Below are positions 1 to 49,019 of a DNA stretch of 49,019 nucleotides, in pieces (the first letter of the stretch is position 1; each line of letters begins with the position of its first letter). The stretch spans positions 1 through 49,019 of the forward strand of contig JAFLEE010000032.1 of assembly GCA_017302015.1 (NCBI GenBank). Direction: 5' to 3'. The position numbers and the translations under genes were made by a program. Source of the stretch: Spirochaetota bacterium (GTDB lineage Bacteria > Spirochaetota > UBA12135 > COTS27 > JAFLEE01). The notes beneath the pieces were generated by a model. The model did no database searches. It saw only the letters and a program-made list of their open reading frames with translations, and was not told the DNA's origin.

Positions 1-2
1 CG

Positions 3-539
3 CCGGGGGGAACTGCGCCGCGGCCGCCCATGCCGCCCATGCCGCCCCCGGCGGCCGCGATGGTCGCGACTGCTGTCCCGCGAACGGTGCCCGTAACCTC
101 CGTGTCCGCAACGGGGGAGGAAGAAGGTAAAAGCGACAAACCTTCCATACCCGCCGAGAAATCCGAGGGCGGGCCAGACGAAACGAGCGGCCTAAAAGTC
201 GGAGCCGTCTCGACCGAGTCTGCGAGCGTTCCCGATGTGAAACCCGTGGGAACGGCCGCGCCCCAAGCTCCCGCCGCGCCGATCCCCCCCGCAAAACCAG
301 CCGCCAAACCCGCCGTTTCCGCTGGAAAACCTCCTGCGAAGCCCGCCGTGGAAAAAGTCCAAGCCCCCGTTAAAACTGCGGCCAAGGCGGCGCCCCGGAA
401 ATCGAAGCCAGGCATCGCGGAGAAGGCGCCGGCCGCCGCGCCCCCCGTTCCAAAGGAACGGGCCCCCGCGGCGCTCCCGCCCGTAGCCAAGACGGAAAAG
501 AAGGGCCCCCCCGGGGAGTTCGATCTCGATGATCTCTGA
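3..539 (+). CDS. Pro/Ala/Lys-rich C-terminal part of an unidentified protein (5' end outside window)
   Basis: The frame is open from the first bases of the window with no stop, so this is most likely the 3' end of a longer gene; an ATG at 30 is only an internal Met in a Met-Pro-Pro repeat. The visible ~178 residues are low complexity. A Pro/Met stretch is followed by a Ser/Glu-rich section, then a long Ala-Pro-Lys tail with repeated AKPA-like units, and the end is acidic (EFDLDDL). Such tails are usually disordered linkers or nucleic-acid- or wall-contacting segments; no domain is visible and no function can be given. It overlaps the next gene by 11 bases, so the two are probably translated from one message with the PPDK-like gene behind them. 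Confidence 0.6.
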   Translation, partial: PGGTAPRPPMPPMPPPAAAMVATAVPRTVPVTSVSATGEEEGKSDKPSIPAEKSEGGPDETSGLKVGAVSTESASVPDVKPVGTAAPQAPAAPIPPAKPAAKPAVSAGKPPAKPAVEKVQAPVKTAAKAAPRKSKPGIAEKAPAAAPPVPKERAPAALPPVAKTEKKGPPGEFDLDDL

Positions 540-1422
540 GTTGCCGGCGACCCAAGCCCATTTCAACCGGAGGGTGCAGGCGATGCGCCGCGCCGGGGCT
601 TGGGCGAAGGAATGCGCGTCGGGAAAGGATCTCGTCTCGCTCTGCCAGGAGGCTTGGCTCGCCGGGGACTTGGACGCGGTGGAACTCTCCTCCCTCTTCA
701 CCCTTGTGCTCGGCGGGAAACTCGGCTGGTCCGTAGCGACCCTCCGGGAAGACGCCCCGCGGCGCATCGACGGCGAACTGCACCGGGAATGGCGGGGCTG
801 GCCCGGCCTGAGGGGGGCCGCCCTGGTGCTGCGCGCCGATGGCACGGCGCTGCCCGTGGACCCGGCGCACGATGAATCCGTGCGTTTCCTGCGCGTCGAA
901 GCGGGGGATTTGGTTTCCCTCTGGGCGACGGCCGAGGAGGGCATCGACGGGGCGGCCGCCCTCGCGGTGCTCAGATCGGCGTGGACGGGCATGCCCCTTC
1001 CGGAAGACGCCCAGTGGATCGCCTTCCGCAGCCGCCACTGGAAGGCCGGCGACGCGTCCGTGGTGGAGGGAAAAGCGCCTGGGCCCGTCTTCGATCCTGC
1101 CGAACTCATGCGCGTGGAAATCGGGAGCGCCCAGGTCGGCGCCTTGGAATGGCGGGCCGCCGAGGCGCTCCTTCGAGCCTACTTGAAAACGTTGGGGGGG
1201 GAGGGCTCGTTCTTTTTCGAGGGCCTCCCGGTCTCGTCGTTGCGCCGCCTCGCCCAGAGTTACCGGCCTTCGCGGGGATCCGTGCTCTACGTCGCCGTGC
1301 GCCGGGGACCCGATGAGGCCCGCCGGCGCCTCGCCGCATTCCTCTCGGAATGCCTGGATTCGCCCGGGACCGCGGCGTCCCTCCTCGAGGCCGCCGAAAC
1401 GGGGAGGCTCTTCGAACCATGA
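529..1422 (+). CDS. Unrecognised 297-residue protein, operon partner of the PPDK-like gene
   Basis: I do not recognise a family. The predicted product is soluble, with no signal peptide or membrane segment. It is rich in Ala, Leu, Arg and Glu, with likely alpha-helical ends (about 10-60 and 210-297) around a mixed central part. The ATG at 529 lies inside the end of the preceding gene (11-base overlap), and its TGA stop at 1420-1422 shares bases with the ATG of the next gene at 1419 (ATGA). This tight coupling argues that it works with the degenerate PPDK-like protein and the Pro/Ala-rich protein. Codon use is the same GC-rich pattern as its neighbours, so a recent import is not indicated. Confidence 0.75.
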   Translation: MISELPATQAHFNRRVQAMRRAGAWAKECASGKDLVSLCQEAWLAGDLDAVELSSLFTLVLGGKLGWSVATLREDAPRRIDGELHREWRGWPGLRGAALVLRADGTALPVDPAHDESVRFLRVEAGDLVSLWATAEEGIDGAAALAVLRSAWTGMPLPEDAQWIAFRSRHWKAGDASVVEGKAPGPVFDPAELMRVEIGSAQVGALEWRAAEALLRAYLKTLGGEGSFFFEGLPVSSLRRLAQSYRPSRGSVLYVAVRRGPDEARRRLAAFLSECLDSPGTAASLLEAAETGRLFEP

Positions 1423-3881
1423 GCGCGAAGCCCGTCCTGTGGATGCCCGGGGAGGCCGTGGGCGAGGTGGATCCCGTCCTCTGGAGCGACCGGGTCGCCG
1501 CGCTCGCCGGACAATTGGCGGCGGGCGTCCCCATGCTGCCCATCCTGGCCCTGCCCGCGGATTATTTGCGCGGCTTCCACCGCCACGGGGACCTCTCGGA
1601 ATTGAAGCCGGCCCTGGCCGCCCTCAAAGATTTTTCAGAATTGCTCAGCCCCGAGGGGCGCAGCGACCGGCTCCTGCTCCTCTTGGAGGTGGAATTCGTG
1701 CCGTGCCATAGCCCGGAACCGCCGCTTCGGATCCTCGGGCCGGGCATCAACCAGGGGAATTGGGAAACCTTGGCGCGCACGCTCCCCGCCCCGATCCTCC
1801 AGCGCCGCCTCCGGGAATGGGCCAAGACGGTCCTGGATTTCCGCCACGGGGAAGCCCTCCGTTGGCGCCGCGAGACCCATGGCCGCGACGCGGCCTTGCC
1901 CGAAAGCGTCCACTCGGCGGAGGAACTCGCGTTCCTCCGGGGATTGGGGAGCGCCCAAAACACCGCCGCGTTGACGGAACTCATGGAAACCACGGCCCGC
2001 AAGAACGGCGAGTTCTTCAGGGCCGCCCTCGACAAGACCGCGGCGCAATTGCGGGAGATCCTCTTTCACGCCAGCCGGCGCATCGACCAGGAGGGCAGCG
2101 GCCGGTTCACCGCCCTCGTGCGCCCGGCCCTCGAGCCCTCCCTCAGCCCCGACAGCCTTACCGGATCCTTCATGACCGCCGATCCCTGGACCGGCGCCCC
2201 GGTGCCCACGGGGATGTTCTCGGGGAAGTCCATCGACGGGGAGGAAGGCGAGGGCGCTCTGGAAGGGGCCCAAGCGATCGAACGCCTGCCGGCTCAGATG
2301 AAGCGCCAACTCGAGGCGGTCGTGAAGGGATTGCGTCAAGTCGGCCCCGACCTCTATTGGGTTTCTTTCACCGTCTTCAATAACCACCTATGGGTCGACG
2401 AAGCCCGGGTACTCGACGACGCCGCCCCCCAGGCGCGCCTGGCGCTCCTGGCGCAGGCGGTGCGGGAGAAGCGCCTCGACGCCGCCGGTGCCACGCGGCG
2501 CATCGCCGGCAAGGACCTCGCCGCTCTCCTGGAGCCCCAATTCGCCGGGGGGCTGACGCGGTGGAAGGGCGCGCGAAGCCTCGTCAGCGGCCGGGTCGCG
2601 GGGCGCGTGTATCCCGATCCCGATTCGCTCCTGAAGGCCCGGGGACGCAGCCGACGCGAAGAGGCGTTCCTGCTGGCCGTCAGCGAGGTCGACGCCTCCA
2701 CCATGCGCATCCTCTCCCGGGTCGACGGCCTCATCGTGCGGCGGGAGAACACCCTCCTGGACCGCATCCTCCCCAGGCTCCCGATCCCCGTGGTGCGCGC
2801 CCAAGACCTGGTCCACGACGAGCACGGCGTTCGCTTCATGGGGCGGCGCTTCCCGTCGGCCGCCGCCCTCTCGCTCTCCGCGGAACCCGGCGGAACCCCC
2901 TGGGTGGGTTGGAAATTGCTCCCCCTGGTCGAACCGGAGCCCGAAAAACTCGGTCTGGGGGAGATGCTTTCCGGTTCGGCGCCGGGGCTCGAGCTCCTCT
3001 CCATCCTCGATTGCCCGGCGGACGCCCACGACGCCATGGTCTGGCTCTCCGACGGCTGGGGCTACTTGAAACTCGGCTCGCTCTTCCGGTCGGAGTGGAA
3101 CCCCGGCGCTAGGCGGGAACGGGATTCGCGGCGGCTCCTCCCCCTGGCCCATGAGGTGCTCCTCTCCGCCCATCCCGATGCGCGCATGGCGGCCGACCTC
3201 GAGGCCCTGCTCGGGGAGGAACTCGCCAAAGTCCTCGCCCTCGGCGGCCGGGGCGCGGCGGTCTTCCAATTATGGGAGGGGCCGTTCCTCGATCCGGCCT
3301 TCGCCCCCGACCGCCTCGACCAGGAAGACCTCGCCCAATACCGGAAACTCCGCCAGCGCCACGGCGAGGGCTTGCGAATCCGCGAAGGGTGGGGGATGGA
3401 AGACGTCATGCCCGACTGGTACGCCTTCCAGGTGCGCAGCGTCGTCCATGCCATGGAGAAGGCGGGCCGCCCCGCGGGGGATGCCTCATTCCTCCTTCCC
3501 CAAATCGCGGTCCAAGGCGACCCGGACCGCATTCTCGAGGGCGATCTCTCCACGCCCGGCCTGCGTTCGGTCGCCGGCGTGAGCCCCTGCGGGGCCCTCT
3601 GGCAGGACGCCCGGGGCGTTTTCCATAGTTTCCGCGCTTCGCGCGCCGCGGATTTCATCGCCGTCGAGACGGGCGACCGAAAGACCTGGGTCGACGCGGT
3701 CCTCGAAACGGCCTACGGCGTGCGCCCGGACCGCAAGCCCCTTCTCATCTGGGAACCGGGCGCGGGCCCGGAGGCCGCCGTGCGCCTGGCGGGCTTGGCC
3801 AAGGAGCGGGGCGCCGTACGCCTCGCCATGCCGCGGCGCCAAGTCCCCCTCATGCGCTGGGCGCTCACCGCTCAGGGTTGA
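1419..3881 (+). CDS. Catalytically degenerate pyruvate phosphate dikinase-like protein (pseudo-PPDK)
   Basis: 820 residues, close to the 870-900 of PPDK (ATP + Pi + pyruvate to PEP). Landmarks can be followed in order. The N-terminal nucleotide-domain start (about 25-52) and the PGMMDT-LNLG region (about 105-140, here PGINQGNWETLA) come first. The linker ending in a GEDVVAG-like stretch (about 275-290) and the LWMLQTR-GKR element (about 324-331, here LWVDEAR) follow, then the swivelling domain (about 385-485). The PEIY-MQ-RA element (about 655-690) and the final CSPFRVPIARLAAAQ-like end are also visible. The catalytic signatures are gone: the phosphohistidine site reads RENTLLD (His replaced by Asp448), and the C-terminal Cys-Gly-Glu of the pyruvate site is replaced (LLIWEP). 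Start ATG 1419 overlaps the previous stop. I infer a structural or regulatory protein, not an enzyme. The overall family match is moderate, built from motif order, not a search. Confidence 0.7.
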   Translation: MSAKPVLWMPGEAVGEVDPVLWSDRVAALAGQLAAGVPMLPILALPADYLRGFHRHGDLSELKPALAALKDFSELLSPEGRSDRLLLLLEVEFVPCHSPEPPLRILGPGINQGNWETLARTLPAPILQRRLREWAKTVLDFRHGEALRWRRETHGRDAALPESVHSAEELAFLRGLGSAQNTAALTELMETTARKNGEFFRAALDKTAAQLREILFHASRRIDQEGSGRFTALVRPALEPSLSPDSLTGSFMTADPWTGAPVPTGMFSGKSIDGEEGEGALEGAQAIERLPAQMKRQLEAVVKGLRQVGPDLYWVSFTVFNNHLWVDEARVLDDAAPQARLALLAQAVREKRLDAAGATRRIAGKDLAALLEPQFAGGLTRWKGARSLVSGRVAGRVYPDPDSLLKARGRSRREEAFLLAVSEVDASTMRILSRVDGLIVRRENTLLDRILPRLPIPVVRAQDLVHDEHGVRFMGRRFPSAAALSLSAEPGGTPWVGWKLLPLVEPEPEKLGLGEMLSGSAPGLELLSILDCPADAHDAMVWLSDGWGYLKLGSLFRSEWNPGARRERDSRRLLPLAHEVLLSAHPDARMAADLEALLGEELAKVLALGGRGAAVFQLWEGPFLDPAFAPDRLDQEDLAQYRKLRQRHGEGLRIREGWGMEDVMPDWYAFQVRSVVHAMEKAGRPAGDASFLLPQIAVQGDPDRILEGDLSTPGLRSVAGVSPCGALWQDARGVFHSFRASRAADFIAVETGDRKTWVDAVLETAYGVRPDRKPLLIWEPGAGPEAAVRLAGLAKERGAVRLAMPRRQVPLMRWALTAQG

Positions 3882-4468
3882 TCGGGGGCCAGCGCGGCCC
3901 GGATCAGCGACGTGGAGAATCCGCGCCGTCGCAGGCGCGCGTGGAGGAGTCGCTCCTCCTTCAACCGGGGAAAGCGGACTTTGACATAGCGGCGCAGGGC
4001 CGCGACTTCATCGAAGGCGACGGATTCCGCCACCGCGCGCCGCACCCCCAAGGCCTGGAGTTGGCGGCGCAAGAGCCAAAGCGGCCGGCCGCCCCGTTCT
4101 TCGTGGCGGCGCATCCACAGCGCCGCGAAACGCTCCTCCGACAAGAACGACTGATCGCGCAATTCGGCCTCAAGGGCCTGCGACCAGGACGCCGGCAGAA
4201 GGCGCCGCTCCATCCAACGCTGCAACGCGAGGGGCGAGCGCTCCGTGGAGCCGAGGTAGCGCTGGGCGGACAGCAACAAAAGTTGGCGTTCCTCTGCGAG
4301 GAGGGCTTGCCAGGCTTGTTCGCCCAATTCGATCTCGCCCGGAAAGACTTGGGATGGGAACTGGGCTCTGAAAACCCGTACGGTGAACGGAAAGATATCC
4401 CCCGCCTCCGGGTCCTCGACGAGGATGCGCGTCGGGGGGCCCTCGAAAAAACGCGCGAGAAGCTTCAC
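3872..4468 (-). CDS. recX: RecX family regulatory protein
   Basis: About 198 residues, made of three-helix repeats typical of RecX, which binds RecA filaments and modulates recombination. Visible features are an N-terminal region ending in LLSAQRYL and a first repeat with an ERSPLALQRWMERRLLP-type helix. Next comes a repeat with FLSEERFAALWMRRH, which corresponds to the family's L-DERFA element, then a Gly-rich turn and an R-LRRQLQALGV helix, and the tail LHARLRRRGFSTSLIRAAL. The start is a GTG at 4468 whose last two bases form the TGA stop of the esterase upstream (GTGA), so translation is coupled. The longer open frame upstream of this GTG is a shadow of the esterase. It ends convergently with the PPDK-like gene, overlapping by 10 bases. 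recX usually follows recA, so pairing with a carbohydrate esterase is odd. Confidence 0.82.
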   Translation of the reverse strand: MKLLARFFEGPPTRILVEDPEAGDIFPFTVRVFRAQFPSQVFPGEIELGEQAWQALLAEERQLLLLSAQRYLGSTERSPLALQRWMERRLLPASWSQALEAELRDQSFLSEERFAALWMRRHEERGGRPLWLLRRQLQALGVRRAVAESVAFDEVAALRRYVKVRFPRLKEERLLHARLRRRGFSTSLIRAALAPDQP

Positions 4469-6525
4469 GGAAGGCGCGCGCCGAGCACCTCCACCTCGCG
4501 GAGGGAACAAACCCCGTTGGTCTGGCCCTGGAACCCGGGGCGCCAGACGTCGGGGAAGGTGAGGTGGACGCCGCGCACCGCGGCCAGGAGGCGGTTGGTA
4601 TACACCCAGGTGGCGCCCGAGCCGTTTTGGAACGTGTTCGTGGCCACGGGGAGCCATCCCGCCAGATCCGCGCTGAGGGAAAGCACGACGGTCTTGGTCC
4701 CCTGGACGGCGGCGTTGTGCACGCGCACTTCGTCGATGCGGCAGCGGCCCTGGAGATCGATGCGGACCCCCTTCGGGAATTTCATGGAGGTGTCGGTCGC
4801 GTAGACGTCTTGGGGGCGATCGCGCAGCGATCCGTCAGTCAAGCCAAGGTATTGGGATCGATCCCTGGCGCTCCAGGGGTGGGTGGATTTGAACGGCTTC
4901 CCGACGGCCAAGCCATTGGCGCGGTCGAGGGATCCGGCGGGAAAATCGTCGCTTCGGAAGGGGTTGGCCGGGAACCCTTCGCGATTATAGAGGTTCACCA
5001 GGGGAAAATTGGCCCAACCGTAGCGCACGGCGACCGGGTGGTCGACCTCGGGGGAACTCAGTTCGACGGTCGCCGGGGAGGTGATGCGCGCGGTGGCCGG
5101 GACGAAGCGGCGGTTTTCGCCGCAGAGCGTGAAGCCCGATAGGGTCTCGGCGGACAGGTCATGGGTGTCGAGGCGCACGGCGCGGGCTTCCAAGCCGCTG
5201 CCGACGTTCACGAACCTCACGGTGGCTTTATCGCCCAAGAACGACGCCTCGTCGAAGGTGGGCCCCGTGGGCACCTCGTATCGGTTGTACACCCGGGCCT
5301 TGGCCCATTGGGCCAGGCGCAAGCCCACCGGGCGCTTATTGGTGGGATGGATATCGTGCTCCTGGCCCACGTCGATGGCGCTGGCCATGCCGGTATTCGG
5401 GAGGGCGAGCACGCGGGCTTGGGATTCGCGCAGGTAGGCCCAATTAGGATCCTCGGGCCGCGGGTTCATCTTCTGGTAGGCGGCGAGTTGGACATAGAGG
5501 AAGGGGAAATCGCCCTGACCCCAGTCCCGGCGCCAGGCCCGGATGAGTTCCCCGAAAACGGCCGCGTAATTCGTCGCGCTCTCCACGGGATTGGCGTTAT
5601 TTTCTCCCTGGTACCAGACGACTCCCTTGATGCCGTAGGGTTGGAGCGGGGAGATCGTCCCGTAATAGAGCCCGAAGGGCCGTTTCACATGGTTGGGGCC
5701 CATGGGCTCTTCCGGACGGCGGGGCCCCTGCCTGCCTCGTTCCTTGGCCTTGGCCATGTTCGATTCCCACCGAATGAGCTCGCGCTGGTAATTGGAGAGC
5801 GCCTGCGGATAGCGATCGACCGCCCGGCCGTAATTGGAGAGGTAGGCGCGGAAGGCGGGGTGGTTTTCTGTGGCTTCCCGGGGGATCCAGGATTCTGCGT
5901 GGGTGCCGCCGAGATTGGCGTGGATGAGGCCGATCGGCACGCCGATGCTCTCGTGGATTTCCTTCCCGAAAAAATAGCCCACGGCGGAGAAATAAAGGAG
6001 ATTCGAGAGGTGGGGCCCCTCGAGGGATTGCCATCCCGCGGCCCAACGCCCGTCCAAGATCGGGGTTTCCCGGGGACGATCCGCGGCGGCATATTGGACT
6101 TTCAAGAGGCGCATGTTCCCGTTGGTTGCGCCGGCGAGGATGCTCTCCCGGTCGGGTTGTCCCCCGACGGCCCATTGCATGTTCGATTGGCCGCCGCAGA
6201 TCCACAAATCCCCGAGGAGCACGTCCTTGAAAACGAGCGTGTTCTTTCCCCGGATGACGAGGGTGAAGGGGCCCCCCGCCTTGCGCGCCGGGAGGACGAC
6301 CTTCCATTTGCCGTCCTTGGCGGTGGCGCGGGCGGTGGAGCCCGCGAGTTCCACTTGGACTTGCTCGCCATCGGGGGCCGTCCCCCAAATCGGGATGGGG
6401 AGCTCGCGCTGGAGGACCATGTGGTCGCTAAAAAGCGGGCTGACCGCGACTTCGGCCGACAGGGAAACGGCGAACAACGCGAGCAGGGCGACGGCCGGGG
6501 GAATCACGCGACGGATAGAATCCAT
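4465..6525 (-). CDS. Secreted sialate O-acetylesterase (SASA family)
   Basis: 686 residues. An N-terminal signal peptide (Met-Asp-Ser-Ile-Arg-Arg then a hydrophobic core to Ser-Leu-Ser-Ala, about 1-24) sends it to the periplasm or outside. The SGNH-type hydrolase core is clear: nucleophile Ser114 in GGQSNMQW, the ESWIPRE block (about 211-217), WYQGENNANP (about 304-313) and the Asp-His pair in HDIHPTNKR (Asp391, His393). The family removes acetyl groups from sialic acids or plant and host glycans. The C-terminal third (about 540-686) looks like a carbohydrate-binding or discoidin-like beta domain, with Trp/Asn-rich strands. The start at 6525 is preferred over the upstream in-frame Met at 6573 because GGAGG lies just before it and the signal peptide follows directly. 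The stop overlaps the recX start. Confidence 0.9.
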   Translation of the reverse strand: MDSIRRVIPPAVALLALFAVSLSAEVAVSPLFSDHMVLQRELPIPIWGTAPDGEQVQVELAGSTARATAKDGKWKVVLPARKAGGPFTLVIRGKNTLVFKDVLLGDLWICGGQSNMQWAVGGQPDRESILAGATNGNMRLLKVQYAAADRPRETPILDGRWAAGWQSLEGPHLSNLLYFSAVGYFFGKEIHESIGVPIGLIHANLGGTHAESWIPREATENHPAFRAYLSNYGRAVDRYPQALSNYQRELIRWESNMAKAKERGRQGPRRPEEPMGPNHVKRPFGLYYGTISPLQPYGIKGVVWYQGENNANPVESATNYAAVFGELIRAWRRDWGQGDFPFLYVQLAAYQKMNPRPEDPNWAYLRESQARVLALPNTGMASAIDVGQEHDIHPTNKRPVGLRLAQWAKARVYNRYEVPTGPTFDEASFLGDKATVRFVNVGSGLEARAVRLDTHDLSAETLSGFTLCGENRRFVPATARITSPATVELSSPEVDHPVAVRYGWANFPLVNLYNREGFPANPFRSDDFPAGSLDRANGLAVGKPFKSTHPWSARDRSQYLGLTDGSLRDRPQDVYATDTSMKFPKGVRIDLQGRCRIDEVRVHNAAVQGTKTVVLSLSADLAGWLPVATNTFQNGSGATWVYTNRLLAAVRGVHLTFPDVWRPGFQGQTNGVCSLREVEVLGARLP

Positions 6526-6669
6526 AGAGCCTCCGCGGCCACACTTCGGGAAGATCCACGAATCGTACGGCAAGAAAGGATTTTGCGCAATGAAGCACGG
6601 AAAGACTACGCATCAGGGATTTCCCCATGGCATCATGGACCTTCTGAGAATCATTTCGGGGATCGAGCC

Positions 6670-7584
6670 ATGGGAACCTTCAACCAAAAACGCGTGATCA
6701 TCACCGGCGCCTCTTCGGGCATCGGCGCGGCCCTCGCGAAGCAACTTGCCGGATCAGGGGCAACGGTCTTCCTGGTGGCCCGACGCAAGAACCGCCTCGA
6801 GGCGATGGCGAGGGCCCATCGCGGCCCCATCGGCGCCATGCACGCCGTCGAGGGCGACGTGTGCGCCAAGCCCGCCTCCATGAACTCCATCGAGCGCCTG
6901 GCCCTCGAGGTGAACCGACTTTATGGTCCGGCGCACCTTGTCGTGGCAAACGCCGGGTTCGGGGTCACCGGGTCCCTGGATTCCCTGACGTTGGCCGATT
7001 TCCGGCGCCAATTCGAGACCAATGTGTTCGGGGTGCTTCGGACGGCCATGGCTTTCCTTCCCCAACTGAAGGAAACGCGGGGCACCCTGGTCCTCGTTTC
7101 CAGCGTGGCCGGGCATGTGGCCCCCCCCGGGGTCTCGCCCTACACCATGAGCAAGTTCGCCGTGCGCGCCCTCGCCGAATCCATCCGGGCCGAATTGGCC
7201 CCCCACGGGGTCAAGGTCGTCCTCGTGAGCCCCGGCTTCATCGATACCGAGATCCACCAGGTCGACAACCAGGGGGCGATCCACGAGGCCGCCATCGACG
7301 GCGCCCCGCGTTGGCTCATGGCCGACGCGGCCACGGCGGCCCGGGCGATCGCCCGGGGCATCCGATGGGGCCGAGCGGAGGTCGTGGTGACCTGGCACGG
7401 CAAGGCGATCGTCCTCCTCACCCGTCTCGCGCCGTGGTTCATCCGCCTGCTCTCCCGGTTCATGGCGAGCACGCCGTCCCCATCGACGCCCACGGCCCCA
7501 TCGCAAAAGGCGCGACCCGTCCCCCGAAAATCCGCCCGAAAAAAAACACCCCGAGATCGGGCGCCCTCGCGGCGCCGCGGCTAA
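6670..7584 (+). CDS. Short-chain dehydrogenase/reductase (SDR)
   Basis: 304 residues, NAD(P)-dependent oxidoreductase of the classical SDR type. Rossmann glycine motif TGASSGIG at 12-19, NAG at about 94-96, catalytic Ser144/145, and Tyr158-x3-Lys162 (PYTMSK). Arg38-Arg39 after the second strand suggests preference for NADPH. After the fold comes a hydrophobic amphipathic stretch (about 240-263) and a strongly basic Pro/Ser/Lys/Arg tail of about 35 residues, which could hold it at a membrane surface. Substrate cannot be told; this sub-type includes 3-ketosphinganine-reductase-like and DltE-like enzymes. The ATG at 6670 is where homology begins; the longer upstream frame is antisense to the esterase. 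The next gene starts 10 bases after its stop, so the two are an operon. Confidence 0.88.
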   Translation: MGTFNQKRVIITGASSGIGAALAKQLAGSGATVFLVARRKNRLEAMARAHRGPIGAMHAVEGDVCAKPASMNSIERLALEVNRLYGPAHLVVANAGFGVTGSLDSLTLADFRRQFETNVFGVLRTAMAFLPQLKETRGTLVLVSSVAGHVAPPGVSPYTMSKFAVRALAESIRAELAPHGVKVVLVSPGFIDTEIHQVDNQGAIHEAAIDGAPRWLMADAATAARAIARGIRWGRAEVVVTWHGKAIVLLTRLAPWFIRLLSRFMASTPSPSTPTAPSQKARPVPRKSARKKTPRDRAPSRRRG

Positions 7585-7594
7585 GGAAACTCCC

Positions 7595-9394
7595 ATGATG
7601 CTCCCCCACTGGTTCCAACAACTCCTGACCCAGGATGGCCCGGCCCACTCGGTCTTCCTGCTCTGCATCGCCGTGGCCGTCGGCATCGGCCTGGGGAGGA
7701 TCAAGATCGCCGGCATCAGCCTGGGCATCGCCGGAGTCCTCTTCGCCGGGATCCTCGTGGGGCATTTCGGCGGCCACCTCGAGCACGGGGTGCTGCACTT
7801 CACCCGTGAACTCGGCCTCATCCTCTTCGTGTTCTCCATCGGGCTGTCGGTGGGGCCGGGATTCTTCGCCTCCTTCCGGAAATCGGGGCTCAAACTGAAC
7901 CTGCTGGCCGCGGGCATCGTCTTCGGCGGCCTCGCGCTGGCGGCGTTCACCCACCTCGTCCTCGGGCAGCCGGTCTGGGAGGTCATCGGGGTCTTCTGCG
8001 GCGCGGTGACCAATACCCCCTCCCTCGGCGCGGCCCAGCAGGCCATGAAAGACCAGGGCGAGATCATCCTGCGGGGGATGCAGGCCCTGGGCGCGGTGAA
8101 ACCCGCGGCGCTCGCGGTCGCCCATGGGGCAACGAACGCGGCCGGTTCTAATGCGGCGGCGGTCTTCGGGGCGAAGGCCGCCGCCGAGAGCGCCGTCGCG
8201 GCGTCGGGCATGGGCTATGCTGTGGCGTACCCGTTCGGCATCCTGGGAATCATCCTCACCATGCTCCTCCTGCGGCCCCTGTTCCGCATCAAGATCAAGG
8301 AGGAAGTCGAGCGGTGGCGCAAGGAAAGCCGCGCCGCTTCGCCCGCCCCGCAGAACTTCAATTTCGAGGTGAAATCCCCCGAGATCGCGGGCCTCGAAGT
8401 CGGGAAACTCGTGGAGCGGGTGGGCGCGCCGGTGGTGGTGACCCGCCTGCTGCGCGACGAGCGCCTCCATGTCCCCGGAGCCCGCTTCAAATTGGCCCTC
8501 GGCGACCTCCTCCACGTCGTCGGCGCGCCGGAGACCGCCGAACGCCTGCGCGCGGTGGTCGGCGATTATACCCAAACCGATGTGCGCAAGATCACCGGGG
8601 CCCTGGATAGCCGCACGCTCCTCGTGACCAAGAAGGAGGCGGTGGGGCAGCGCCTGGCCGACCTCAATTTCCTCGGCCACGAGGGGGTCATCGTCAGTCG
8701 CATCCACCGGTCGGGGGTCGAGTTCGTGCCCGCCGGCCGCAGCACCCTGGAATTGGGCGACCAGATCACCGTCGTCGGCGAGAAGCCGGGCCTCGACCGG
8801 GTGTCGCTGACGCTGGGGAACTCTTCGAAGGATCTCCAGCACCCCAATGTCCTGCCGCTCTTCATCGGCGTGCTCCTCGGCGTGATCGTGGGGAGCATCC
8901 CCCTCGCGCTCCCCGGCCTGCCGGCCCCGGTGAAATTGGGCCTGGCCGGCGGCCCCCTCATCGTCGCCATCGCCATGGGGTGGATGGGGCGCATCGGTCC
9001 GGTCTCCTTTTATGTTCCCGCCGCGGCCAATCTGATCCTGCGGGAGGCCGGGATCGTCCTCTTCCTCGCCTGCGTGGGGATCTATTCGGGGAAGGGGTTC
9101 TTCGACACCCTCCTCCACGGCAAAGGCCTGCTTTGGATGTCCTGGGGCGTGGCGTTCACCTTCATCCCGATCCTGGTGGTGGGCATCCTGGCCCGGGCGG
9201 TCTTCAAACTGAATTACCTCCAGATCTGCGGCCTGCTCGCCGGGAGCATGACCGATCCGCCGGCCCTCGGGTTCGCCAACGCCATGGCCGCCAGCGAGGC
9301 CCAGGCCGTAACCTACGTCTCGGTCTACCCCTTCACGACCTTCCTGCGGATCATGACCGCCCAGGTCTTCGTGATCTTCCTCTTGACGCGATGA
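7595..9394 (+). CDS. AspT/YidE/YbjL-type membrane exchanger with central TrkA-C domains
   Basis: 599 residues with the family's duplicated layout. An N-terminal membrane half (about 18-230) contains GAVTNTPSLGAAQQ and MGYAVAYPFG. Two soluble TrkA-C (RCK-C) domains follow (about 255-330 and 340-420), then a C-terminal membrane half (about 425-599) contains the second copy, AGSMTDPPALGFA and YVSVYPF. The family includes the aspartate:alanine antiporter AspT and the uncharacterised YidE/YbjL proteins; the substrate here is unknown. A notable feature is an Ala-rich insertion of roughly 30 residues between the two signature motifs of the first half (about 155-205). AAGGAA precedes the start. The TGA stop overlaps the ATG of the next small gene (ATGA). 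Confidence 0.87.
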   Translation: MMLPHWFQQLLTQDGPAHSVFLLCIAVAVGIGLGRIKIAGISLGIAGVLFAGILVGHFGGHLEHGVLHFTRELGLILFVFSIGLSVGPGFFASFRKSGLKLNLLAAGIVFGGLALAAFTHLVLGQPVWEVIGVFCGAVTNTPSLGAAQQAMKDQGEIILRGMQALGAVKPAALAVAHGATNAAGSNAAAVFGAKAAAESAVAASGMGYAVAYPFGILGIILTMLLLRPLFRIKIKEEVERWRKESRAASPAPQNFNFEVKSPEIAGLEVGKLVERVGAPVVVTRLLRDERLHVPGARFKLALGDLLHVVGAPETAERLRAVVGDYTQTDVRKITGALDSRTLLVTKKEAVGQRLADLNFLGHEGVIVSRIHRSGVEFVPAGRSTLELGDQITVVGEKPGLDRVSLTLGNSSKDLQHPNVLPLFIGVLLGVIVGSIPLALPGLPAPVKLGLAGGPLIVAIAMGWMGRIGPVSFYVPAAANLILREAGIVLFLACVGIYSGKGFFDTLLHGKGLLWMSWGVAFTFIPILVVGILARAVFKLNYLQICGLLAGSMTDPPALGFANAMAASEAQAVTYVSVYPFTTFLRIMTAQVFVIFLLTR

Positions 9395-9657
9395 ACGCGG
9401 CGGGTGGGAAGCCGGAGGGGGATGCGGAGGCGAATCGGGGCCTCCTGGCGGAGGCAGTGCGCCTCGCCCTCGCGGGGGATTGGGACCTCGCCCACAAGGC
9501 CGTACAGGGCCTCGACAACGACCGCCGGGCCTGCTGGATCCACGGGATCCTCCACCGCATCGAGGGCGATCTGGAGAACGCCCGCTATTGGTACCGGAAG
9601 GCGGGGCGCCCCTTCCCCAGCGAAGATCCTCGGGAGGAACTCAAGGGCATTTTCTAG
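9391..9657 (+). CDS. Small soluble conserved protein of unknown function (TPR-like helix pair)
   Basis: 88 residues. The core is a predicted helical pair: WDLAHKAVQ, then ACWIHGILHRIEGDLENARYWYRKAGRP. I recall short bacterial proteins with the same HRIEGD--NARYWYR-AGRP pattern, always uncharacterised; it resembles a single TPR unit. The ATG overlaps the stop of the exchanger gene (ATGA), so it is co-translated with it. Its TAG stop lies within a CTAG that also encodes the stop of the opposing PPC-domain gene, so the two converge with 4 shared bases and no terminator between them. Confidence 0.7.
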   Translation: MNAAGGKPEGDAEANRGLLAEAVRLALAGDWDLAHKAVQGLDNDRRACWIHGILHRIEGDLENARYWYRKAGRPFPSEDPREELKGIF

Positions 9658-11948
9658 GGCGTTTCCGCCACGACCTGGTAGGTGACGGCGGGCAGGGTGC
9701 AGATGAAGGTGCGCGTGGTGGCGCTCCCGATAACGTTCCTGTTGCCACCGGTCATCGTGTAGGCGTTGAAGACGAGGTTGCCGGTGGCCCCTGGCTTCGC
9801 GGCGGCCCCGTCGACCTTCACGGCGACCACGGGGGGGAGCCCGTTATTTCCCGGGGTCGTGCGCGAGACCGAGATCCCCTTCATGGGGGAATCGAGTTCG
9901 AGGATCACCCGCTGGATCGAATCGGGGGCGCGGGCGCCCCGGGCGGTACCGAGGAGTTTGATGGGGAGCAGCGTCTCTTGGCCCGCGAGGAGCGGCACCT
10001 GGTTGTCATCGGCGACGTCGATGGCGAGGGAGAGGCGGGGCTTCGGGGTTACCTTGAGCACCAATTCCTGGGCGCTGACTAAGTGGCGGTAGGCGAAGGC
10101 CTGCATCATGTCTTCCGCGGCGATGGCGGTGTGGCGGACGGTCTTCCCCCCGATCTTGGCGGTGGCGATGATCTGCGGGGTGATGCGGTCGAGTTCGACA
10201 TCGGGGATCGTGAGGGTGATGGGGATCACCCGCTCGAGGGATTTGAGTTGGGCTCCGCCGAGGAAGGCGCCGGAGGGGGCCTTGGCCAGGGAGAGCGTGA
10301 CCTCGCCGTCGAAGCCGTCGATGCGCTGGAGATGGACATCGAGGGCCGCGGTGCCGCCGCCGGGGACGCTGACGCAGGAGGGGGTGACCCGCAGGCGGAA
10401 ATCGGGCCGGGGAGTCGACAAGCGCAGGCGATAGGCGTAATCGGCGCCTCCTTTTCCCTGGGTATCCCGAAGCAGCAGGGTGTACTCGCCGGTTTCGGGG
10501 AGTGCGAAATGAAGGTAGGAGTCGGCGTGGTGGGTCACGAGACCCGCGAGTTGGTCGGTGAAATCGTCGTTGGTCTGGATGACCTTGCCCTTGGAATCGA
10601 GCACCCGCAGGGCCGAATCGAGGGGAGAGCCGAGGCGGCGGGCCCAGACCTCGGCGATGACGCGGTCGCCGGCCTTGCCGGAGAACCGGTAGCAATCCAT
10701 GGTCCCGGGCTTTTCGATGCGCCCGTTGATGGCGGCCGGGACGCGCACCGCTTGGGCCGTCGCCACGCCGTGGTTGTCGCCCGCGGCGCGGATCTCGGGG
10801 AGATCCTCCACGAGGAAATTGATGGGGTTATAGGAGGCGCTGCTGACGGGGTTGATGTGGATGAGCCCGCCCTCCACCGCCTTGGTCTCGACGAGGGTCT
10901 GGGCCGTCGGGAGGTTCCAGCCCATGAGTTCCACGGACGTCTTGCCTTTCAGGGGGCCGCCCAATGGGAAGATGCCCGTGATGAAGGGCAGGACCCCCAC
11001 GGTGACGCGGTAGACGAAATCTTCACGGCCGCGGTAGATGGAGTCGCGGATCTCGAGGGTGAGTTCCCCGTCTTCCGCCGGCGTGTATTGGATGAGCGGG
11101 TCGGGGAGATGGCGCCAATGGTCGGCGTAGGCGACTTCCTTCCCCGAGGCGTCGTAGACCGCGAGCACCGCCTGGAACCAGCCCGGCACCGCGTCGGCGA
11201 GGTAGGGCATGAGGTCGCGGGCCTGGACGGCGAAGACGAGGTTCTGCCCCTTTTTCACCTTGATGCGGAACCGGTCGAAATCGCCGGGGAGGATCTGGCC
11301 GTTGAGCACCGCGGGCAGGGTCTCCACGGGCGTGGCCTGCTTCGCGGTATCGTTGGGTTCGCGCTCGAGCGCTTCCTCCATCTGGCTGACGAAGAAGGAG
11401 AGGGGTTCGGAGATCCCCTTGGGGGTCGAGAGGCGGATCTCGCGGCGCCCCGGAAGCGCGTCGGCTGGGACGGCGACCTCGATGCGCACCATGTCGGTGA
11501 GCTGCACGTTGATCTGCTTGCGCTGCTTCATCCCCATCATGAATTTGTTCATCTCGGGGTCGCTGGGGGCGGGCTCCTGGTAGGACATCTGCTGCATGAC
11601 GTAGGCCAGGCGCTTCTCGAGGGCGGGCTTTTCATCCTCCCCCGCGTTCTTGATCTTGCCCTCGATGACGGCCTTTTGGTTCTCGAGGTTATTGAGGGCC
11701 CGCCGGTCGAGGTCGCGGTTGAAGGCCTGGAATTGGGCGGTCACCTTTTCCCCGGTGACGAAAATATTGGTGATCCCCTCCAGGTTCTGCCCGCCGAAGA
11801 GCACCGTGACTTTTTGGCCCGCCTTCGCCCCGCTGGGGAACGCGTAGCCGATATGGGGCATGTTCTCCGCCGGGAAGCCGGTGGCGAGGAGGAGGGCGGC
11901 GGCGAGCCCGAGGACGGGGAGCGCGCGGCGCGGGGCGGGTCGGGTCAT
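9654..11948 (-). CDS. Secreted PPC-domain (bacterial pre-peptidase C-terminal) protein of planctomycete/verrucomicrobial type
   Basis: 764 residues. Signal peptide at 1-27 (Arg-rich start, then LPVLGLAAALLLATG). An IPT/TIG-like beta domain follows (about 32-75, GYAFPSGAKAGQKVTVLFGGQNLEG), then a Lys/Glu-rich helical section. At least two PPC-type beta domains contain the EREPND/TA and DRFRIKVKKGQ-LVFAVQARDL pattern, and again RIEKPGTMDCYRFSGKAGDRVIAEVWARRLGSPLD. Proteins of this architecture sit next to DUF1501 and DUF1549/DUF1553 genes in Planctomycetes and relatives; the function is unknown, though a surface or carbohydrate-related role is often supposed. The ATG at 11948 overlaps the DUF1501 stop (ATGA), so it is the last gene of the three-gene operon. 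A longer upstream frame is a shadow. Confidence 0.85.
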   Translation of the reverse strand: MTRPAPRRALPVLGLAAALLLATGFPAENMPHIGYAFPSGAKAGQKVTVLFGGQNLEGITNIFVTGEKVTAQFQAFNRDLDRRALNNLENQKAVIEGKIKNAGEDEKPALEKRLAYVMQQMSYQEPAPSDPEMNKFMMGMKQRKQINVQLTDMVRIEVAVPADALPGRREIRLSTPKGISEPLSFFVSQMEEALEREPNDTAKQATPVETLPAVLNGQILPGDFDRFRIKVKKGQNLVFAVQARDLMPYLADAVPGWFQAVLAVYDASGKEVAYADHWRHLPDPLIQYTPAEDGELTLEIRDSIYRGREDFVYRVTVGVLPFITGIFPLGGPLKGKTSVELMGWNLPTAQTLVETKAVEGGLIHINPVSSASYNPINFLVEDLPEIRAAGDNHGVATAQAVRVPAAINGRIEKPGTMDCYRFSGKAGDRVIAEVWARRLGSPLDSALRVLDSKGKVIQTNDDFTDQLAGLVTHHADSYLHFALPETGEYTLLLRDTQGKGGADYAYRLRLSTPRPDFRLRVTPSCVSVPGGGTAALDVHLQRIDGFDGEVTLSLAKAPSGAFLGGAQLKSLERVIPITLTIPDVELDRITPQIIATAKIGGKTVRHTAIAAEDMMQAFAYRHLVSAQELVLKVTPKPRLSLAIDVADDNQVPLLAGQETLLPIKLLGTARGARAPDSIQRVILELDSPMKGISVSRTTPGNNGLPPVVAVKVDGAAAKPGATGNLVFNAYTMTGGNRNVIGSATTRTFICTLPAVTYQVVAETP

Positions 11949-13285
11949 ACCAGTTCCTTCAGTCGCCCCCCGCTGGGGAGCTTTTCCTCGGCGCCGGGAA
12001 GCAGCCGGAGTTGGGACCCCTGGGGGCCCGGGATGGTTCCATCGGGATCGATGCCGAGGCGCTCGTAGACGGTGCCGAGCATGTCCCACGGGTAGACGGG
12101 GCGGTTCTTGGGCTCCTCCCCGGTCTTGTTGCTTTCGCCGATCACCTGGCCGCCCTGGAAGCCGCCCCCGGCGAGCACGGCGGAGAAGCAGCGGCCGAAA
12201 TGGCTGCGGCCGCCGTTCCAAGGCGGGTCCCATTCCACCCGGGGGGTGCGGCCGAACTCCCCGCCCCACCAGACGATGGTGCTGTCGAGCAGGCCGCGGT
12301 CCTTGAGGTCCTCCAGCAGGGTGGCGAGGCCGTTGTCCATCTGGGGCAGCATGGTGTTCATGAGCTGGAAATGCTGCTTGTGGGTATCCCAACCGGGATA
12401 ATTGATGGTGATGTAGGGCACCCCGATCTCCACGAGGCGCCGGGCGGCGAGGCAGGATTGCCCGAAAGTATTGCGCCCGTAGCGGTCGCGCAATTCGGGT
12501 TTTTCCTGGGTCAGGTCGAAGACCTTCCCGGCGGAGCCGAGGATGAGGTCCCAGGCGGCGCTTTTCGAGGCGTTGAGTTGCCCCATCTCGGGGTGGGCGC
12601 CCATGGCGGATCCGAAAGTGTCCATGCTCGAAAGGAGGCCCTTGCGGCTCTCCTGGCGCTCGGGGGGGATATCCTTCGAGACGACCCCCTCCACCGCGAA
12701 GACCGCGTCGGCGGGGTTGCCGCCCGTGGCGAAGGGCTTGAATTTTTGGCCGAGGAAGCCGGCCTCGTCGAAGCGCCCCTGGGGCCGGGTCAGCACGATG
12801 TACGGGGGCACGAGGCCCTTATAGCCCACGTCGTAGGCTTTCTTGAGCGCCACCACCGCGCCCACGCAGGGGTAGGTGAGGGCGCCGCCGGGGGCGTGCC
12901 CGGTCTGCACCAGATAACTGGCCGTCTCGTGGCCGTTATTGCCGTGGGTCATGCTGCGGATGACCGCCATCTTGTCGGCGTTCTTGGCCAGGCGCACCAG
13001 TTTCTCGCCGAGGCGGATGCCGTCGACATTGGTGGGGATCGGGTTCTTGAGGGGCCCGCAGAAATCATAGCCCGCGTCGGGCTTGGGATCGAAGGTGTCG
13101 AGATGGGTGGGGCCGCCCCACATCCAGATCTGGATCACGGATTTGGCGAAGGGCTTGCCGCTTTTCAGCCCCTGGGCGCCCAAGCCGCCTCCGAGCATGG
13201 CCGCGCCGGCCGCGCCCGTGCCGAGGATCCGAAGGGCGTCGCGGCGCGAAACCCCCCCGTTTTGCCGTCCTTTTTTGTCTTCCAT
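11945..13285 (-). CDS. DUF1501 protein with twin-arginine (Tat) signal
   Basis: 446 residues from the ATG at 13285, chosen because a GGGGAG ribosome site lies just upstream and the Tat signal follows. The N-terminus carries SRRDALRILGTGAAGAAMLGG, a twin-arginine export signal, so the protein is likely folded, perhaps with a metal, before export. The body shows DUF1501 (alkaline phosphatase/sulfatase-like fold) features: IWMWGGPTHLDTFDPKPDA near the start, SMTHGNNGHETASYL, and the conserved GWDTH (YPGWDTHKQHF) and WWGGEFGRTPR blocks. Activity is not established for the family. It lies between the DUF1549/DUF1553 gene and the PPC gene in one transcript; 23 bases separate its start from the stop of the gene before it. 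Confidence 0.9.
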   Translation of the reverse strand: MEDKKGRQNGGVSRRDALRILGTGAAGAAMLGGGLGAQGLKSGKPFAKSVIQIWMWGGPTHLDTFDPKPDAGYDFCGPLKNPIPTNVDGIRLGEKLVRLAKNADKMAVIRSMTHGNNGHETASYLVQTGHAPGGALTYPCVGAVVALKKAYDVGYKGLVPPYIVLTRPQGRFDEAGFLGQKFKPFATGGNPADAVFAVEGVVSKDIPPERQESRKGLLSSMDTFGSAMGAHPEMGQLNASKSAAWDLILGSAGKVFDLTQEKPELRDRYGRNTFGQSCLAARRLVEIGVPYITINYPGWDTHKQHFQLMNTMLPQMDNGLATLLEDLKDRGLLDSTIVWWGGEFGRTPRVEWDPPWNGGRSHFGRCFSAVLAGGGFQGGQVIGESNKTGEEPKNRPVYPWDMLGTVYERLGIDPDGTIPGPQGSQLRLLPGAEEKLPSGGRLKELV

Positions 13286-13308
13286 GTTGGCTCCCCGCCT
13301 TTCGGGCG

Positions 13309-14925
13309 TCAATGCTTCATGATGTATTCGGTGCTGTTGATGAGCGCCCAGGAGAGGTCGATGAGGCCCTCTCCCTGCTTGTTCTTCTCTTTTCGTTCCT
13401 GGAAATAGGCGCCGACCTTCGTCTTCTCGTCGTCGGTCGGCCGGCGCGAGAGGATGGAGAGGTAGAGGTCCTCGAGGATGCGCTCCGGTTTCACGTTCGG
13501 CTGGGCGAGGATTTTCCGGAGTCCGGCGCTTCGGGAGATCTTGTCCTGGATATGGCTCGAGTTGAAGAGGTGGATCTGCTGCTCGGCGCTGGGGGTATTA
13601 TTGCGCTCCGACTCCATGCCGCTGTCGCGGGAGGGGCGGCCGAACATCTCGAGGAAGGCGCTCGAGATGCTCCCGTCGGCGATCTCGACGGAGGGCTTGC
13701 CGTTGGGGATGTAGGTGAACGGTTCGGGGATGGGGCTGGAGTAGGACTCGATCCCGCCGGTGAACTGGTTGATGATGTCGATGAGCACCTCCGCCTCCAG
13801 GCGCCGCATGCGGTAGCAGGAGAAATGCGTCTCGTTGGTGAGGGCGGGATCGGAGGGGATGGAGGAGAGTTGGTAGGTGCTCGAGGCGCATACGAGACGG
13901 TAGAATTTGCGCATATCGTAGCCGAGGGCGCGGAACTCGGTCTCGAGGTAGGCCATGAGGGCCGGGTTCGAGGGGGGATTATCGGGGCGGATGTCATCGG
14001 GCTCATGGATGATGCCGCGCCCCATGATCCACGACCAGAGCCGGTTGGCGCCTGCGCGCGAAAAATAGGGGTTGTCCGGCGCGAGCAGCCAATCCGTGAA
14101 GACGAGGCGCGGATCGACGGATGGGTCGATTGCGGGCTTCTTGCCGTCGGGGAAGACCGCCTGGATCGGGAGCCCGTTGGCCCCCTTGGGCGCCGGCTTA
14201 TCGGGATCGAAGAAGACGATCTCCTCCTTCCACTCGAGGGTCGATTTGTAGGCGACCTTGGAGAAGAATCCGGCGAGGCCCTCGAAGCGGTCCTTGGGCC
14301 AGCGCGAGGTGCGGCTGCCCATGAAGGTGAGGGCCGCGGTGGATGCCAGGGTGAAGGCCTCTTTCTTCTGCACCGCCCGGTAGAAATTCGCCGGCGGGTC
14401 CCGAAAATTGACCCCGCTGGCTGTCAGGAGTTCCCGGGCGAATTGGTCGTAGGTCTGGTTGCTGCGGATGGCGGTGCTCACCCATCGGTGGTAGGCCTGA
14501 ACGGCGTTGGGCCACAAGTTCACGGGGAACTCGGATTTCACCCGAAGCACATCGCACCATTTGAGGGCCTGATAGGCGATATAGGCCTCGGAATCCAGGA
14601 GGCGGTTCACCACCTGGGCGCGCCGGTTCGCGGCCGGGGCCGCCAAGTAGTCCCGGACCTGGGCGGCCGTGGGGGCCGTCCCGGTGAGGTCGAGATAGGC
14701 GCGGCGGATGAAGACTTCATCCGAGCAAAGGTAAGTCGGCTTGATGCCGAGGGCATCGAGTTGGGAAAAGACGAGTTCGTCGATCTTATTGGCTTTCGGG
14801 ACGGCGCCGGGTTTCTCGAAGGGCAGGACCGGTTCGCGGGCGGGCTGGGCCACCGCGAAAAAGAAGAGCAGGGGGATGGCCTTCAAACCCGAAGAAAAAT
14901 GGCGGGAAAACTCAGCGCTTTTCAT
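13309..14925 (-). CDS. Secreted DUF1549/DUF1553 protein (planctomycete PSD1-type)
   Basis: 538 residues with an N-terminal signal (LKAIPLLFFFAVAQPA, about 15-29). The DUF1549 half begins at about 45, with IDELVFSQLDALGI and the signature RRAYLDLTGTAPTAAQVRDYL. The DUF1553 half includes PYFSRAGANRLWSWIMGRGIIHEPDDIRPDNPPSNP and a C-terminal ERILEDLYLSILSRRPT element. No cytochrome domain is present, so it is a short version of the family. The proteins are very common in Planctomycetes, Verrucomicrobia and some related lineages, always with DUF1501 partners, and remain without a proven function. No strong ribosome site precedes the ATG. It is the first gene of the trio, so its promoter should lie in the spacer at 14926 onward. 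Confidence 0.9.
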   Translation of the reverse strand: MKSAEFSRHFSSGLKAIPLLFFFAVAQPAREPVLPFEKPGAVPKANKIDELVFSQLDALGIKPTYLCSDEVFIRRAYLDLTGTAPTAAQVRDYLAAPAANRRAQVVNRLLDSEAYIAYQALKWCDVLRVKSEFPVNLWPNAVQAYHRWVSTAIRSNQTYDQFARELLTASGVNFRDPPANFYRAVQKKEAFTLASTAALTFMGSRTSRWPKDRFEGLAGFFSKVAYKSTLEWKEEIVFFDPDKPAPKGANGLPIQAVFPDGKKPAIDPSVDPRLVFTDWLLAPDNPYFSRAGANRLWSWIMGRGIIHEPDDIRPDNPPSNPALMAYLETEFRALGYDMRKFYRLVCASSTYQLSSIPSDPALTNETHFSCYRMRRLEAEVLIDIINQFTGGIESYSSPIPEPFTYIPNGKPSVEIADGSISSAFLEMFGRPSRDSGMESERNNTPSAEQQIHLFNSSHIQDKISRSAGLRKILAQPNVKPERILEDLYLSILSRRPTDDEKTKVGAYFQERKEKNKQGEGLIDLSWALINSTEYIMKH

Positions 14926-15296
14926 GGTGGGTGTTTTTCCGATCCTTGATGGGGTTTTTCCGGATGCGATCCCTCAACTTGGCCCCTTGAGATTAAACGT
15001 TTCCACGAAAAATATCAATATTTATGAAGAAAAAGGCGGGAGATAACACCATGGCCAAGCCCCCACGGGGAGCCTATGAGTGGCCTAAGGCGCGGTTCAA
15101 GTTCAGAAATGGGGGAAAGAAAATGCCCGAAATCGCACTTGGGTGCGGGGCGATTTCTGCTAAGACCCCTCTCATTTGAACGACTTGCCCTTTCAACCCT
15201 TAGGCCACTAAGTTAATAGAACATGGAGTCGGGATGGCTCCAAAGGTGGCGCTAAGGCAAGAGGCCTATAGGGGCGCCGTCAAACAGGAGGGCTTC
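14926..15296. other. 371-base intergenic region between divergent DUF1549/DUF1553 and tpx genes
   Basis: The first part (about 14990-15040) is AT-rich relative to the genome and is the likely site of the divergent promoters, but I cannot assign a convincing -35/-10 pair. The middle holds the self-complementary element described separately (15079-15209). Two short open frames with possible ribosome sites overlap that element. The end carries the ribosome site (CAGGAGGG) of tpx. Confidence 0.6.
15079..15209 (+). ncRNA. Candidate structured RNA (long nested hairpin); strand uncertain
   Basis: Perfect 12-base outer arms (AGTGGCCTAAGG at 15079-15090, its complement at 15198-15209) enclose further nested pairings. 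CAAG/CTTG and GTTCA/TGAAC lie inside the outer arms, then AAATG/CATTT with GGGG/CCCC. The apex is GAAAT-CGCAC-TTGG-GTGCG-ATTTC, with a five-base bulge on the 3' side. The order is a single extended, bulged rod of about 131 nt, the kind of shape seen in 6S-like RNAs. I see no match to a named family. It could also be a small palindromic element or a leader acting on tpx, whose start is 88 bases beyond. No target duplication flanks it, which weakens a mobile-element reading. Both strands can form the fold. Confidence 0.4.
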
Positions 15297-15800
15297 ATGG
15301 CCCAAATCACTTTGAAAGGGAATGCGATCCAGACCATCGGCAATTTGCCGTCGGTGGGAAGCACCGCCCCCGATTTCCTCCTCACCAAAGAGGACCTCTC
15401 CGACGTCCATCTCGCGGATTTCGCCGGTAAAAAGAAGGTCCTAAACATTTTCCCCAGCCTCGACACGGGGGTATGCGCCCTCTCCATCAAAAAGTGGAAC
15501 GAGAAGATCCAGGTGCGTCAGGATGCGGTGGTCCTCAATATCAGCAACGATACCCCGTTCGCCCACAAGCGCTTCTGCGCCGAGTTCAGCATCAAGAACG
15601 CGGTCGCGCTGGCCAATTTCCGCCGCTCGGGCAAGGAATTCGGAAAGGATTACGGCGTCACCATCACCACGGGCGGTCTCGCCGGCGCGCTCTCCCGCTG
15701 CATCGTCGTGCTGGATGCCCAGAACAAGGTGCTCTATACCGAGCAGGTTCCGGAAATCACCCAAGAGCCCGATTACGACAAGGCCCTGGCCGCCCTTTAG
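15297..15800 (+). CDS. tpx: Thiol peroxidase (Tpx, atypical 2-Cys peroxiredoxin)
   Basis: 167 residues, the normal length. It reduces hydrogen peroxide and alkyl hydroperoxides using thioredoxin. Peroxidatic Cys60 sits in SLDTGVC and resolving Cys94 in KRFCAEF, matching the spacing of E. coli Tpx Cys61/Cys95. The TAPDF element at 23-27 and the FAGKKKVLNIFPS strand precede the active site, as in the family. The usual Pro in the motif DTPVC is Gly here. The ATG at 15297 has CAGGAGGG before it and begins at the conserved Tpx N-terminus (ITLKGN); the longer upstream frame lacks support. It is probably a single-gene unit, as the next gene starts 90 bases later. Confidence 0.95.
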   Translation: MAQITLKGNAIQTIGNLPSVGSTAPDFLLTKEDLSDVHLADFAGKKKVLNIFPSLDTGVCALSIKKWNEKIQVRQDAVVLNISNDTPFAHKRFCAEFSIKNAVALANFRRSGKEFGKDYGVTITTGGLAGALSRCIVVLDAQNKVLYTEQVPEITQEPDYDKALAAL

Positions 15801-15890
15801 CCCGCTCCCCGCGCGGGAAGTGCGTTGAATTTTCGCCCCGCGCGGGGTAGAATCGGGGCCCGGTGCTCGAACGGAGCCGGTGGAACCCCC

Positions 15891-17429
15891 ATGAAAAAAA
15901 TCGTCCTCTTTTTTCCGCCTCCGTTCTCTTCCACGAGGCCCTATAACGGGCCGCCCCTCGGGCTCCTGGGGATCTCCCGGCAGCTCGACGCCGAGGGCTA
16001 TCCCATCAAGATCGTCACCGCGGCGGCCGACCCCCAGTACGCGGAGACCATCGTCAAAGAATGCGAGGGCGCCATCTGCCTGGGCATCTCGAGCATGACC
16101 GGTTACCAGATCCACGAGGGGCGCCTCGTGGCCCAAAGGGTGAAAGAGCGCTACCCCGAGCTCCCGATCGTCTGGGGGGGCTGGCATCCGTCGATCCTCC
16201 CCATGGAAACCCTCGCGGACCCCTACGTCGACATCGTCGCGGTGGGGCAGGGGGAGCGCACCTTCTACGAACTCGTCAAATGCCTCGAACAGAAGGGCGA
16301 TCTCTCCACCGTGAAGGGCATCGGCTTCAAGCGCGATGGCAAACTCGTGGCCAATTCCCCCCGTGGGATCGAGCCCCTCGATAATTTTCCCCCGCTCCCC
16401 TACCATCTCCTCGGCGATATCGAGACCTACATCGGCAATAACGAGTACGGGAAGCGCAGCCTCTTCTATTATTCGAGCTATGGCTGCCCCCATCGCTGCG
16501 GGTTCTGTATCGAGGAGGCGGTCAATAACCGGGGGTGGAAGAGCCTCTCGGCGGAGAAGGTCGCCGACGAGGTCGAGGGCCTCGTCAAGAAATACGGGCT
16601 CGATTCCCTCAATATCGTCGATTCCAATTTCTTCGTCGACCGCCAGAGGGTGAAGCGCCTCTGCGAACTCCTCGTCGAGCGCGGCGTGAAGATCCGCTGG
16701 GGCAATGTGGGCGGCCGGGCCTCCACCCTCATCAAATACGACGAAGAGACCTGGAAACTCCTCGAGCAGTCCGGCTGGGCGACCGTCCTCGTGGGGGTCG
16801 AATCCGGCGACCAAGAGACCCTCGATTTCATGAAGAAAGACACGAAGGTGGAGGATTTCACGCGGTTCGCCGAACTCTGCGCCCGCCACCACGTGAAGAT
16901 CTTCGGTTCCTACGTCATCGGCTTCCCCTGGTCGAAGGACCCCGAGGAATGCCGCAAGAAGATCGCGGTCGAACTCAAGGCCGACATCGCGCTCATGAAG
17001 AAGCTCTACACGAAGCACCCGTGGACGCGCAATATGATCTTCCAATACCTGCCTTACCCAGGCACGACGCTCATGGACGATGCGGTGCAACTCGGCATCA
17101 CCCTGCCCACCTCCCTCGAGGGATGGAGCAAGTTCCTGATCTCGCCCGAAGAGGTCAACAAGATGGAGCATTACCAGAAGTGGGTCAGCCGCAAGCACGT
17201 GAAGATGATCCCGCTGCTGTCCACCTACATCTTCTTCTTCCTCGATCGGGACTCCTACGAGGTCTACGTGAAGGGCCGCGTGAAGAACCCCTTGGTGCGC
17301 CTCGGGGCGACGGTGATGTTCTACGCCTTCTCGGCCTTGGCGCACCTGCGCTGGAAATTCGAGTTCTTCGCGCTCCCCATTGATTTCTACTTCTACACCC
17401 TCACCCGAAAATACGCCAAGGTCGGCTAA
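15891..17429 (+). CDS. Cobalamin-binding radical SAM enzyme
   Basis: 512 residues. The N-terminal half (about 1-130) is a B12-binding Rossmann-like domain, with PPLGLLGISRQL, the SSMTGYQIHEG strand-loop and WGGWHPSILPMETL...VDIVAVGQGERTF, a layout seen in BchE/PhpK-like enzymes. The radical SAM domain starts at about 190, with the cluster motif Cys199-x3-Cys203-x2-Cys206 (GCPHRCGFC), followed by ADEVEGLVKKYGLDSLNIVDSNFFVD. The C-terminal region (about 440-512) is hydrophobic and aromatic and may touch the membrane. Members methylate or rearrange unactivated carbons; the substrate is unknown. The ATG at 15891 begins at the B12 domain; the ribosome site is weak. The methyltransferase 29 bases downstream is likely co-transcribed, suggesting a joint modification of a lipid or natural product. 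Confidence 0.88.
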   Translation: MKKIVLFFPPPFSSTRPYNGPPLGLLGISRQLDAEGYPIKIVTAAADPQYAETIVKECEGAICLGISSMTGYQIHEGRLVAQRVKERYPELPIVWGGWHPSILPMETLADPYVDIVAVGQGERTFYELVKCLEQKGDLSTVKGIGFKRDGKLVANSPRGIEPLDNFPPLPYHLLGDIETYIGNNEYGKRSLFYYSSYGCPHRCGFCIEEAVNNRGWKSLSAEKVADEVEGLVKKYGLDSLNIVDSNFFVDRQRVKRLCELLVERGVKIRWGNVGGRASTLIKYDEETWKLLEQSGWATVLVGVESGDQETLDFMKKDTKVEDFTRFAELCARHHVKIFGSYVIGFPWSKDPEECRKKIAVELKADIALMKKLYTKHPWTRNMIFQYLPYPGTTLMDDAVQLGITLPTSLEGWSKFLISPEEVNKMEHYQKWVSRKHVKMIPLLSTYIFFFLDRDSYEVYVKGRVKNPLVRLGATVMFYAFSALAHLRWKFEFFALPIDFYFYTLTRKYAKVG

Positions 17430-17458
17430 GAAGCCTTCCCCGGCGGCGAGCGCCCCCC

Positions 17459-18253
17459 ATGAAGACGAAGCCCTCCCCCCATACCAGCCAAACGGAAAAC
17501 CTGCGGAAGGTCTCCTGGCAACGACGACTCCTCGGGATGCTCGCCACCCGTGTTTTCGCCGATGGCCTCGAGACCCTCAACCGCCGGGCGCGGCGCTCGA
17601 TGGAAGTCAACACTTCCGCCCGCATTTTGGATGTGGGGACCGGCGACGGGAAGGTCCTGCGCTACCTGGCGGAGGCGGTTGGTTCCGATCGCCTCGAGGC
17701 CCTCGACCTGGTGCCCATGAAATCCCCGGGGGTGCGAATCCACCGGGCCGACCTCGAGAAGCCGTTCCCCCTCCCCAATGGCCGATTCGATGTGGTGATT
17801 TCCTCCCAGAATATCGAGCACATCATCGATGTGCCCCTCTATTGCTCCGAGATCGCCCGGGTCTTGAAGCCCGGCGGCTACGCGCTCGTGCTCACCGAGA
17901 ACCTCGCCAGTTGGACGAACATCGCGCCGCTTTTCTTCGGGTGGATCCCGTTCTCCCTGACCAATATGTTCGGGATCCCCTACGGCAACCCCCTCATCTG
18001 GCACGCCGAGATCAAGACCGAGGCCCCCTGGTTCCGCGAGGCGCAGGCGAAGCGCCAATGGGGCGTGCTCGGCCACCAGCGCGTTCTCACGATCCGCGCC
18101 ATCGAGCAGCTGTTCCGGGAGCGCGGGCTGGTTCCCGAGAAGCGCCTAAGCGGCGGCTATTTCACCACCTTCGGCCTGGCCGAACGTTTCTTAAGCCGCC
18201 TCGACCCCATCCATAGCCATTTCATCGGGATGAAATTCCGAAAAAAATCCTGA
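17459..18253 (+). CDS. Class I SAM-dependent methyltransferase
   Basis: 264 residues. Motif I is ARILDVGTGDGKVLR (about 54-68), followed by LEALDLVP, then DVVISSQNIEHIIDVPLYCSEIARVLKPGGYALV, the Methyltransf_11 pattern. The C-terminal half is aromatic-rich and may bind a hydrophobic substrate. It follows the radical SAM gene by 29 bases and ends just before the tRNA-Val on the other strand. The substrate cannot be named. Confidence 0.87.
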   Translation: MKTKPSPHTSQTENLRKVSWQRRLLGMLATRVFADGLETLNRRARRSMEVNTSARILDVGTGDGKVLRYLAEAVGSDRLEALDLVPMKSPGVRIHRADLEKPFPLPNGRFDVVISSQNIEHIIDVPLYCSEIARVLKPGGYALVLTENLASWTNIAPLFFGWIPFSLTNMFGIPYGNPLIWHAEIKTEAPWFREAQAKRQWGVLGHQRVLTIRAIEQLFRERGLVPEKRLSGGYFTTFGLAERFLSRLDPIHSHFIGMKFRKKS

Positions 18254-18323
18254 GGGTTTTCGGCCGACGGTGGCCGCGCTGGCCGAGCTCGGCCGCTGGT
18301 GGAAGGGAGTGAAAGGATCCAAT

Positions 18324-18351
18324 GAAGACCCCGGGTTTCCCCGGGGTCTTC
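18324..18351 (-). terminator. Strong hairpin downstream of tRNA-Val, possibly bidirectional
   Basis: Perfect 11-base arms (GAAGACCCCGG and complement) with a six-base loop, starting five bases beyond the tRNA's 3' end on the minus strand. It lies also about 70 bases after the stop of the plus-strand methyltransferase. There is no long T run on either side, so it fits a weak or bidirectional terminator, or a tRNA 3' processing/trailer hairpin. Confidence 0.6.
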
Positions 18352-18355
18352 GTCT

Positions 18356-18427
18356 TGGGCGCTACAGGTTTCGAACCTGTGACCCCTACCATGTCAAGGT
18401 AATGCTCTACCACTGAGCTAAGCGCCC
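18356..18427 (-). tRNA. tRNA-Val (anticodon GAC)
   Basis: Read on the minus strand, all arms form. The acceptor GGGCGCT pairs AGCGCCC; the D arm is GCTC/GAGC with loop AGTGGTA. The anticodon arm is TTACC/GGTAG with loop TTGACAT, giving GAC, valine. The T arm ACAGG/CCTGT has loop TTCGAAA. The discriminator is A and CCA is not encoded, so a CCA-adding enzyme is needed. 72 nt including the discriminator. Confidence 0.96.
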
Positions 18428-18435
18428 GAGGGGGG

Positions 18436-18465
18436 ATTTTAATATGGAGCCCGCCCCCGGGGCAA
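18436..18465 (-). promoter_or_regulatory. Probable sigma70-type promoter of tRNA-Val
   Basis: On the minus strand, TTGCCC (18465-18460) and TAAAAT (18441-18436) are separated by 18 bases, and the -10 box ends 8 bases before the tRNA. The AT-rich patch stands out in a very GC-rich surrounding. Confidence 0.55.
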
Positions 18466-18529
18466 CCGGCGGGCCCCTTCCTTCAATTTTCGGCGCCCAT
18501 GGACCGAAGCTAGGGAGAAGGACGAGTCG

Positions 18530-18979
18530 ATGCCCAGCGAACAGGCCCAATTATCCACCATGGAGGTGCTCATCTTCCTCAAGAAGGTGGCCCTGTTCGG
18601 GGATTTCGAGCTCGAGGAGCTCCTGAACCTGGTCGCCATCACCTCCGAGATCGTGGTCCCCGCCGGGGAGACCATCATCGCCGAAGGCGAGAGCGGATCC
18701 AGCGCCTACGTCATCGTCTCCGGGATGGTCGAGGTCTACCGCCAGACCGGCCACGGGGACGTCATCCTCGCCACCCTCGACCAGTCCCAATACTTCGGGG
18801 AGATGGCCATCATCGAGAACGAGCCCCGCAGCGCCTCGGTGCGGGCCCGAAGCGATTGCCGCCTGCTGCGCCTCGACGGCCGGCAATTCCGCCGCATGAT
18901 GGAATCCAACGCGGTCCTCTCCTTCCGCCTCGTGCAGGTGTTCTCCCGGCGGCTGCGGCGCATGTCCCAGGCCGCCTGA
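18530..18979 (+). CDS. Single-domain cyclic-nucleotide-binding protein
   Basis: 149 residues, almost only a CRP-type cyclic-nucleotide-binding domain (about 15-140). Visible parts are the LFGDFELEELLNLVAI helix, GETIIAEGESGSSAYVIVSGMVEVYR, and the phosphate-binding cassette GEMAIIENEPRSASVRA with its Arg-Ser-Ala. No DNA-binding helix-turn-helix follows, so it is not a transcription factor by itself; it probably acts on a partner. Three bases separate its stop from the transporter-HEAT gene, suggesting that a cyclic nucleotide controls that membrane protein. Confidence 0.88.
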   Translation: MPSEQAQLSTMEVLIFLKKVALFGDFELEELLNLVAITSEIVVPAGETIIAEGESGSSAYVIVSGMVEVYRQTGHGDVILATLDQSQYFGEMAIIENEPRSASVRARSDCRLLRLDGRQFRRMMESNAVLSFRLVQVFSRRLRRMSQAA

Positions 18980-18982
18980 CGC

Positions 18983-21751
18983 ATGAGCGCCCTCGCGCGT
19001 CGACTATTCGCCTTCAAGGAGGGGGAGGCGCGTCCGGCCGGCCTCCTCTTCGCGCTGTTCTTCGTGGTCTCCTTCGGTAACGGCATCGGCCTCTCGGCGG
19101 GCGAGAGCCTCTTCATCCAGGCCTGGGGCATCGAGCAATTGCCCTTCGCCTTCCTGGCCGCGGCCCTCACCGTCCTCACCGCCGCGGTCCTCCTCGCCCG
19201 CCTCGGCCAGCGGCGCGCGCTTTCGAGTTTCTGGCGCGCGGTCTACGCCGCCGCGGCCGCCATCGCCCTGGTCCTCACGGCGGGGCTCTACCTGTTCCCC
19301 GGAAGCCGCGGGGTCAGCGCGCTGCTTTTCGTCTTCGCCTACACGGCCCTGGTCCTCCTCAAGAACCTGCTCCTCCAATTGTCCGAGGCGATGTTCGACC
19401 TGCGGCAATTGAAGCGCTTCTTCGCATTGGTCTCCAGCGGCGCCGTGCTCGGGATGGCCTTGGGGGGGCTGGGTCTCGGCGCCCTCCTCGCCGTCTTGCC
19501 CGATACCCGGGCCCTCATCGCCGTCTGGGCGCTGGCGCTCTGCGGGGCCCTCTGGCTCTCCGTCCCGATCTTCCGCCGCCACACGCGGGCCGAAAACCTG
19601 ACCGAAAAACGTCGGGAGGCGCCCGCGGGGCTCCTGGACGGCTTCAGAAACTTGGCGAAATCCAGGCTCTTTCTCCTCCTCGGGGTGGCGTCCTTCTGCA
19701 CCGCGTTCCTCGTCCTCCAATACGATTTCCTCTACATGTTCGCGGTCAAGAAGACCTACGGCTCGCCGGAGGAGGTGACGAAGGTCTTCGGCCTGGTGCG
19801 GGGGGCCTCGACGCTGGCGACCTTCGTCTTCCAGGCCTTCTTCACCGCATCGCTCCTGCGCGTGCTCGGGCTCGCGCCGGTCTTGATGCTCTTCCCGGCG
19901 GCCTTCTTGGGGATCTACGGGATGGTCCTGGTGCGCTTCGGCATGCTCAACGTGTTCCTCGGCCGGGTGGGCTATTACCTGACGAAGGAAGCCTTCTATT
20001 TCCCCTCCCTCCAGCCGGTCTTCAACGCCCTCTCCGAACCCATGCGCCGCGGGGCGGTCTTCTTCATCTATTCGGTGATGGGGTCCCTGGGGAATATCGC
20101 CGGCGGGCTCTTCCTCCTCCTGGCGGTGCGCACCGGCATACTCAGCTTGAAGGGCTCCATGCTCGTGGCCCTGGCCCTCGGGGCGGTGCTGGTGGCGACG
20201 ACGCTCCTCATCCGAAAGGCCTACGTGAAGGAACTCCTCTCCAACCTGCAGGAAGATTCCCCCCAACAACTCGAGCGCGTCGAGAACCTCCGCGCCCTGG
20301 GCGGAAGCGACGCGCCCGGGATGCTCCTCGCCATGCTCCAAAGCGGCGATGAGGAGAATGTCCGCTTTTCCCTGGAGTTCCTCTCCCGGGCGCGGGATGC
20401 CCAGCGGGACGCCGCCGTGGAGCAGCTCGCCACCCAGACCGCCCTCTCGCCGGTCAGGCGCGCGTGCTTCCGGTATTTCGGCCGCACGCTCTCCGCCAAA
20501 CTCCTCGAACGCGCCCGGGGCTTCCTCTCCGGGCCCGATCGCCTGCCCTTCGTGGATTGGCTGGGCGCCTGCCTGGCGGAAGGTACGGCCGCCTCGCTCC
20601 GGGAAGAAGCCGAGGCGGCGCTGCGGGAGGCGATGCGGCTGCCCGATGAGCGGGTGTCCCTCGCCGCCGCCGTATGGGCCGCCGGGGCCGGGATCCAGGA
20701 CGAGGAAATCCTGCGGATCCTCAACAAGGCCGTGGAGACGGTGGATCCGATCCAGCGCGTCTTCGTGGTGGAACGCTTCGCCAGCCACGCGCCCCGGGGC
20801 TTCGAGGGGGCCTTCCGCGTCAAGGCGATGCAGTGGCTGCCCGGTCTCTCGGCGCGGGACCCCCTTGCGGTCCGCCTCGTGAAATCCCTCCTCAAATTGG
20901 AGGATCCTGCGCTGGTCGCGTCGCTGGTCGCTTCCCTCACGGCGGCGGCGTCCTGGCGTCCTCTCCTTCCCCGGATATTCGAGACCCTCGAGGATGGCGG
21001 GGTGTGCGAACGCATCGCCGCCGCGCTCCCCTCGGACGACCTGGTCCTCCTCACCTCCCTTCCCAACCCGCCGCCGGGATCCCATGGGGTGCTCCACCGC
21101 CTCTCCCTAGACGAAAACGCGGCCCTGCCCCTGCGCAGCGCCGCGTGCGATCGGCTGCGCCGCTGCGGGGCCGGAGGGGGGGAGGGCTCTCGGGCGGCCT
21201 ACGAAGCCGCCGTGGGACGCGTCCTCGACGAGGCTTTCGCGGACCTGCGTGCGGCCGCCTCCTTCCTCGGGGAGGACAAGGCGGTCCAGGGCATCTTCAC
21301 GGATGAAATGAAGCGCCAGGTCCGCGAGCGGCTCTCCCTGGCATCGGGGCTCATCGAACTTGGTTGGACCCACGAACATCTCGGGGGCGCCTTGGCCGCC
21401 CTGGATTCAGAAAACCGGGCCCTGCGGACCGCAGCCTTGGAGACCCTCGAAAATACGCTTCCCCGCAGCATCCGCGAGCCCTTTACCCTGCTGCAAGAGT
21501 GGCAGGGCGCGGGGGCGAAGGGTTTGCCGCTTAAGGTCGATGGGGAGAAGCAACTGCCTCCCGCGGCGGCCCTGGAACGTCTTTTCCTGGGCGCGACCCC
21601 GTGGCGACGCTTGCTCGCCATGCACCTCGCCGGGCGCTTGGACGCAAAAGAGTACGGGCCCCGCATCGCCGCGGTGGACGACCCCTACCCCGAAAGCGAG
21701 GCGATGCGCGGCGGCCTGATTACGCGCTGGGGGTTCGCCCCGTCGTCTTGA
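18983..21751 (+). CDS. MFS/NTT-like membrane transporter with C-terminal HEAT-like repeats
   Basis: 922 residues. About 15-415 holds roughly 12 hydrophobic segments in the style of major-facilitator or ATP/ADP-translocase (NTT) carriers. Arg-rich cytoplasmic loops interrupt them, for example HTRAENLTEKRRE near 198-210. From about 420 the chain is soluble and alpha-helical in repeating units (SNLQEDSPQQLERVENLRALGG, then many A-R-EA-L units), consistent with HEAT-like repeats to the end. Such repeats usually serve protein contacts. The substrate is unknown. It directly follows the cyclic-nucleotide-binding gene (three-base gap) and has a weak ribosome site, so coupling is likely. The end overlaps the convergent acetyltransferase by 32 bases. 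Confidence 0.8.
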   Translation: MSALARRLFAFKEGEARPAGLLFALFFVVSFGNGIGLSAGESLFIQAWGIEQLPFAFLAAALTVLTAAVLLARLGQRRALSSFWRAVYAAAAAIALVLTAGLYLFPGSRGVSALLFVFAYTALVLLKNLLLQLSEAMFDLRQLKRFFALVSSGAVLGMALGGLGLGALLAVLPDTRALIAVWALALCGALWLSVPIFRRHTRAENLTEKRREAPAGLLDGFRNLAKSRLFLLLGVASFCTAFLVLQYDFLYMFAVKKTYGSPEEVTKVFGLVRGASTLATFVFQAFFTASLLRVLGLAPVLMLFPAAFLGIYGMVLVRFGMLNVFLGRVGYYLTKEAFYFPSLQPVFNALSEPMRRGAVFFIYSVMGSLGNIAGGLFLLLAVRTGILSLKGSMLVALALGAVLVATTLLIRKAYVKELLSNLQEDSPQQLERVENLRALGGSDAPGMLLAMLQSGDEENVRFSLEFLSRARDAQRDAAVEQLATQTALSPVRRACFRYFGRTLSAKLLERARGFLSGPDRLPFVDWLGACLAEGTAASLREEAEAALREAMRLPDERVSLAAAVWAAGAGIQDEEILRILNKAVETVDPIQRVFVVERFASHAPRGFEGAFRVKAMQWLPGLSARDPLAVRLVKSLLKLEDPALVASLVASLTAAASWRPLLPRIFETLEDGGVCERIAAALPSDDLVLLTSLPNPPPGSHGVLHRLSLDENAALPLRSAACDRLRRCGAGGGEGSRAAYEAAVGRVLDEAFADLRAAASFLGEDKAVQGIFTDEMKRQVRERLSLASGLIELGWTHEHLGGALAALDSENRALRTAALETLENTLPRSIREPFTLLQEWQGAGAKGLPLKVDGEKQLPPAAALERLFLGATPWRRLLAMHLAGRLDAKEYGPRIAAVDDPYPESEAMRGGLITRWGFAPSS

Positions 21752-22214
21752 TGTAGGCGGTCTCGTTGCATGAGGGGAAGGACTCGCACCCGATGCAGTC
21801 CCTCCAGATCTTCTCGGGGAGCAGGTTCTTCTCGATGCGCTGGAACCCGCAACGCTCGAAGAAGGCGGTCTCGAGGGTGAGGGCGAAGACGCGGCGGACC
21901 TGGAGTTTTTCGGCTTCGGCGAGGGTCGCATCGACGAGGGCCTTGCCGAGCCCCTTGCCTTGGCTCGATTCACGCACGCCCAGGGAGCGGAGTTCGGCGA
22001 GGTCGGGGTTGTAGATGAACAGGGAGGAGCAACCGGCGATCTCGCCCCCCTCGTCGGCGACGACGAAGGTGGCGATGGCCGCGGAGACCTCGTCGAGGGT
22101 GCGCCGCATCATCAGCCGCCGCTTCCAGAAGCCCTCGATGAGGGCCACGAGCGCGCCCGCATCGCCGAGATGGGCCGCTCGGATGACGATGCGCCCGGGG
22201 GGGCTGGGAGGCAT
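21720..22214 (-). CDS. GNAT N-acetyltransferase, short ArgA (N-acetylglutamate synthase)-like
   Basis: 164 residues. GNAT fold: IRAAHLGDAGALVALIEGF at the start, then VADEGGEIAGCSSLFIY, AELRSLGVRESSQGKGLGKALVDATLAEA (acetyl-CoA loop QGKGLG), and FALTLETAFFERCGFQRI. The C-terminal Cys motif IWRDCIGCESFPSC is a mark I associate with short ArgA-like acetyltransferases that make N-acetylglutamate for arginine synthesis. It starts 18 bases after the fliN/fliY stop on the same strand, so it is carried on the flagellar message. A GTG just before the ATG is an equally possible start. Glutamate specificity is inferred, not shown. Confidence 0.82.
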   Translation of the reverse strand: MPPSPPGRIVIRAAHLGDAGALVALIEGFWKRRLMMRRTLDEVSAAIATFVVADEGGEIAGCSSLFIYNPDLAELRSLGVRESSQGKGLGKALVDATLAEAEKLQVRRVFALTLETAFFERCGFQRIEKNLLPEKIWRDCIGCESFPSCNETAYIKTTGRTPSA

Positions 22215-22231
22215 CACGAACCCGCCCGGCT

Positions 22232-23293
22232 CTAGTCCTCGGGGTTCAGTCGCGATTTCACGTTGACGATCTCGGTGACGCGCACCCCGAAGTTTTCGTC
22301 GATGACCACGACTTCGCCCTTGGCGATGGGTTTCCCGTTGACGAGGAGGTCCACCGGCTCGCCGGCGAGCTTGTCGAGTTCGATGATCGAACCCTCGCCG
22401 AGGGAGAGCACTTCCTGGACGGTCTTCGTGCTGCGCCCCAGTTCCACCGTGACCTCGAGGGGCACGTCGAGGAGCAGGTTGATATTGCCCGTGATGGCCG
22501 GGTCGGCGGTCTGCACCAGGGGGCTGAACTCGGCGTTCTGGATCGACGAAACGGGCGCGCCGGTGGAACCGGTGGCGCCCTCGAGGAGGGCGTCGAGGCC
22601 GCCGCCGGCGGCGGACGCGCGGTCGTCGGATTTCCCGCCCTTGGCCCCGGCGAGGGCCTTGGCGAGGGGGAGGGGATAGAGTTGGACGAAGGTGCTGTCG
22701 AGGGTGCCCTCGAGGTTGAGGGTGAGGGTCACCGTCCAATAATCGCCGTCGGGGATATTGAGTTTGCCGGCGTCGGCCACCATCGCCTTGGGGGAGCTGG
22801 AGGCCATCTCGATGCCGTGGTTATTGTTGATGTCGGTGTCGGCGTTGCCCGTCATCTGCGCCAGCACTTCCTGGAGGGCGTTGATGGCGTTGTCGTCGAG
22901 GGAATCCACGGGCGAGCCGAGGGAGAGGCCGGCGAGGGTGCGGGCGTCCTCCTCCTTGAAGAGGTAGAAGACGATGCCGCTGGCGGGCTGGGTGTAGGTG
23001 GTCTTCACCACGAGCACCTCGCCCTCGAAGCCGGAGGCGGTCTCCTTCAGGGGGGAGACCTTGGCCGAACTGACCTCGAAGGTCGCGGTCTGGTTGACGG
23101 CGCTGAAGAGCGCGGCGGCCTGGGCGGTGGCGACGGTTTCGGCGACCTTGCCGGCGGAGGCGAGTTCCTTGGCGGTCAGCCCGCCCTTCTTCGGCTCGGC
23201 CTTCCCGGCGGGGGCCCCGCCGCCCATGTCGAACCCGTCGGCGCCCTGCAGGAGCGCGTCGATCTCGGATTGTGAAAGACTGGCGTCAGCCAT
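22232..23293 (-). CDS. fliN: Flagellar switch protein FliN/FliY (CheC-like plus SpoA domains)
   Basis: 353 residues, the long FliY form. The N-terminal LSQSEIDALL (6-15) is the short segment shared with FliM that binds CheY in relatives. A CheC-like domain occupies about 45-235, and a Gly/Ala/Ser-rich linker follows. The C-terminal FliN/SpoA domain (about 262-350) contains LLLDVPLEVTVELGRSTKTVQEVLSLGEGSIIELDKLAGEPVDLLVNGKPIAKGEVVVIDENFGVRV pieces, the standard FliN pattern in the C-ring. The CheC phosphatase motif (E-x2-N) reads Glu142-Val-Leu-Ala145, so the active Asn is missing and CheY-P phosphatase activity of this site is unlikely. The start overlaps the fliM stop by 8 bases. Confidence 0.93.
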   Translation of the reverse strand: MADASLSQSEIDALLQGADGFDMGGGAPAGKAEPKKGGLTAKELASAGKVAETVATAQAAALFSAVNQTATFEVSSAKVSPLKETASGFEGEVLVVKTTYTQPASGIVFYLFKEEDARTLAGLSLGSPVDSLDDNAINALQEVLAQMTGNADTDINNNHGIEMASSSPKAMVADAGKLNIPDGDYWTVTLTLNLEGTLDSTFVQLYPLPLAKALAGAKGGKSDDRASAAGGGLDALLEGATGSTGAPVSSIQNAEFSPLVQTADPAITGNINLLLDVPLEVTVELGRSTKTVQEVLSLGEGSIIELDKLAGEPVDLLVNGKPIAKGEVVVIDENFGVRVTEIVNVKSRLNPED

Positions 23294-24356
23294 TGGTTTC
23301 CCCCTGGGGTGCGGCGGCGTCGGACTGGTCGCCCCGGATCTTGGTCACCTGGACGGCGAGCTTGTTCCCGGAGCGGCCGGCCCGGCAATCGAATTTATGC
23401 TTGTTCATGATGGAGAGTTCCAGCGGCGTGTGCACCGTGGTGTCGAGGGGCAGGATGTCGCCCTTCTTGAGCTTCAGGATCTCGTTGACCGACAGGCGCG
23501 TGTGGCCGAGGTTGGCCACGAGGTCCATCCGCACGTCGACGATCTGCTTCTTGATGAGCTCGAGGTTCTCGGTGTCGCCGCCCTTGCGGATGGCCGAGTA
23601 GAGGTACTGGGCCGAGAGTTTGGAGATGATCGACTCGATGGTGATGTAGGGGATGCAGAAATTGGTCATGCCCTCGACGTCGCCGATGCGCGTCTCAAGG
23701 GTGACGAGCACGACCATGTCGTTGGGGGGCACGATCTGGGCGAACTGGATGTTGGTCTCGATGTTGGAGAGCTTCGGGCGCAGGTCGATCACCGTGGACC
23801 ACGACTCGCGCAGGTTGCCCAGGATGCGGATGATGATCCCCTCGATCACCGACACCTCGATCTCGGAGAGCTCGCGGTTGTCCTTCAGCGGCACGCCCTC
23901 GCCGCCGAAGAGGCGGTCGATGATGGCGAAGGTGATGGTGGGGTCGATCTCCATGATCGCCGACCCGCGCAGGGGGTCCATGTTGACGATGGCCAGGGTG
24001 GTCGGGTTGGGGATGGAGCGGCTGAACTCCTCGTAGGTGAGCTGGTCCACCGAGGCGACGTGCACGTTGACGTAGGAGCGCAGCTGGCCCGAGAGGCTCG
24101 TGGTGGTCAGGCGCGCGTAGGTCTCGTGCATCATCTGGATCGTCCGGATCTGCTCCTTGGAGAACTTGTCCGGGCGCTTGAAGTCGTACATCTTGACCGA
24201 CTGCGCCTTCTTCATCGTCTCGGCGCCGGCGTCGGCCATGGCGAAGTCGTCCGCGCCGGCGGGGGCCTCGGCGCCGGCGCTGCCCGCGCCCATGTCGTCC
24301 ATCTCCACCGCGGAGAGGAGATTGTCGATTTCGCTTTGGGAGAGGATTTCGTTCAT
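23286..24356 (-). CDS. fliM: Flagellar motor switch protein FliM
   Basis: 356 residues. FliM links the rotor C-ring to CheY. The N-terminal CheY-binding segment ILSQSEIDNLL (4-14) is followed by an Ala/Gly/Asp-rich linker. The middle domain starts at about 53 with YDFKRPDKFSKEQIRTIQMMHETYAR, then LTYEEFSRSIPNPT and the conserved LFGGEG (about 148-153). The C-terminal SpoA domain contains LGHTRLSVNEILKLKKGDILPLDT. Length and all landmarks are normal. 14 bases separate it from fliL. Confidence 0.97.
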   Translation of the reverse strand: MNEILSQSEIDNLLSAVEMDDMGAGSAGAEAPAGADDFAMADAGAETMKKAQSVKMYDFKRPDKFSKEQIRTIQMMHETYARLTTTSLSGQLRSYVNVHVASVDQLTYEEFSRSIPNPTTLAIVNMDPLRGSAIMEIDPTITFAIIDRLFGGEGVPLKDNRELSEIEVSVIEGIIIRILGNLRESWSTVIDLRPKLSNIETNIQFAQIVPPNDMVVLVTLETRIGDVEGMTNFCIPYITIESIISKLSAQYLYSAIRKGGDTENLELIKKQIVDVRMDLVANLGHTRLSVNEILKLKKGDILPLDTTVHTPLELSIMNKHKFDCRAGRSGNKLAVQVTKIRGDQSDAAAPQGETNG

Positions 24357-24370
24357 GGGGGGGGGCGCCG

Positions 24371-24994
24371 TCAGTGGACGGTGAATTCCTTGAGGAAGAC
24401 CTCGATGATCCCCTCCTGGTTGACGATCATCTGGAGGCGCGCCTTGATCTCGCGCACGAGTTCCTGCTGCTTGCGGGTGGTGTTGATCTCGAGGAATTTC
24501 TTGGCGCCCACGATGGCGCGGACCTCGTGGTGGATCTGGCTCTTGCGGTCGTTGAGTTCGCCGAGGATGGTCTTGCTCTCCTTGTCGTAGGAGACGATGA
24601 CCTGGAAGCGCACGATGTGCTGCTCGTCCTCGTCGGCGGTGTTGATGATGACCGAATCCATGTTCCAGTCGCCGCCCTTGGGCAGGCGCTCGACCACGTC
24701 GCCCGTATTGGGGTCGGTGACGAGGAGCTCGTCCTTGGCGTGGGAGGCCCCGGCGCCGGAGCCCGCGCTCTTATAGCGGCTGACGAGCCACGACGTGGTG
24801 AACGAGAGGATCACCACGAGGAGGCCCAGGAGGACGTACTTGAGGATGCCGACGACCCCGGCGTTGAGCTTGAACGGGGCCTTCTTCTCCGCGGGCTTGG
24901 CTTCGCCCTCGGCGGCGCCCTCTTCGCCCTCTTCCTTCGGCTTGTCGTCGTCGTCTTTTACGGCTTCGTCTTCGTCGGCGGCTCTTTTGGCCAT
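24371..24994 (-). CDS. fliL: Flagellar basal body-associated protein FliL
   Basis: 207 residues. Single transmembrane helix (about 47-70, VGILKYVLLGLLVVILSFTTSWLV) after a highly acidic/lysine cytoplasmic head (about 1-40, DEDEAVKDDDD, KEEGEEGAAEGE), longer than in most FliL. The periplasmic stomatin-like domain holds VIINTADEDEQHIVRFQVIVSYD, HHEVRAIVG and the C-terminal LVREIKARLQMIVNQEGIIEVFLKEFTVH, typical of the family. FliL rings surround stators and raise motor torque. The ATG lies 1 base beyond the flbD stop. motA and motB, which lie here in spirochaete operons, are absent. Confidence 0.93.
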   Translation of the reverse strand: MAKRAADEDEAVKDDDDKPKEEGEEGAAEGEAKPAEKKAPFKLNAGVVGILKYVLLGLLVVILSFTTSWLVSRYKSAGSGAGASHAKDELLVTDPNTGDVVERLPKGGDWNMDSVIINTADEDEQHIVRFQVIVSYDKESKTILGELNDRKSQIHHEVRAIVGAKKFLEINTTRKQQELVREIKARLQMIVNQEGIIEVFLKEFTVH

Positions 24995-24995
24995 G

Positions 24996-25262
24996 TCATG
25001 CCTCCCCTGCGGCGCGGTCCGTTTCTTTGGGCTCCCGCGGGCGGAAATGGAACCGGGTCAAGTACGCCTGCTCGGCCGCGGGCTGGTAGGACGCCCGCCA
25101 GAAGGCGAGCACCTTTTCCACGAGTTCGCGGGCCGAATCCAGCACGAGGAGCTTCTTGCCATTGGTCAGGCTGATGACCGTATCCGGCGTTTCCTGCACC
25201 TGCTCGATGTGGAGCGGGTTGAGGAAGAAAACTTCCTTGTCCATCTTGGTGAGCTGGATCAT
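24996..25262 (-). CDS. flbD: FlbD family flagellar protein
   Basis: 88 residues from ATG 25262. The first 60 residues carry the FlbD pattern: MIQLTKMDKEVFFLNPLHIEQVQETPDTVISLTNGKKLLVLDSARELVEKV, a small beta-rich protein near flagellar stator or fliL genes in spirochaetes, Firmicutes and others. The last 25 residues are an extra tail (AEQAYLTRFHFRPREPKETDRAAGEA). Its exact job is unknown. The longer upstream frame (to 25400) has no family support. It is the first gene of the flagellar operon. Note that this is not the Caulobacter sigma54 activator of the same name. Confidence 0.88.
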   Translation of the reverse strand: MIQLTKMDKEVFFLNPLHIEQVQETPDTVISLTNGKKLLVLDSARELVEKVLAFWRASYQPAAEQAYLTRFHFRPREPKETDRAAGEA

Positions 25263-25320
25263 GTGGCTTGGCGGGGTCCTGTCGCGGGTTTCTTCCTCAT
25301 TATCGTAAGGAAACGCGATT

Positions 25321-25365
25321 CCGAAAGAACAAAACGCTCCTTTCGGCGGAAGACCGGAGCTCCGG
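25321..25365. promoter_or_regulatory. Two dyads upstream of the flagellar operon
   Basis: CCGAAAG-N12-CTTTCGG (25321-25346) and a perfect 12-base palindrome CCGGAGCTCCGG (25354-25365) lie 59-103 bases upstream of flbD, between it and the methyltransferase stop. No clear sigma28 or sigma54 box was seen. They may be operators or RNA hairpins. Confidence 0.35.
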
Positions 25366-25437
25366 GGGAACCCCCCCAGTGTCCAAGCCGCCCCTCCCAT
25401 CCCCTAAGGGGGCATTTTTACATGGGAAAGGCGCCCG

Positions 25438-26259
25438 TTAAGGCTTTCGGGGGGCGTTTTCGGGAGTGGCCGCGAAACTGAGCACGTCGCCCAGCCCACG
25501 CCATTTATAGGTCCGGTTCGCCCATTCCTGCCAGAGGCTCCGGGGGGCCGGATGGCCGCCGTAGGTGAACGATTTCAGGACGCGAAAGCCCCGCTCGACG
25601 AGGATCCGCCTGACCGTCGAGACCCCGGGCAGCCAGCGGTGCGAGGGGAGGGCTTGGCGCCACTGGGAGAGGTCGCGGCGCGGGAGGGCCCCCTCCACAT
25701 TGGGGCAGATGATGACGAGGATGCCGCCGGGCTTCAGCCAAAGGCGGGCGCGGTCCACCATGACGAGGGGGTTCTCCAGATGCTCGAAGACGTGGTAACT
25801 GTAGACCACGTCGAAGGAGGCGCGCTCCCATTGGACCTTCTCGAGGGGGGCGTGCTTCACCCGGTCCCGGGGCGAGGCCTTCGAGGCCGCGAGGAAGGGA
25901 GCGATGCGTTTTCGGGCTTTTTCGGCCTCGGAGGCGATGGGTTCCAGGCCGAAATAGGCGCCCCGTCCCTCCCCGTAGAGTTTTTCCAATTGATAGCCGG
26001 ATCCGCAGCCCAACTCGAGGCATTTGGCTCCGGGGGCGAGCATGCGGTCCCAGACGCCGAGTTCCTTCAGGCTCATGGTGAGCACGCCCACGTTCCCCGA
26101 ATCGTCCATGATCTGGATCATGGGGGTATTGAGCTTCACCGCGTCGTCCCGGTTAAAGGGCACCTGGGCCACCATGAATAGGGGCGCGACCCCGCCGTGG
26201 AGGGGGCCGAGTTTGGGCTTGGGTCGGTTGGCGGTTCGGGTGGGGGACGGTTTTTTCAT
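25438..26259 (-). CDS. Class I SAM-dependent methyltransferase
   Basis: 273 residues from ATG 26259, which is preceded by AAGGGA; the frame upstream lacks support. The N-terminus is basic and Pro-rich (MKKPSPTRTANRPKPKLGP). Motif I is KCLELGCGSGYQLEKLY (about 82-98), followed by YFGLEPIASEAEKARKRI and then the Methyltransf_11/23 region FDVVYSYHVFEHLENPLVMVDRARLWLKPGGILVIICPNVE. The C-terminal part is Trp/Arg-rich, likely the acceptor-binding lid. The acceptor is unknown; this type often modifies sugars or lipids. It lies upstream of the flagellar operon on the same strand, 175 bases away. Confidence 0.87.
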   Translation of the reverse strand: MKKPSPTRTANRPKPKLGPLHGGVAPLFMVAQVPFNRDDAVKLNTPMIQIMDDSGNVGVLTMSLKELGVWDRMLAPGAKCLELGCGSGYQLEKLYGEGRGAYFGLEPIASEAEKARKRIAPFLAASKASPRDRVKHAPLEKVQWERASFDVVYSYHVFEHLENPLVMVDRARLWLKPGGILVIICPNVEGALPRRDLSQWRQALPSHRWLPGVSTVRRILVERGFRVLKSFTYGGHPAPRSLWQEWANRTYKWRGLGDVLSFAATPENAPRKP

Positions 26260-26379
26260 GGTCCCTTGGTTTTTCGGTTGGAACCCCGCGGAGGCCAAGT
26301 AAAAAAGACATGGAAGCATTTCGGGTGGATATTGGGGATTTTTGAAACCCTGGCCTCGCCGGGGCTGGCCATACTCCCG

Positions 26380-26484
26380 CGGGAGGTGGGAATCCCTTCC
26401 GTCGCGCCGCAGCGCCAGCGGTTGGGATCGTGTGCGTTTTTTTGGGTGGCGTTGAGGCGCTCCTTCAGGGACTCCCACCTCCCG
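26380..26484. repeat. Long inverted repeat with nested inner pairing
   Basis: Arms 26380-26396 and 26468-26484 are complementary over 17 bases with one mismatch (CGGGAGGTGGGA-TCCC type). An inner pair AGCGCC (26411-26416) and GGCGCT (26456-26461) can stack within. It may be a small RNA, a transcript-end structure for the upstream minus-strand gene, or a palindromic interspersed repeat; only genome-wide copies would tell. Confidence 0.5.
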
Positions 26485-26518
26485 CTTCTGAGATGGCTTC
26501 CACCGTCGAAGGCCAGGT

Positions 26519-26535
26519 AAAAGGCTTCGCCTTTT
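26519..26535 (-). terminator. Probable hairpin terminator after the glycosidase-like gene
   Basis: Perfect seven-base arms AAAAGGC/GCCTTTT with a three-base loop, 71 bases beyond the stop of the minus-strand glycosidase-like gene. The T tract is part of the stem on either strand, so it could act in both directions. A twelve-G run follows on the plus strand. Confidence 0.45.
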
Positions 26536-26605
26536 GAAGGGGGGGGGGGGACCAGAATTTTACAGATTTCTTATGTCGAATCAGGTCACGCGAACACCGA
26601 GGGCT

Positions 26606-28984
26606 TCACCGGGCGTAATAAACCTTGAGGTTGCGGATCCAATAATCGAGGATCGGGTCGGCGGATCCCATGCCGATGCGAAGCGCCGTGGCTTGGGCCG
26701 CCTGCTCCGTGGGGAAGGTGACGAGGCGCTTCTGCCATTCGGGCCGGGGCGGGTCGACCTTGAAGCCGTCGTAGCGGGCCTTCTCCCCGGAATCGCCGTA
26801 GACGAGCATCACGAGGCTATGGGCGTAGAAGGTCGAGCCCATCCCCTGGACGGCCTTCACCTCGTAGGAGAGCCCGACGGCGTTGGATAGGCCCTCCTCG
26901 GGGAGGCGCAGGGCGAACTCCGGGTAGACCCAGAAGTCTTTTTTCGCATTGGAGAAATCCGCATGCACCCGCAGGCAGGCTCCGTCTTCTTCCGCGGTGA
27001 AGCGTAGTTCCCCGGAACTATTGGCGCGCCAACGCGAGGGATCCGAGACCGGGAAACGAACGCCGCGTCCCTTTTCGACGGCGAGGAACGGCAGGGACAG
27101 GGTCGGCGCGAGTCCCGATGGCTCCCGCACGGCAATCACCATTTCCAGTTCCCGGCAGGCGGAAAGGTCCACCTCCCAGCGCAGGCGCTTCGAACTTTTG
27201 GCGGGGATCGCTACGAGGCCTTCGGGGAAGGCGGTGGCCGTGATCCGGCCTCCCTCGGGCAGGACCAATTCGGGGCGCAGGGACCGCTCTTGCGCCGACA
27301 GGTTGAAGGCGTTCACCTCGATACGTTGGGGTTCGGCGCGGTAATGGTTGCGATCCTGGTCCTTGATCTCCCAATAGGGGAATTGGAAGAGGAGGGGGGA
27401 GGCCGCCCGCTCGAGCGGGCGGTAGGAGGCGGAAAGTTTCTTCAGGGCCATGGCCTCGGTGTCTCCGTTGACGCGGCCTGCGAGTTTCCCCGGGTCCAAT
27501 TCGAGATAGGCCATGCCGCCATCCACGTCGAGGCCGGTGTCGGGATCCATCCGAGCGGGGCTCCCGTCCATGGCCCGCGCTTGCCTCACTGGCAAGTCCC
27601 CGAGGCGTACGGGAGTCAACCCCGACGCGCCCGTATAGAGGATGGCGGTGGCGCGTTTGCCGTCGGAGAAGACCCGGGCGCTGCGCGCGCCCGCCGGAAG
27701 GGGCTTCAGGTCGCCGAGATAGCCGAGGCCGGCGAGTTCGACGATGGCGCGGGCATAGGCCGCCATGGATCGCATGGGCGTGCCATAGTAATCGAGCAGG
27801 CCGAAATTATTGTTATTTTCCTCGAAGAACCGCAGGGTGAACGGAAAATACCGCTCGATGCCCGCGGCTTTCGCCTCCACGGCCTTCATGGTGATCCAAA
27901 GGGCGCTGGTGCGGTCCTCCTCCACGTCCGCCCGCAGGCTCCCGCGCGTTCCCCCGTAGACCGAGGTGAGTCGGGCCAATTTGCGGCTCCAGGGCTTGCC
28001 CGATTCGGTAATCCAAATCGGCATGCCGGCTTTCGGGGTTCCCTTGAGCCAGGAACGGTAGGCCTTCACGAGGCCGAGGAGTTCGTCGGGGTGGGAATAG
28101 GTGTGGAAGGTGAAGACGTCGATGGTCTGGGCGAAGCCGTTTTTGAAGTACGGGCCCAGGCAGGCGGCGCTTAAGTCGCCGCTGGAGAAGGGGGCCCCGG
28201 CGAGGGGGATCGCCACCCCGTGCTCCTTGAAAAACCAGGAGCAGGCCGCCGTGAAGGGGAGGAGCGTATCCCCGGGGTGCTCGATATGCTCGGGTTCGTT
28301 CCAGACTTGGAAGGCGGCCAGGCTCGGGGAGCGCCGCTCGACCATGGACAGGATGGACGCCTCGACGGAAAGAAGGTCCCTCGGGTAATCTCGGGTGCCC
28401 GCTGCGGCGCCGGTCCACGCGGGGGTCGTCGAGAAGCAGCAGACGGATTTGATTCCTTCACAGGCGAAGTCCCCGTAGATGGTCTCCCGGGAGAGTTCAG
28501 GCTTGCCCCTGATTTTTTCGTCGTCTTGCCAGGCCTCCCATTCCCGGGCGCAATCGATCCCGCAGCGGCGAACGATGCGAAGCGCCCCGCCGCGCATGGC
28601 CCCGGCTCCTTTCAGAAGGGTTTCCATGCAGAAGAAGGGGTCTCGGTCGCCGACGAAGGCTTCGCCGCAGACGAGGCCGAAGCGCTGTTTCGTCGCGGGA
28701 ACCGACAGGTCGTAGAAACCGCGCCCCAGTTTCACCGTGGCCGTAAACCGGGCTTGCCCGTTTTCCCGCTGGAGTTTTCCCTGCCCGCAGGGGTTCCCTC
28801 GGTAATCGCTTAAGGTGAAATCCAATGCCTCCTCGGCCACGTTCGACGCGTTAAAAGCCAGGGTCGCGGGCTTCCCCGGGTCGAAGAAGAACGCCTCCAT
28901 TGAGACGGGGGTGAGATTCTGCGCGGCTAGAACGGAGGCCCATCCGAGGGCGAAAAGGCACAGGCTCAGGCGAAAGCGACGCAT
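26606..28984 (-). CDS. Secreted glycoside hydrolase-like protein (clan A TIM barrel, GH39-like)
   Basis: 792 residues with signal peptide (RLSLCLFALGWASVLA, about 4-20). After an N-terminal beta region (about 25-105), a TIM-barrel section contains FQVWNEPEHIEHP, with the Asn-Glu pair (Glu230) typical of the acid/base residue in clan A. It also contains IWITESGKPW, with the likely nucleophile Glu327; the spacing (about 97 residues) fits a retaining glycosidase. FHTYSHPD (about 293-300) also fits the barrel. A long C-terminal beta-rich part (about 440-792) looks like one or two accessory jelly-roll domains. Substrate is unknown. The ATG 28984 is chosen for the AAGGAG before it and the immediate signal peptide. 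It is transcribed away from fabV. Confidence 0.78.
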   Translation of the reverse strand: MRRFRLSLCLFALGWASVLAAQNLTPVSMEAFFFDPGKPATLAFNASNVAEEALDFTLSDYRGNPCGQGKLQRENGQARFTATVKLGRGFYDLSVPATKQRFGLVCGEAFVGDRDPFFCMETLLKGAGAMRGGALRIVRRCGIDCAREWEAWQDDEKIRGKPELSRETIYGDFACEGIKSVCCFSTTPAWTGAAAGTRDYPRDLLSVEASILSMVERRSPSLAAFQVWNEPEHIEHPGDTLLPFTAACSWFFKEHGVAIPLAGAPFSSGDLSAACLGPYFKNGFAQTIDVFTFHTYSHPDELLGLVKAYRSWLKGTPKAGMPIWITESGKPWSRKLARLTSVYGGTRGSLRADVEEDRTSALWITMKAVEAKAAGIERYFPFTLRFFEENNNNFGLLDYYGTPMRSMAAYARAIVELAGLGYLGDLKPLPAGARSARVFSDGKRATAILYTGASGLTPVRLGDLPVRQARAMDGSPARMDPDTGLDVDGGMAYLELDPGKLAGRVNGDTEAMALKKLSASYRPLERAASPLLFQFPYWEIKDQDRNHYRAEPQRIEVNAFNLSAQERSLRPELVLPEGGRITATAFPEGLVAIPAKSSKRLRWEVDLSACRELEMVIAVREPSGLAPTLSLPFLAVEKGRGVRFPVSDPSRWRANSSGELRFTAEEDGACLRVHADFSNAKKDFWVYPEFALRLPEEGLSNAVGLSYEVKAVQGMGSTFYAHSLVMLVYGDSGEKARYDGFKVDPPRPEWQKRLVTFPTEQAAQATALRIGMGSADPILDYWIRNLKVYYAR

Positions 28985-29188
28985 CGTGGCTCCTTCGAGG
29001 GCGATTTGGCGGTTTTTGGCACCATTAAAGCGTCTCACGAAGCCGGGGAAAATGCGAATGGGTGGATTTTAGACAATGGAAGGCGAAATACCCTCCCATG
29101 TCCCAGTTGCCTACTCGATTATCAGGAATATATTGGAGTCACGGGGATACTTACAGACTTCGCGACGTCTTTAGCGATTCGCGAGGCA

Positions 29189-29205
29189 TTCGAGGTCCCC
29201 TCGAA
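29189..29205 (+). promoter_or_regulatory. Dyad in the fabV leader
   Basis: TTCGAGG-TCC-CCTCGAA, perfect seven-base arms, lies 21 bases before the fabV ATG and just upstream of its ribosome site (GAGGAAAG). The arms could bind a dimeric regulator as DNA or form a hairpin near the ribosome site in RNA. Confidence 0.35.
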
Positions 29206-29226
29206 CCCATCCAAACGAGGAAAGAC

Positions 29227-30411
29227 ATGGTCGTTGAACCGAAAATTCTTGGATTCATCTGCACGACGGCCCACCCGAACGGTTGCCAGGCCCATGTCCG
29301 ACAGCAGATCGAATACGTGAAGTCCCGCGGGGCCATCGAAGGCGGGCCGAAGAACGTGCTCGTCATCGGGGCCTCCACCGGCTACGGTTTGGCCACCCGC
29401 ATCACCGCCGCCTTCGCCTGCGGCGCCGCCACCTTCGGCGTTTATTTCGAGAAACCCGCCGACGGCGGGCGCACTGCGACGGCGGGCTGGTACAATACCG
29501 CCGCCTTCACGGAGGCGGCCCGCGCCGCCGGCCTCAAGGCCGCCAATGTCAGCGGCGACGCCTTCTCCGACGAGATCAAGAACCAGGTCTGCGAGCGCCT
29601 GGCCAAGGAGTTCGGGCCTATCGATCTCGTCGTCTACAGCCTGGCCTCCCCCCGGCGCACCCATCCCAAGACGGGGGAAGTTTTCCAGTCGACCCTCAAG
29701 CCCGTGGGGAAGGATTACGCGAACAAGACCATCGACACGGCCCGCGGCGTCGTGCGCGAGGTGGCGCTCCAGACCGCCACCGAAGACGAAGTGCGCCAAA
29801 CCGAGATGGTGATGGGCGGCGAAGACTGGAAAATGTGGATCGAGCTCCTCGAATCCCGGGGCCTTCTGGCGCCGGGGTGCAAGACCGTCGCGTATTCGTA
29901 TATCGGGCCCACGCTCACCTATCCCATCTACCGCCACGGCACCATCGGCCGCGCCAAAGAGCACCTGGAATCCACCGCCCGCGAACTCGACAAGCGCCTC
30001 TCGGCGACGGGCGGCCGGGCCCTGGTGGCCGTGAACAAGGCCCTGGTGACCCAGGCGTCCTCCGCGATTCCCGTGGTGCCCCTCTATATCGCGATCCTCT
30101 ATAAGATCATGAAGGCCAAGGGCCTCCACGAAGGTTGCATCGAACAGATGGACCGCCTACTGCGCGATTTCCTCTACGCCCGCTACACCCGCGTCGACGA
30201 TGAGGGCCGTATCCGCCTCGACGATTGGGAACTCCGGGAAGATGTGCAAGTCGAAGTGGAGAAGATCTGGAAGGATGTCTCGACCGAAAACGTGGGCGAA
30301 CTCACCGACCTCGCCGGTTACCAGGCCGAGTTCCTGAAACTCTTCGGATTCGGGCTCCCCGGCGTTCCTTACGGGGCCGACGTGCCCGTGGACGTTCCCG
30401 TTCCCGCCTGA
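29227..30411 (+). CDS. fabV: Trans-2-enoyl-CoA/enoyl-ACP reductase (FabV/TER)
   Basis: 394 residues, the usual length. FabV/TER reduces trans-2-enoyl-ACP or -CoA with NADH in fatty acid synthesis or in butyrate-type pathways. The start VVEPKILGFICTTAHPNGC matches the family N-terminus. The NADH motif is VLVIGASTGYGLATRI (about 44-59), and YFEKP lies at 73-77. TAGWYNTAAF is present at about 85-94, and catalytic Tyr235-x8-Lys244 (YRHGTIGRAK) falls at the same numbers as in Yersinia FabV. The ATG 29227 has GAGGAAAG before it; the frame upstream to 29062 has no support. It is followed by a clear terminator, so it is separate from the acyl-CoA dehydrogenase operon although functionally adjacent. 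Confidence 0.96.
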   Translation: MVVEPKILGFICTTAHPNGCQAHVRQQIEYVKSRGAIEGGPKNVLVIGASTGYGLATRITAAFACGAATFGVYFEKPADGGRTATAGWYNTAAFTEAARAAGLKAANVSGDAFSDEIKNQVCERLAKEFGPIDLVVYSLASPRRTHPKTGEVFQSTLKPVGKDYANKTIDTARGVVREVALQTATEDEVRQTEMVMGGEDWKMWIELLESRGLLAPGCKTVAYSYIGPTLTYPIYRHGTIGRAKEHLESTARELDKRLSATGGRALVAVNKALVTQASSAIPVVPLYIAILYKIMKAKGLHEGCIEQMDRLLRDFLYARYTRVDDEGRIRLDDWELREDVQVEVEKIWKDVSTENVGELTDLAGYQAEFLKLFGFGLPGVPYGADVPVDVPVPA

Positions 30412-30642
30412 CCATAGGGAATTCCCGCCACTCGCGGCATGGCCGCATTCAAATCGCCCCCTAGGCACCGGGCCAGCCGCCTTACCCCATGGGTGGGGTC
30501 CGTTCACGGCATCCACCCTCCCGCAACGCGTTTGAGGGACTGTATTCTACAAGCGCGATTTTAGCCGGACTCGCAAGGGGAAGGCGTGAAGTGGGGTGCA
30601 GCCACCCGTTTATATGGGTTTCTTCCTGCGATCTTGGAAAAT

Positions 30643-30671
30643 GGGACTCCGTCTCCCAGGGTCCCTTTTTT
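30643..30671 (+). terminator. Intrinsic terminator
   Basis: Seven-pair stem (GGGAC-T-C with one G-U pair against G-G-GTCCC), nine-base loop, directly followed by six T. It ends transcription coming from fabV and sits just before a new promoter. Confidence 0.7.
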
Positions 30672-30686
30672 AAAATCAACACCTCC

Positions 30687-30716
30687 TTGTCTGAATTGAC
30701 GGGCTGAAGGTAAAAT
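30687..30716 (+). promoter_or_regulatory. Candidate sigma70-type promoter of the ACAD/ETF operon
   Basis: TTGTCT and TAAAAT separated by 18 bases, immediately after the terminator and about 160 bases before the acyl-CoA dehydrogenase start. The -35 box lies in the first copy of a CCTTGTCTG direct repeat whose second copy is 61 bases on, about six helical turns. Confidence 0.5.
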
Positions 30717-30876
30717 ATTCCGTTGTCCCGGGTATTTCAACCCAGCCTTGTCTGGATTCCGGGGGAATAACGCATTCCGGACCCCGTGGGTTCCCTTTCC
30801 ACGCGGTGCCCGGTTTTTTCTTTATCCACCGCCTTTTGGGGCAAAAAAGCCCCCAGGCAGCCATCAGGAGCGCATC

Positions 30877-32952
30877 ATGGAACAGGAATCCGGACTCAAG
30901 ACCCTGCCGGGAGACGAGGTCCGCCAGATCCAGTGGGGTTTTTCCGACCGCTACGACCTCCAGATGCTGGTAGCCAATGCCCGGCGCGTGGCCCGGACCA
31001 TCGTGGCCAAGAACGTCGCCGAGGGCGAGCGCAATACCCACGAATGGACCAAGAAAAAGGCGGCCATGATCGACGCCTTTGACGAAGCCGGCCTCACAGC
31101 GGCCTTCATGGACGTCGAGCACGGCGGTTTCATCGACGGCCCCAAGAACCTGGCCCTGGCCCTCATGGCCTTCGAGATCAGCTGGGTCGACGGCGGCGCC
31201 GCCACGGCCGGCCTGGCCGGAAACCTGGCCCTTTCGCCCATCAACGAGTGCGGCACCCCCGAGCAACGCGCCCGCTATATGGGCGGCGCGGTGCCGGGGA
31301 AGGGCGGCAAGCTCCTGCGCGGTTCCTTCGACCTGACCGAGCCCCTGCCGTACGCCGGCGTCGACGGCAGCATGCTCAGCGGCACGATGCGCATCGAGAA
31401 GTGGGAGGAGGGCAAGGAGCCCATCCTCAAGATCGAGAAGCGCGGGCGCTTCATCACGAACATGGCCTACGCCAATTTCGTCACGGCCGCCGTGGGCTCG
31501 GCGGACGAGCGCATCAAGGGCTCGACCATGGTGATCCTCGAGGAGACCGACCCGGGCCTCTACGACCGGGGCGTCGCCACCAAGAAGATGACGCACCAGC
31601 TCTCCTCCACCCACGATCCCGTCTTCAGCCTGAGCGTCCCCGCCAGCCGCATCATCGGCGGCTACGATATCGTCGACGGCAAGATCGTCCCCCGCCTCGA
31701 CCACGGCTCCATCATCGAGGCCGTCTTTAGCCATACCCGGGTGACGGTGGGCATCATGACCGCCGCCAAGCTCCTCTCCGCGGTCGAGCCCCTCATCCGC
31801 TACCACCGCCAGCGCTACCGCGGCACGTCGGCCGACGACGTCGCCTCGCCCCGCTTCAAGCTCGGCATCCAGCAGAAGGAGGACGCCCAGCAGCGCCTGG
31901 CCGACATCTGGGCCGCGGGCGAGGCCATGTGCTCCCTCGGTTTCGCCGCCGCCCGCCTCTTCGACAAGATCGACGCCCTCGTGAAGATCCGCAAGGAGAT
32001 CCTCGCGAAGAAGGGCATCACCGGCGGCCGCGCCCTCTACAAGGAGACCAAGGCCATCGAAGCCCAGGCCATGGAATACCTCAAACTCGACGGCAGCCTC
32101 ACCGAGGCCCAGAAGGCCACCGACGCCAAGTACCGGGCCCTGAAGGAAGATCCCCTCATCCAGTTCGCCCTCCTCGATACCCTCGGCAACGTCTATTGCC
32201 CCGCGCCGAAATTGTGGAACACCGGCCACGGCACCAATATGATGCGCGAGGCGGTGGCCCTCATGGGCGGCTACGGCATCACCGAGGACGCCCCCGGCTA
32301 CCTCTGCAATAAGTGGGTCGACGGCCAACTCGAGGCCACCTACGAGGGCCCCGAGGTCGTCCAGCGCCGCCAGATCAGCCTCACCATGACCAACGAACTC
32401 TTCCTCGAGCAACTCCGCCTCGCGCTGGCGGAACTCGAGGCCATCCACCGGGAGATGCCCAACGTCGGGGCGGCGATCACGGCCCGCGCCGGCAAACTCT
32501 TCCTCTTCGCCCTCGATTACATGCAGAAGACCAACGACGCCACGGGCAAGAAGTATTTCCACGCCAACCGCCAGGGCGTCTCCTTCCCCCTGGCCGACGC
32601 CCTCGCCTGCCTCCTCGGCTCCGTGGAGCAAATCCGCGACCTCGTGCGACTCAAGAACGAGGGGCCCCAGAATCCCGTGGCCGCCGAATCCCTGCCCGGC
32701 CTCCTTCCCTTCATGGGCGACCTCTGCGTCATCCAGGCCCTCGACATGGCCGGCGAGGTCGAGAAGGTGCTCACCGAACTCATCTACGGCTATATGGCCG
32801 ACCCGGCTTCCGTGCGCACCACCCTCAAGGAGTACCAGGAACTCCGCCTCGCCTTGGAGGAATCCATGGCCGGCCAGCGCAGCGCCCGCGACCGCGCCGG
32901 CTACGCCCTCACCCAAGTCAGCATCCCCGAAGTGCTCGATTACCCCCAATAA
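30877..32952 (+). CDS. Acyl-CoA dehydrogenase (long, divergent)
   Basis: 691 residues, longer than the ~380-600 of common acyl-CoA dehydrogenases. Landmarks: FDEAGL and the middle-domain element FDLTEP (about 149-154, matching the family's F-LTEP-AGSD). Also present are the GHGTNMMREAVALMGGYGITED segment and the catalytic-base region EATYEGPEVVQRRQ, whose Glu in YEG is the family's active base. It should therefore oxidise acyl-CoA, or run in reverse as an enoyl-CoA reductase, passing electrons via FAD. Extra length lies in the middle (about 380-440) and at the C-terminal helical end. AGGAG precedes ATG 30877. It heads a four-gene operon with an ETF-QO-like protein and ETF beta and alpha, presumably its electron acceptors. 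Confidence 0.93.
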   Translation: MEQESGLKTLPGDEVRQIQWGFSDRYDLQMLVANARRVARTIVAKNVAEGERNTHEWTKKKAAMIDAFDEAGLTAAFMDVEHGGFIDGPKNLALALMAFEISWVDGGAATAGLAGNLALSPINECGTPEQRARYMGGAVPGKGGKLLRGSFDLTEPLPYAGVDGSMLSGTMRIEKWEEGKEPILKIEKRGRFITNMAYANFVTAAVGSADERIKGSTMVILEETDPGLYDRGVATKKMTHQLSSTHDPVFSLSVPASRIIGGYDIVDGKIVPRLDHGSIIEAVFSHTRVTVGIMTAAKLLSAVEPLIRYHRQRYRGTSADDVASPRFKLGIQQKEDAQQRLADIWAAGEAMCSLGFAAARLFDKIDALVKIRKEILAKKGITGGRALYKETKAIEAQAMEYLKLDGSLTEAQKATDAKYRALKEDPLIQFALLDTLGNVYCPAPKLWNTGHGTNMMREAVALMGGYGITEDAPGYLCNKWVDGQLEATYEGPEVVQRRQISLTMTNELFLEQLRLALAELEAIHREMPNVGAAITARAGKLFLFALDYMQKTNDATGKKYFHANRQGVSFPLADALACLLGSVEQIRDLVRLKNEGPQNPVAAESLPGLLPFMGDLCVIQALDMAGEVEKVLTELIYGYMADPASVRTTLKEYQELRLALEESMAGQRSARDRAGYALTQVSIPEVLDYPQ

Positions 32953-32970
32953 GGGCGAGCGGAACTCCCG

Positions 32971-34818
32971 ATGAGCGACACCAGCGTCGAACGCCAATCG
33001 ATGGAAGTGGACATCGCCTGCGTGGGCTTCGGCCCCGCCATGGGCGGTTTCCTCACCCACCTCTCCCGCGGGCTCAAGGCGGCCGAGGCGAGCGGGCCCA
33101 TCCAGAGCCCGACCATGCCGGGAGCACCCCCCACGGTCATCTGCTACGAGAAGGCCGAAGACCTCGCCCTCGGGGTCTCCGGCGTGGAGACCGAGGCCAA
33201 GGCCATCAAGTCCTCCTTCCCCGATTTTGATCCGGCTTCCGTGCCCATGACCACCTGGATCAAAAAAGAGAAGACCGTCTACCTGATGGATCCCTGGGGG
33301 GCGTCCCGCCGCCCGCTCCTCGTGCGCTTGGCCGACCCGATCCTGCGGCTCCTGGGGAAGAAGCACTCCTTCACCCTGCCGGTGAACCCGCCGTTCCTCC
33401 ACAAGAAGGGCGGCATCATCACCGCCCTCGGGCAATTCAACCAATGGGTCGCCGGCCAATTGATGGCCGAGGGCGCCGTGCAGATCTGGCCGTCGATGGC
33501 GGTGGAAGACCTGCTCCTCGAGAAGGACGCCGTCACCGGCGTGCGCCTGGCCGACCAGGGCGTCGATAAGGAGGGCAAGCCCGCCGAGGGCTTCATGCCC
33601 GGCATGGACATCAAGGCCAAACTCACCGTGGTGGGCGACGGGCCCATCGGGTCCATCGGGCGCAAGCTCAACGAGAAACTCGGCATGCCCGAGGGGCGCC
33701 ACCTGTGGGAGTGGGCCGTCGGTATGAAGTTCGTCGTGTCGCTCCCCGATGATTGCCCCCTCGAAGAGGGCACGGTCATCCATACCATCGGTTTCCCCGA
33801 GCCCGAGATCTTCGGGTTCTTCTACGTGATGCCGAACAAGATGGCCTCCATGGGCATCTTCGTCCCCTCGTGGATGCAGACGCCCGTGCGCACCTCCTAC
33901 CGCTACCTCCAGTATTGGATGCAGCACCCCTACCTCTGGCAGTACGTCAAAGGGGGGAAGGTGAGCAGCTTCGGCGCCAAATCCCTCCTCGAGTCGGGCA
34001 TCGAGGGCGAGCCCCATCTGGTGGGCGACGGCTTCGCGCGCATCGGCGAGGGATCCGGCACGACGAACATCCTCACCAATTCGGGCGTCGACGAGGCGTG
34101 GGCCAGCGGCCGCCTCCTGGCCGATGCCGTGCTCGAACTCTTAAAATCGGGCCAGCCGTTCACCCGGGAGAACCTCGACAAGACCTATGTCGCCAGCCGC
34201 CGCCGCAGCGCCATCGAGAAGGGCACCCGCAAGGCCCGCCATAGCCGCGACGGCTTCCGCCGCGGGTTCCTCCCCGGCATGGTGGGCATGGCGCTCGCCG
34301 GCTTCACCGGAGGGCTCCTCTATGTGCCCTCCCGGGAGAAGGCCCCCCACGACATGCTCATTGACCTCGAGCGGTACTACCGCGACCGCATCCCCGCCGC
34401 GGAACTCCGCGCCATGGAGGCCGAATGCCTCCAGAAGGGCGGCACCCTGTGGGAGAAGATCCTCCCCCGCCTGGGCTGGCCCGAGGTCGTCTTCGACGGC
34501 GCGCTCCTCATCTCCCACCAAGACGCGCTCCTCCTCGGCGGCAAGGTCCAGGCGGTCCACGGCTACCGCGACCACGTCCTCTTCGACGATCCCGCCGCCT
34601 GCGAGGCCTGCCGCACCAAATCCTGCGTGGAGATCTGCTCCGGCCAGGCCATCGCCCGGGTGGAGGGCCGTCCGGTCCCCGCGTTCGACCGGGAAAAATG
34701 CGTCCATTGCGGCGCCTGCATCTGGGGCTGCGCCCGCGGCGGGCGGGGCGACCTCGCTATCGATTCCAATATCGCGTTCCTGGGGGTCCCCGGCGGGCTC
34801 CATTCCGCCGAGAACTGA
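32971..34818 (+). CDS. ETF:quinone oxidoreductase-like flavoprotein with two-cluster ferredoxin tail (FixC/FixX-like)
   Basis: 615 residues. FAD-binding GFGPAMGG at about 19-26, then LGVSGVETEAKAIKSSFPDFD, matching the ETF-QO element after the FAD site. GDGPIGSIGRKLNEKLG (about 225-241) and the GDGFARIGEGSGTTNILTNSGVDEA segment also fit ETF-QO. A hydrophobic stretch near 430-455 (GMVGMALAGFTGGLLY) may dip into the membrane. The C-terminus has eight cysteines in the two-cluster ferredoxin pattern: Cys544-x2-Cys547-x4-Cys552-x3-Cys556 and Cys577-x2-Cys580-x2-Cys583-x3-Cys587. Common ETF-QO has one [4Fe-4S]. It should pass electrons between ETF and quinone, or another carrier. 18 bases follow the dehydrogenase stop. 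Confidence 0.9.
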   Translation: MSDTSVERQSMEVDIACVGFGPAMGGFLTHLSRGLKAAEASGPIQSPTMPGAPPTVICYEKAEDLALGVSGVETEAKAIKSSFPDFDPASVPMTTWIKKEKTVYLMDPWGASRRPLLVRLADPILRLLGKKHSFTLPVNPPFLHKKGGIITALGQFNQWVAGQLMAEGAVQIWPSMAVEDLLLEKDAVTGVRLADQGVDKEGKPAEGFMPGMDIKAKLTVVGDGPIGSIGRKLNEKLGMPEGRHLWEWAVGMKFVVSLPDDCPLEEGTVIHTIGFPEPEIFGFFYVMPNKMASMGIFVPSWMQTPVRTSYRYLQYWMQHPYLWQYVKGGKVSSFGAKSLLESGIEGEPHLVGDGFARIGEGSGTTNILTNSGVDEAWASGRLLADAVLELLKSGQPFTRENLDKTYVASRRRSAIEKGTRKARHSRDGFRRGFLPGMVGMALAGFTGGLLYVPSREKAPHDMLIDLERYYRDRIPAAELRAMEAECLQKGGTLWEKILPRLGWPEVVFDGALLISHQDALLLGGKVQAVHGYRDHVLFDDPAACEACRTKSCVEICSGQAIARVEGRPVPAFDREKCVHCGACIWGCARGGRGDLAIDSNIAFLGVPGGLHSAEN

Positions 34819-34857
34819 TCCCCCCTGATCCCATTCCCAAGGCACGGAGACCCAGCC

Positions 34858-35685
34858 ATGAGCATCGATCACACCTACCACCTCGTCATCTGCGGCAGCG
34901 TGGTGCCCGACCCGCTGCAGAGCCTCGAGCCGGTCGTCACCCAGGGCAAGCCCGGGCTCAAGAACGAGCTCATGCTGCCCATGGTGCTCGATCCCTTCGT
35001 GAACCATAGCCTCAACGAAGCCGCCAAATTGCGCGAGGCCACGAAAGACACCCAGGTGCACCTGGTGGCCGTGGGGCCCAAGGCCAAGCTCCAGCAGCTC
35101 ATGATGGTCCTGGCCCAGAAGACGGCCTTCAATCTCGTCGCCGTCGACGCCCCCGCCGGCGGTTTCATCGATTCCCACACCGTGGCGGCCGCCCTGGCCG
35201 AGGCGATCAAGGCCATCCCCGGGCTCGACCTCCAGAAGACCCTCGTCTTCGGCGGCTGGAGTTCGGCTTCCCGCGCCAGCGGCACCACGCTCCAATTGGT
35301 GGGGGAGAAACTCGGCATCACCGAGCAATTTTTCGGGGTGGACCGGCTCACCCCCGCCGCCGACGGCGGCTTCACCGTGCTCGAGCGCGTGGAAGCGGGC
35401 CAGCACCTCGAGACCCAAGTCGCCGGGGCCCCCGCCGTCATCGGCTGGGCCACGGGTGAACTCCCCGAACTCCCCAATAACCCGAAGATCGGGATGATGA
35501 ACATGGCCAAGATCATGCCGGCCATCGGCAAGGCCAAGGCCGTCGACCTCGCCTCGGCCGGCTTCAGCGTCGTCGACACGGCCCTCCCCGCGGAGAAGCG
35601 CCAGACGCGGGTCGTGAAGGATATGCCCGCCGCCGCGGTCGCCGCCGAAATCAAAGAGTGGATCGCCTCCGGCAAGGCCGGCTGA
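34858..35685 (+). CDS. etfB: Electron transfer flavoprotein beta subunit (divergent)
   Basis: 275 residues. The order of family elements is retained: DPFVNHSLNEAAKLRE (the NP-DE-ALEEA element), VHLVAVGPKAKLQQLMMVLA, then TLVFGGWSSASRASGTTLQLVGEKLGI and the APAVIGWATGELPELPNNPKIGMMNMAKIMPAI element. The DGDTGQVG segment that binds AMP in typical ETF beta is replaced (SSASRASGTT), so the nucleotide site is altered. It forms a heterodimer with the alpha subunit encoded 29 bases later and takes electrons from the dehydrogenase. GGAG precedes the start. Confidence 0.87.
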   Translation: MSIDHTYHLVICGSVVPDPLQSLEPVVTQGKPGLKNELMLPMVLDPFVNHSLNEAAKLREATKDTQVHLVAVGPKAKLQQLMMVLAQKTAFNLVAVDAPAGGFIDSHTVAAALAEAIKAIPGLDLQKTLVFGGWSSASRASGTTLQLVGEKLGITEQFFGVDRLTPAADGGFTVLERVEAGQHLETQVAGAPAVIGWATGELPELPNNPKIGMMNMAKIMPAIGKAKAVDLASAGFSVVDTALPAEKRQTRVVKDMPAAAVAAEIKEWIASGKAG

Positions 35686-35714
35686 GCGCACATCATCCCA
35701 CAGGAATGCACCCC

Positions 35715-36728
35715 ATGGAATCCATCCTCGTCATCATCGACGCCGAAGAAGACAAGCCCCTCTCCGGCCAGGCCCTCGAGACCCTCGGCGCCGCCGCCGC
35801 GCTTTCCGCTATCGTCAAGAAGGAGATCTCCGTCGGCCTCGTGGGCAGCGGCGATCTTTCGAAGGTCGCCACCGCTCTCGCCGGCGCCGCGGCGAAGGCC
35901 TTCACGTTCTCCGACGCGGCCCTCAAGGACCCCGGCTACGCCCGGGACGCCTTCGCGGCGGCGAAGCTCGTGAAGGCCTCGGGCGCCGCCTGGGTGCTCG
36001 CCCCCGCCTCTTCCCGCTGGAGCCGGGCCCTTCCGGGCGCGGCGGAACGCTGCGGCGGCAAGGTCGACACCCACATCACCTCCTTCGAGGAGAAGGGCGG
36101 CAAGGCCGCCGCCGGGCGTTGGTACTATCGCCAGCGCATCTTCGGGAAGATCCTGCGCGAGCAGGGCCCCTGGTTCATGACTATCGAAACCGGCTCGTTC
36201 CCCAAGGCCGCCGTGGGCGTCGGGGCCGCGCCCGCCGTGACGCCGGTGGCCGAGGCGCTCCCCGCCTCCCGGTCCAAGGTGCTGGGCTTGCGCAGCCTCT
36301 CCGGCGGCAAGCAGACCATCAAGCCCGACGCCGAACTCCTCCTCGTCGCCGGCGCCGGCTGGACGAAGACCCAGAAAGACGGCGTCAAGCACGCGAAAGA
36401 GGCCGAGGGCCTCATCCTCGCCTTCCTCGAGAAGTACGGCGCGTCCCTGGGCAGCAGCAAGGCGGCCACCGACCTCGCGGCCGAGGGCGGCGAAGCCCTC
36501 ACCTTCATGACCCAACTCCACCAGGTCGGCCAGACGGGCGCCAGCCCGCGCCACGCCAAGGGCCTGGCGACCTGCTGCTTCGGCGAAGAGCCCCATGTCG
36601 TCGGTTGGCGCTTCATCAACGAGCGGCGGGCCATCGACCTCAACGCCAATTGCGGCTGGGCCCAGGGCAAGGCAGACGTCCTCTACGTGGCGGACGTCTT
36701 CGAGGTCTTCAAGGAATTGGCGAAGTAG
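35715..36728 (+). CDS. etfA: Electron transfer flavoprotein alpha subunit (divergent)
   Basis: 337 residues. N-terminal ESILVIIDAEEDKPLSGQALETLGAA is the normal ETF alpha start. The FAD domain keeps HQVGQTG, and a Gly-x3-His (FGEEPHVVG) lies where the usual SGAIQHLAG falls. The end ADVLYVADVFEVFKEL matches the family's ADYGIVGDLFEVVPEL. Changes are Lys for Arg in GSSKAATD (normally GASRAAVD) and loss of the Ser in SGAIQH, both of which touch the flavin in known ETFs, so the flavin potential may differ. AGGA precedes ATG 35715; an ATG nine bases upstream is an alternative. It is the last gene of the operon, ending three bases from a convergent gene. Confidence 0.87.
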   Translation: MESILVIIDAEEDKPLSGQALETLGAAAALSAIVKKEISVGLVGSGDLSKVATALAGAAAKAFTFSDAALKDPGYARDAFAAAKLVKASGAAWVLAPASSRWSRALPGAAERCGGKVDTHITSFEEKGGKAAAGRWYYRQRIFGKILREQGPWFMTIETGSFPKAAVGVGAAPAVTPVAEALPASRSKVLGLRSLSGGKQTIKPDAELLLVAGAGWTKTQKDGVKHAKEAEGLILAFLEKYGASLGSSKAATDLAAEGGEALTFMTQLHQVGQTGASPRHAKGLATCCFGEEPHVVGWRFINERRAIDLNANCGWAQGKADVLYVADVFEVFKELAK

Positions 36729-36731
36729 GTT

Positions 36732-37757
36732 TTAGCCCGCCCGGGCTTCCATGAGTTGGATCAGTTCGTCGCGGATCTTGTATCGCCCGTAGAACTCCAC
36801 GAGTTTCTTCAGGAGATCTTTGTTCTGCTGGTTCACGGCCTGGGTGAAGACCTTCTTGATGCCGAGGTAGCCCTGGGCGCGGTTCTTGGGGAAGAGTTCG
36901 GCGTAGAACTCGAAGGCGTCGTCCCACTTGTTCATCTGGGCGTAGAGGCCGCCGAGGTAGTCGATGGCCTGCTGGCGGTCGGGCCACCGGCGCAAGAGGT
37001 CGCGCAGCGTGCCGATGGCGAGGAAGCCCATGCCCGATTGCTGGTAGGCATCGGCCATGAGGAAGGTGTACTGGGCCTTCTGCTCGTCGCTTAAGTTGGT
37101 GTTCCCGGTGAGGAGGATCTCGTAGACCGCCGCCGCCTCGCGGAATTGGCCGAGGTCGCGCAGGATGCCCGCCTGGAGATCGCGTAGGAGGCGGTTATTC
37201 GGGTTGGCCCGCACCCCGCTCTCCACCAATTGGAGGGCGCGGGCGTTGTCGCCCAGATCGAGGTAGAGGGATGCCAGGGCCTGCCACGCGTCGCTGCTTT
37301 GGGTATTCGTGGCGAAGATGAGGCGGTACTGCTCCTCGGCTTGCTTGTAGAGGCCGAGTTTTTTGCAGGTATCGCCCACCAGGAGGAGGGTGTCTTCGTC
37401 GAGGGGATCGATGGCCAAGTAAGCCCGGAAGACCTCGAGGGCCGCGACATAATTGTCGAAACTGAAGAAGATCTTCCCCAGATTGTGGTAGGAGTCCTTG
37501 AAGGTCGGGGCCAGGGCCATGACCTTGCGGTAATAGCCGATGGATTCGCCCACCTTCTCCATCCGGTAATTGACGTTGGCGAGATTGTAGTAGATGAGGG
37601 CCTGGTTCTCCCCGGAATTGAGCGCCTGCTTATAGAGGAACTCCGCCTTCTTCAGGTTGCCGTCGAGGTAGGCCCGATTGGCCGCGTCGAGGAGCGCGTT
37701 GGCCGCGGCCCAGGGGGCCGAGAAGAGGAGGAGGGCGAGGAGCGCGCGGCGGGCCAT
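36732..37757 (-). CDS. Exported TPR-repeat protein
   Basis: 341 residues: signal peptide (ARRALLALLLFSAPWAAA, 2-19) followed by about seven TPR units (for example LLDAANRAYLDGNLKKAEFLYKQAL, ALIYYNLANVNYRMEKVGESIGYYRKVMAL, YHNLGKIFFSFDNYVAALEVFRAYLAID). TPR proteins hold partners; no catalytic domain is present. The gene follows the acyltransferase-lipase fusion by 36 bases on the same strand, so it may assist envelope lipid handling. Its end converges with etfA with only three bases between the stops. Confidence 0.85.
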   Translation of the reverse strand: MARRALLALLLFSAPWAAANALLDAANRAYLDGNLKKAEFLYKQALNSGENQALIYYNLANVNYRMEKVGESIGYYRKVMALAPTFKDSYHNLGKIFFSFDNYVAALEVFRAYLAIDPLDEDTLLLVGDTCKKLGLYKQAEEQYRLIFATNTQSSDAWQALASLYLDLGDNARALQLVESGVRANPNNRLLRDLQAGILRDLGQFREAAAVYEILLTGNTNLSDEQKAQYTFLMADAYQQSGMGFLAIGTLRDLLRRWPDRQQAIDYLGGLYAQMNKWDDAFEFYAELFPKNRAQGYLGIKKVFTQAVNQQNKDLLKKLVEFYGRYKIRDELIQLMEARAG

Positions 37758-37793
37758 GGCGTTAATTTATTCCGAAACCCCAATGGGTGCAAC

Positions 37794-39965
37794 TCACCGG
37801 TCCATCTCCTTGAGGAAGGCCAGCACGGGGCGGAAGACGGCCTCATGCCCCGGGGGGCGCACGAGCACGTGCCGGTCGGCCTCGGGTTCGTGGAGTTCCT
37901 TCAGGGGGGAGCGGATGCGATCGAAGATGAGGCGCCCGCTCTTCGGGTTCACCACGGGATCGTGCTTTGCTTGGATGACCAGGGCGGGAAGGCGCACCGA
38001 GGGCAGGGCCTTCGCCGTCACCTTCATGAGCCGCTCGAGTTCGGCCACCGCGGCGATGGGATGGCGGCGGTAATTGGTCTCGGGGAACTCGGGCGGCGTG
38101 TCGAGGTACTCGAGGCGGCCCTTCTGCAGGTGGAGGCGCGTGAGGAGGCGGTTCCAGAGGTGCAGGGCGGGGACGAGGTGGGTCTTGAAATCGGCGAGTT
38201 TCAGGGCGGCGTTCACCGTGAAGATGCCCCGCAGGCGCTCGCGTTTCCTGGCGGCGGCGAGGAGGGCGAGGAGGCCCCCGGTGGAGAAGCCCCCCACCAC
38301 CACCCGGCTGCAGCAGCCCGAGACGATGGCGCAGCCGCGGCCCACCGCGTCATACCATTCCCGCCAGGTCGCCTTGGCGAGGTCTTCCGGCGTGGTGCCG
38401 TGGCCCTTGAGCCTCACGCCGTAGACGGTGAACCCCTCGGCGTGGAGGAAGGCCGCCAATTCCCGGATCTCCCCGGGGGAGGCCTTGTAGCCGTGGACGA
38501 GGACGATGCCCGTTCTCCGGTGCCCCTCGAGGAAGAAGGGGGCGCCATATTCCTTGCCGATGGAGTCCGCCTGGCGGTAGGAGAGCCCGTAGTCGCGCTC
38601 GTAGAGGGCCCGGTCGCGCTCCAGGAGGGTCCGATGGAGTTGGCGCGCCAGATGTTCGGGTTCCCGGTTGATGAAGCCCCGCAGCCGCGCCTGGAGGGCG
38701 GTGAGGGGCTTGACCTCGTTGGCGATGACCCGTAGCGTGCCCACGAGGCGCTCCCGGTGGAAGGCCGCGGTGCGTTCGAGGGCGCTCCGGCGGATCTGCC
38801 ACCGCGAGCCGCTCATCCCGAGCACCTCCTCCTGGACTGCGAGCAGGAAGATATCGGCGAACGGCGGGAAATCCTCCAGGGAGAGGAGGGCGTCGAGGGA
38901 TGGTTCCTCCAGGGTCCAGTGGAGGCGCAGGCCGGCCTCCCGGGCCCAGCAGGCGGCGAGGAAGATCGCGGCCTGGAGCTGGGGCAGGGTGAGGGTTTTC
39001 GAGCGGCAGAGGAAGAGGGCGCTGGCGAAGAGATGGTCGAGGTTGAGGGTCACCGCGTGGTAGACCCAGCCCATGAGCTGGTCGGTGAGGGGCCGGGCGA
39101 GGAGGCGGGTGATGAGATCGCTGCGGGTCTCCGTGGGGAGGATGGGCAGGTCTTTGAGGAAGCGTCCCCGGGATTGGAGGAAGGATCGCACCTCCACCGG
39201 TTCCCCGATGGCGACATCGACGTCGCCCTTCAGGAGGATATTGCCCTCGATGGTGAGTTCCTCCTCCATGCGTTCGGAGACCTGCTTGAGCAGGCGGTGG
39301 GTGAAGTGGAGGAGGGCGTTGGGGTGGGGGCGAATGGGATAGAAGGTGAGGTTCACCGGGACCAGCACGGTATCAAGCGGCGCGAGGTCGCCGGCGGTGC
39401 GGATGTCGAGGATCTTCTGGTAATAGGCCACCCGCTCGGTGCGCCCCCGCCGGGCGTTCTCGAGGAAGTCGTCTTTATAGAGCACCGATTTCAGGGCCAT
39501 CACCGCGGCGCCCGTATGGGGCGGGTGGGGGGCGCCGTCCTCCTCCGCTTGGATGACGAAATGGCGGCCGTGCATGATGCGCTTGTCCTTCACCATCACC
39601 CCCTCGGGGTAGATGAGCCACGACCACACGCCCTTCATGAGGTCGGAGATGATGGCCTTATTGCGCAGCGGCGAGCCCGTGCTCATGGTGCCCATGCTCG
39701 CCATGAAGCGCCCCAGGTGGCCCACGAAGAGCCCCTTCCAGGCCAGGCTGCGCACCGGGCGGCGGGCGTACTTCCACAGGATCCACGGCATGATGACCGT
39801 CTCGAAGCGTGTGAAATGGTTGACCACGAAGAGGGCCGGGTTCGCCGGGATGCGGTCTAAGCCGTGGACGCGGATGCGCGTTCCCAGGAATTTCCGCAGG
39901 AGGCGGATGAGCATGCCGGCGGCCTTGAAGAGGCGCCCGGGGCGGTCGGGTCCGGTTTCTGCCAT
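37794..39965 (-). CDS. Acyltransferase (PlsC-type)-alpha/beta hydrolase fusion
   Basis: 723 residues in two enzyme parts. The N-terminal part (about 15-260) resembles PlsC/GPAT acyltransferases: VVNHFTRFET, in which His50-x4-Glu55 stands for the usual HX4D, and WLIYPEGVMVKDKR (Glu120) stands for the FPEGT block. A helical linker (about 270-470) follows. The C-terminal part (about 480-723) is a monoglyceride-lipase-like alpha/beta hydrolase: VLVHGYKASPGE oxyanion loop, VYGVRLKGHG, nucleophile Ser560 in GGFSTGG, Asp668 in QAKHDPVV and His698 in DRHVLVRP. Thus acyl removal and acyl transfer on glycerolipids may be joined in one chain. The start at 39965 is preferred (GAGCGAG before it) over 40031. 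Confidence 0.87.
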   Translation of the reverse strand: MAETGPDRPGRLFKAAGMLIRLLRKFLGTRIRVHGLDRIPANPALFVVNHFTRFETVIMPWILWKYARRPVRSLAWKGLFVGHLGRFMASMGTMSTGSPLRNKAIISDLMKGVWSWLIYPEGVMVKDKRIMHGRHFVIQAEEDGAPHPPHTGAAVMALKSVLYKDDFLENARRGRTERVAYYQKILDIRTAGDLAPLDTVLVPVNLTFYPIRPHPNALLHFTHRLLKQVSERMEEELTIEGNILLKGDVDVAIGEPVEVRSFLQSRGRFLKDLPILPTETRSDLITRLLARPLTDQLMGWVYHAVTLNLDHLFASALFLCRSKTLTLPQLQAAIFLAACWAREAGLRLHWTLEEPSLDALLSLEDFPPFADIFLLAVQEEVLGMSGSRWQIRRSALERTAAFHRERLVGTLRVIANEVKPLTALQARLRGFINREPEHLARQLHRTLLERDRALYERDYGLSYRQADSIGKEYGAPFFLEGHRRTGIVLVHGYKASPGEIRELAAFLHAEGFTVYGVRLKGHGTTPEDLAKATWREWYDAVGRGCAIVSGCCSRVVVGGFSTGGLLALLAAARKRERLRGIFTVNAALKLADFKTHLVPALHLWNRLLTRLHLQKGRLEYLDTPPEFPETNYRRHPIAAVAELERLMKVTAKALPSVRLPALVIQAKHDPVVNPKSGRLIFDRIRSPLKELHEPEADRHVLVRPPGHEAVFRPVLAFLKEMDR

Positions 39966-40096
39966 GGAGACTCGCTCTGACTTGGGTTCATGGGCGGCCC
40001 CCGATGGGCCGCGCGCTTGGGATTGAACCATGGACGGCGCCCGGGAAGCGCCCCCTCGCGCTTTAGCAATTAATCCCCGGCAACTGCGAGGGTGCG

Positions 40097-40115
40097 GATC
40101 GGAAAGTTTCCGATC
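40097..40115. promoter_or_regulatory. Near-perfect dyad, operator-like
   Basis: GATCGGAAA-G-TTTCCGATC, nine-base arms around one base, in the 234-base spacer between the divergent acyltransferase-lipase gene and the small helical protein. The one-base centre makes an RNA hairpin unlikely and suits a dimeric DNA-binding regulator acting on one or both genes. No promoter boxes are certain nearby. Confidence 0.45.
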
Positions 40116-40199
40116 GCGGATGCCGAAATAGAAAGCACCCCCCGGGGAAAGAATTCAGCCAGGAAGGCGAAGCCGGGATCCCCAAGCCACGGAAGGCGC

Positions 40200-40562
40200 A
40201 TGCAGAAAACCAGGAACCTCCTCCAACCCGTCACCGATGCCGAGCACCTCCTGCTGCTGCAGGAGGTCCGCATCCTGCGGGAATACCAGGCCTTCATCCG
40301 CCGCGCGCTTCCCCAGCTCACCAAGGCCATCCCGGTGATGCGGGTCAAAGAGGCCCTGCCCCACGTGCGTCGCATCCTGGAGCACGGGGGCGACGGGGTG
40401 GACCGCACGCTCCATTTCAAGAACCGCCAGCACGAATACCTGCGGGATTGGGAGCGCCGGGAGAAGATCCACCTCGCCTCCCGCGTGGGCCCCAAGGACC
40501 AGGTGGGCCGCCTCCTGAAGATCGCCGATATCCTCACGGCGGTGAAGAAACAGCTCAATTGA
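40200..40562 (+). CDS. Small alpha-helical protein of unknown function
   Basis: 120 residues from ATG 40200, which has GGAAGG just before it; the frame is open further upstream but without ribosome site or sense. The sequence is charged and helical throughout: AEHLLLLQEVRILREYQAFIRRALPQLTKAIPVMRVKEALPHVRRILEHGG, then DRTLHFKNRQHEYLRDWERREKIH, and a C-terminal QVGRLLKIADILTAVKKQL. It has no signal or membrane segment. I do not recognise it. Fumarase follows 42 bases on, with a short GGGG/CCCC hairpin between, so co-transcription is possible. Confidence 0.65.
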   Translation: MQKTRNLLQPVTDAEHLLLLQEVRILREYQAFIRRALPQLTKAIPVMRVKEALPHVRRILEHGGDGVDRTLHFKNRQHEYLRDWERREKIHLASRVGPKDQVGRLLKIADILTAVKKQLN

Positions 40563-40604
40563 CGCGGGGATGAAACCCCGGCGGGCCCACGTTACACTTG
40601 GGCC

Positions 40605-42215
40605 ATGGAATTCAAGCACCAGAGCCTCTTCGAGCACGGCCACGAAACGACCCCCTGGGAATCGATCGGAAAAGGCGGCATCTCCGTCCTGAACCTGGAC
40701 GGCCGCGAATTCCTTTCCGTAGACCCGGCCGTCCTGCGCGCCCTCGCGAAACGGGCCTTTTCCGATATCCAATTTTTCCTGCGGCCGGCCCATCTGGAGC
40801 AGGTCGCCGCCATCCTCGACGACCCCGAGGCCTCCGACAACGACCGGTTCGTCGCCGCCTCGATGCTCCAGAACGCCGCGATCTCCGCCCGGGGGGAACT
40901 CCCGTTCTGCCAAGACACGGGAACCGCCATCGTCATGGGTTGGAAAGGGGAGGGGGTGCTCACGGGCGCCGACGACGAGGCGGCCCTCTCCCGGGGGATC
41001 TACGACATCTACCAGGAAGCGAACCTCCGCTACTCCCAGAACGCCGCCCTCGATATGTTCCGGGAAGTGAATACCGGCACCAATCTTCCCGCCCAAATCG
41101 ACCTCTATACCAAGCCCGGCGCCGCATACGAGTTCCTCTTCATGGCCAAGGGCGGCGGGTCGGCCAATAAGACCTACCTCTACCAGCAGACGCGTTCTTT
41201 GCTCACCCCCGCGACGCTCTCCAAGTTCCTCTTCGAAAAACTCTTCGATTTGGGTACTTCCGCCTGCCCCCCCTACCACCTCACCGTGGTCATCGGGGGC
41301 ACCTCGGCCGAGGCGAATTTGAAGACCGTGAAATTGGCTTCCGCGAAATTTTACGACGACCTCCCCACCACGGGGAACGCGCTGGGCCGGGCCTTCCGCG
41401 ACCTCGAATGGGAAGCCAAGATCTTCGAATTGGCGCAGCAGACGAAGATCGGGGCCCAGTTCGGGGGGAAGTACTTCGCCCTCGACGTGCGCGTCATCCG
41501 CCTGCCCCGCCACGGCGCCTCATGCCCCGTCGGGTTGGGCGTCTCGTGCTCCGCCGACCGGCAGGTACGGGCCCGCATCACCCGGGAAGGGGCCTTCATC
41601 GAGGCGCTGGAACGCAGGCCGGAGCGCTACCTGGAAAAGGCCAACGCGGTGCGCCTGGAAAAGCCCATCGAGATCGACCTCGACCACGGGATCGACCAAG
41701 TCGTGGCCGAGCTTTCTAAATACCCCGTGAAGACCCGGGTGCTGCTATCGGGCACCCTCATCGTCGCCCGGGATATCGCCCACGCCCGGTTGAAAGAACT
41801 CCTCGACAGCGGCAAACCCCTTCCCGACTATTTCTCCAAGCACCCCATCTATTATGCCGGCCCGGCCAAGACGCCCGCCGGTATGGCCACGGGGTCCTTC
41901 GGTCCCACGACCGCGGGGCGGATGGACGCCTACATCGAACCCTTCATGGCGTTGGGCGCTTCTCGGGTCACCCTGGCCAAGGGCAATCGGAGCAAGGTCG
42001 TCGCCGAATCCTGTAAAAAATATAAGGGTTTCTACCTGGGCTCAATCGGTGGCCCGGCAGCCCTTTTAGCCCACGCAAATATAAAGTCCATGGAATTAGT
42101 AGACTTTGAGGATTTGGGAATGGAAGCCATTCGACGCATCCGCGTCGAGAAATTCCCGGCGTTTATCATCTGCGACGATAAAGGAAACGATTTTTTTGCC
42201 GAAATAAGAGGGTAG
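40605..42215 (+). CDS. Class I ([4Fe-4S]) fumarate hydratase
   Basis: 536 residues. Single-chain class I fumarase, interconverting fumarate and malate in the TCA cycle. N-terminal alpha-type domain: [10 protein letters not shown] (first cluster Cys), [18 protein letters not shown], and [19 protein letters not shown] with a second Cys. The third is in [15 protein letters not shown]. The beta-type domain holds [24 protein letters not shown] and [26 protein letters not shown]. Complete and normal in length. The final ~70 codons (about 42000-42215) use AT-rich codons (TTA, ATA, GTA, AGA) that are rare in the rest of the gene; see findings. The ribosome site is weak. Confidence 0.95.
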
Positions 42216-42300
42216 GCCCCATTGAAACCCGGGGGCCTCGGTTTGTCAATAACGGTTACATGCGACCGGTGAAAAATTTGGCACACCAAGAGAAGCCCCC

Positions 42301-42942
42301 GTGTTCAATGAAGATATGAACGGCCAAGGACCCATGCCCAGCACCCTCGAACGGCATCTGCCGCTCTTTCCGCTCAGCGCGGTGGTCTTCCCCGGCCAAG
42401 AGGCTCGCCTCACCATCATCGAACCCCGCTACCGGCAACTCATCCACGAGAGCGACCAGAACGGCCTCACCTTCGGCCTCACCGCGCTCCTGGGAGAAGA
42501 ACTCTCCGTGTTCGGCACAGAGGTCGAACTCCTGCGCATCGAAAAAATCCACGAAGACGGGCACCTCATCATCTTGGTGCGGGGCCAGACCCCCTTCCGA
42601 ATCCTCCATTACTACCGGCAATTGCCCGAGCGGCTCTACCCGGGCGGCGAGATCCAGTCCATGCCCATGGGGGCTCCGGCCGAGACCGAACTCCAGAAGC
42701 GCCTGGCCGCCACGTATCTCTTGGTGAGCGATCTCCTGCCGGTGCAGGGCGAGACCATCGATTTGAATCTTCCCTATCCTTCCTGGCAATTCGGCCTCAG
42801 CGTGGGCCTCTCCATGAAGCAGAAGATCAAACTCCTTTCGCTCCCCACCGAGAGCGAGCGCCAGCGGCTCCTCCTCGCCTACCTGACCGAATTGCTCCCC
42901 GCCCTGGAAAAAGCCGTGCGCGACGGCCGTCGCGCGTCCTAG
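42301..42942 (+). CDS. LON substrate-binding-domain protein
   Basis: 213 residues. LON N-terminal domain (PUA-like) only: LPLFPLSAVVFPGQEARLTIIEPRYRQLI (about 20-48), FGLTALLGEE, then LVRGQTPFRILHYYRQLPERLYPGGEI, and a helical C-terminal half ending in RQRLLLAYLTELLPALEKAV. No ATPase or protease part, as in stand-alone LON-domain proteins whose role is unknown. The start is uncertain: GTG 42301 (AGAGAAG before it), ATG 42316, or ATG 42334 (CAAGGA before it) are all possible. It lies 85 bases after fumarase; an AAACC/GGTTT hairpin between may be a weak terminator. Confidence 0.87.
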   Translation: MFNEDMNGQGPMPSTLERHLPLFPLSAVVFPGQEARLTIIEPRYRQLIHESDQNGLTFGLTALLGEELSVFGTEVELLRIEKIHEDGHLIILVRGQTPFRILHYYRQLPERLYPGGEIQSMPMGAPAETELQKRLAATYLLVSDLLPVQGETIDLNLPYPSWQFGLSVGLSMKQKIKLLSLPTESERQRLLLAYLTELLPALEKAVRDGRRAS

Positions 42943-43000
42943 AAGGTGTCCCATTCCCGCGAAACGCCTCTTCGGCGCGGGGCAGGGCGGTGCGCAGCGC

Positions 43001-43909
43001 TCAGGGCGCTTCGGGTTCCCGCAGAAGCAGGGGGATCCCCTTCCAATCGATTTTTTGTTTGCGGACCCACGCCTCGAGGCCTCGGGCGACGCGAACGGGC
43101 ACCCGCGGACTAAACGACCCGGCCGCGCCGATCCCCACCAGGGTCGCTCCGGCCAGGAGGAACTCGAGGGCGTCGTCGGTGTTGCGGATGCCCCCCAGGC
43201 CCAGCACGGGGATCTTCACCGCCCGGCAGACCTGGTAGACCATGCGCAGCGCGATGGGTTTGATGCCGGGTCCGCTATAGCCGCCGGTCACCCGGGCGAT
43301 GCTCGGCCGGCGCGAGGCGACGTTGATTTGCATGCCGAGGAACGTGTTCACCAAGGACACGGCGCTGGCGCCCCCGTTCTCGCAGGCCTTGGCCATGTCG
43401 GTGATGGAGGTGACGTTCGGGGACAATTTGGGCATGAGGGGTTTGGTCGCCACCGCGGCGCAAGCCTGGACGAGTTTCTCCAGGAGCGCGGGATCGCTGC
43501 CGAACTCCACGCGACCGCCGTGGACGTTGGGGCAACTGACGTTGAGTTCGATGAGGTCGACCGCGGCCACGGTGTTCATCGCCCGCACGAGGGCGACATA
43601 ATCCTCGATCTGGTTCCCCGCCAGGTTCGCGATGACCCGGGTGCCGATGCGGGGCAGTTCGGGGGCGATGCGCTCCATGAAATACGCGAGGCCATCGTTC
43701 TGCAGGCCCACGGAATTGATGAGGCCCGCTTCGGTCTCGGTGATGCGGTACATCGGATTGCCGGGGCGCGGTTCGAGGGTGAGGGCCTTGAGGGTGACCG
43801 CCCCGAGGCGGGAGGGGTCCGCGAGGAAACGGCTCTCCAGGCCGTACCCGGCGGTGCCCGCGGCCGCCACGACGGGGTTCTTGAATGGGATTCCGGCGAA
43901 ATCGATCAC
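43001..43909 (-). CDS. pyrD: Dihydroorotate dehydrogenase (class 1B)
   Basis: 302 residues. Oxidises dihydroorotate to orotate in pyrimidine synthesis, FMN-dependent. Landmarks: FAGIPFKNPVVAAAGTAGYG at the start, then ALTLEPRPGNPMYRI, GLINSVGLQNDG (substrate loop) and the catalytic Cys126 in ELNVSCPNVHGG. Also present are MPKLSPNVT, NTFLGM and LGLGGIRNTDDALEFLLAGA. The Cys base and length fit class 1B, which normally pairs with PyrK; pyrK is not in the window. The start is GTG 43909, with GTGGAGG upstream. Its ribosome site overlaps the presumed start region of the divergent gene at 43922. Confidence 0.95.
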   Translation of the reverse strand: MIDFAGIPFKNPVVAAAGTAGYGLESRFLADPSRLGAVTLKALTLEPRPGNPMYRITETEAGLINSVGLQNDGLAYFMERIAPELPRIGTRVIANLAGNQIEDYVALVRAMNTVAAVDLIELNVSCPNVHGGRVEFGSDPALLEKLVQACAAVATKPLMPKLSPNVTSITDMAKACENGGASAVSLVNTFLGMQINVASRRPSIARVTGGYSGPGIKPIALRMVYQVCRAVKIPVLGLGGIRNTDDALEFLLAGATLVGIGAAGSFSPRVPVRVARGLEAWVRKQKIDWKGIPLLLREPEAP

Positions 43910-43921
43910 GGAAGGGCCTCC

Positions 43922-45778
43922 ACGGGAAGACGGCGTTCGTCGAATTATACCTTTTGGCTGGGGCTCCTGTTCGCGGTCTTGGCCGTGCCGCTTTTCGCAT
44001 CGGTGGTGTGGGAACCCGCCTACCGCCTGGGCTCGACGAACCGGAACCTGCAGAACCCCATGGTCGTCGGCGACGGGCCGGGGGCCTGGCTATTCTGGCA
44101 GGAGGGCCGCGGGGAGGGCCAAGCGCCCCGGCGCCTCTTGCGTTTCACCCGATTGGAGGGCCCCCCGGAGAACCTCGCTAATTCCCTCACGGTGCTGGAG
44201 GTCCCCACCGATCGTTCCCTCATGGCCAGCGCCATCCCCGTCGGGAAGGCGGAGGTGGCCCTGGCTTGCGTGGACGGGGAGGGCCAGGTCTTGGTGCTGC
44301 GGGGATCCCCCGCCCAGAATCAATGGGAGGCCCCGCGGCGCGTGACCCGCAGCGCGGGATCCTGCTTCCAACCTTCCCTCCTGTACCAACCGGGCACGGG
44401 GGCGCTCCATATTTTTTTCGTGGAGGAGAGCGGCGGGGCTTGGCGGCTCATGCTGGTCTCCTTTGTGGACCAGTCCGGGGTGGTGGGCGGCCCCTTCGTG
44501 CTCTCCGAATCGACCCTCACGGGCGAATTGCCGTTCGCGCCCCGGGCGGTGGAAGCCGGCCCGCAGGTTTGGGTCTTTTACCAGGCCCGCCCGCGGTGGC
44601 AAAAAGACCGCGCGCCCCGCGAGAGCATCCGCCGCCTCGTGCTGGAGGGGCCGAGCCTCGCGCCCGTGGAAGATACCCGAATCTCCGCCCCCGATGAGCG
44701 GGGTTTCGAGCCCACGCCGGTGCACTGGCGCGACCAGATCGCGCTCTTCTGGCGGCGGCAAGAGGGGGCGCACTGGTCGCTTTCGACCCAATCCTGGAAA
44801 CTCCAGAAGGAAACCGAGAAGACCCGCCACGGGCAAAAACGCGCGGCATGGATCAGCCGCGGCCAAGCCGAAAACTTGCCCTCCGTCCTCATGGACCCTT
44901 TCCTCTCCGGCATCGACCTCTGGGGATCCCGTCTCTATCTGGGCGCCTCGGGCACCGTCGAAGGGCACCCAGGGTTCTCCCTGCGTTCCCTCGATCTTTC
45001 CACCGGGAGATGGAGTTCGGAGCAACTCATCGAACGGGATGGCGTCGTCTTGGGCAGTCGGGTGGTGGAGGGGCCGGAGGGGCGCCTGCTGATCCAGGAA
45101 CTCGACCGCTCCACGAGGGGCCTGGAATGCTTGGTGGAAGACACCCGGGTCGCTCCGCCTCGATTCACCCAGGTGCCGGATCCCGAGACGTGGTATGACG
45201 ATCGGTCGCTGCCGATCGCCTGGCGCGCGCCCGTGGATCCCTCCGGGGTGGCGGGATACGGATTCGTCGTCAGCCCCCGCCCAGACACAAAGGCCCCGCT
45301 GGCCACCCTCGGGGAGTTCCAGACCCGGCTCGATCTCGGCCCCTGGCTCGCCGAAGGCACGAATTATTTCCATCTCGCCGCCTGGGACCGGGCCGGGAAC
45401 GTGAGCGCGGTGGTTTCCACCCGGATCCTGGTGGACCGCCTGCCCCCGACCCTCGTGTCCCTCTGGTCGCTCAGCCACGCCGAAGCCCATTGGTCCTCCA
45501 ACGCCCGGGTGATCCTGCGCGTGCATGCCGAGAGCCAGCGGGGCGGGGCGCTTCAGTACGGGTGGGCCGTTTTCCCCTCCCTGCCGACGGCCGAGGAGGC
45601 CCTCGAGCAGATCGGCAAGAGGCCCCCTCTCCCTTCGTCCCTGTTCACGGCCCAATGCCGCTTCGTCGGTACGAATGTGATCGCGGTCTCCGCGCGAGAT
45701 GACCGCGGTCGGTGGAGCCAACCGGGATTCCACGAGGTGTGGGTGGAGGGTGCGGCATCCTTGGCGGAGGCCCCATGA
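43922..45778 (+). CDS. Secreted or membrane-anchored beta-rich protein of unknown function (start uncertain)
   Basis: About 618 residues. The coding frame is convincing from the hydrophobic N-terminal segment NYTFWLGLLFAVLAVPLFASVVW, preceded by a basic RRR, which is a signal or anchor. The body is beta-rich: LFWQEGRGEGQ, HIFFVEESGGAWRLMLV, VWVFYQARPRWQ and similar strand repeats suggest a propeller. A fibronectin/Ig-like section follows (IAWRAPVDPSGVAGYGFVV, FHLAAWDRAGNVSAVVSTRI). No ATG, GTG or TTG occurs in frame between 43880 and the anchor. The nearest candidates are ACG 43922 (GGAAGGG six bases before) or CTG 43958. The stop overlaps the start of the next gene (ATGA). No family was recognised. 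Confidence 0.7.
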   Translation, partial: TGRRRSSNYTFWLGLLFAVLAVPLFASVVWEPAYRLGSTNRNLQNPMVVGDGPGAWLFWQEGRGEGQAPRRLLRFTRLEGPPENLANSLTVLEVPTDRSLMASAIPVGKAEVALACVDGEGQVLVLRGSPAQNQWEAPRRVTRSAGSCFQPSLLYQPGTGALHIFFVEESGGAWRLMLVSFVDQSGVVGGPFVLSESTLTGELPFAPRAVEAGPQVWVFYQARPRWQKDRAPRESIRRLVLEGPSLAPVEDTRISAPDERGFEPTPVHWRDQIALFWRRQEGAHWSLSTQSWKLQKETEKTRHGQKRAAWISRGQAENLPSVLMDPFLSGIDLWGSRLYLGASGTVEGHPGFSLRSLDLSTGRWSSEQLIERDGVVLGSRVVEGPEGRLLIQELDRSTRGLECLVEDTRVAPPRFTQVPDPETWYDDRSLPIAWRAPVDPSGVAGYGFVVSPRPDTKAPLATLGEFQTRLDLGPWLAEGTNYFHLAAWDRAGNVSAVVSTRILVDRLPPTLVSLWSLSHAEAHWSSNARVILRVHAESQRGGALQYGWAVFPSLPTAEEALEQIGKRPPLPSSLFTAQCRFVGTNVIAVSARDDRGRWSQPGFHEVWVEGAASLAEAP

Positions 45779-48174
45779 CCGGCGCCGCCCGGGCGGGCCT
45801 CCTCCTGCTGCTCACCGCGATGGCCTCGGGCGAGGATCCCGGTGAGCGCGCGGCGTTCCCCACGTCGACGGGCTATTCGGCCGCCGTGGACGAGACCCAC
45901 CGGGCCATGGCCCAAGCCTTCATCGGCAGCATGAGTTGGACGATCCGCCCGGATCTCGATGGGGCCTCCGCCCCTTGGATCAGACCGACGCGTCGCCTGA
46001 TGCCCCTCCACGCCCTCGAGGACGGGAGCGCCCGAAGCGCCGGTTTCCTTCCGCTCTACCCCGTCCGCTCGGTGATCCTGGAGACCCGGAAACAACGCCT
46101 GCGCAACGAGAACCAGTTCTTCGGCGCGCGCATCGTCTTGGCGCGCGGGGTCGACCAAGAGGCCCTCATCGCCGACCTGGAGGGCCGCTATGGGGGCAGT
46201 TTCGAGATCCACTGGGCCGCGACGGCGGATGAAGCGGTGCGCGCCGTGAAAACCGGCCAATCCCCCTTCACCTTCCTCGACAGCGACCTGGCCCTCCAAG
46301 CCGCGGCGGGCGACGCCGATCTCCAGGTGACCTGGAAATGGCTGGAGAATCTGGCGAGCGTCCGCTGGGTGGGGTGGAAAGCCGCCGACGCCGCGAAGGA
46401 GGAGGGTCCGGACGGGCGTTGGGAGAGGCCCCTGTCCGTGCGCTGGGCCACCTGGCTCTCCGATCGCCATGAGACGGGGCCCTGGAGGATCCTCCAGCGC
46501 GCCTGGGACCTTACTTATGCGAATTACCTGGTTCAATGCGGCCCCCAGGCCAAGGCGGCCGACGCCCTCGGCCAGGTGTGGCGCACGCGCGAAGGAAACC
46601 GCCGCTACGAGGAGCGGCTCGACCGCGTCCTCGGCACCAACGCCGGGGCGCCCCCGGCGTCCTGGGCGCCGCTCGTCATCGAATACCTCGGGTGGGCGAA
46701 TCCCTTCGAAGTGCGCCTCACCGACCTCGACCGCTTGTACGCGCTCCCCGCCGAGGTCCAAGGGGAGTGGCTCGATCTGGCGCGCAAGAAAGTCCCCCAA
46801 GTCTGGGACCGCTGGGCGAGCCTTCGGGGCGTGGAAAGCCATTTCGCCGGGCTTAAATCCGAGCCCTCCACGGCGTTCGAGGCCGCCCTGACCCCCGAGG
46901 ATCGACGGACGATCCAGCGCCTCTTTTGGAAGAAGCAGGGCGAGACGCTCATGCGCGCGGGGAAGTACGACGAGGCCTGCTCCCTCTTCGAGCGCGTGGT
47001 CCAGGAGGATCCGGAGGACCTCCTCACGCGAAGGCAGCTCGCGGAATCCACCCAGCGCCGGGAGTCGGATCGTCGGGAGTCGATGCTCCGCCTCAACCTG
47101 CTCGCGGCGCGGGAAGCGGCCCGTTCTTCCATGGCCCGGGGGGATGATGCGGGGGCCCTCGAGGCCTGGCGACGGGTCCTCGCCGTATTGCCGGGCGACC
47201 CCGAGGCGCGGCGGGAATCCGCCGCCCTGCGCCAGGCTCGGCAGGAGCGGGAACGGCGCGACGAACTGGAGCATTTGGGGAGCCTGCTCGACCAAGGGAT
47301 CTCCCGCTACCAGGATGGCCATCCGGAGAAGGCCGTCCTGCTCCTGGAGAGCCTCCTCGATCTCGCCCCGGGGAATACGAAGGCCCAGGAATACCTGGAA
47401 CTCGCGCGGGGCGCGCTGGCCATGGCCGGCGATGAAGAGGAGGACCCCCGTTCTCCCTATGCGGAGGTCGTGGTCAATCTCCAGAGCAAGGCGAAATCTT
47501 TCGAGGCCCGGGGCCTGTTCCAGGAGGGGGATGAGGAGTGGCGCCGGCTTCTCGCGCTCTTCCCCAAGAACCGGGAGGCCCAGGCGGGGACCCTCCGCTG
47601 CCGGGAGAAAATCGAACCCGGGAGCCTGCGCCGGTGGGCCAACGGGCGCTTGGAGGAAGCGAGCCGCCTGCGCAAAGAGCACCGGATCGTCGAGGCGCGC
47701 ACGGCCGTGGACCAGGTGCGCCGCCTCGACCCCGGCCACCCGGGCTTGAAGGGCTTCGCCGAGCGCGCGGAAACGGTCCCCTCGGCGGCGCCGAAGATCG
47801 ATCCCTCCGACCTCGCGAAATGGTACGACGAGGCCATGAACGCCTACGGCCGCGAAGACCTCGCCGGCGCGCGGGAAATCTACCGCTCGATCCTGGCCAA
47901 GGACCCCGCCCAGGTGCCGGCCCGCCTCTACCTGGACCGCATCGATACGCGGCTTCTCTTCGGCATGGCGACGAACGCGGGCGCGGCGCCCGTCGACAAT
48001 AGCGGCCGCGAAGAGTTCCTTCGGCGGCTGCACCAGCACGCCCTCGACCTCTACAACCAGGGCCGAGTGCTCGACGCCGTGAAGGAATGGGAGCGCATCG
48101 TCAAACTCGATCCCTCCGACAAGCGGGCCCACAATAGCATCCGCCGGGCCCAGGCCCTTCGGCGCCAGCAATAG
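45775..48174 (+). CDS. Exported TPR-repeat protein, partner of the preceding gene
   Basis: 799 residues from ATG 45775, preceded by GGAGG and overlapping the previous stop. Signal peptide MTGAARAGLLLLLTAMASG. The N-terminal half (about 20-380) is unrecognised and contains an SMSWTIRPDLDG-type stretch. From about 385, TPR units appear (LFWKKQGETLMRAGKYDEACSLFERVVQEDPEDLLTRRQLAEST, SMARGDDAGALEAWRRVLAVLPGD, AMNAYGREDLAGAREIYRSILAKDPAQVPARLYLDRID), ending with LHQHALDLYNQGRVLDAVKEWERIVKLDPSDKRA. No catalytic motif was seen. Translational coupling with the propeller-like protein suggests an exported pair, perhaps an envelope complex. Confidence 0.82.
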   Translation: MTGAARAGLLLLLTAMASGEDPGERAAFPTSTGYSAAVDETHRAMAQAFIGSMSWTIRPDLDGASAPWIRPTRRLMPLHALEDGSARSAGFLPLYPVRSVILETRKQRLRNENQFFGARIVLARGVDQEALIADLEGRYGGSFEIHWAATADEAVRAVKTGQSPFTFLDSDLALQAAAGDADLQVTWKWLENLASVRWVGWKAADAAKEEGPDGRWERPLSVRWATWLSDRHETGPWRILQRAWDLTYANYLVQCGPQAKAADALGQVWRTREGNRRYEERLDRVLGTNAGAPPASWAPLVIEYLGWANPFEVRLTDLDRLYALPAEVQGEWLDLARKKVPQVWDRWASLRGVESHFAGLKSEPSTAFEAALTPEDRRTIQRLFWKKQGETLMRAGKYDEACSLFERVVQEDPEDLLTRRQLAESTQRRESDRRESMLRLNLLAAREAARSSMARGDDAGALEAWRRVLAVLPGDPEARRESAALRQARQERERRDELEHLGSLLDQGISRYQDGHPEKAVLLLESLLDLAPGNTKAQEYLELARGALAMAGDEEEDPRSPYAEVVVNLQSKAKSFEARGLFQEGDEEWRRLLALFPKNREAQAGTLRCREKIEPGSLRRWANGRLEEASRLRKEHRIVEARTAVDQVRRLDPGHPGLKGFAERAETVPSAAPKIDPSDLAKWYDEAMNAYGREDLAGAREIYRSILAKDPAQVPARLYLDRIDTRLLFGMATNAGAAPVDNSGREEFLRRLHQHALDLYNQGRVLDAVKEWERIVKLDPSDKRAHNSIRRAQALRRQQ

Positions 48175-48212
48175 CCGCCCCATTCGCTCCTCGGGGACCC
48201 ACGCCCGCGCGC

Positions 48213-48241
48213 GTGAGATTCCGCGCACTCCAAGATATAAT
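48213..48241 (+). promoter_or_regulatory. Candidate promoter of ahcY
   Basis: A perfect TATAAT at 48236-48241, AT-rich against a GC-rich spacer, ends 47 bases before the ahcY ATG. The -35 position 17 bases upstream (48213-48218, GTGAGA) is poor. No SAH-riboswitch consensus was recognised in the leader. Confidence 0.45.
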
Positions 48242-48288
48242 AGCGGGCTTTATCACGAAGCAGGGCGGCAAGGCCGCCGGGAGTTTCC

Positions 48289-49019
<731 letters not shown>

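Follow-up and report, generated by a model that had tools for sequence, protein, structure and literature searches.

What does a spirochaete do with an 820-codon gene that spans the length of pyruvate phosphate dikinase (PPDK) but encodes none of its recognised catalytic residues? The question is raised by Q, an uninterrupted open reading frame that runs from an ATG at 1419 to a stop at 3881 on the forward strand of the window, by which we mean the whole stretch of DNA analysed here, the initial 49 kb (49,019 nucleotides) of contig C92 in a 5.4-Mb genome. Named records with relatives of the window genes assign this genome to the phylum Spirochaetota. An alternative in-frame start at ATG 1350, upstream, would extend the product to 843 aa. 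A preliminary description of this DNA had read Q as a full-length PPDK-like pseudoenzyme with both catalytic residues lost, used as a scaffold or regulator, possibly of a true PPDK encoded at another place in the genome.

Membership of the PPDK family was assessed with profiles and structure, the two checks that the preliminary description had proposed. A Pfam search of Q, PF01326, PF00391 and PF02896 included, gave no match, and the curated family threshold was missed (20.9 bits against TIGR01828, cut-off 843), whilst residues 242-402 matched NCBIfam PPDK models at 6e-7, far below cut-off. Compared by hhalign with a profile of 40 PPDKs from the same phylum, however, Q is colinear over residues 8-817 (97.8%, score 108.5), against a maximum of 24.8 for shuffled versions, 18.3 for the reversed sequence and at most 28.8 for each of the remaining ORFs of the window. 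Scored separately, residues 1-230 are at chance level; residues 231-380 (2109-2558, +), covering the end of the ATP-grasp domain and the linker, are strongly homologous by themselves (70.5 versus a shuffle maximum of 21.7); the swivelling, phospho-His domain at residues 381-500 (2559-2918, +) is suggestive (28.1 versus 19.8); and the PEP-binding barrel region at residues 501-820 (2919-3878, +) has colinear landmarks and alone reaches 26.7 versus 21.8, such that residues 500-820 stand modestly above chance. A structure model of Q (pLDDT 54.5, with PPDK relatives present in its alignment) matches PPDK over residues 2-820 (Foldseek E 1.5e-26, VIA Z 17.0). The case for full-length homology is built on the long colinear alignment and the fold match, and the order of PPDK landmarks reported earlier holds over the whole protein.

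The active sites are a different matter. In the MAFFT alignment the parts of Q around the His and the Cys fell in gaps, and both were read instead from conserved anchors and hhalign. There is no His in residues 437-460, and phospho-His455 is absent; the preliminary description had put Asp448 (codon 2760-2762, +) in its place, but in comparison with PPDK sequences Asp448 reaches that position only by ungapped extension from Gly437, and the profile aligner opens a gap there. The same description had given Trp for the catalytic Cys831. The Q stretch RPDRKPLLIWEPGAGP aligns gaplessly with RPDLVCGLCGEHGANP of its relatives, which sets Ile777 (codon 3747-3749, +) at the Cys position and Trp778 one residue further, in agreement with hhalign. 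Elsewhere on the PEP side we found R561→K, R617→Q, D620→E, R666→E, N768→S, D769→R and H834→P, and on the ATP side K22→R, E323→S and Q335→E, with E or I at R92 depending on the aligner. Judged from its sequence, Q thus follows PPDK from end to end and has lost both active sites, as first proposed. Next to canonical PPDK (C. symbiosum, 1kbl and 1dik, and the enzyme encoded on contig C124 of the same genome), it shares the three-domain order and linker but lacks the ATP site, the phospho-His and the catalytic Cys, at ~20% identity.

Protein searches with Q covered 120 relatives, the class and, across the phylum, 393 genomes; they returned only PPDK-family proteins, at ~20-27% identity to Q. Every match whose full sequence was read retains His and Cys, and no orthologue sharing the full residue loss was found in these sets; a peptide-pattern search of 85,000 genomes gave no match. 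In a tree, the branch of Q is saturated at 8.7 to 10 changes per column, and its placement is uninformative. The best relatives form a PPDK subgroup that scores 650-714 bits, below the TIGR01828 cut-off of 843, and are not canonical PPDKs. Around this subgroup a gene A (~650-680 aa) is followed by a gene B (~300-380 aa) and then by the PPDK-like gene C. Among 80 named loci retrieved with gene A, 64 showed this order, including 54 of the 61 for which the downstream DNA was complete; it was also present in further spirochaete genomes.

The three genes could be named from published work. Two variants have been reported in TP0746, A869T at 810772 and P655S at 811414 (PMC10013896); in a single-contig genome of 1.1 Mb these positions are precisely those of codons 869 and 655 of C, so C is TP0746. 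Given that cfpA is TP0748 (PMC2217670) and that A and C are separated by one gene, B, A corresponds to CfpA and B to TP0747; the Treponema pallidum cluster therefore reads TP0748 (cfpA), TP0747 (B), TP0746 ('PPDK'). This places the relatives of Q two genes after cfpA, the gene of the cytoplasmic filament system of treponemes (PMC2217670, PMC10013896). Variation around the cluster was also seen: an 888-aa protein with a FHIDTDCYIIYTG motif is encoded immediately upstream of cfpA in a class-mate of the window genome (G003; L154:1756-4422), ORFs resembling it lie near the cluster at L064 (6511-9177) and L067 (5012-7051), and at L067:7346-11030 a GAF-GGDEF protein precedes the C protein in place of gene B.

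A residue census of 98 C proteins with complete sequence, TP0746 included, revealed a sharp division between the two halves of the enzyme. At the ATP site, R92 is replaced by V or I in 98/98, K22 by R in 96, E323 by R or K in 97 and Q335 by E or D in 96; H455, R561, R617, D620, R666, E745, N768, D769 and C831 are kept in 98/98. The ATP half-reaction of PPDK depends on ATP-site residues of this kind, and the PEP half-reaction does not; the C. symbiosum mutants K22A and R337A have been crystallised. On this census the TP0746 family is an enzyme reduced to its PEP half, in which the ATP-site residues are gone and the swivel His and PEP barrel are intact. With one site lost and the other kept, the family is expected to take up phosphate from PEP without handing it on to AMP and PPi. 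In T. pallidum the gene itself (L193:2672-5377, -) is annotated as pyruvate phosphate dikinase, with the ATP-site residues replaced there as in the 97 relatives. Q resembles the family in its full-length domain order, its position directly 3' of gene B and its missing ATP-site residues, but has none of the His, Cys and PEP-site residues that the family keeps. The earlier expectation that orthologues would share the losses therefore stands for the ATP side and fails for the PEP side.

Gene B of the relatives is found, for example, at L074:12135-13169 and, in T. pallidum, at L193:5387-6421 (-). Modelled from an alignment of 33 sequences with no HPr sequence among them, its product folds with pLDDT 79 into two domains, each beta-alpha-beta-beta-alpha-beta-alpha, joined by a Pro/Ala/Lys-rich linker. 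HPr structures top the fold lists of both domains, with VIA Z 8.1 (residues 72-165) and 7.4 (residues 239-331) against 6.5 for the best non-HPr rows, in a range where common folds also score. The second domain alone carries an invariant His: the NELFHNGNVEAWK motif, present in 18/18 diverse relatives, sets His252 immediately before the helix at 253-269 of the model, which would make it the counterpart of HPr His15. Pfam gave no match to gene B of the relatives, PF00381 included, comparison with an HPr profile was not significant (0.7%), and the sequences of solved structures yielded no meaningful match. As these sequence methods do not detect HPr, the likeness is a fold prediction, by which B of the relatives would hold a pair of HPr-like domains, of which one has its invariant His in the position of the HPr phospho-His. 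The logic of PTS Enzyme I and HPr would then be matched by the PEP barrel and His swivel of C and by the predicted HPr-like B with its His at the helix N-cap; C differs from Enzyme I in being derived from PPDK and retaining a dead ATP-grasp domain, and B differs from HPr in having two domains and FHNGN in place of HxRP.

In the window, the gene directly upstream of Q (529-1422, +; 297 aa) overlaps it by ATGA, which gives Q the third place of the A-B-C order. By hhalign this gene is a diverged TP0747-family orthologue (89%, score 49; the next ORF of the window reaches 27.5, and the shuffle maximum was 23.4 in an earlier version of the comparison). A genome-wide HMMER search with the B-family profile did not recover it, and its orthology is based on the pairwise profile comparison and its position. 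By sequence comparison, residues 196-210 (VEIGSAQVGALEWRA; 1114-1158, +) occupy the place of the invariant motif; this region reads GSAQVGALEWRAA, and the His is lost. Both His residues of the Enzyme I-HPr scheme are therefore gone from the window pair. The position of cfpA is occupied by the 3' end of a gene truncated by the contig end (3-539, +), which encodes a Pro/Ala/Lys-rich product with the C-terminus GEFDLDDL. Considered as a CfpA tail, this piece scores at noise against the CfpA profile; it is too short and of too low complexity to identify. The contig ends within this ORF upstream of B, and no cfpA was found elsewhere in the genome. On the other side, the gene run is terminated by a convergent RecX-like gene (3872-4657, -; PF02631 at 4.2e-4, below cut-off).

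The remainder of the window holds fliM and a FliN-type switch gene, as well as a run of PPC-domain, DUF1501-like (read from sequence) and DUF1549/DUF1553 genes at 9654-14925 (-), a gene set known mainly from Planctomycetes but seen here in a spirochaete genome. Large ORFs with no Pfam match lie at 26606-29038, 30676-34017, 34875-36596 (-) and 43055-45778 (+), some of which may be spurious in such GC-rich DNA.

Related genomes help to place the losses. The class-mate G003 has A-B-C, with the ATGA overlap of B and C that is seen in the window and a C protein that, like Q, starts MSAK; its B carries an intact NELFHNGNVEAWK, and its C has intact His and Arg sites up to the contig end, which comes before the Cys. 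With His and Cys kept in all 98 complete C proteins and His and Arg kept in G003, the PEP-side loss appears, so far as known, private to the window lineage. The preliminary description had allowed that orthologues with His and Cys might reveal a recent decay; the orthologues are intact, but the loss in Q does not look recent, given its identity of only about 20-25% to any relative and a frame that is still open. In two order-mates (G001 and G002, 83% and 75% complete), genes A and C were not found, and the cfpA cluster may thus be heading for loss in this lineage.

Taken together, these results point to an account that we consider somewhat better than an even bet. Q would be an orthologue of the cfpA-linked TP0746 family, itself already half-dead, in a deep-branching uncultured spirochaete. 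With the PEP half alone intact in C and a predicted HPr-like His domain in B, a relay from PEP to C to B is the most likely ancestral device, and it would have worked near or on the CfpA filament. The cluster would have been inherited vertically, and the window lineage would have jointly lost the PEP site of C and the phospho-His motif of B. B and Q, still adjacent, overlapping and open, would have been kept as a non-catalytic complex with a structural or regulatory part to play. Phosphotransfer, the filament link and the structural role are what we infer from the residues, synteny and predicted folds. A B-C relay predicts joint loss of its two sites, and the loss in both B and Q fits a dead relay retained as a structural complex, albeit as one event in one genome.

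The main rival is that the B-C pair has no remaining task in the window lineage and is drifting under weak constraint ahead of its loss. Both genes are very highly diverged, A and C were not found in the order-mates nor cfpA in the window genome, and open frames persist long in GC-rich DNA. Yet 820 open codons have a probability of ~5e-5 in random DNA with the dinucleotide content of the Q region, codon-position bias is strong (GC 0.74/0.50/0.86 at positions 1/2/3), the ATGA overlap is intact, and similarity at the profile level is retained over the whole length. The frame is thus as intact as first described, and we regard slow decay as a serious but rather unlikely explanation. More improbable still is that the old folds now serve another ligand or reaction through new active-site residues. 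The replacement of all catalytic residues within a retained domain order would suit such a change, but a new pattern of conserved residues cannot be pointed to, since no known orthologue shares the state of Q.

The preliminary description was right that a true PPDK exists elsewhere in the genome: C124 encodes a canonical enzyme of 961 aa (TIGR01828, 1236 bits). That Q regulates or scaffolds this enzyme, for instance in mixed dimers, found no support and strikes us as very unlikely; the two lie on different contigs and belong to different subfamilies, and synteny points instead to gene B of the cfpA cluster as the conserved partner of Q. The same genome also encodes (L050:1407-4088, -) an 893-aa protein that resembles PEP synthase or rifampin phosphotransferase, in which PPDK_N comes first and the His domain lies at the C-terminus. 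Chance resemblance of a protein outside the PPDK family, for which one could cite the empty Pfam search, is scarcely credible beside the shuffled, reversed and other-ORF controls, the NCBIfam match, the full-length fold match and the adjoining gene B.

Returning to the relay and the non-catalytic complex that we favour, the consequences extend to the syphilis spirochaete, in which TP0746 is taken in the literature as a glycolytic PPDK (PMC10013896, PMC8525777). The family-wide loss of ATP-binding residues makes a metabolic, ATP-forming role of TP0746 doubtful. Bridging and anchoring components of treponemal cytoplasmic filaments were, to go by the title of a work cited in PMC3398590, described in 2004; in the open-access literature we found no paper connecting CfpA, PPDK and an HPr-like partner. 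Our analysis suggests that in T. pallidum and other spirochaetes the protein annotated as 'PPDK' belongs to a filament-linked phosphate relay and is not a metabolic PPDK. More tentatively, and with rather less assurance than for the history of Q itself, we propose that spirochaetes including T. pallidum may possess a second PEP-driven phosphorelay, made of the half-dead PPDK TP0746 and the tandem HPr-like TP0747 and tied to the CfpA filament, of which the window lineage would retain a structural complex after joint site loss. If the relay from C to B is real, it would couple the cytoplasmic filaments of treponemes to the cellular PEP level, and the window lineage would offer an example of what becomes of the C-B pair once its chemistry is lost.
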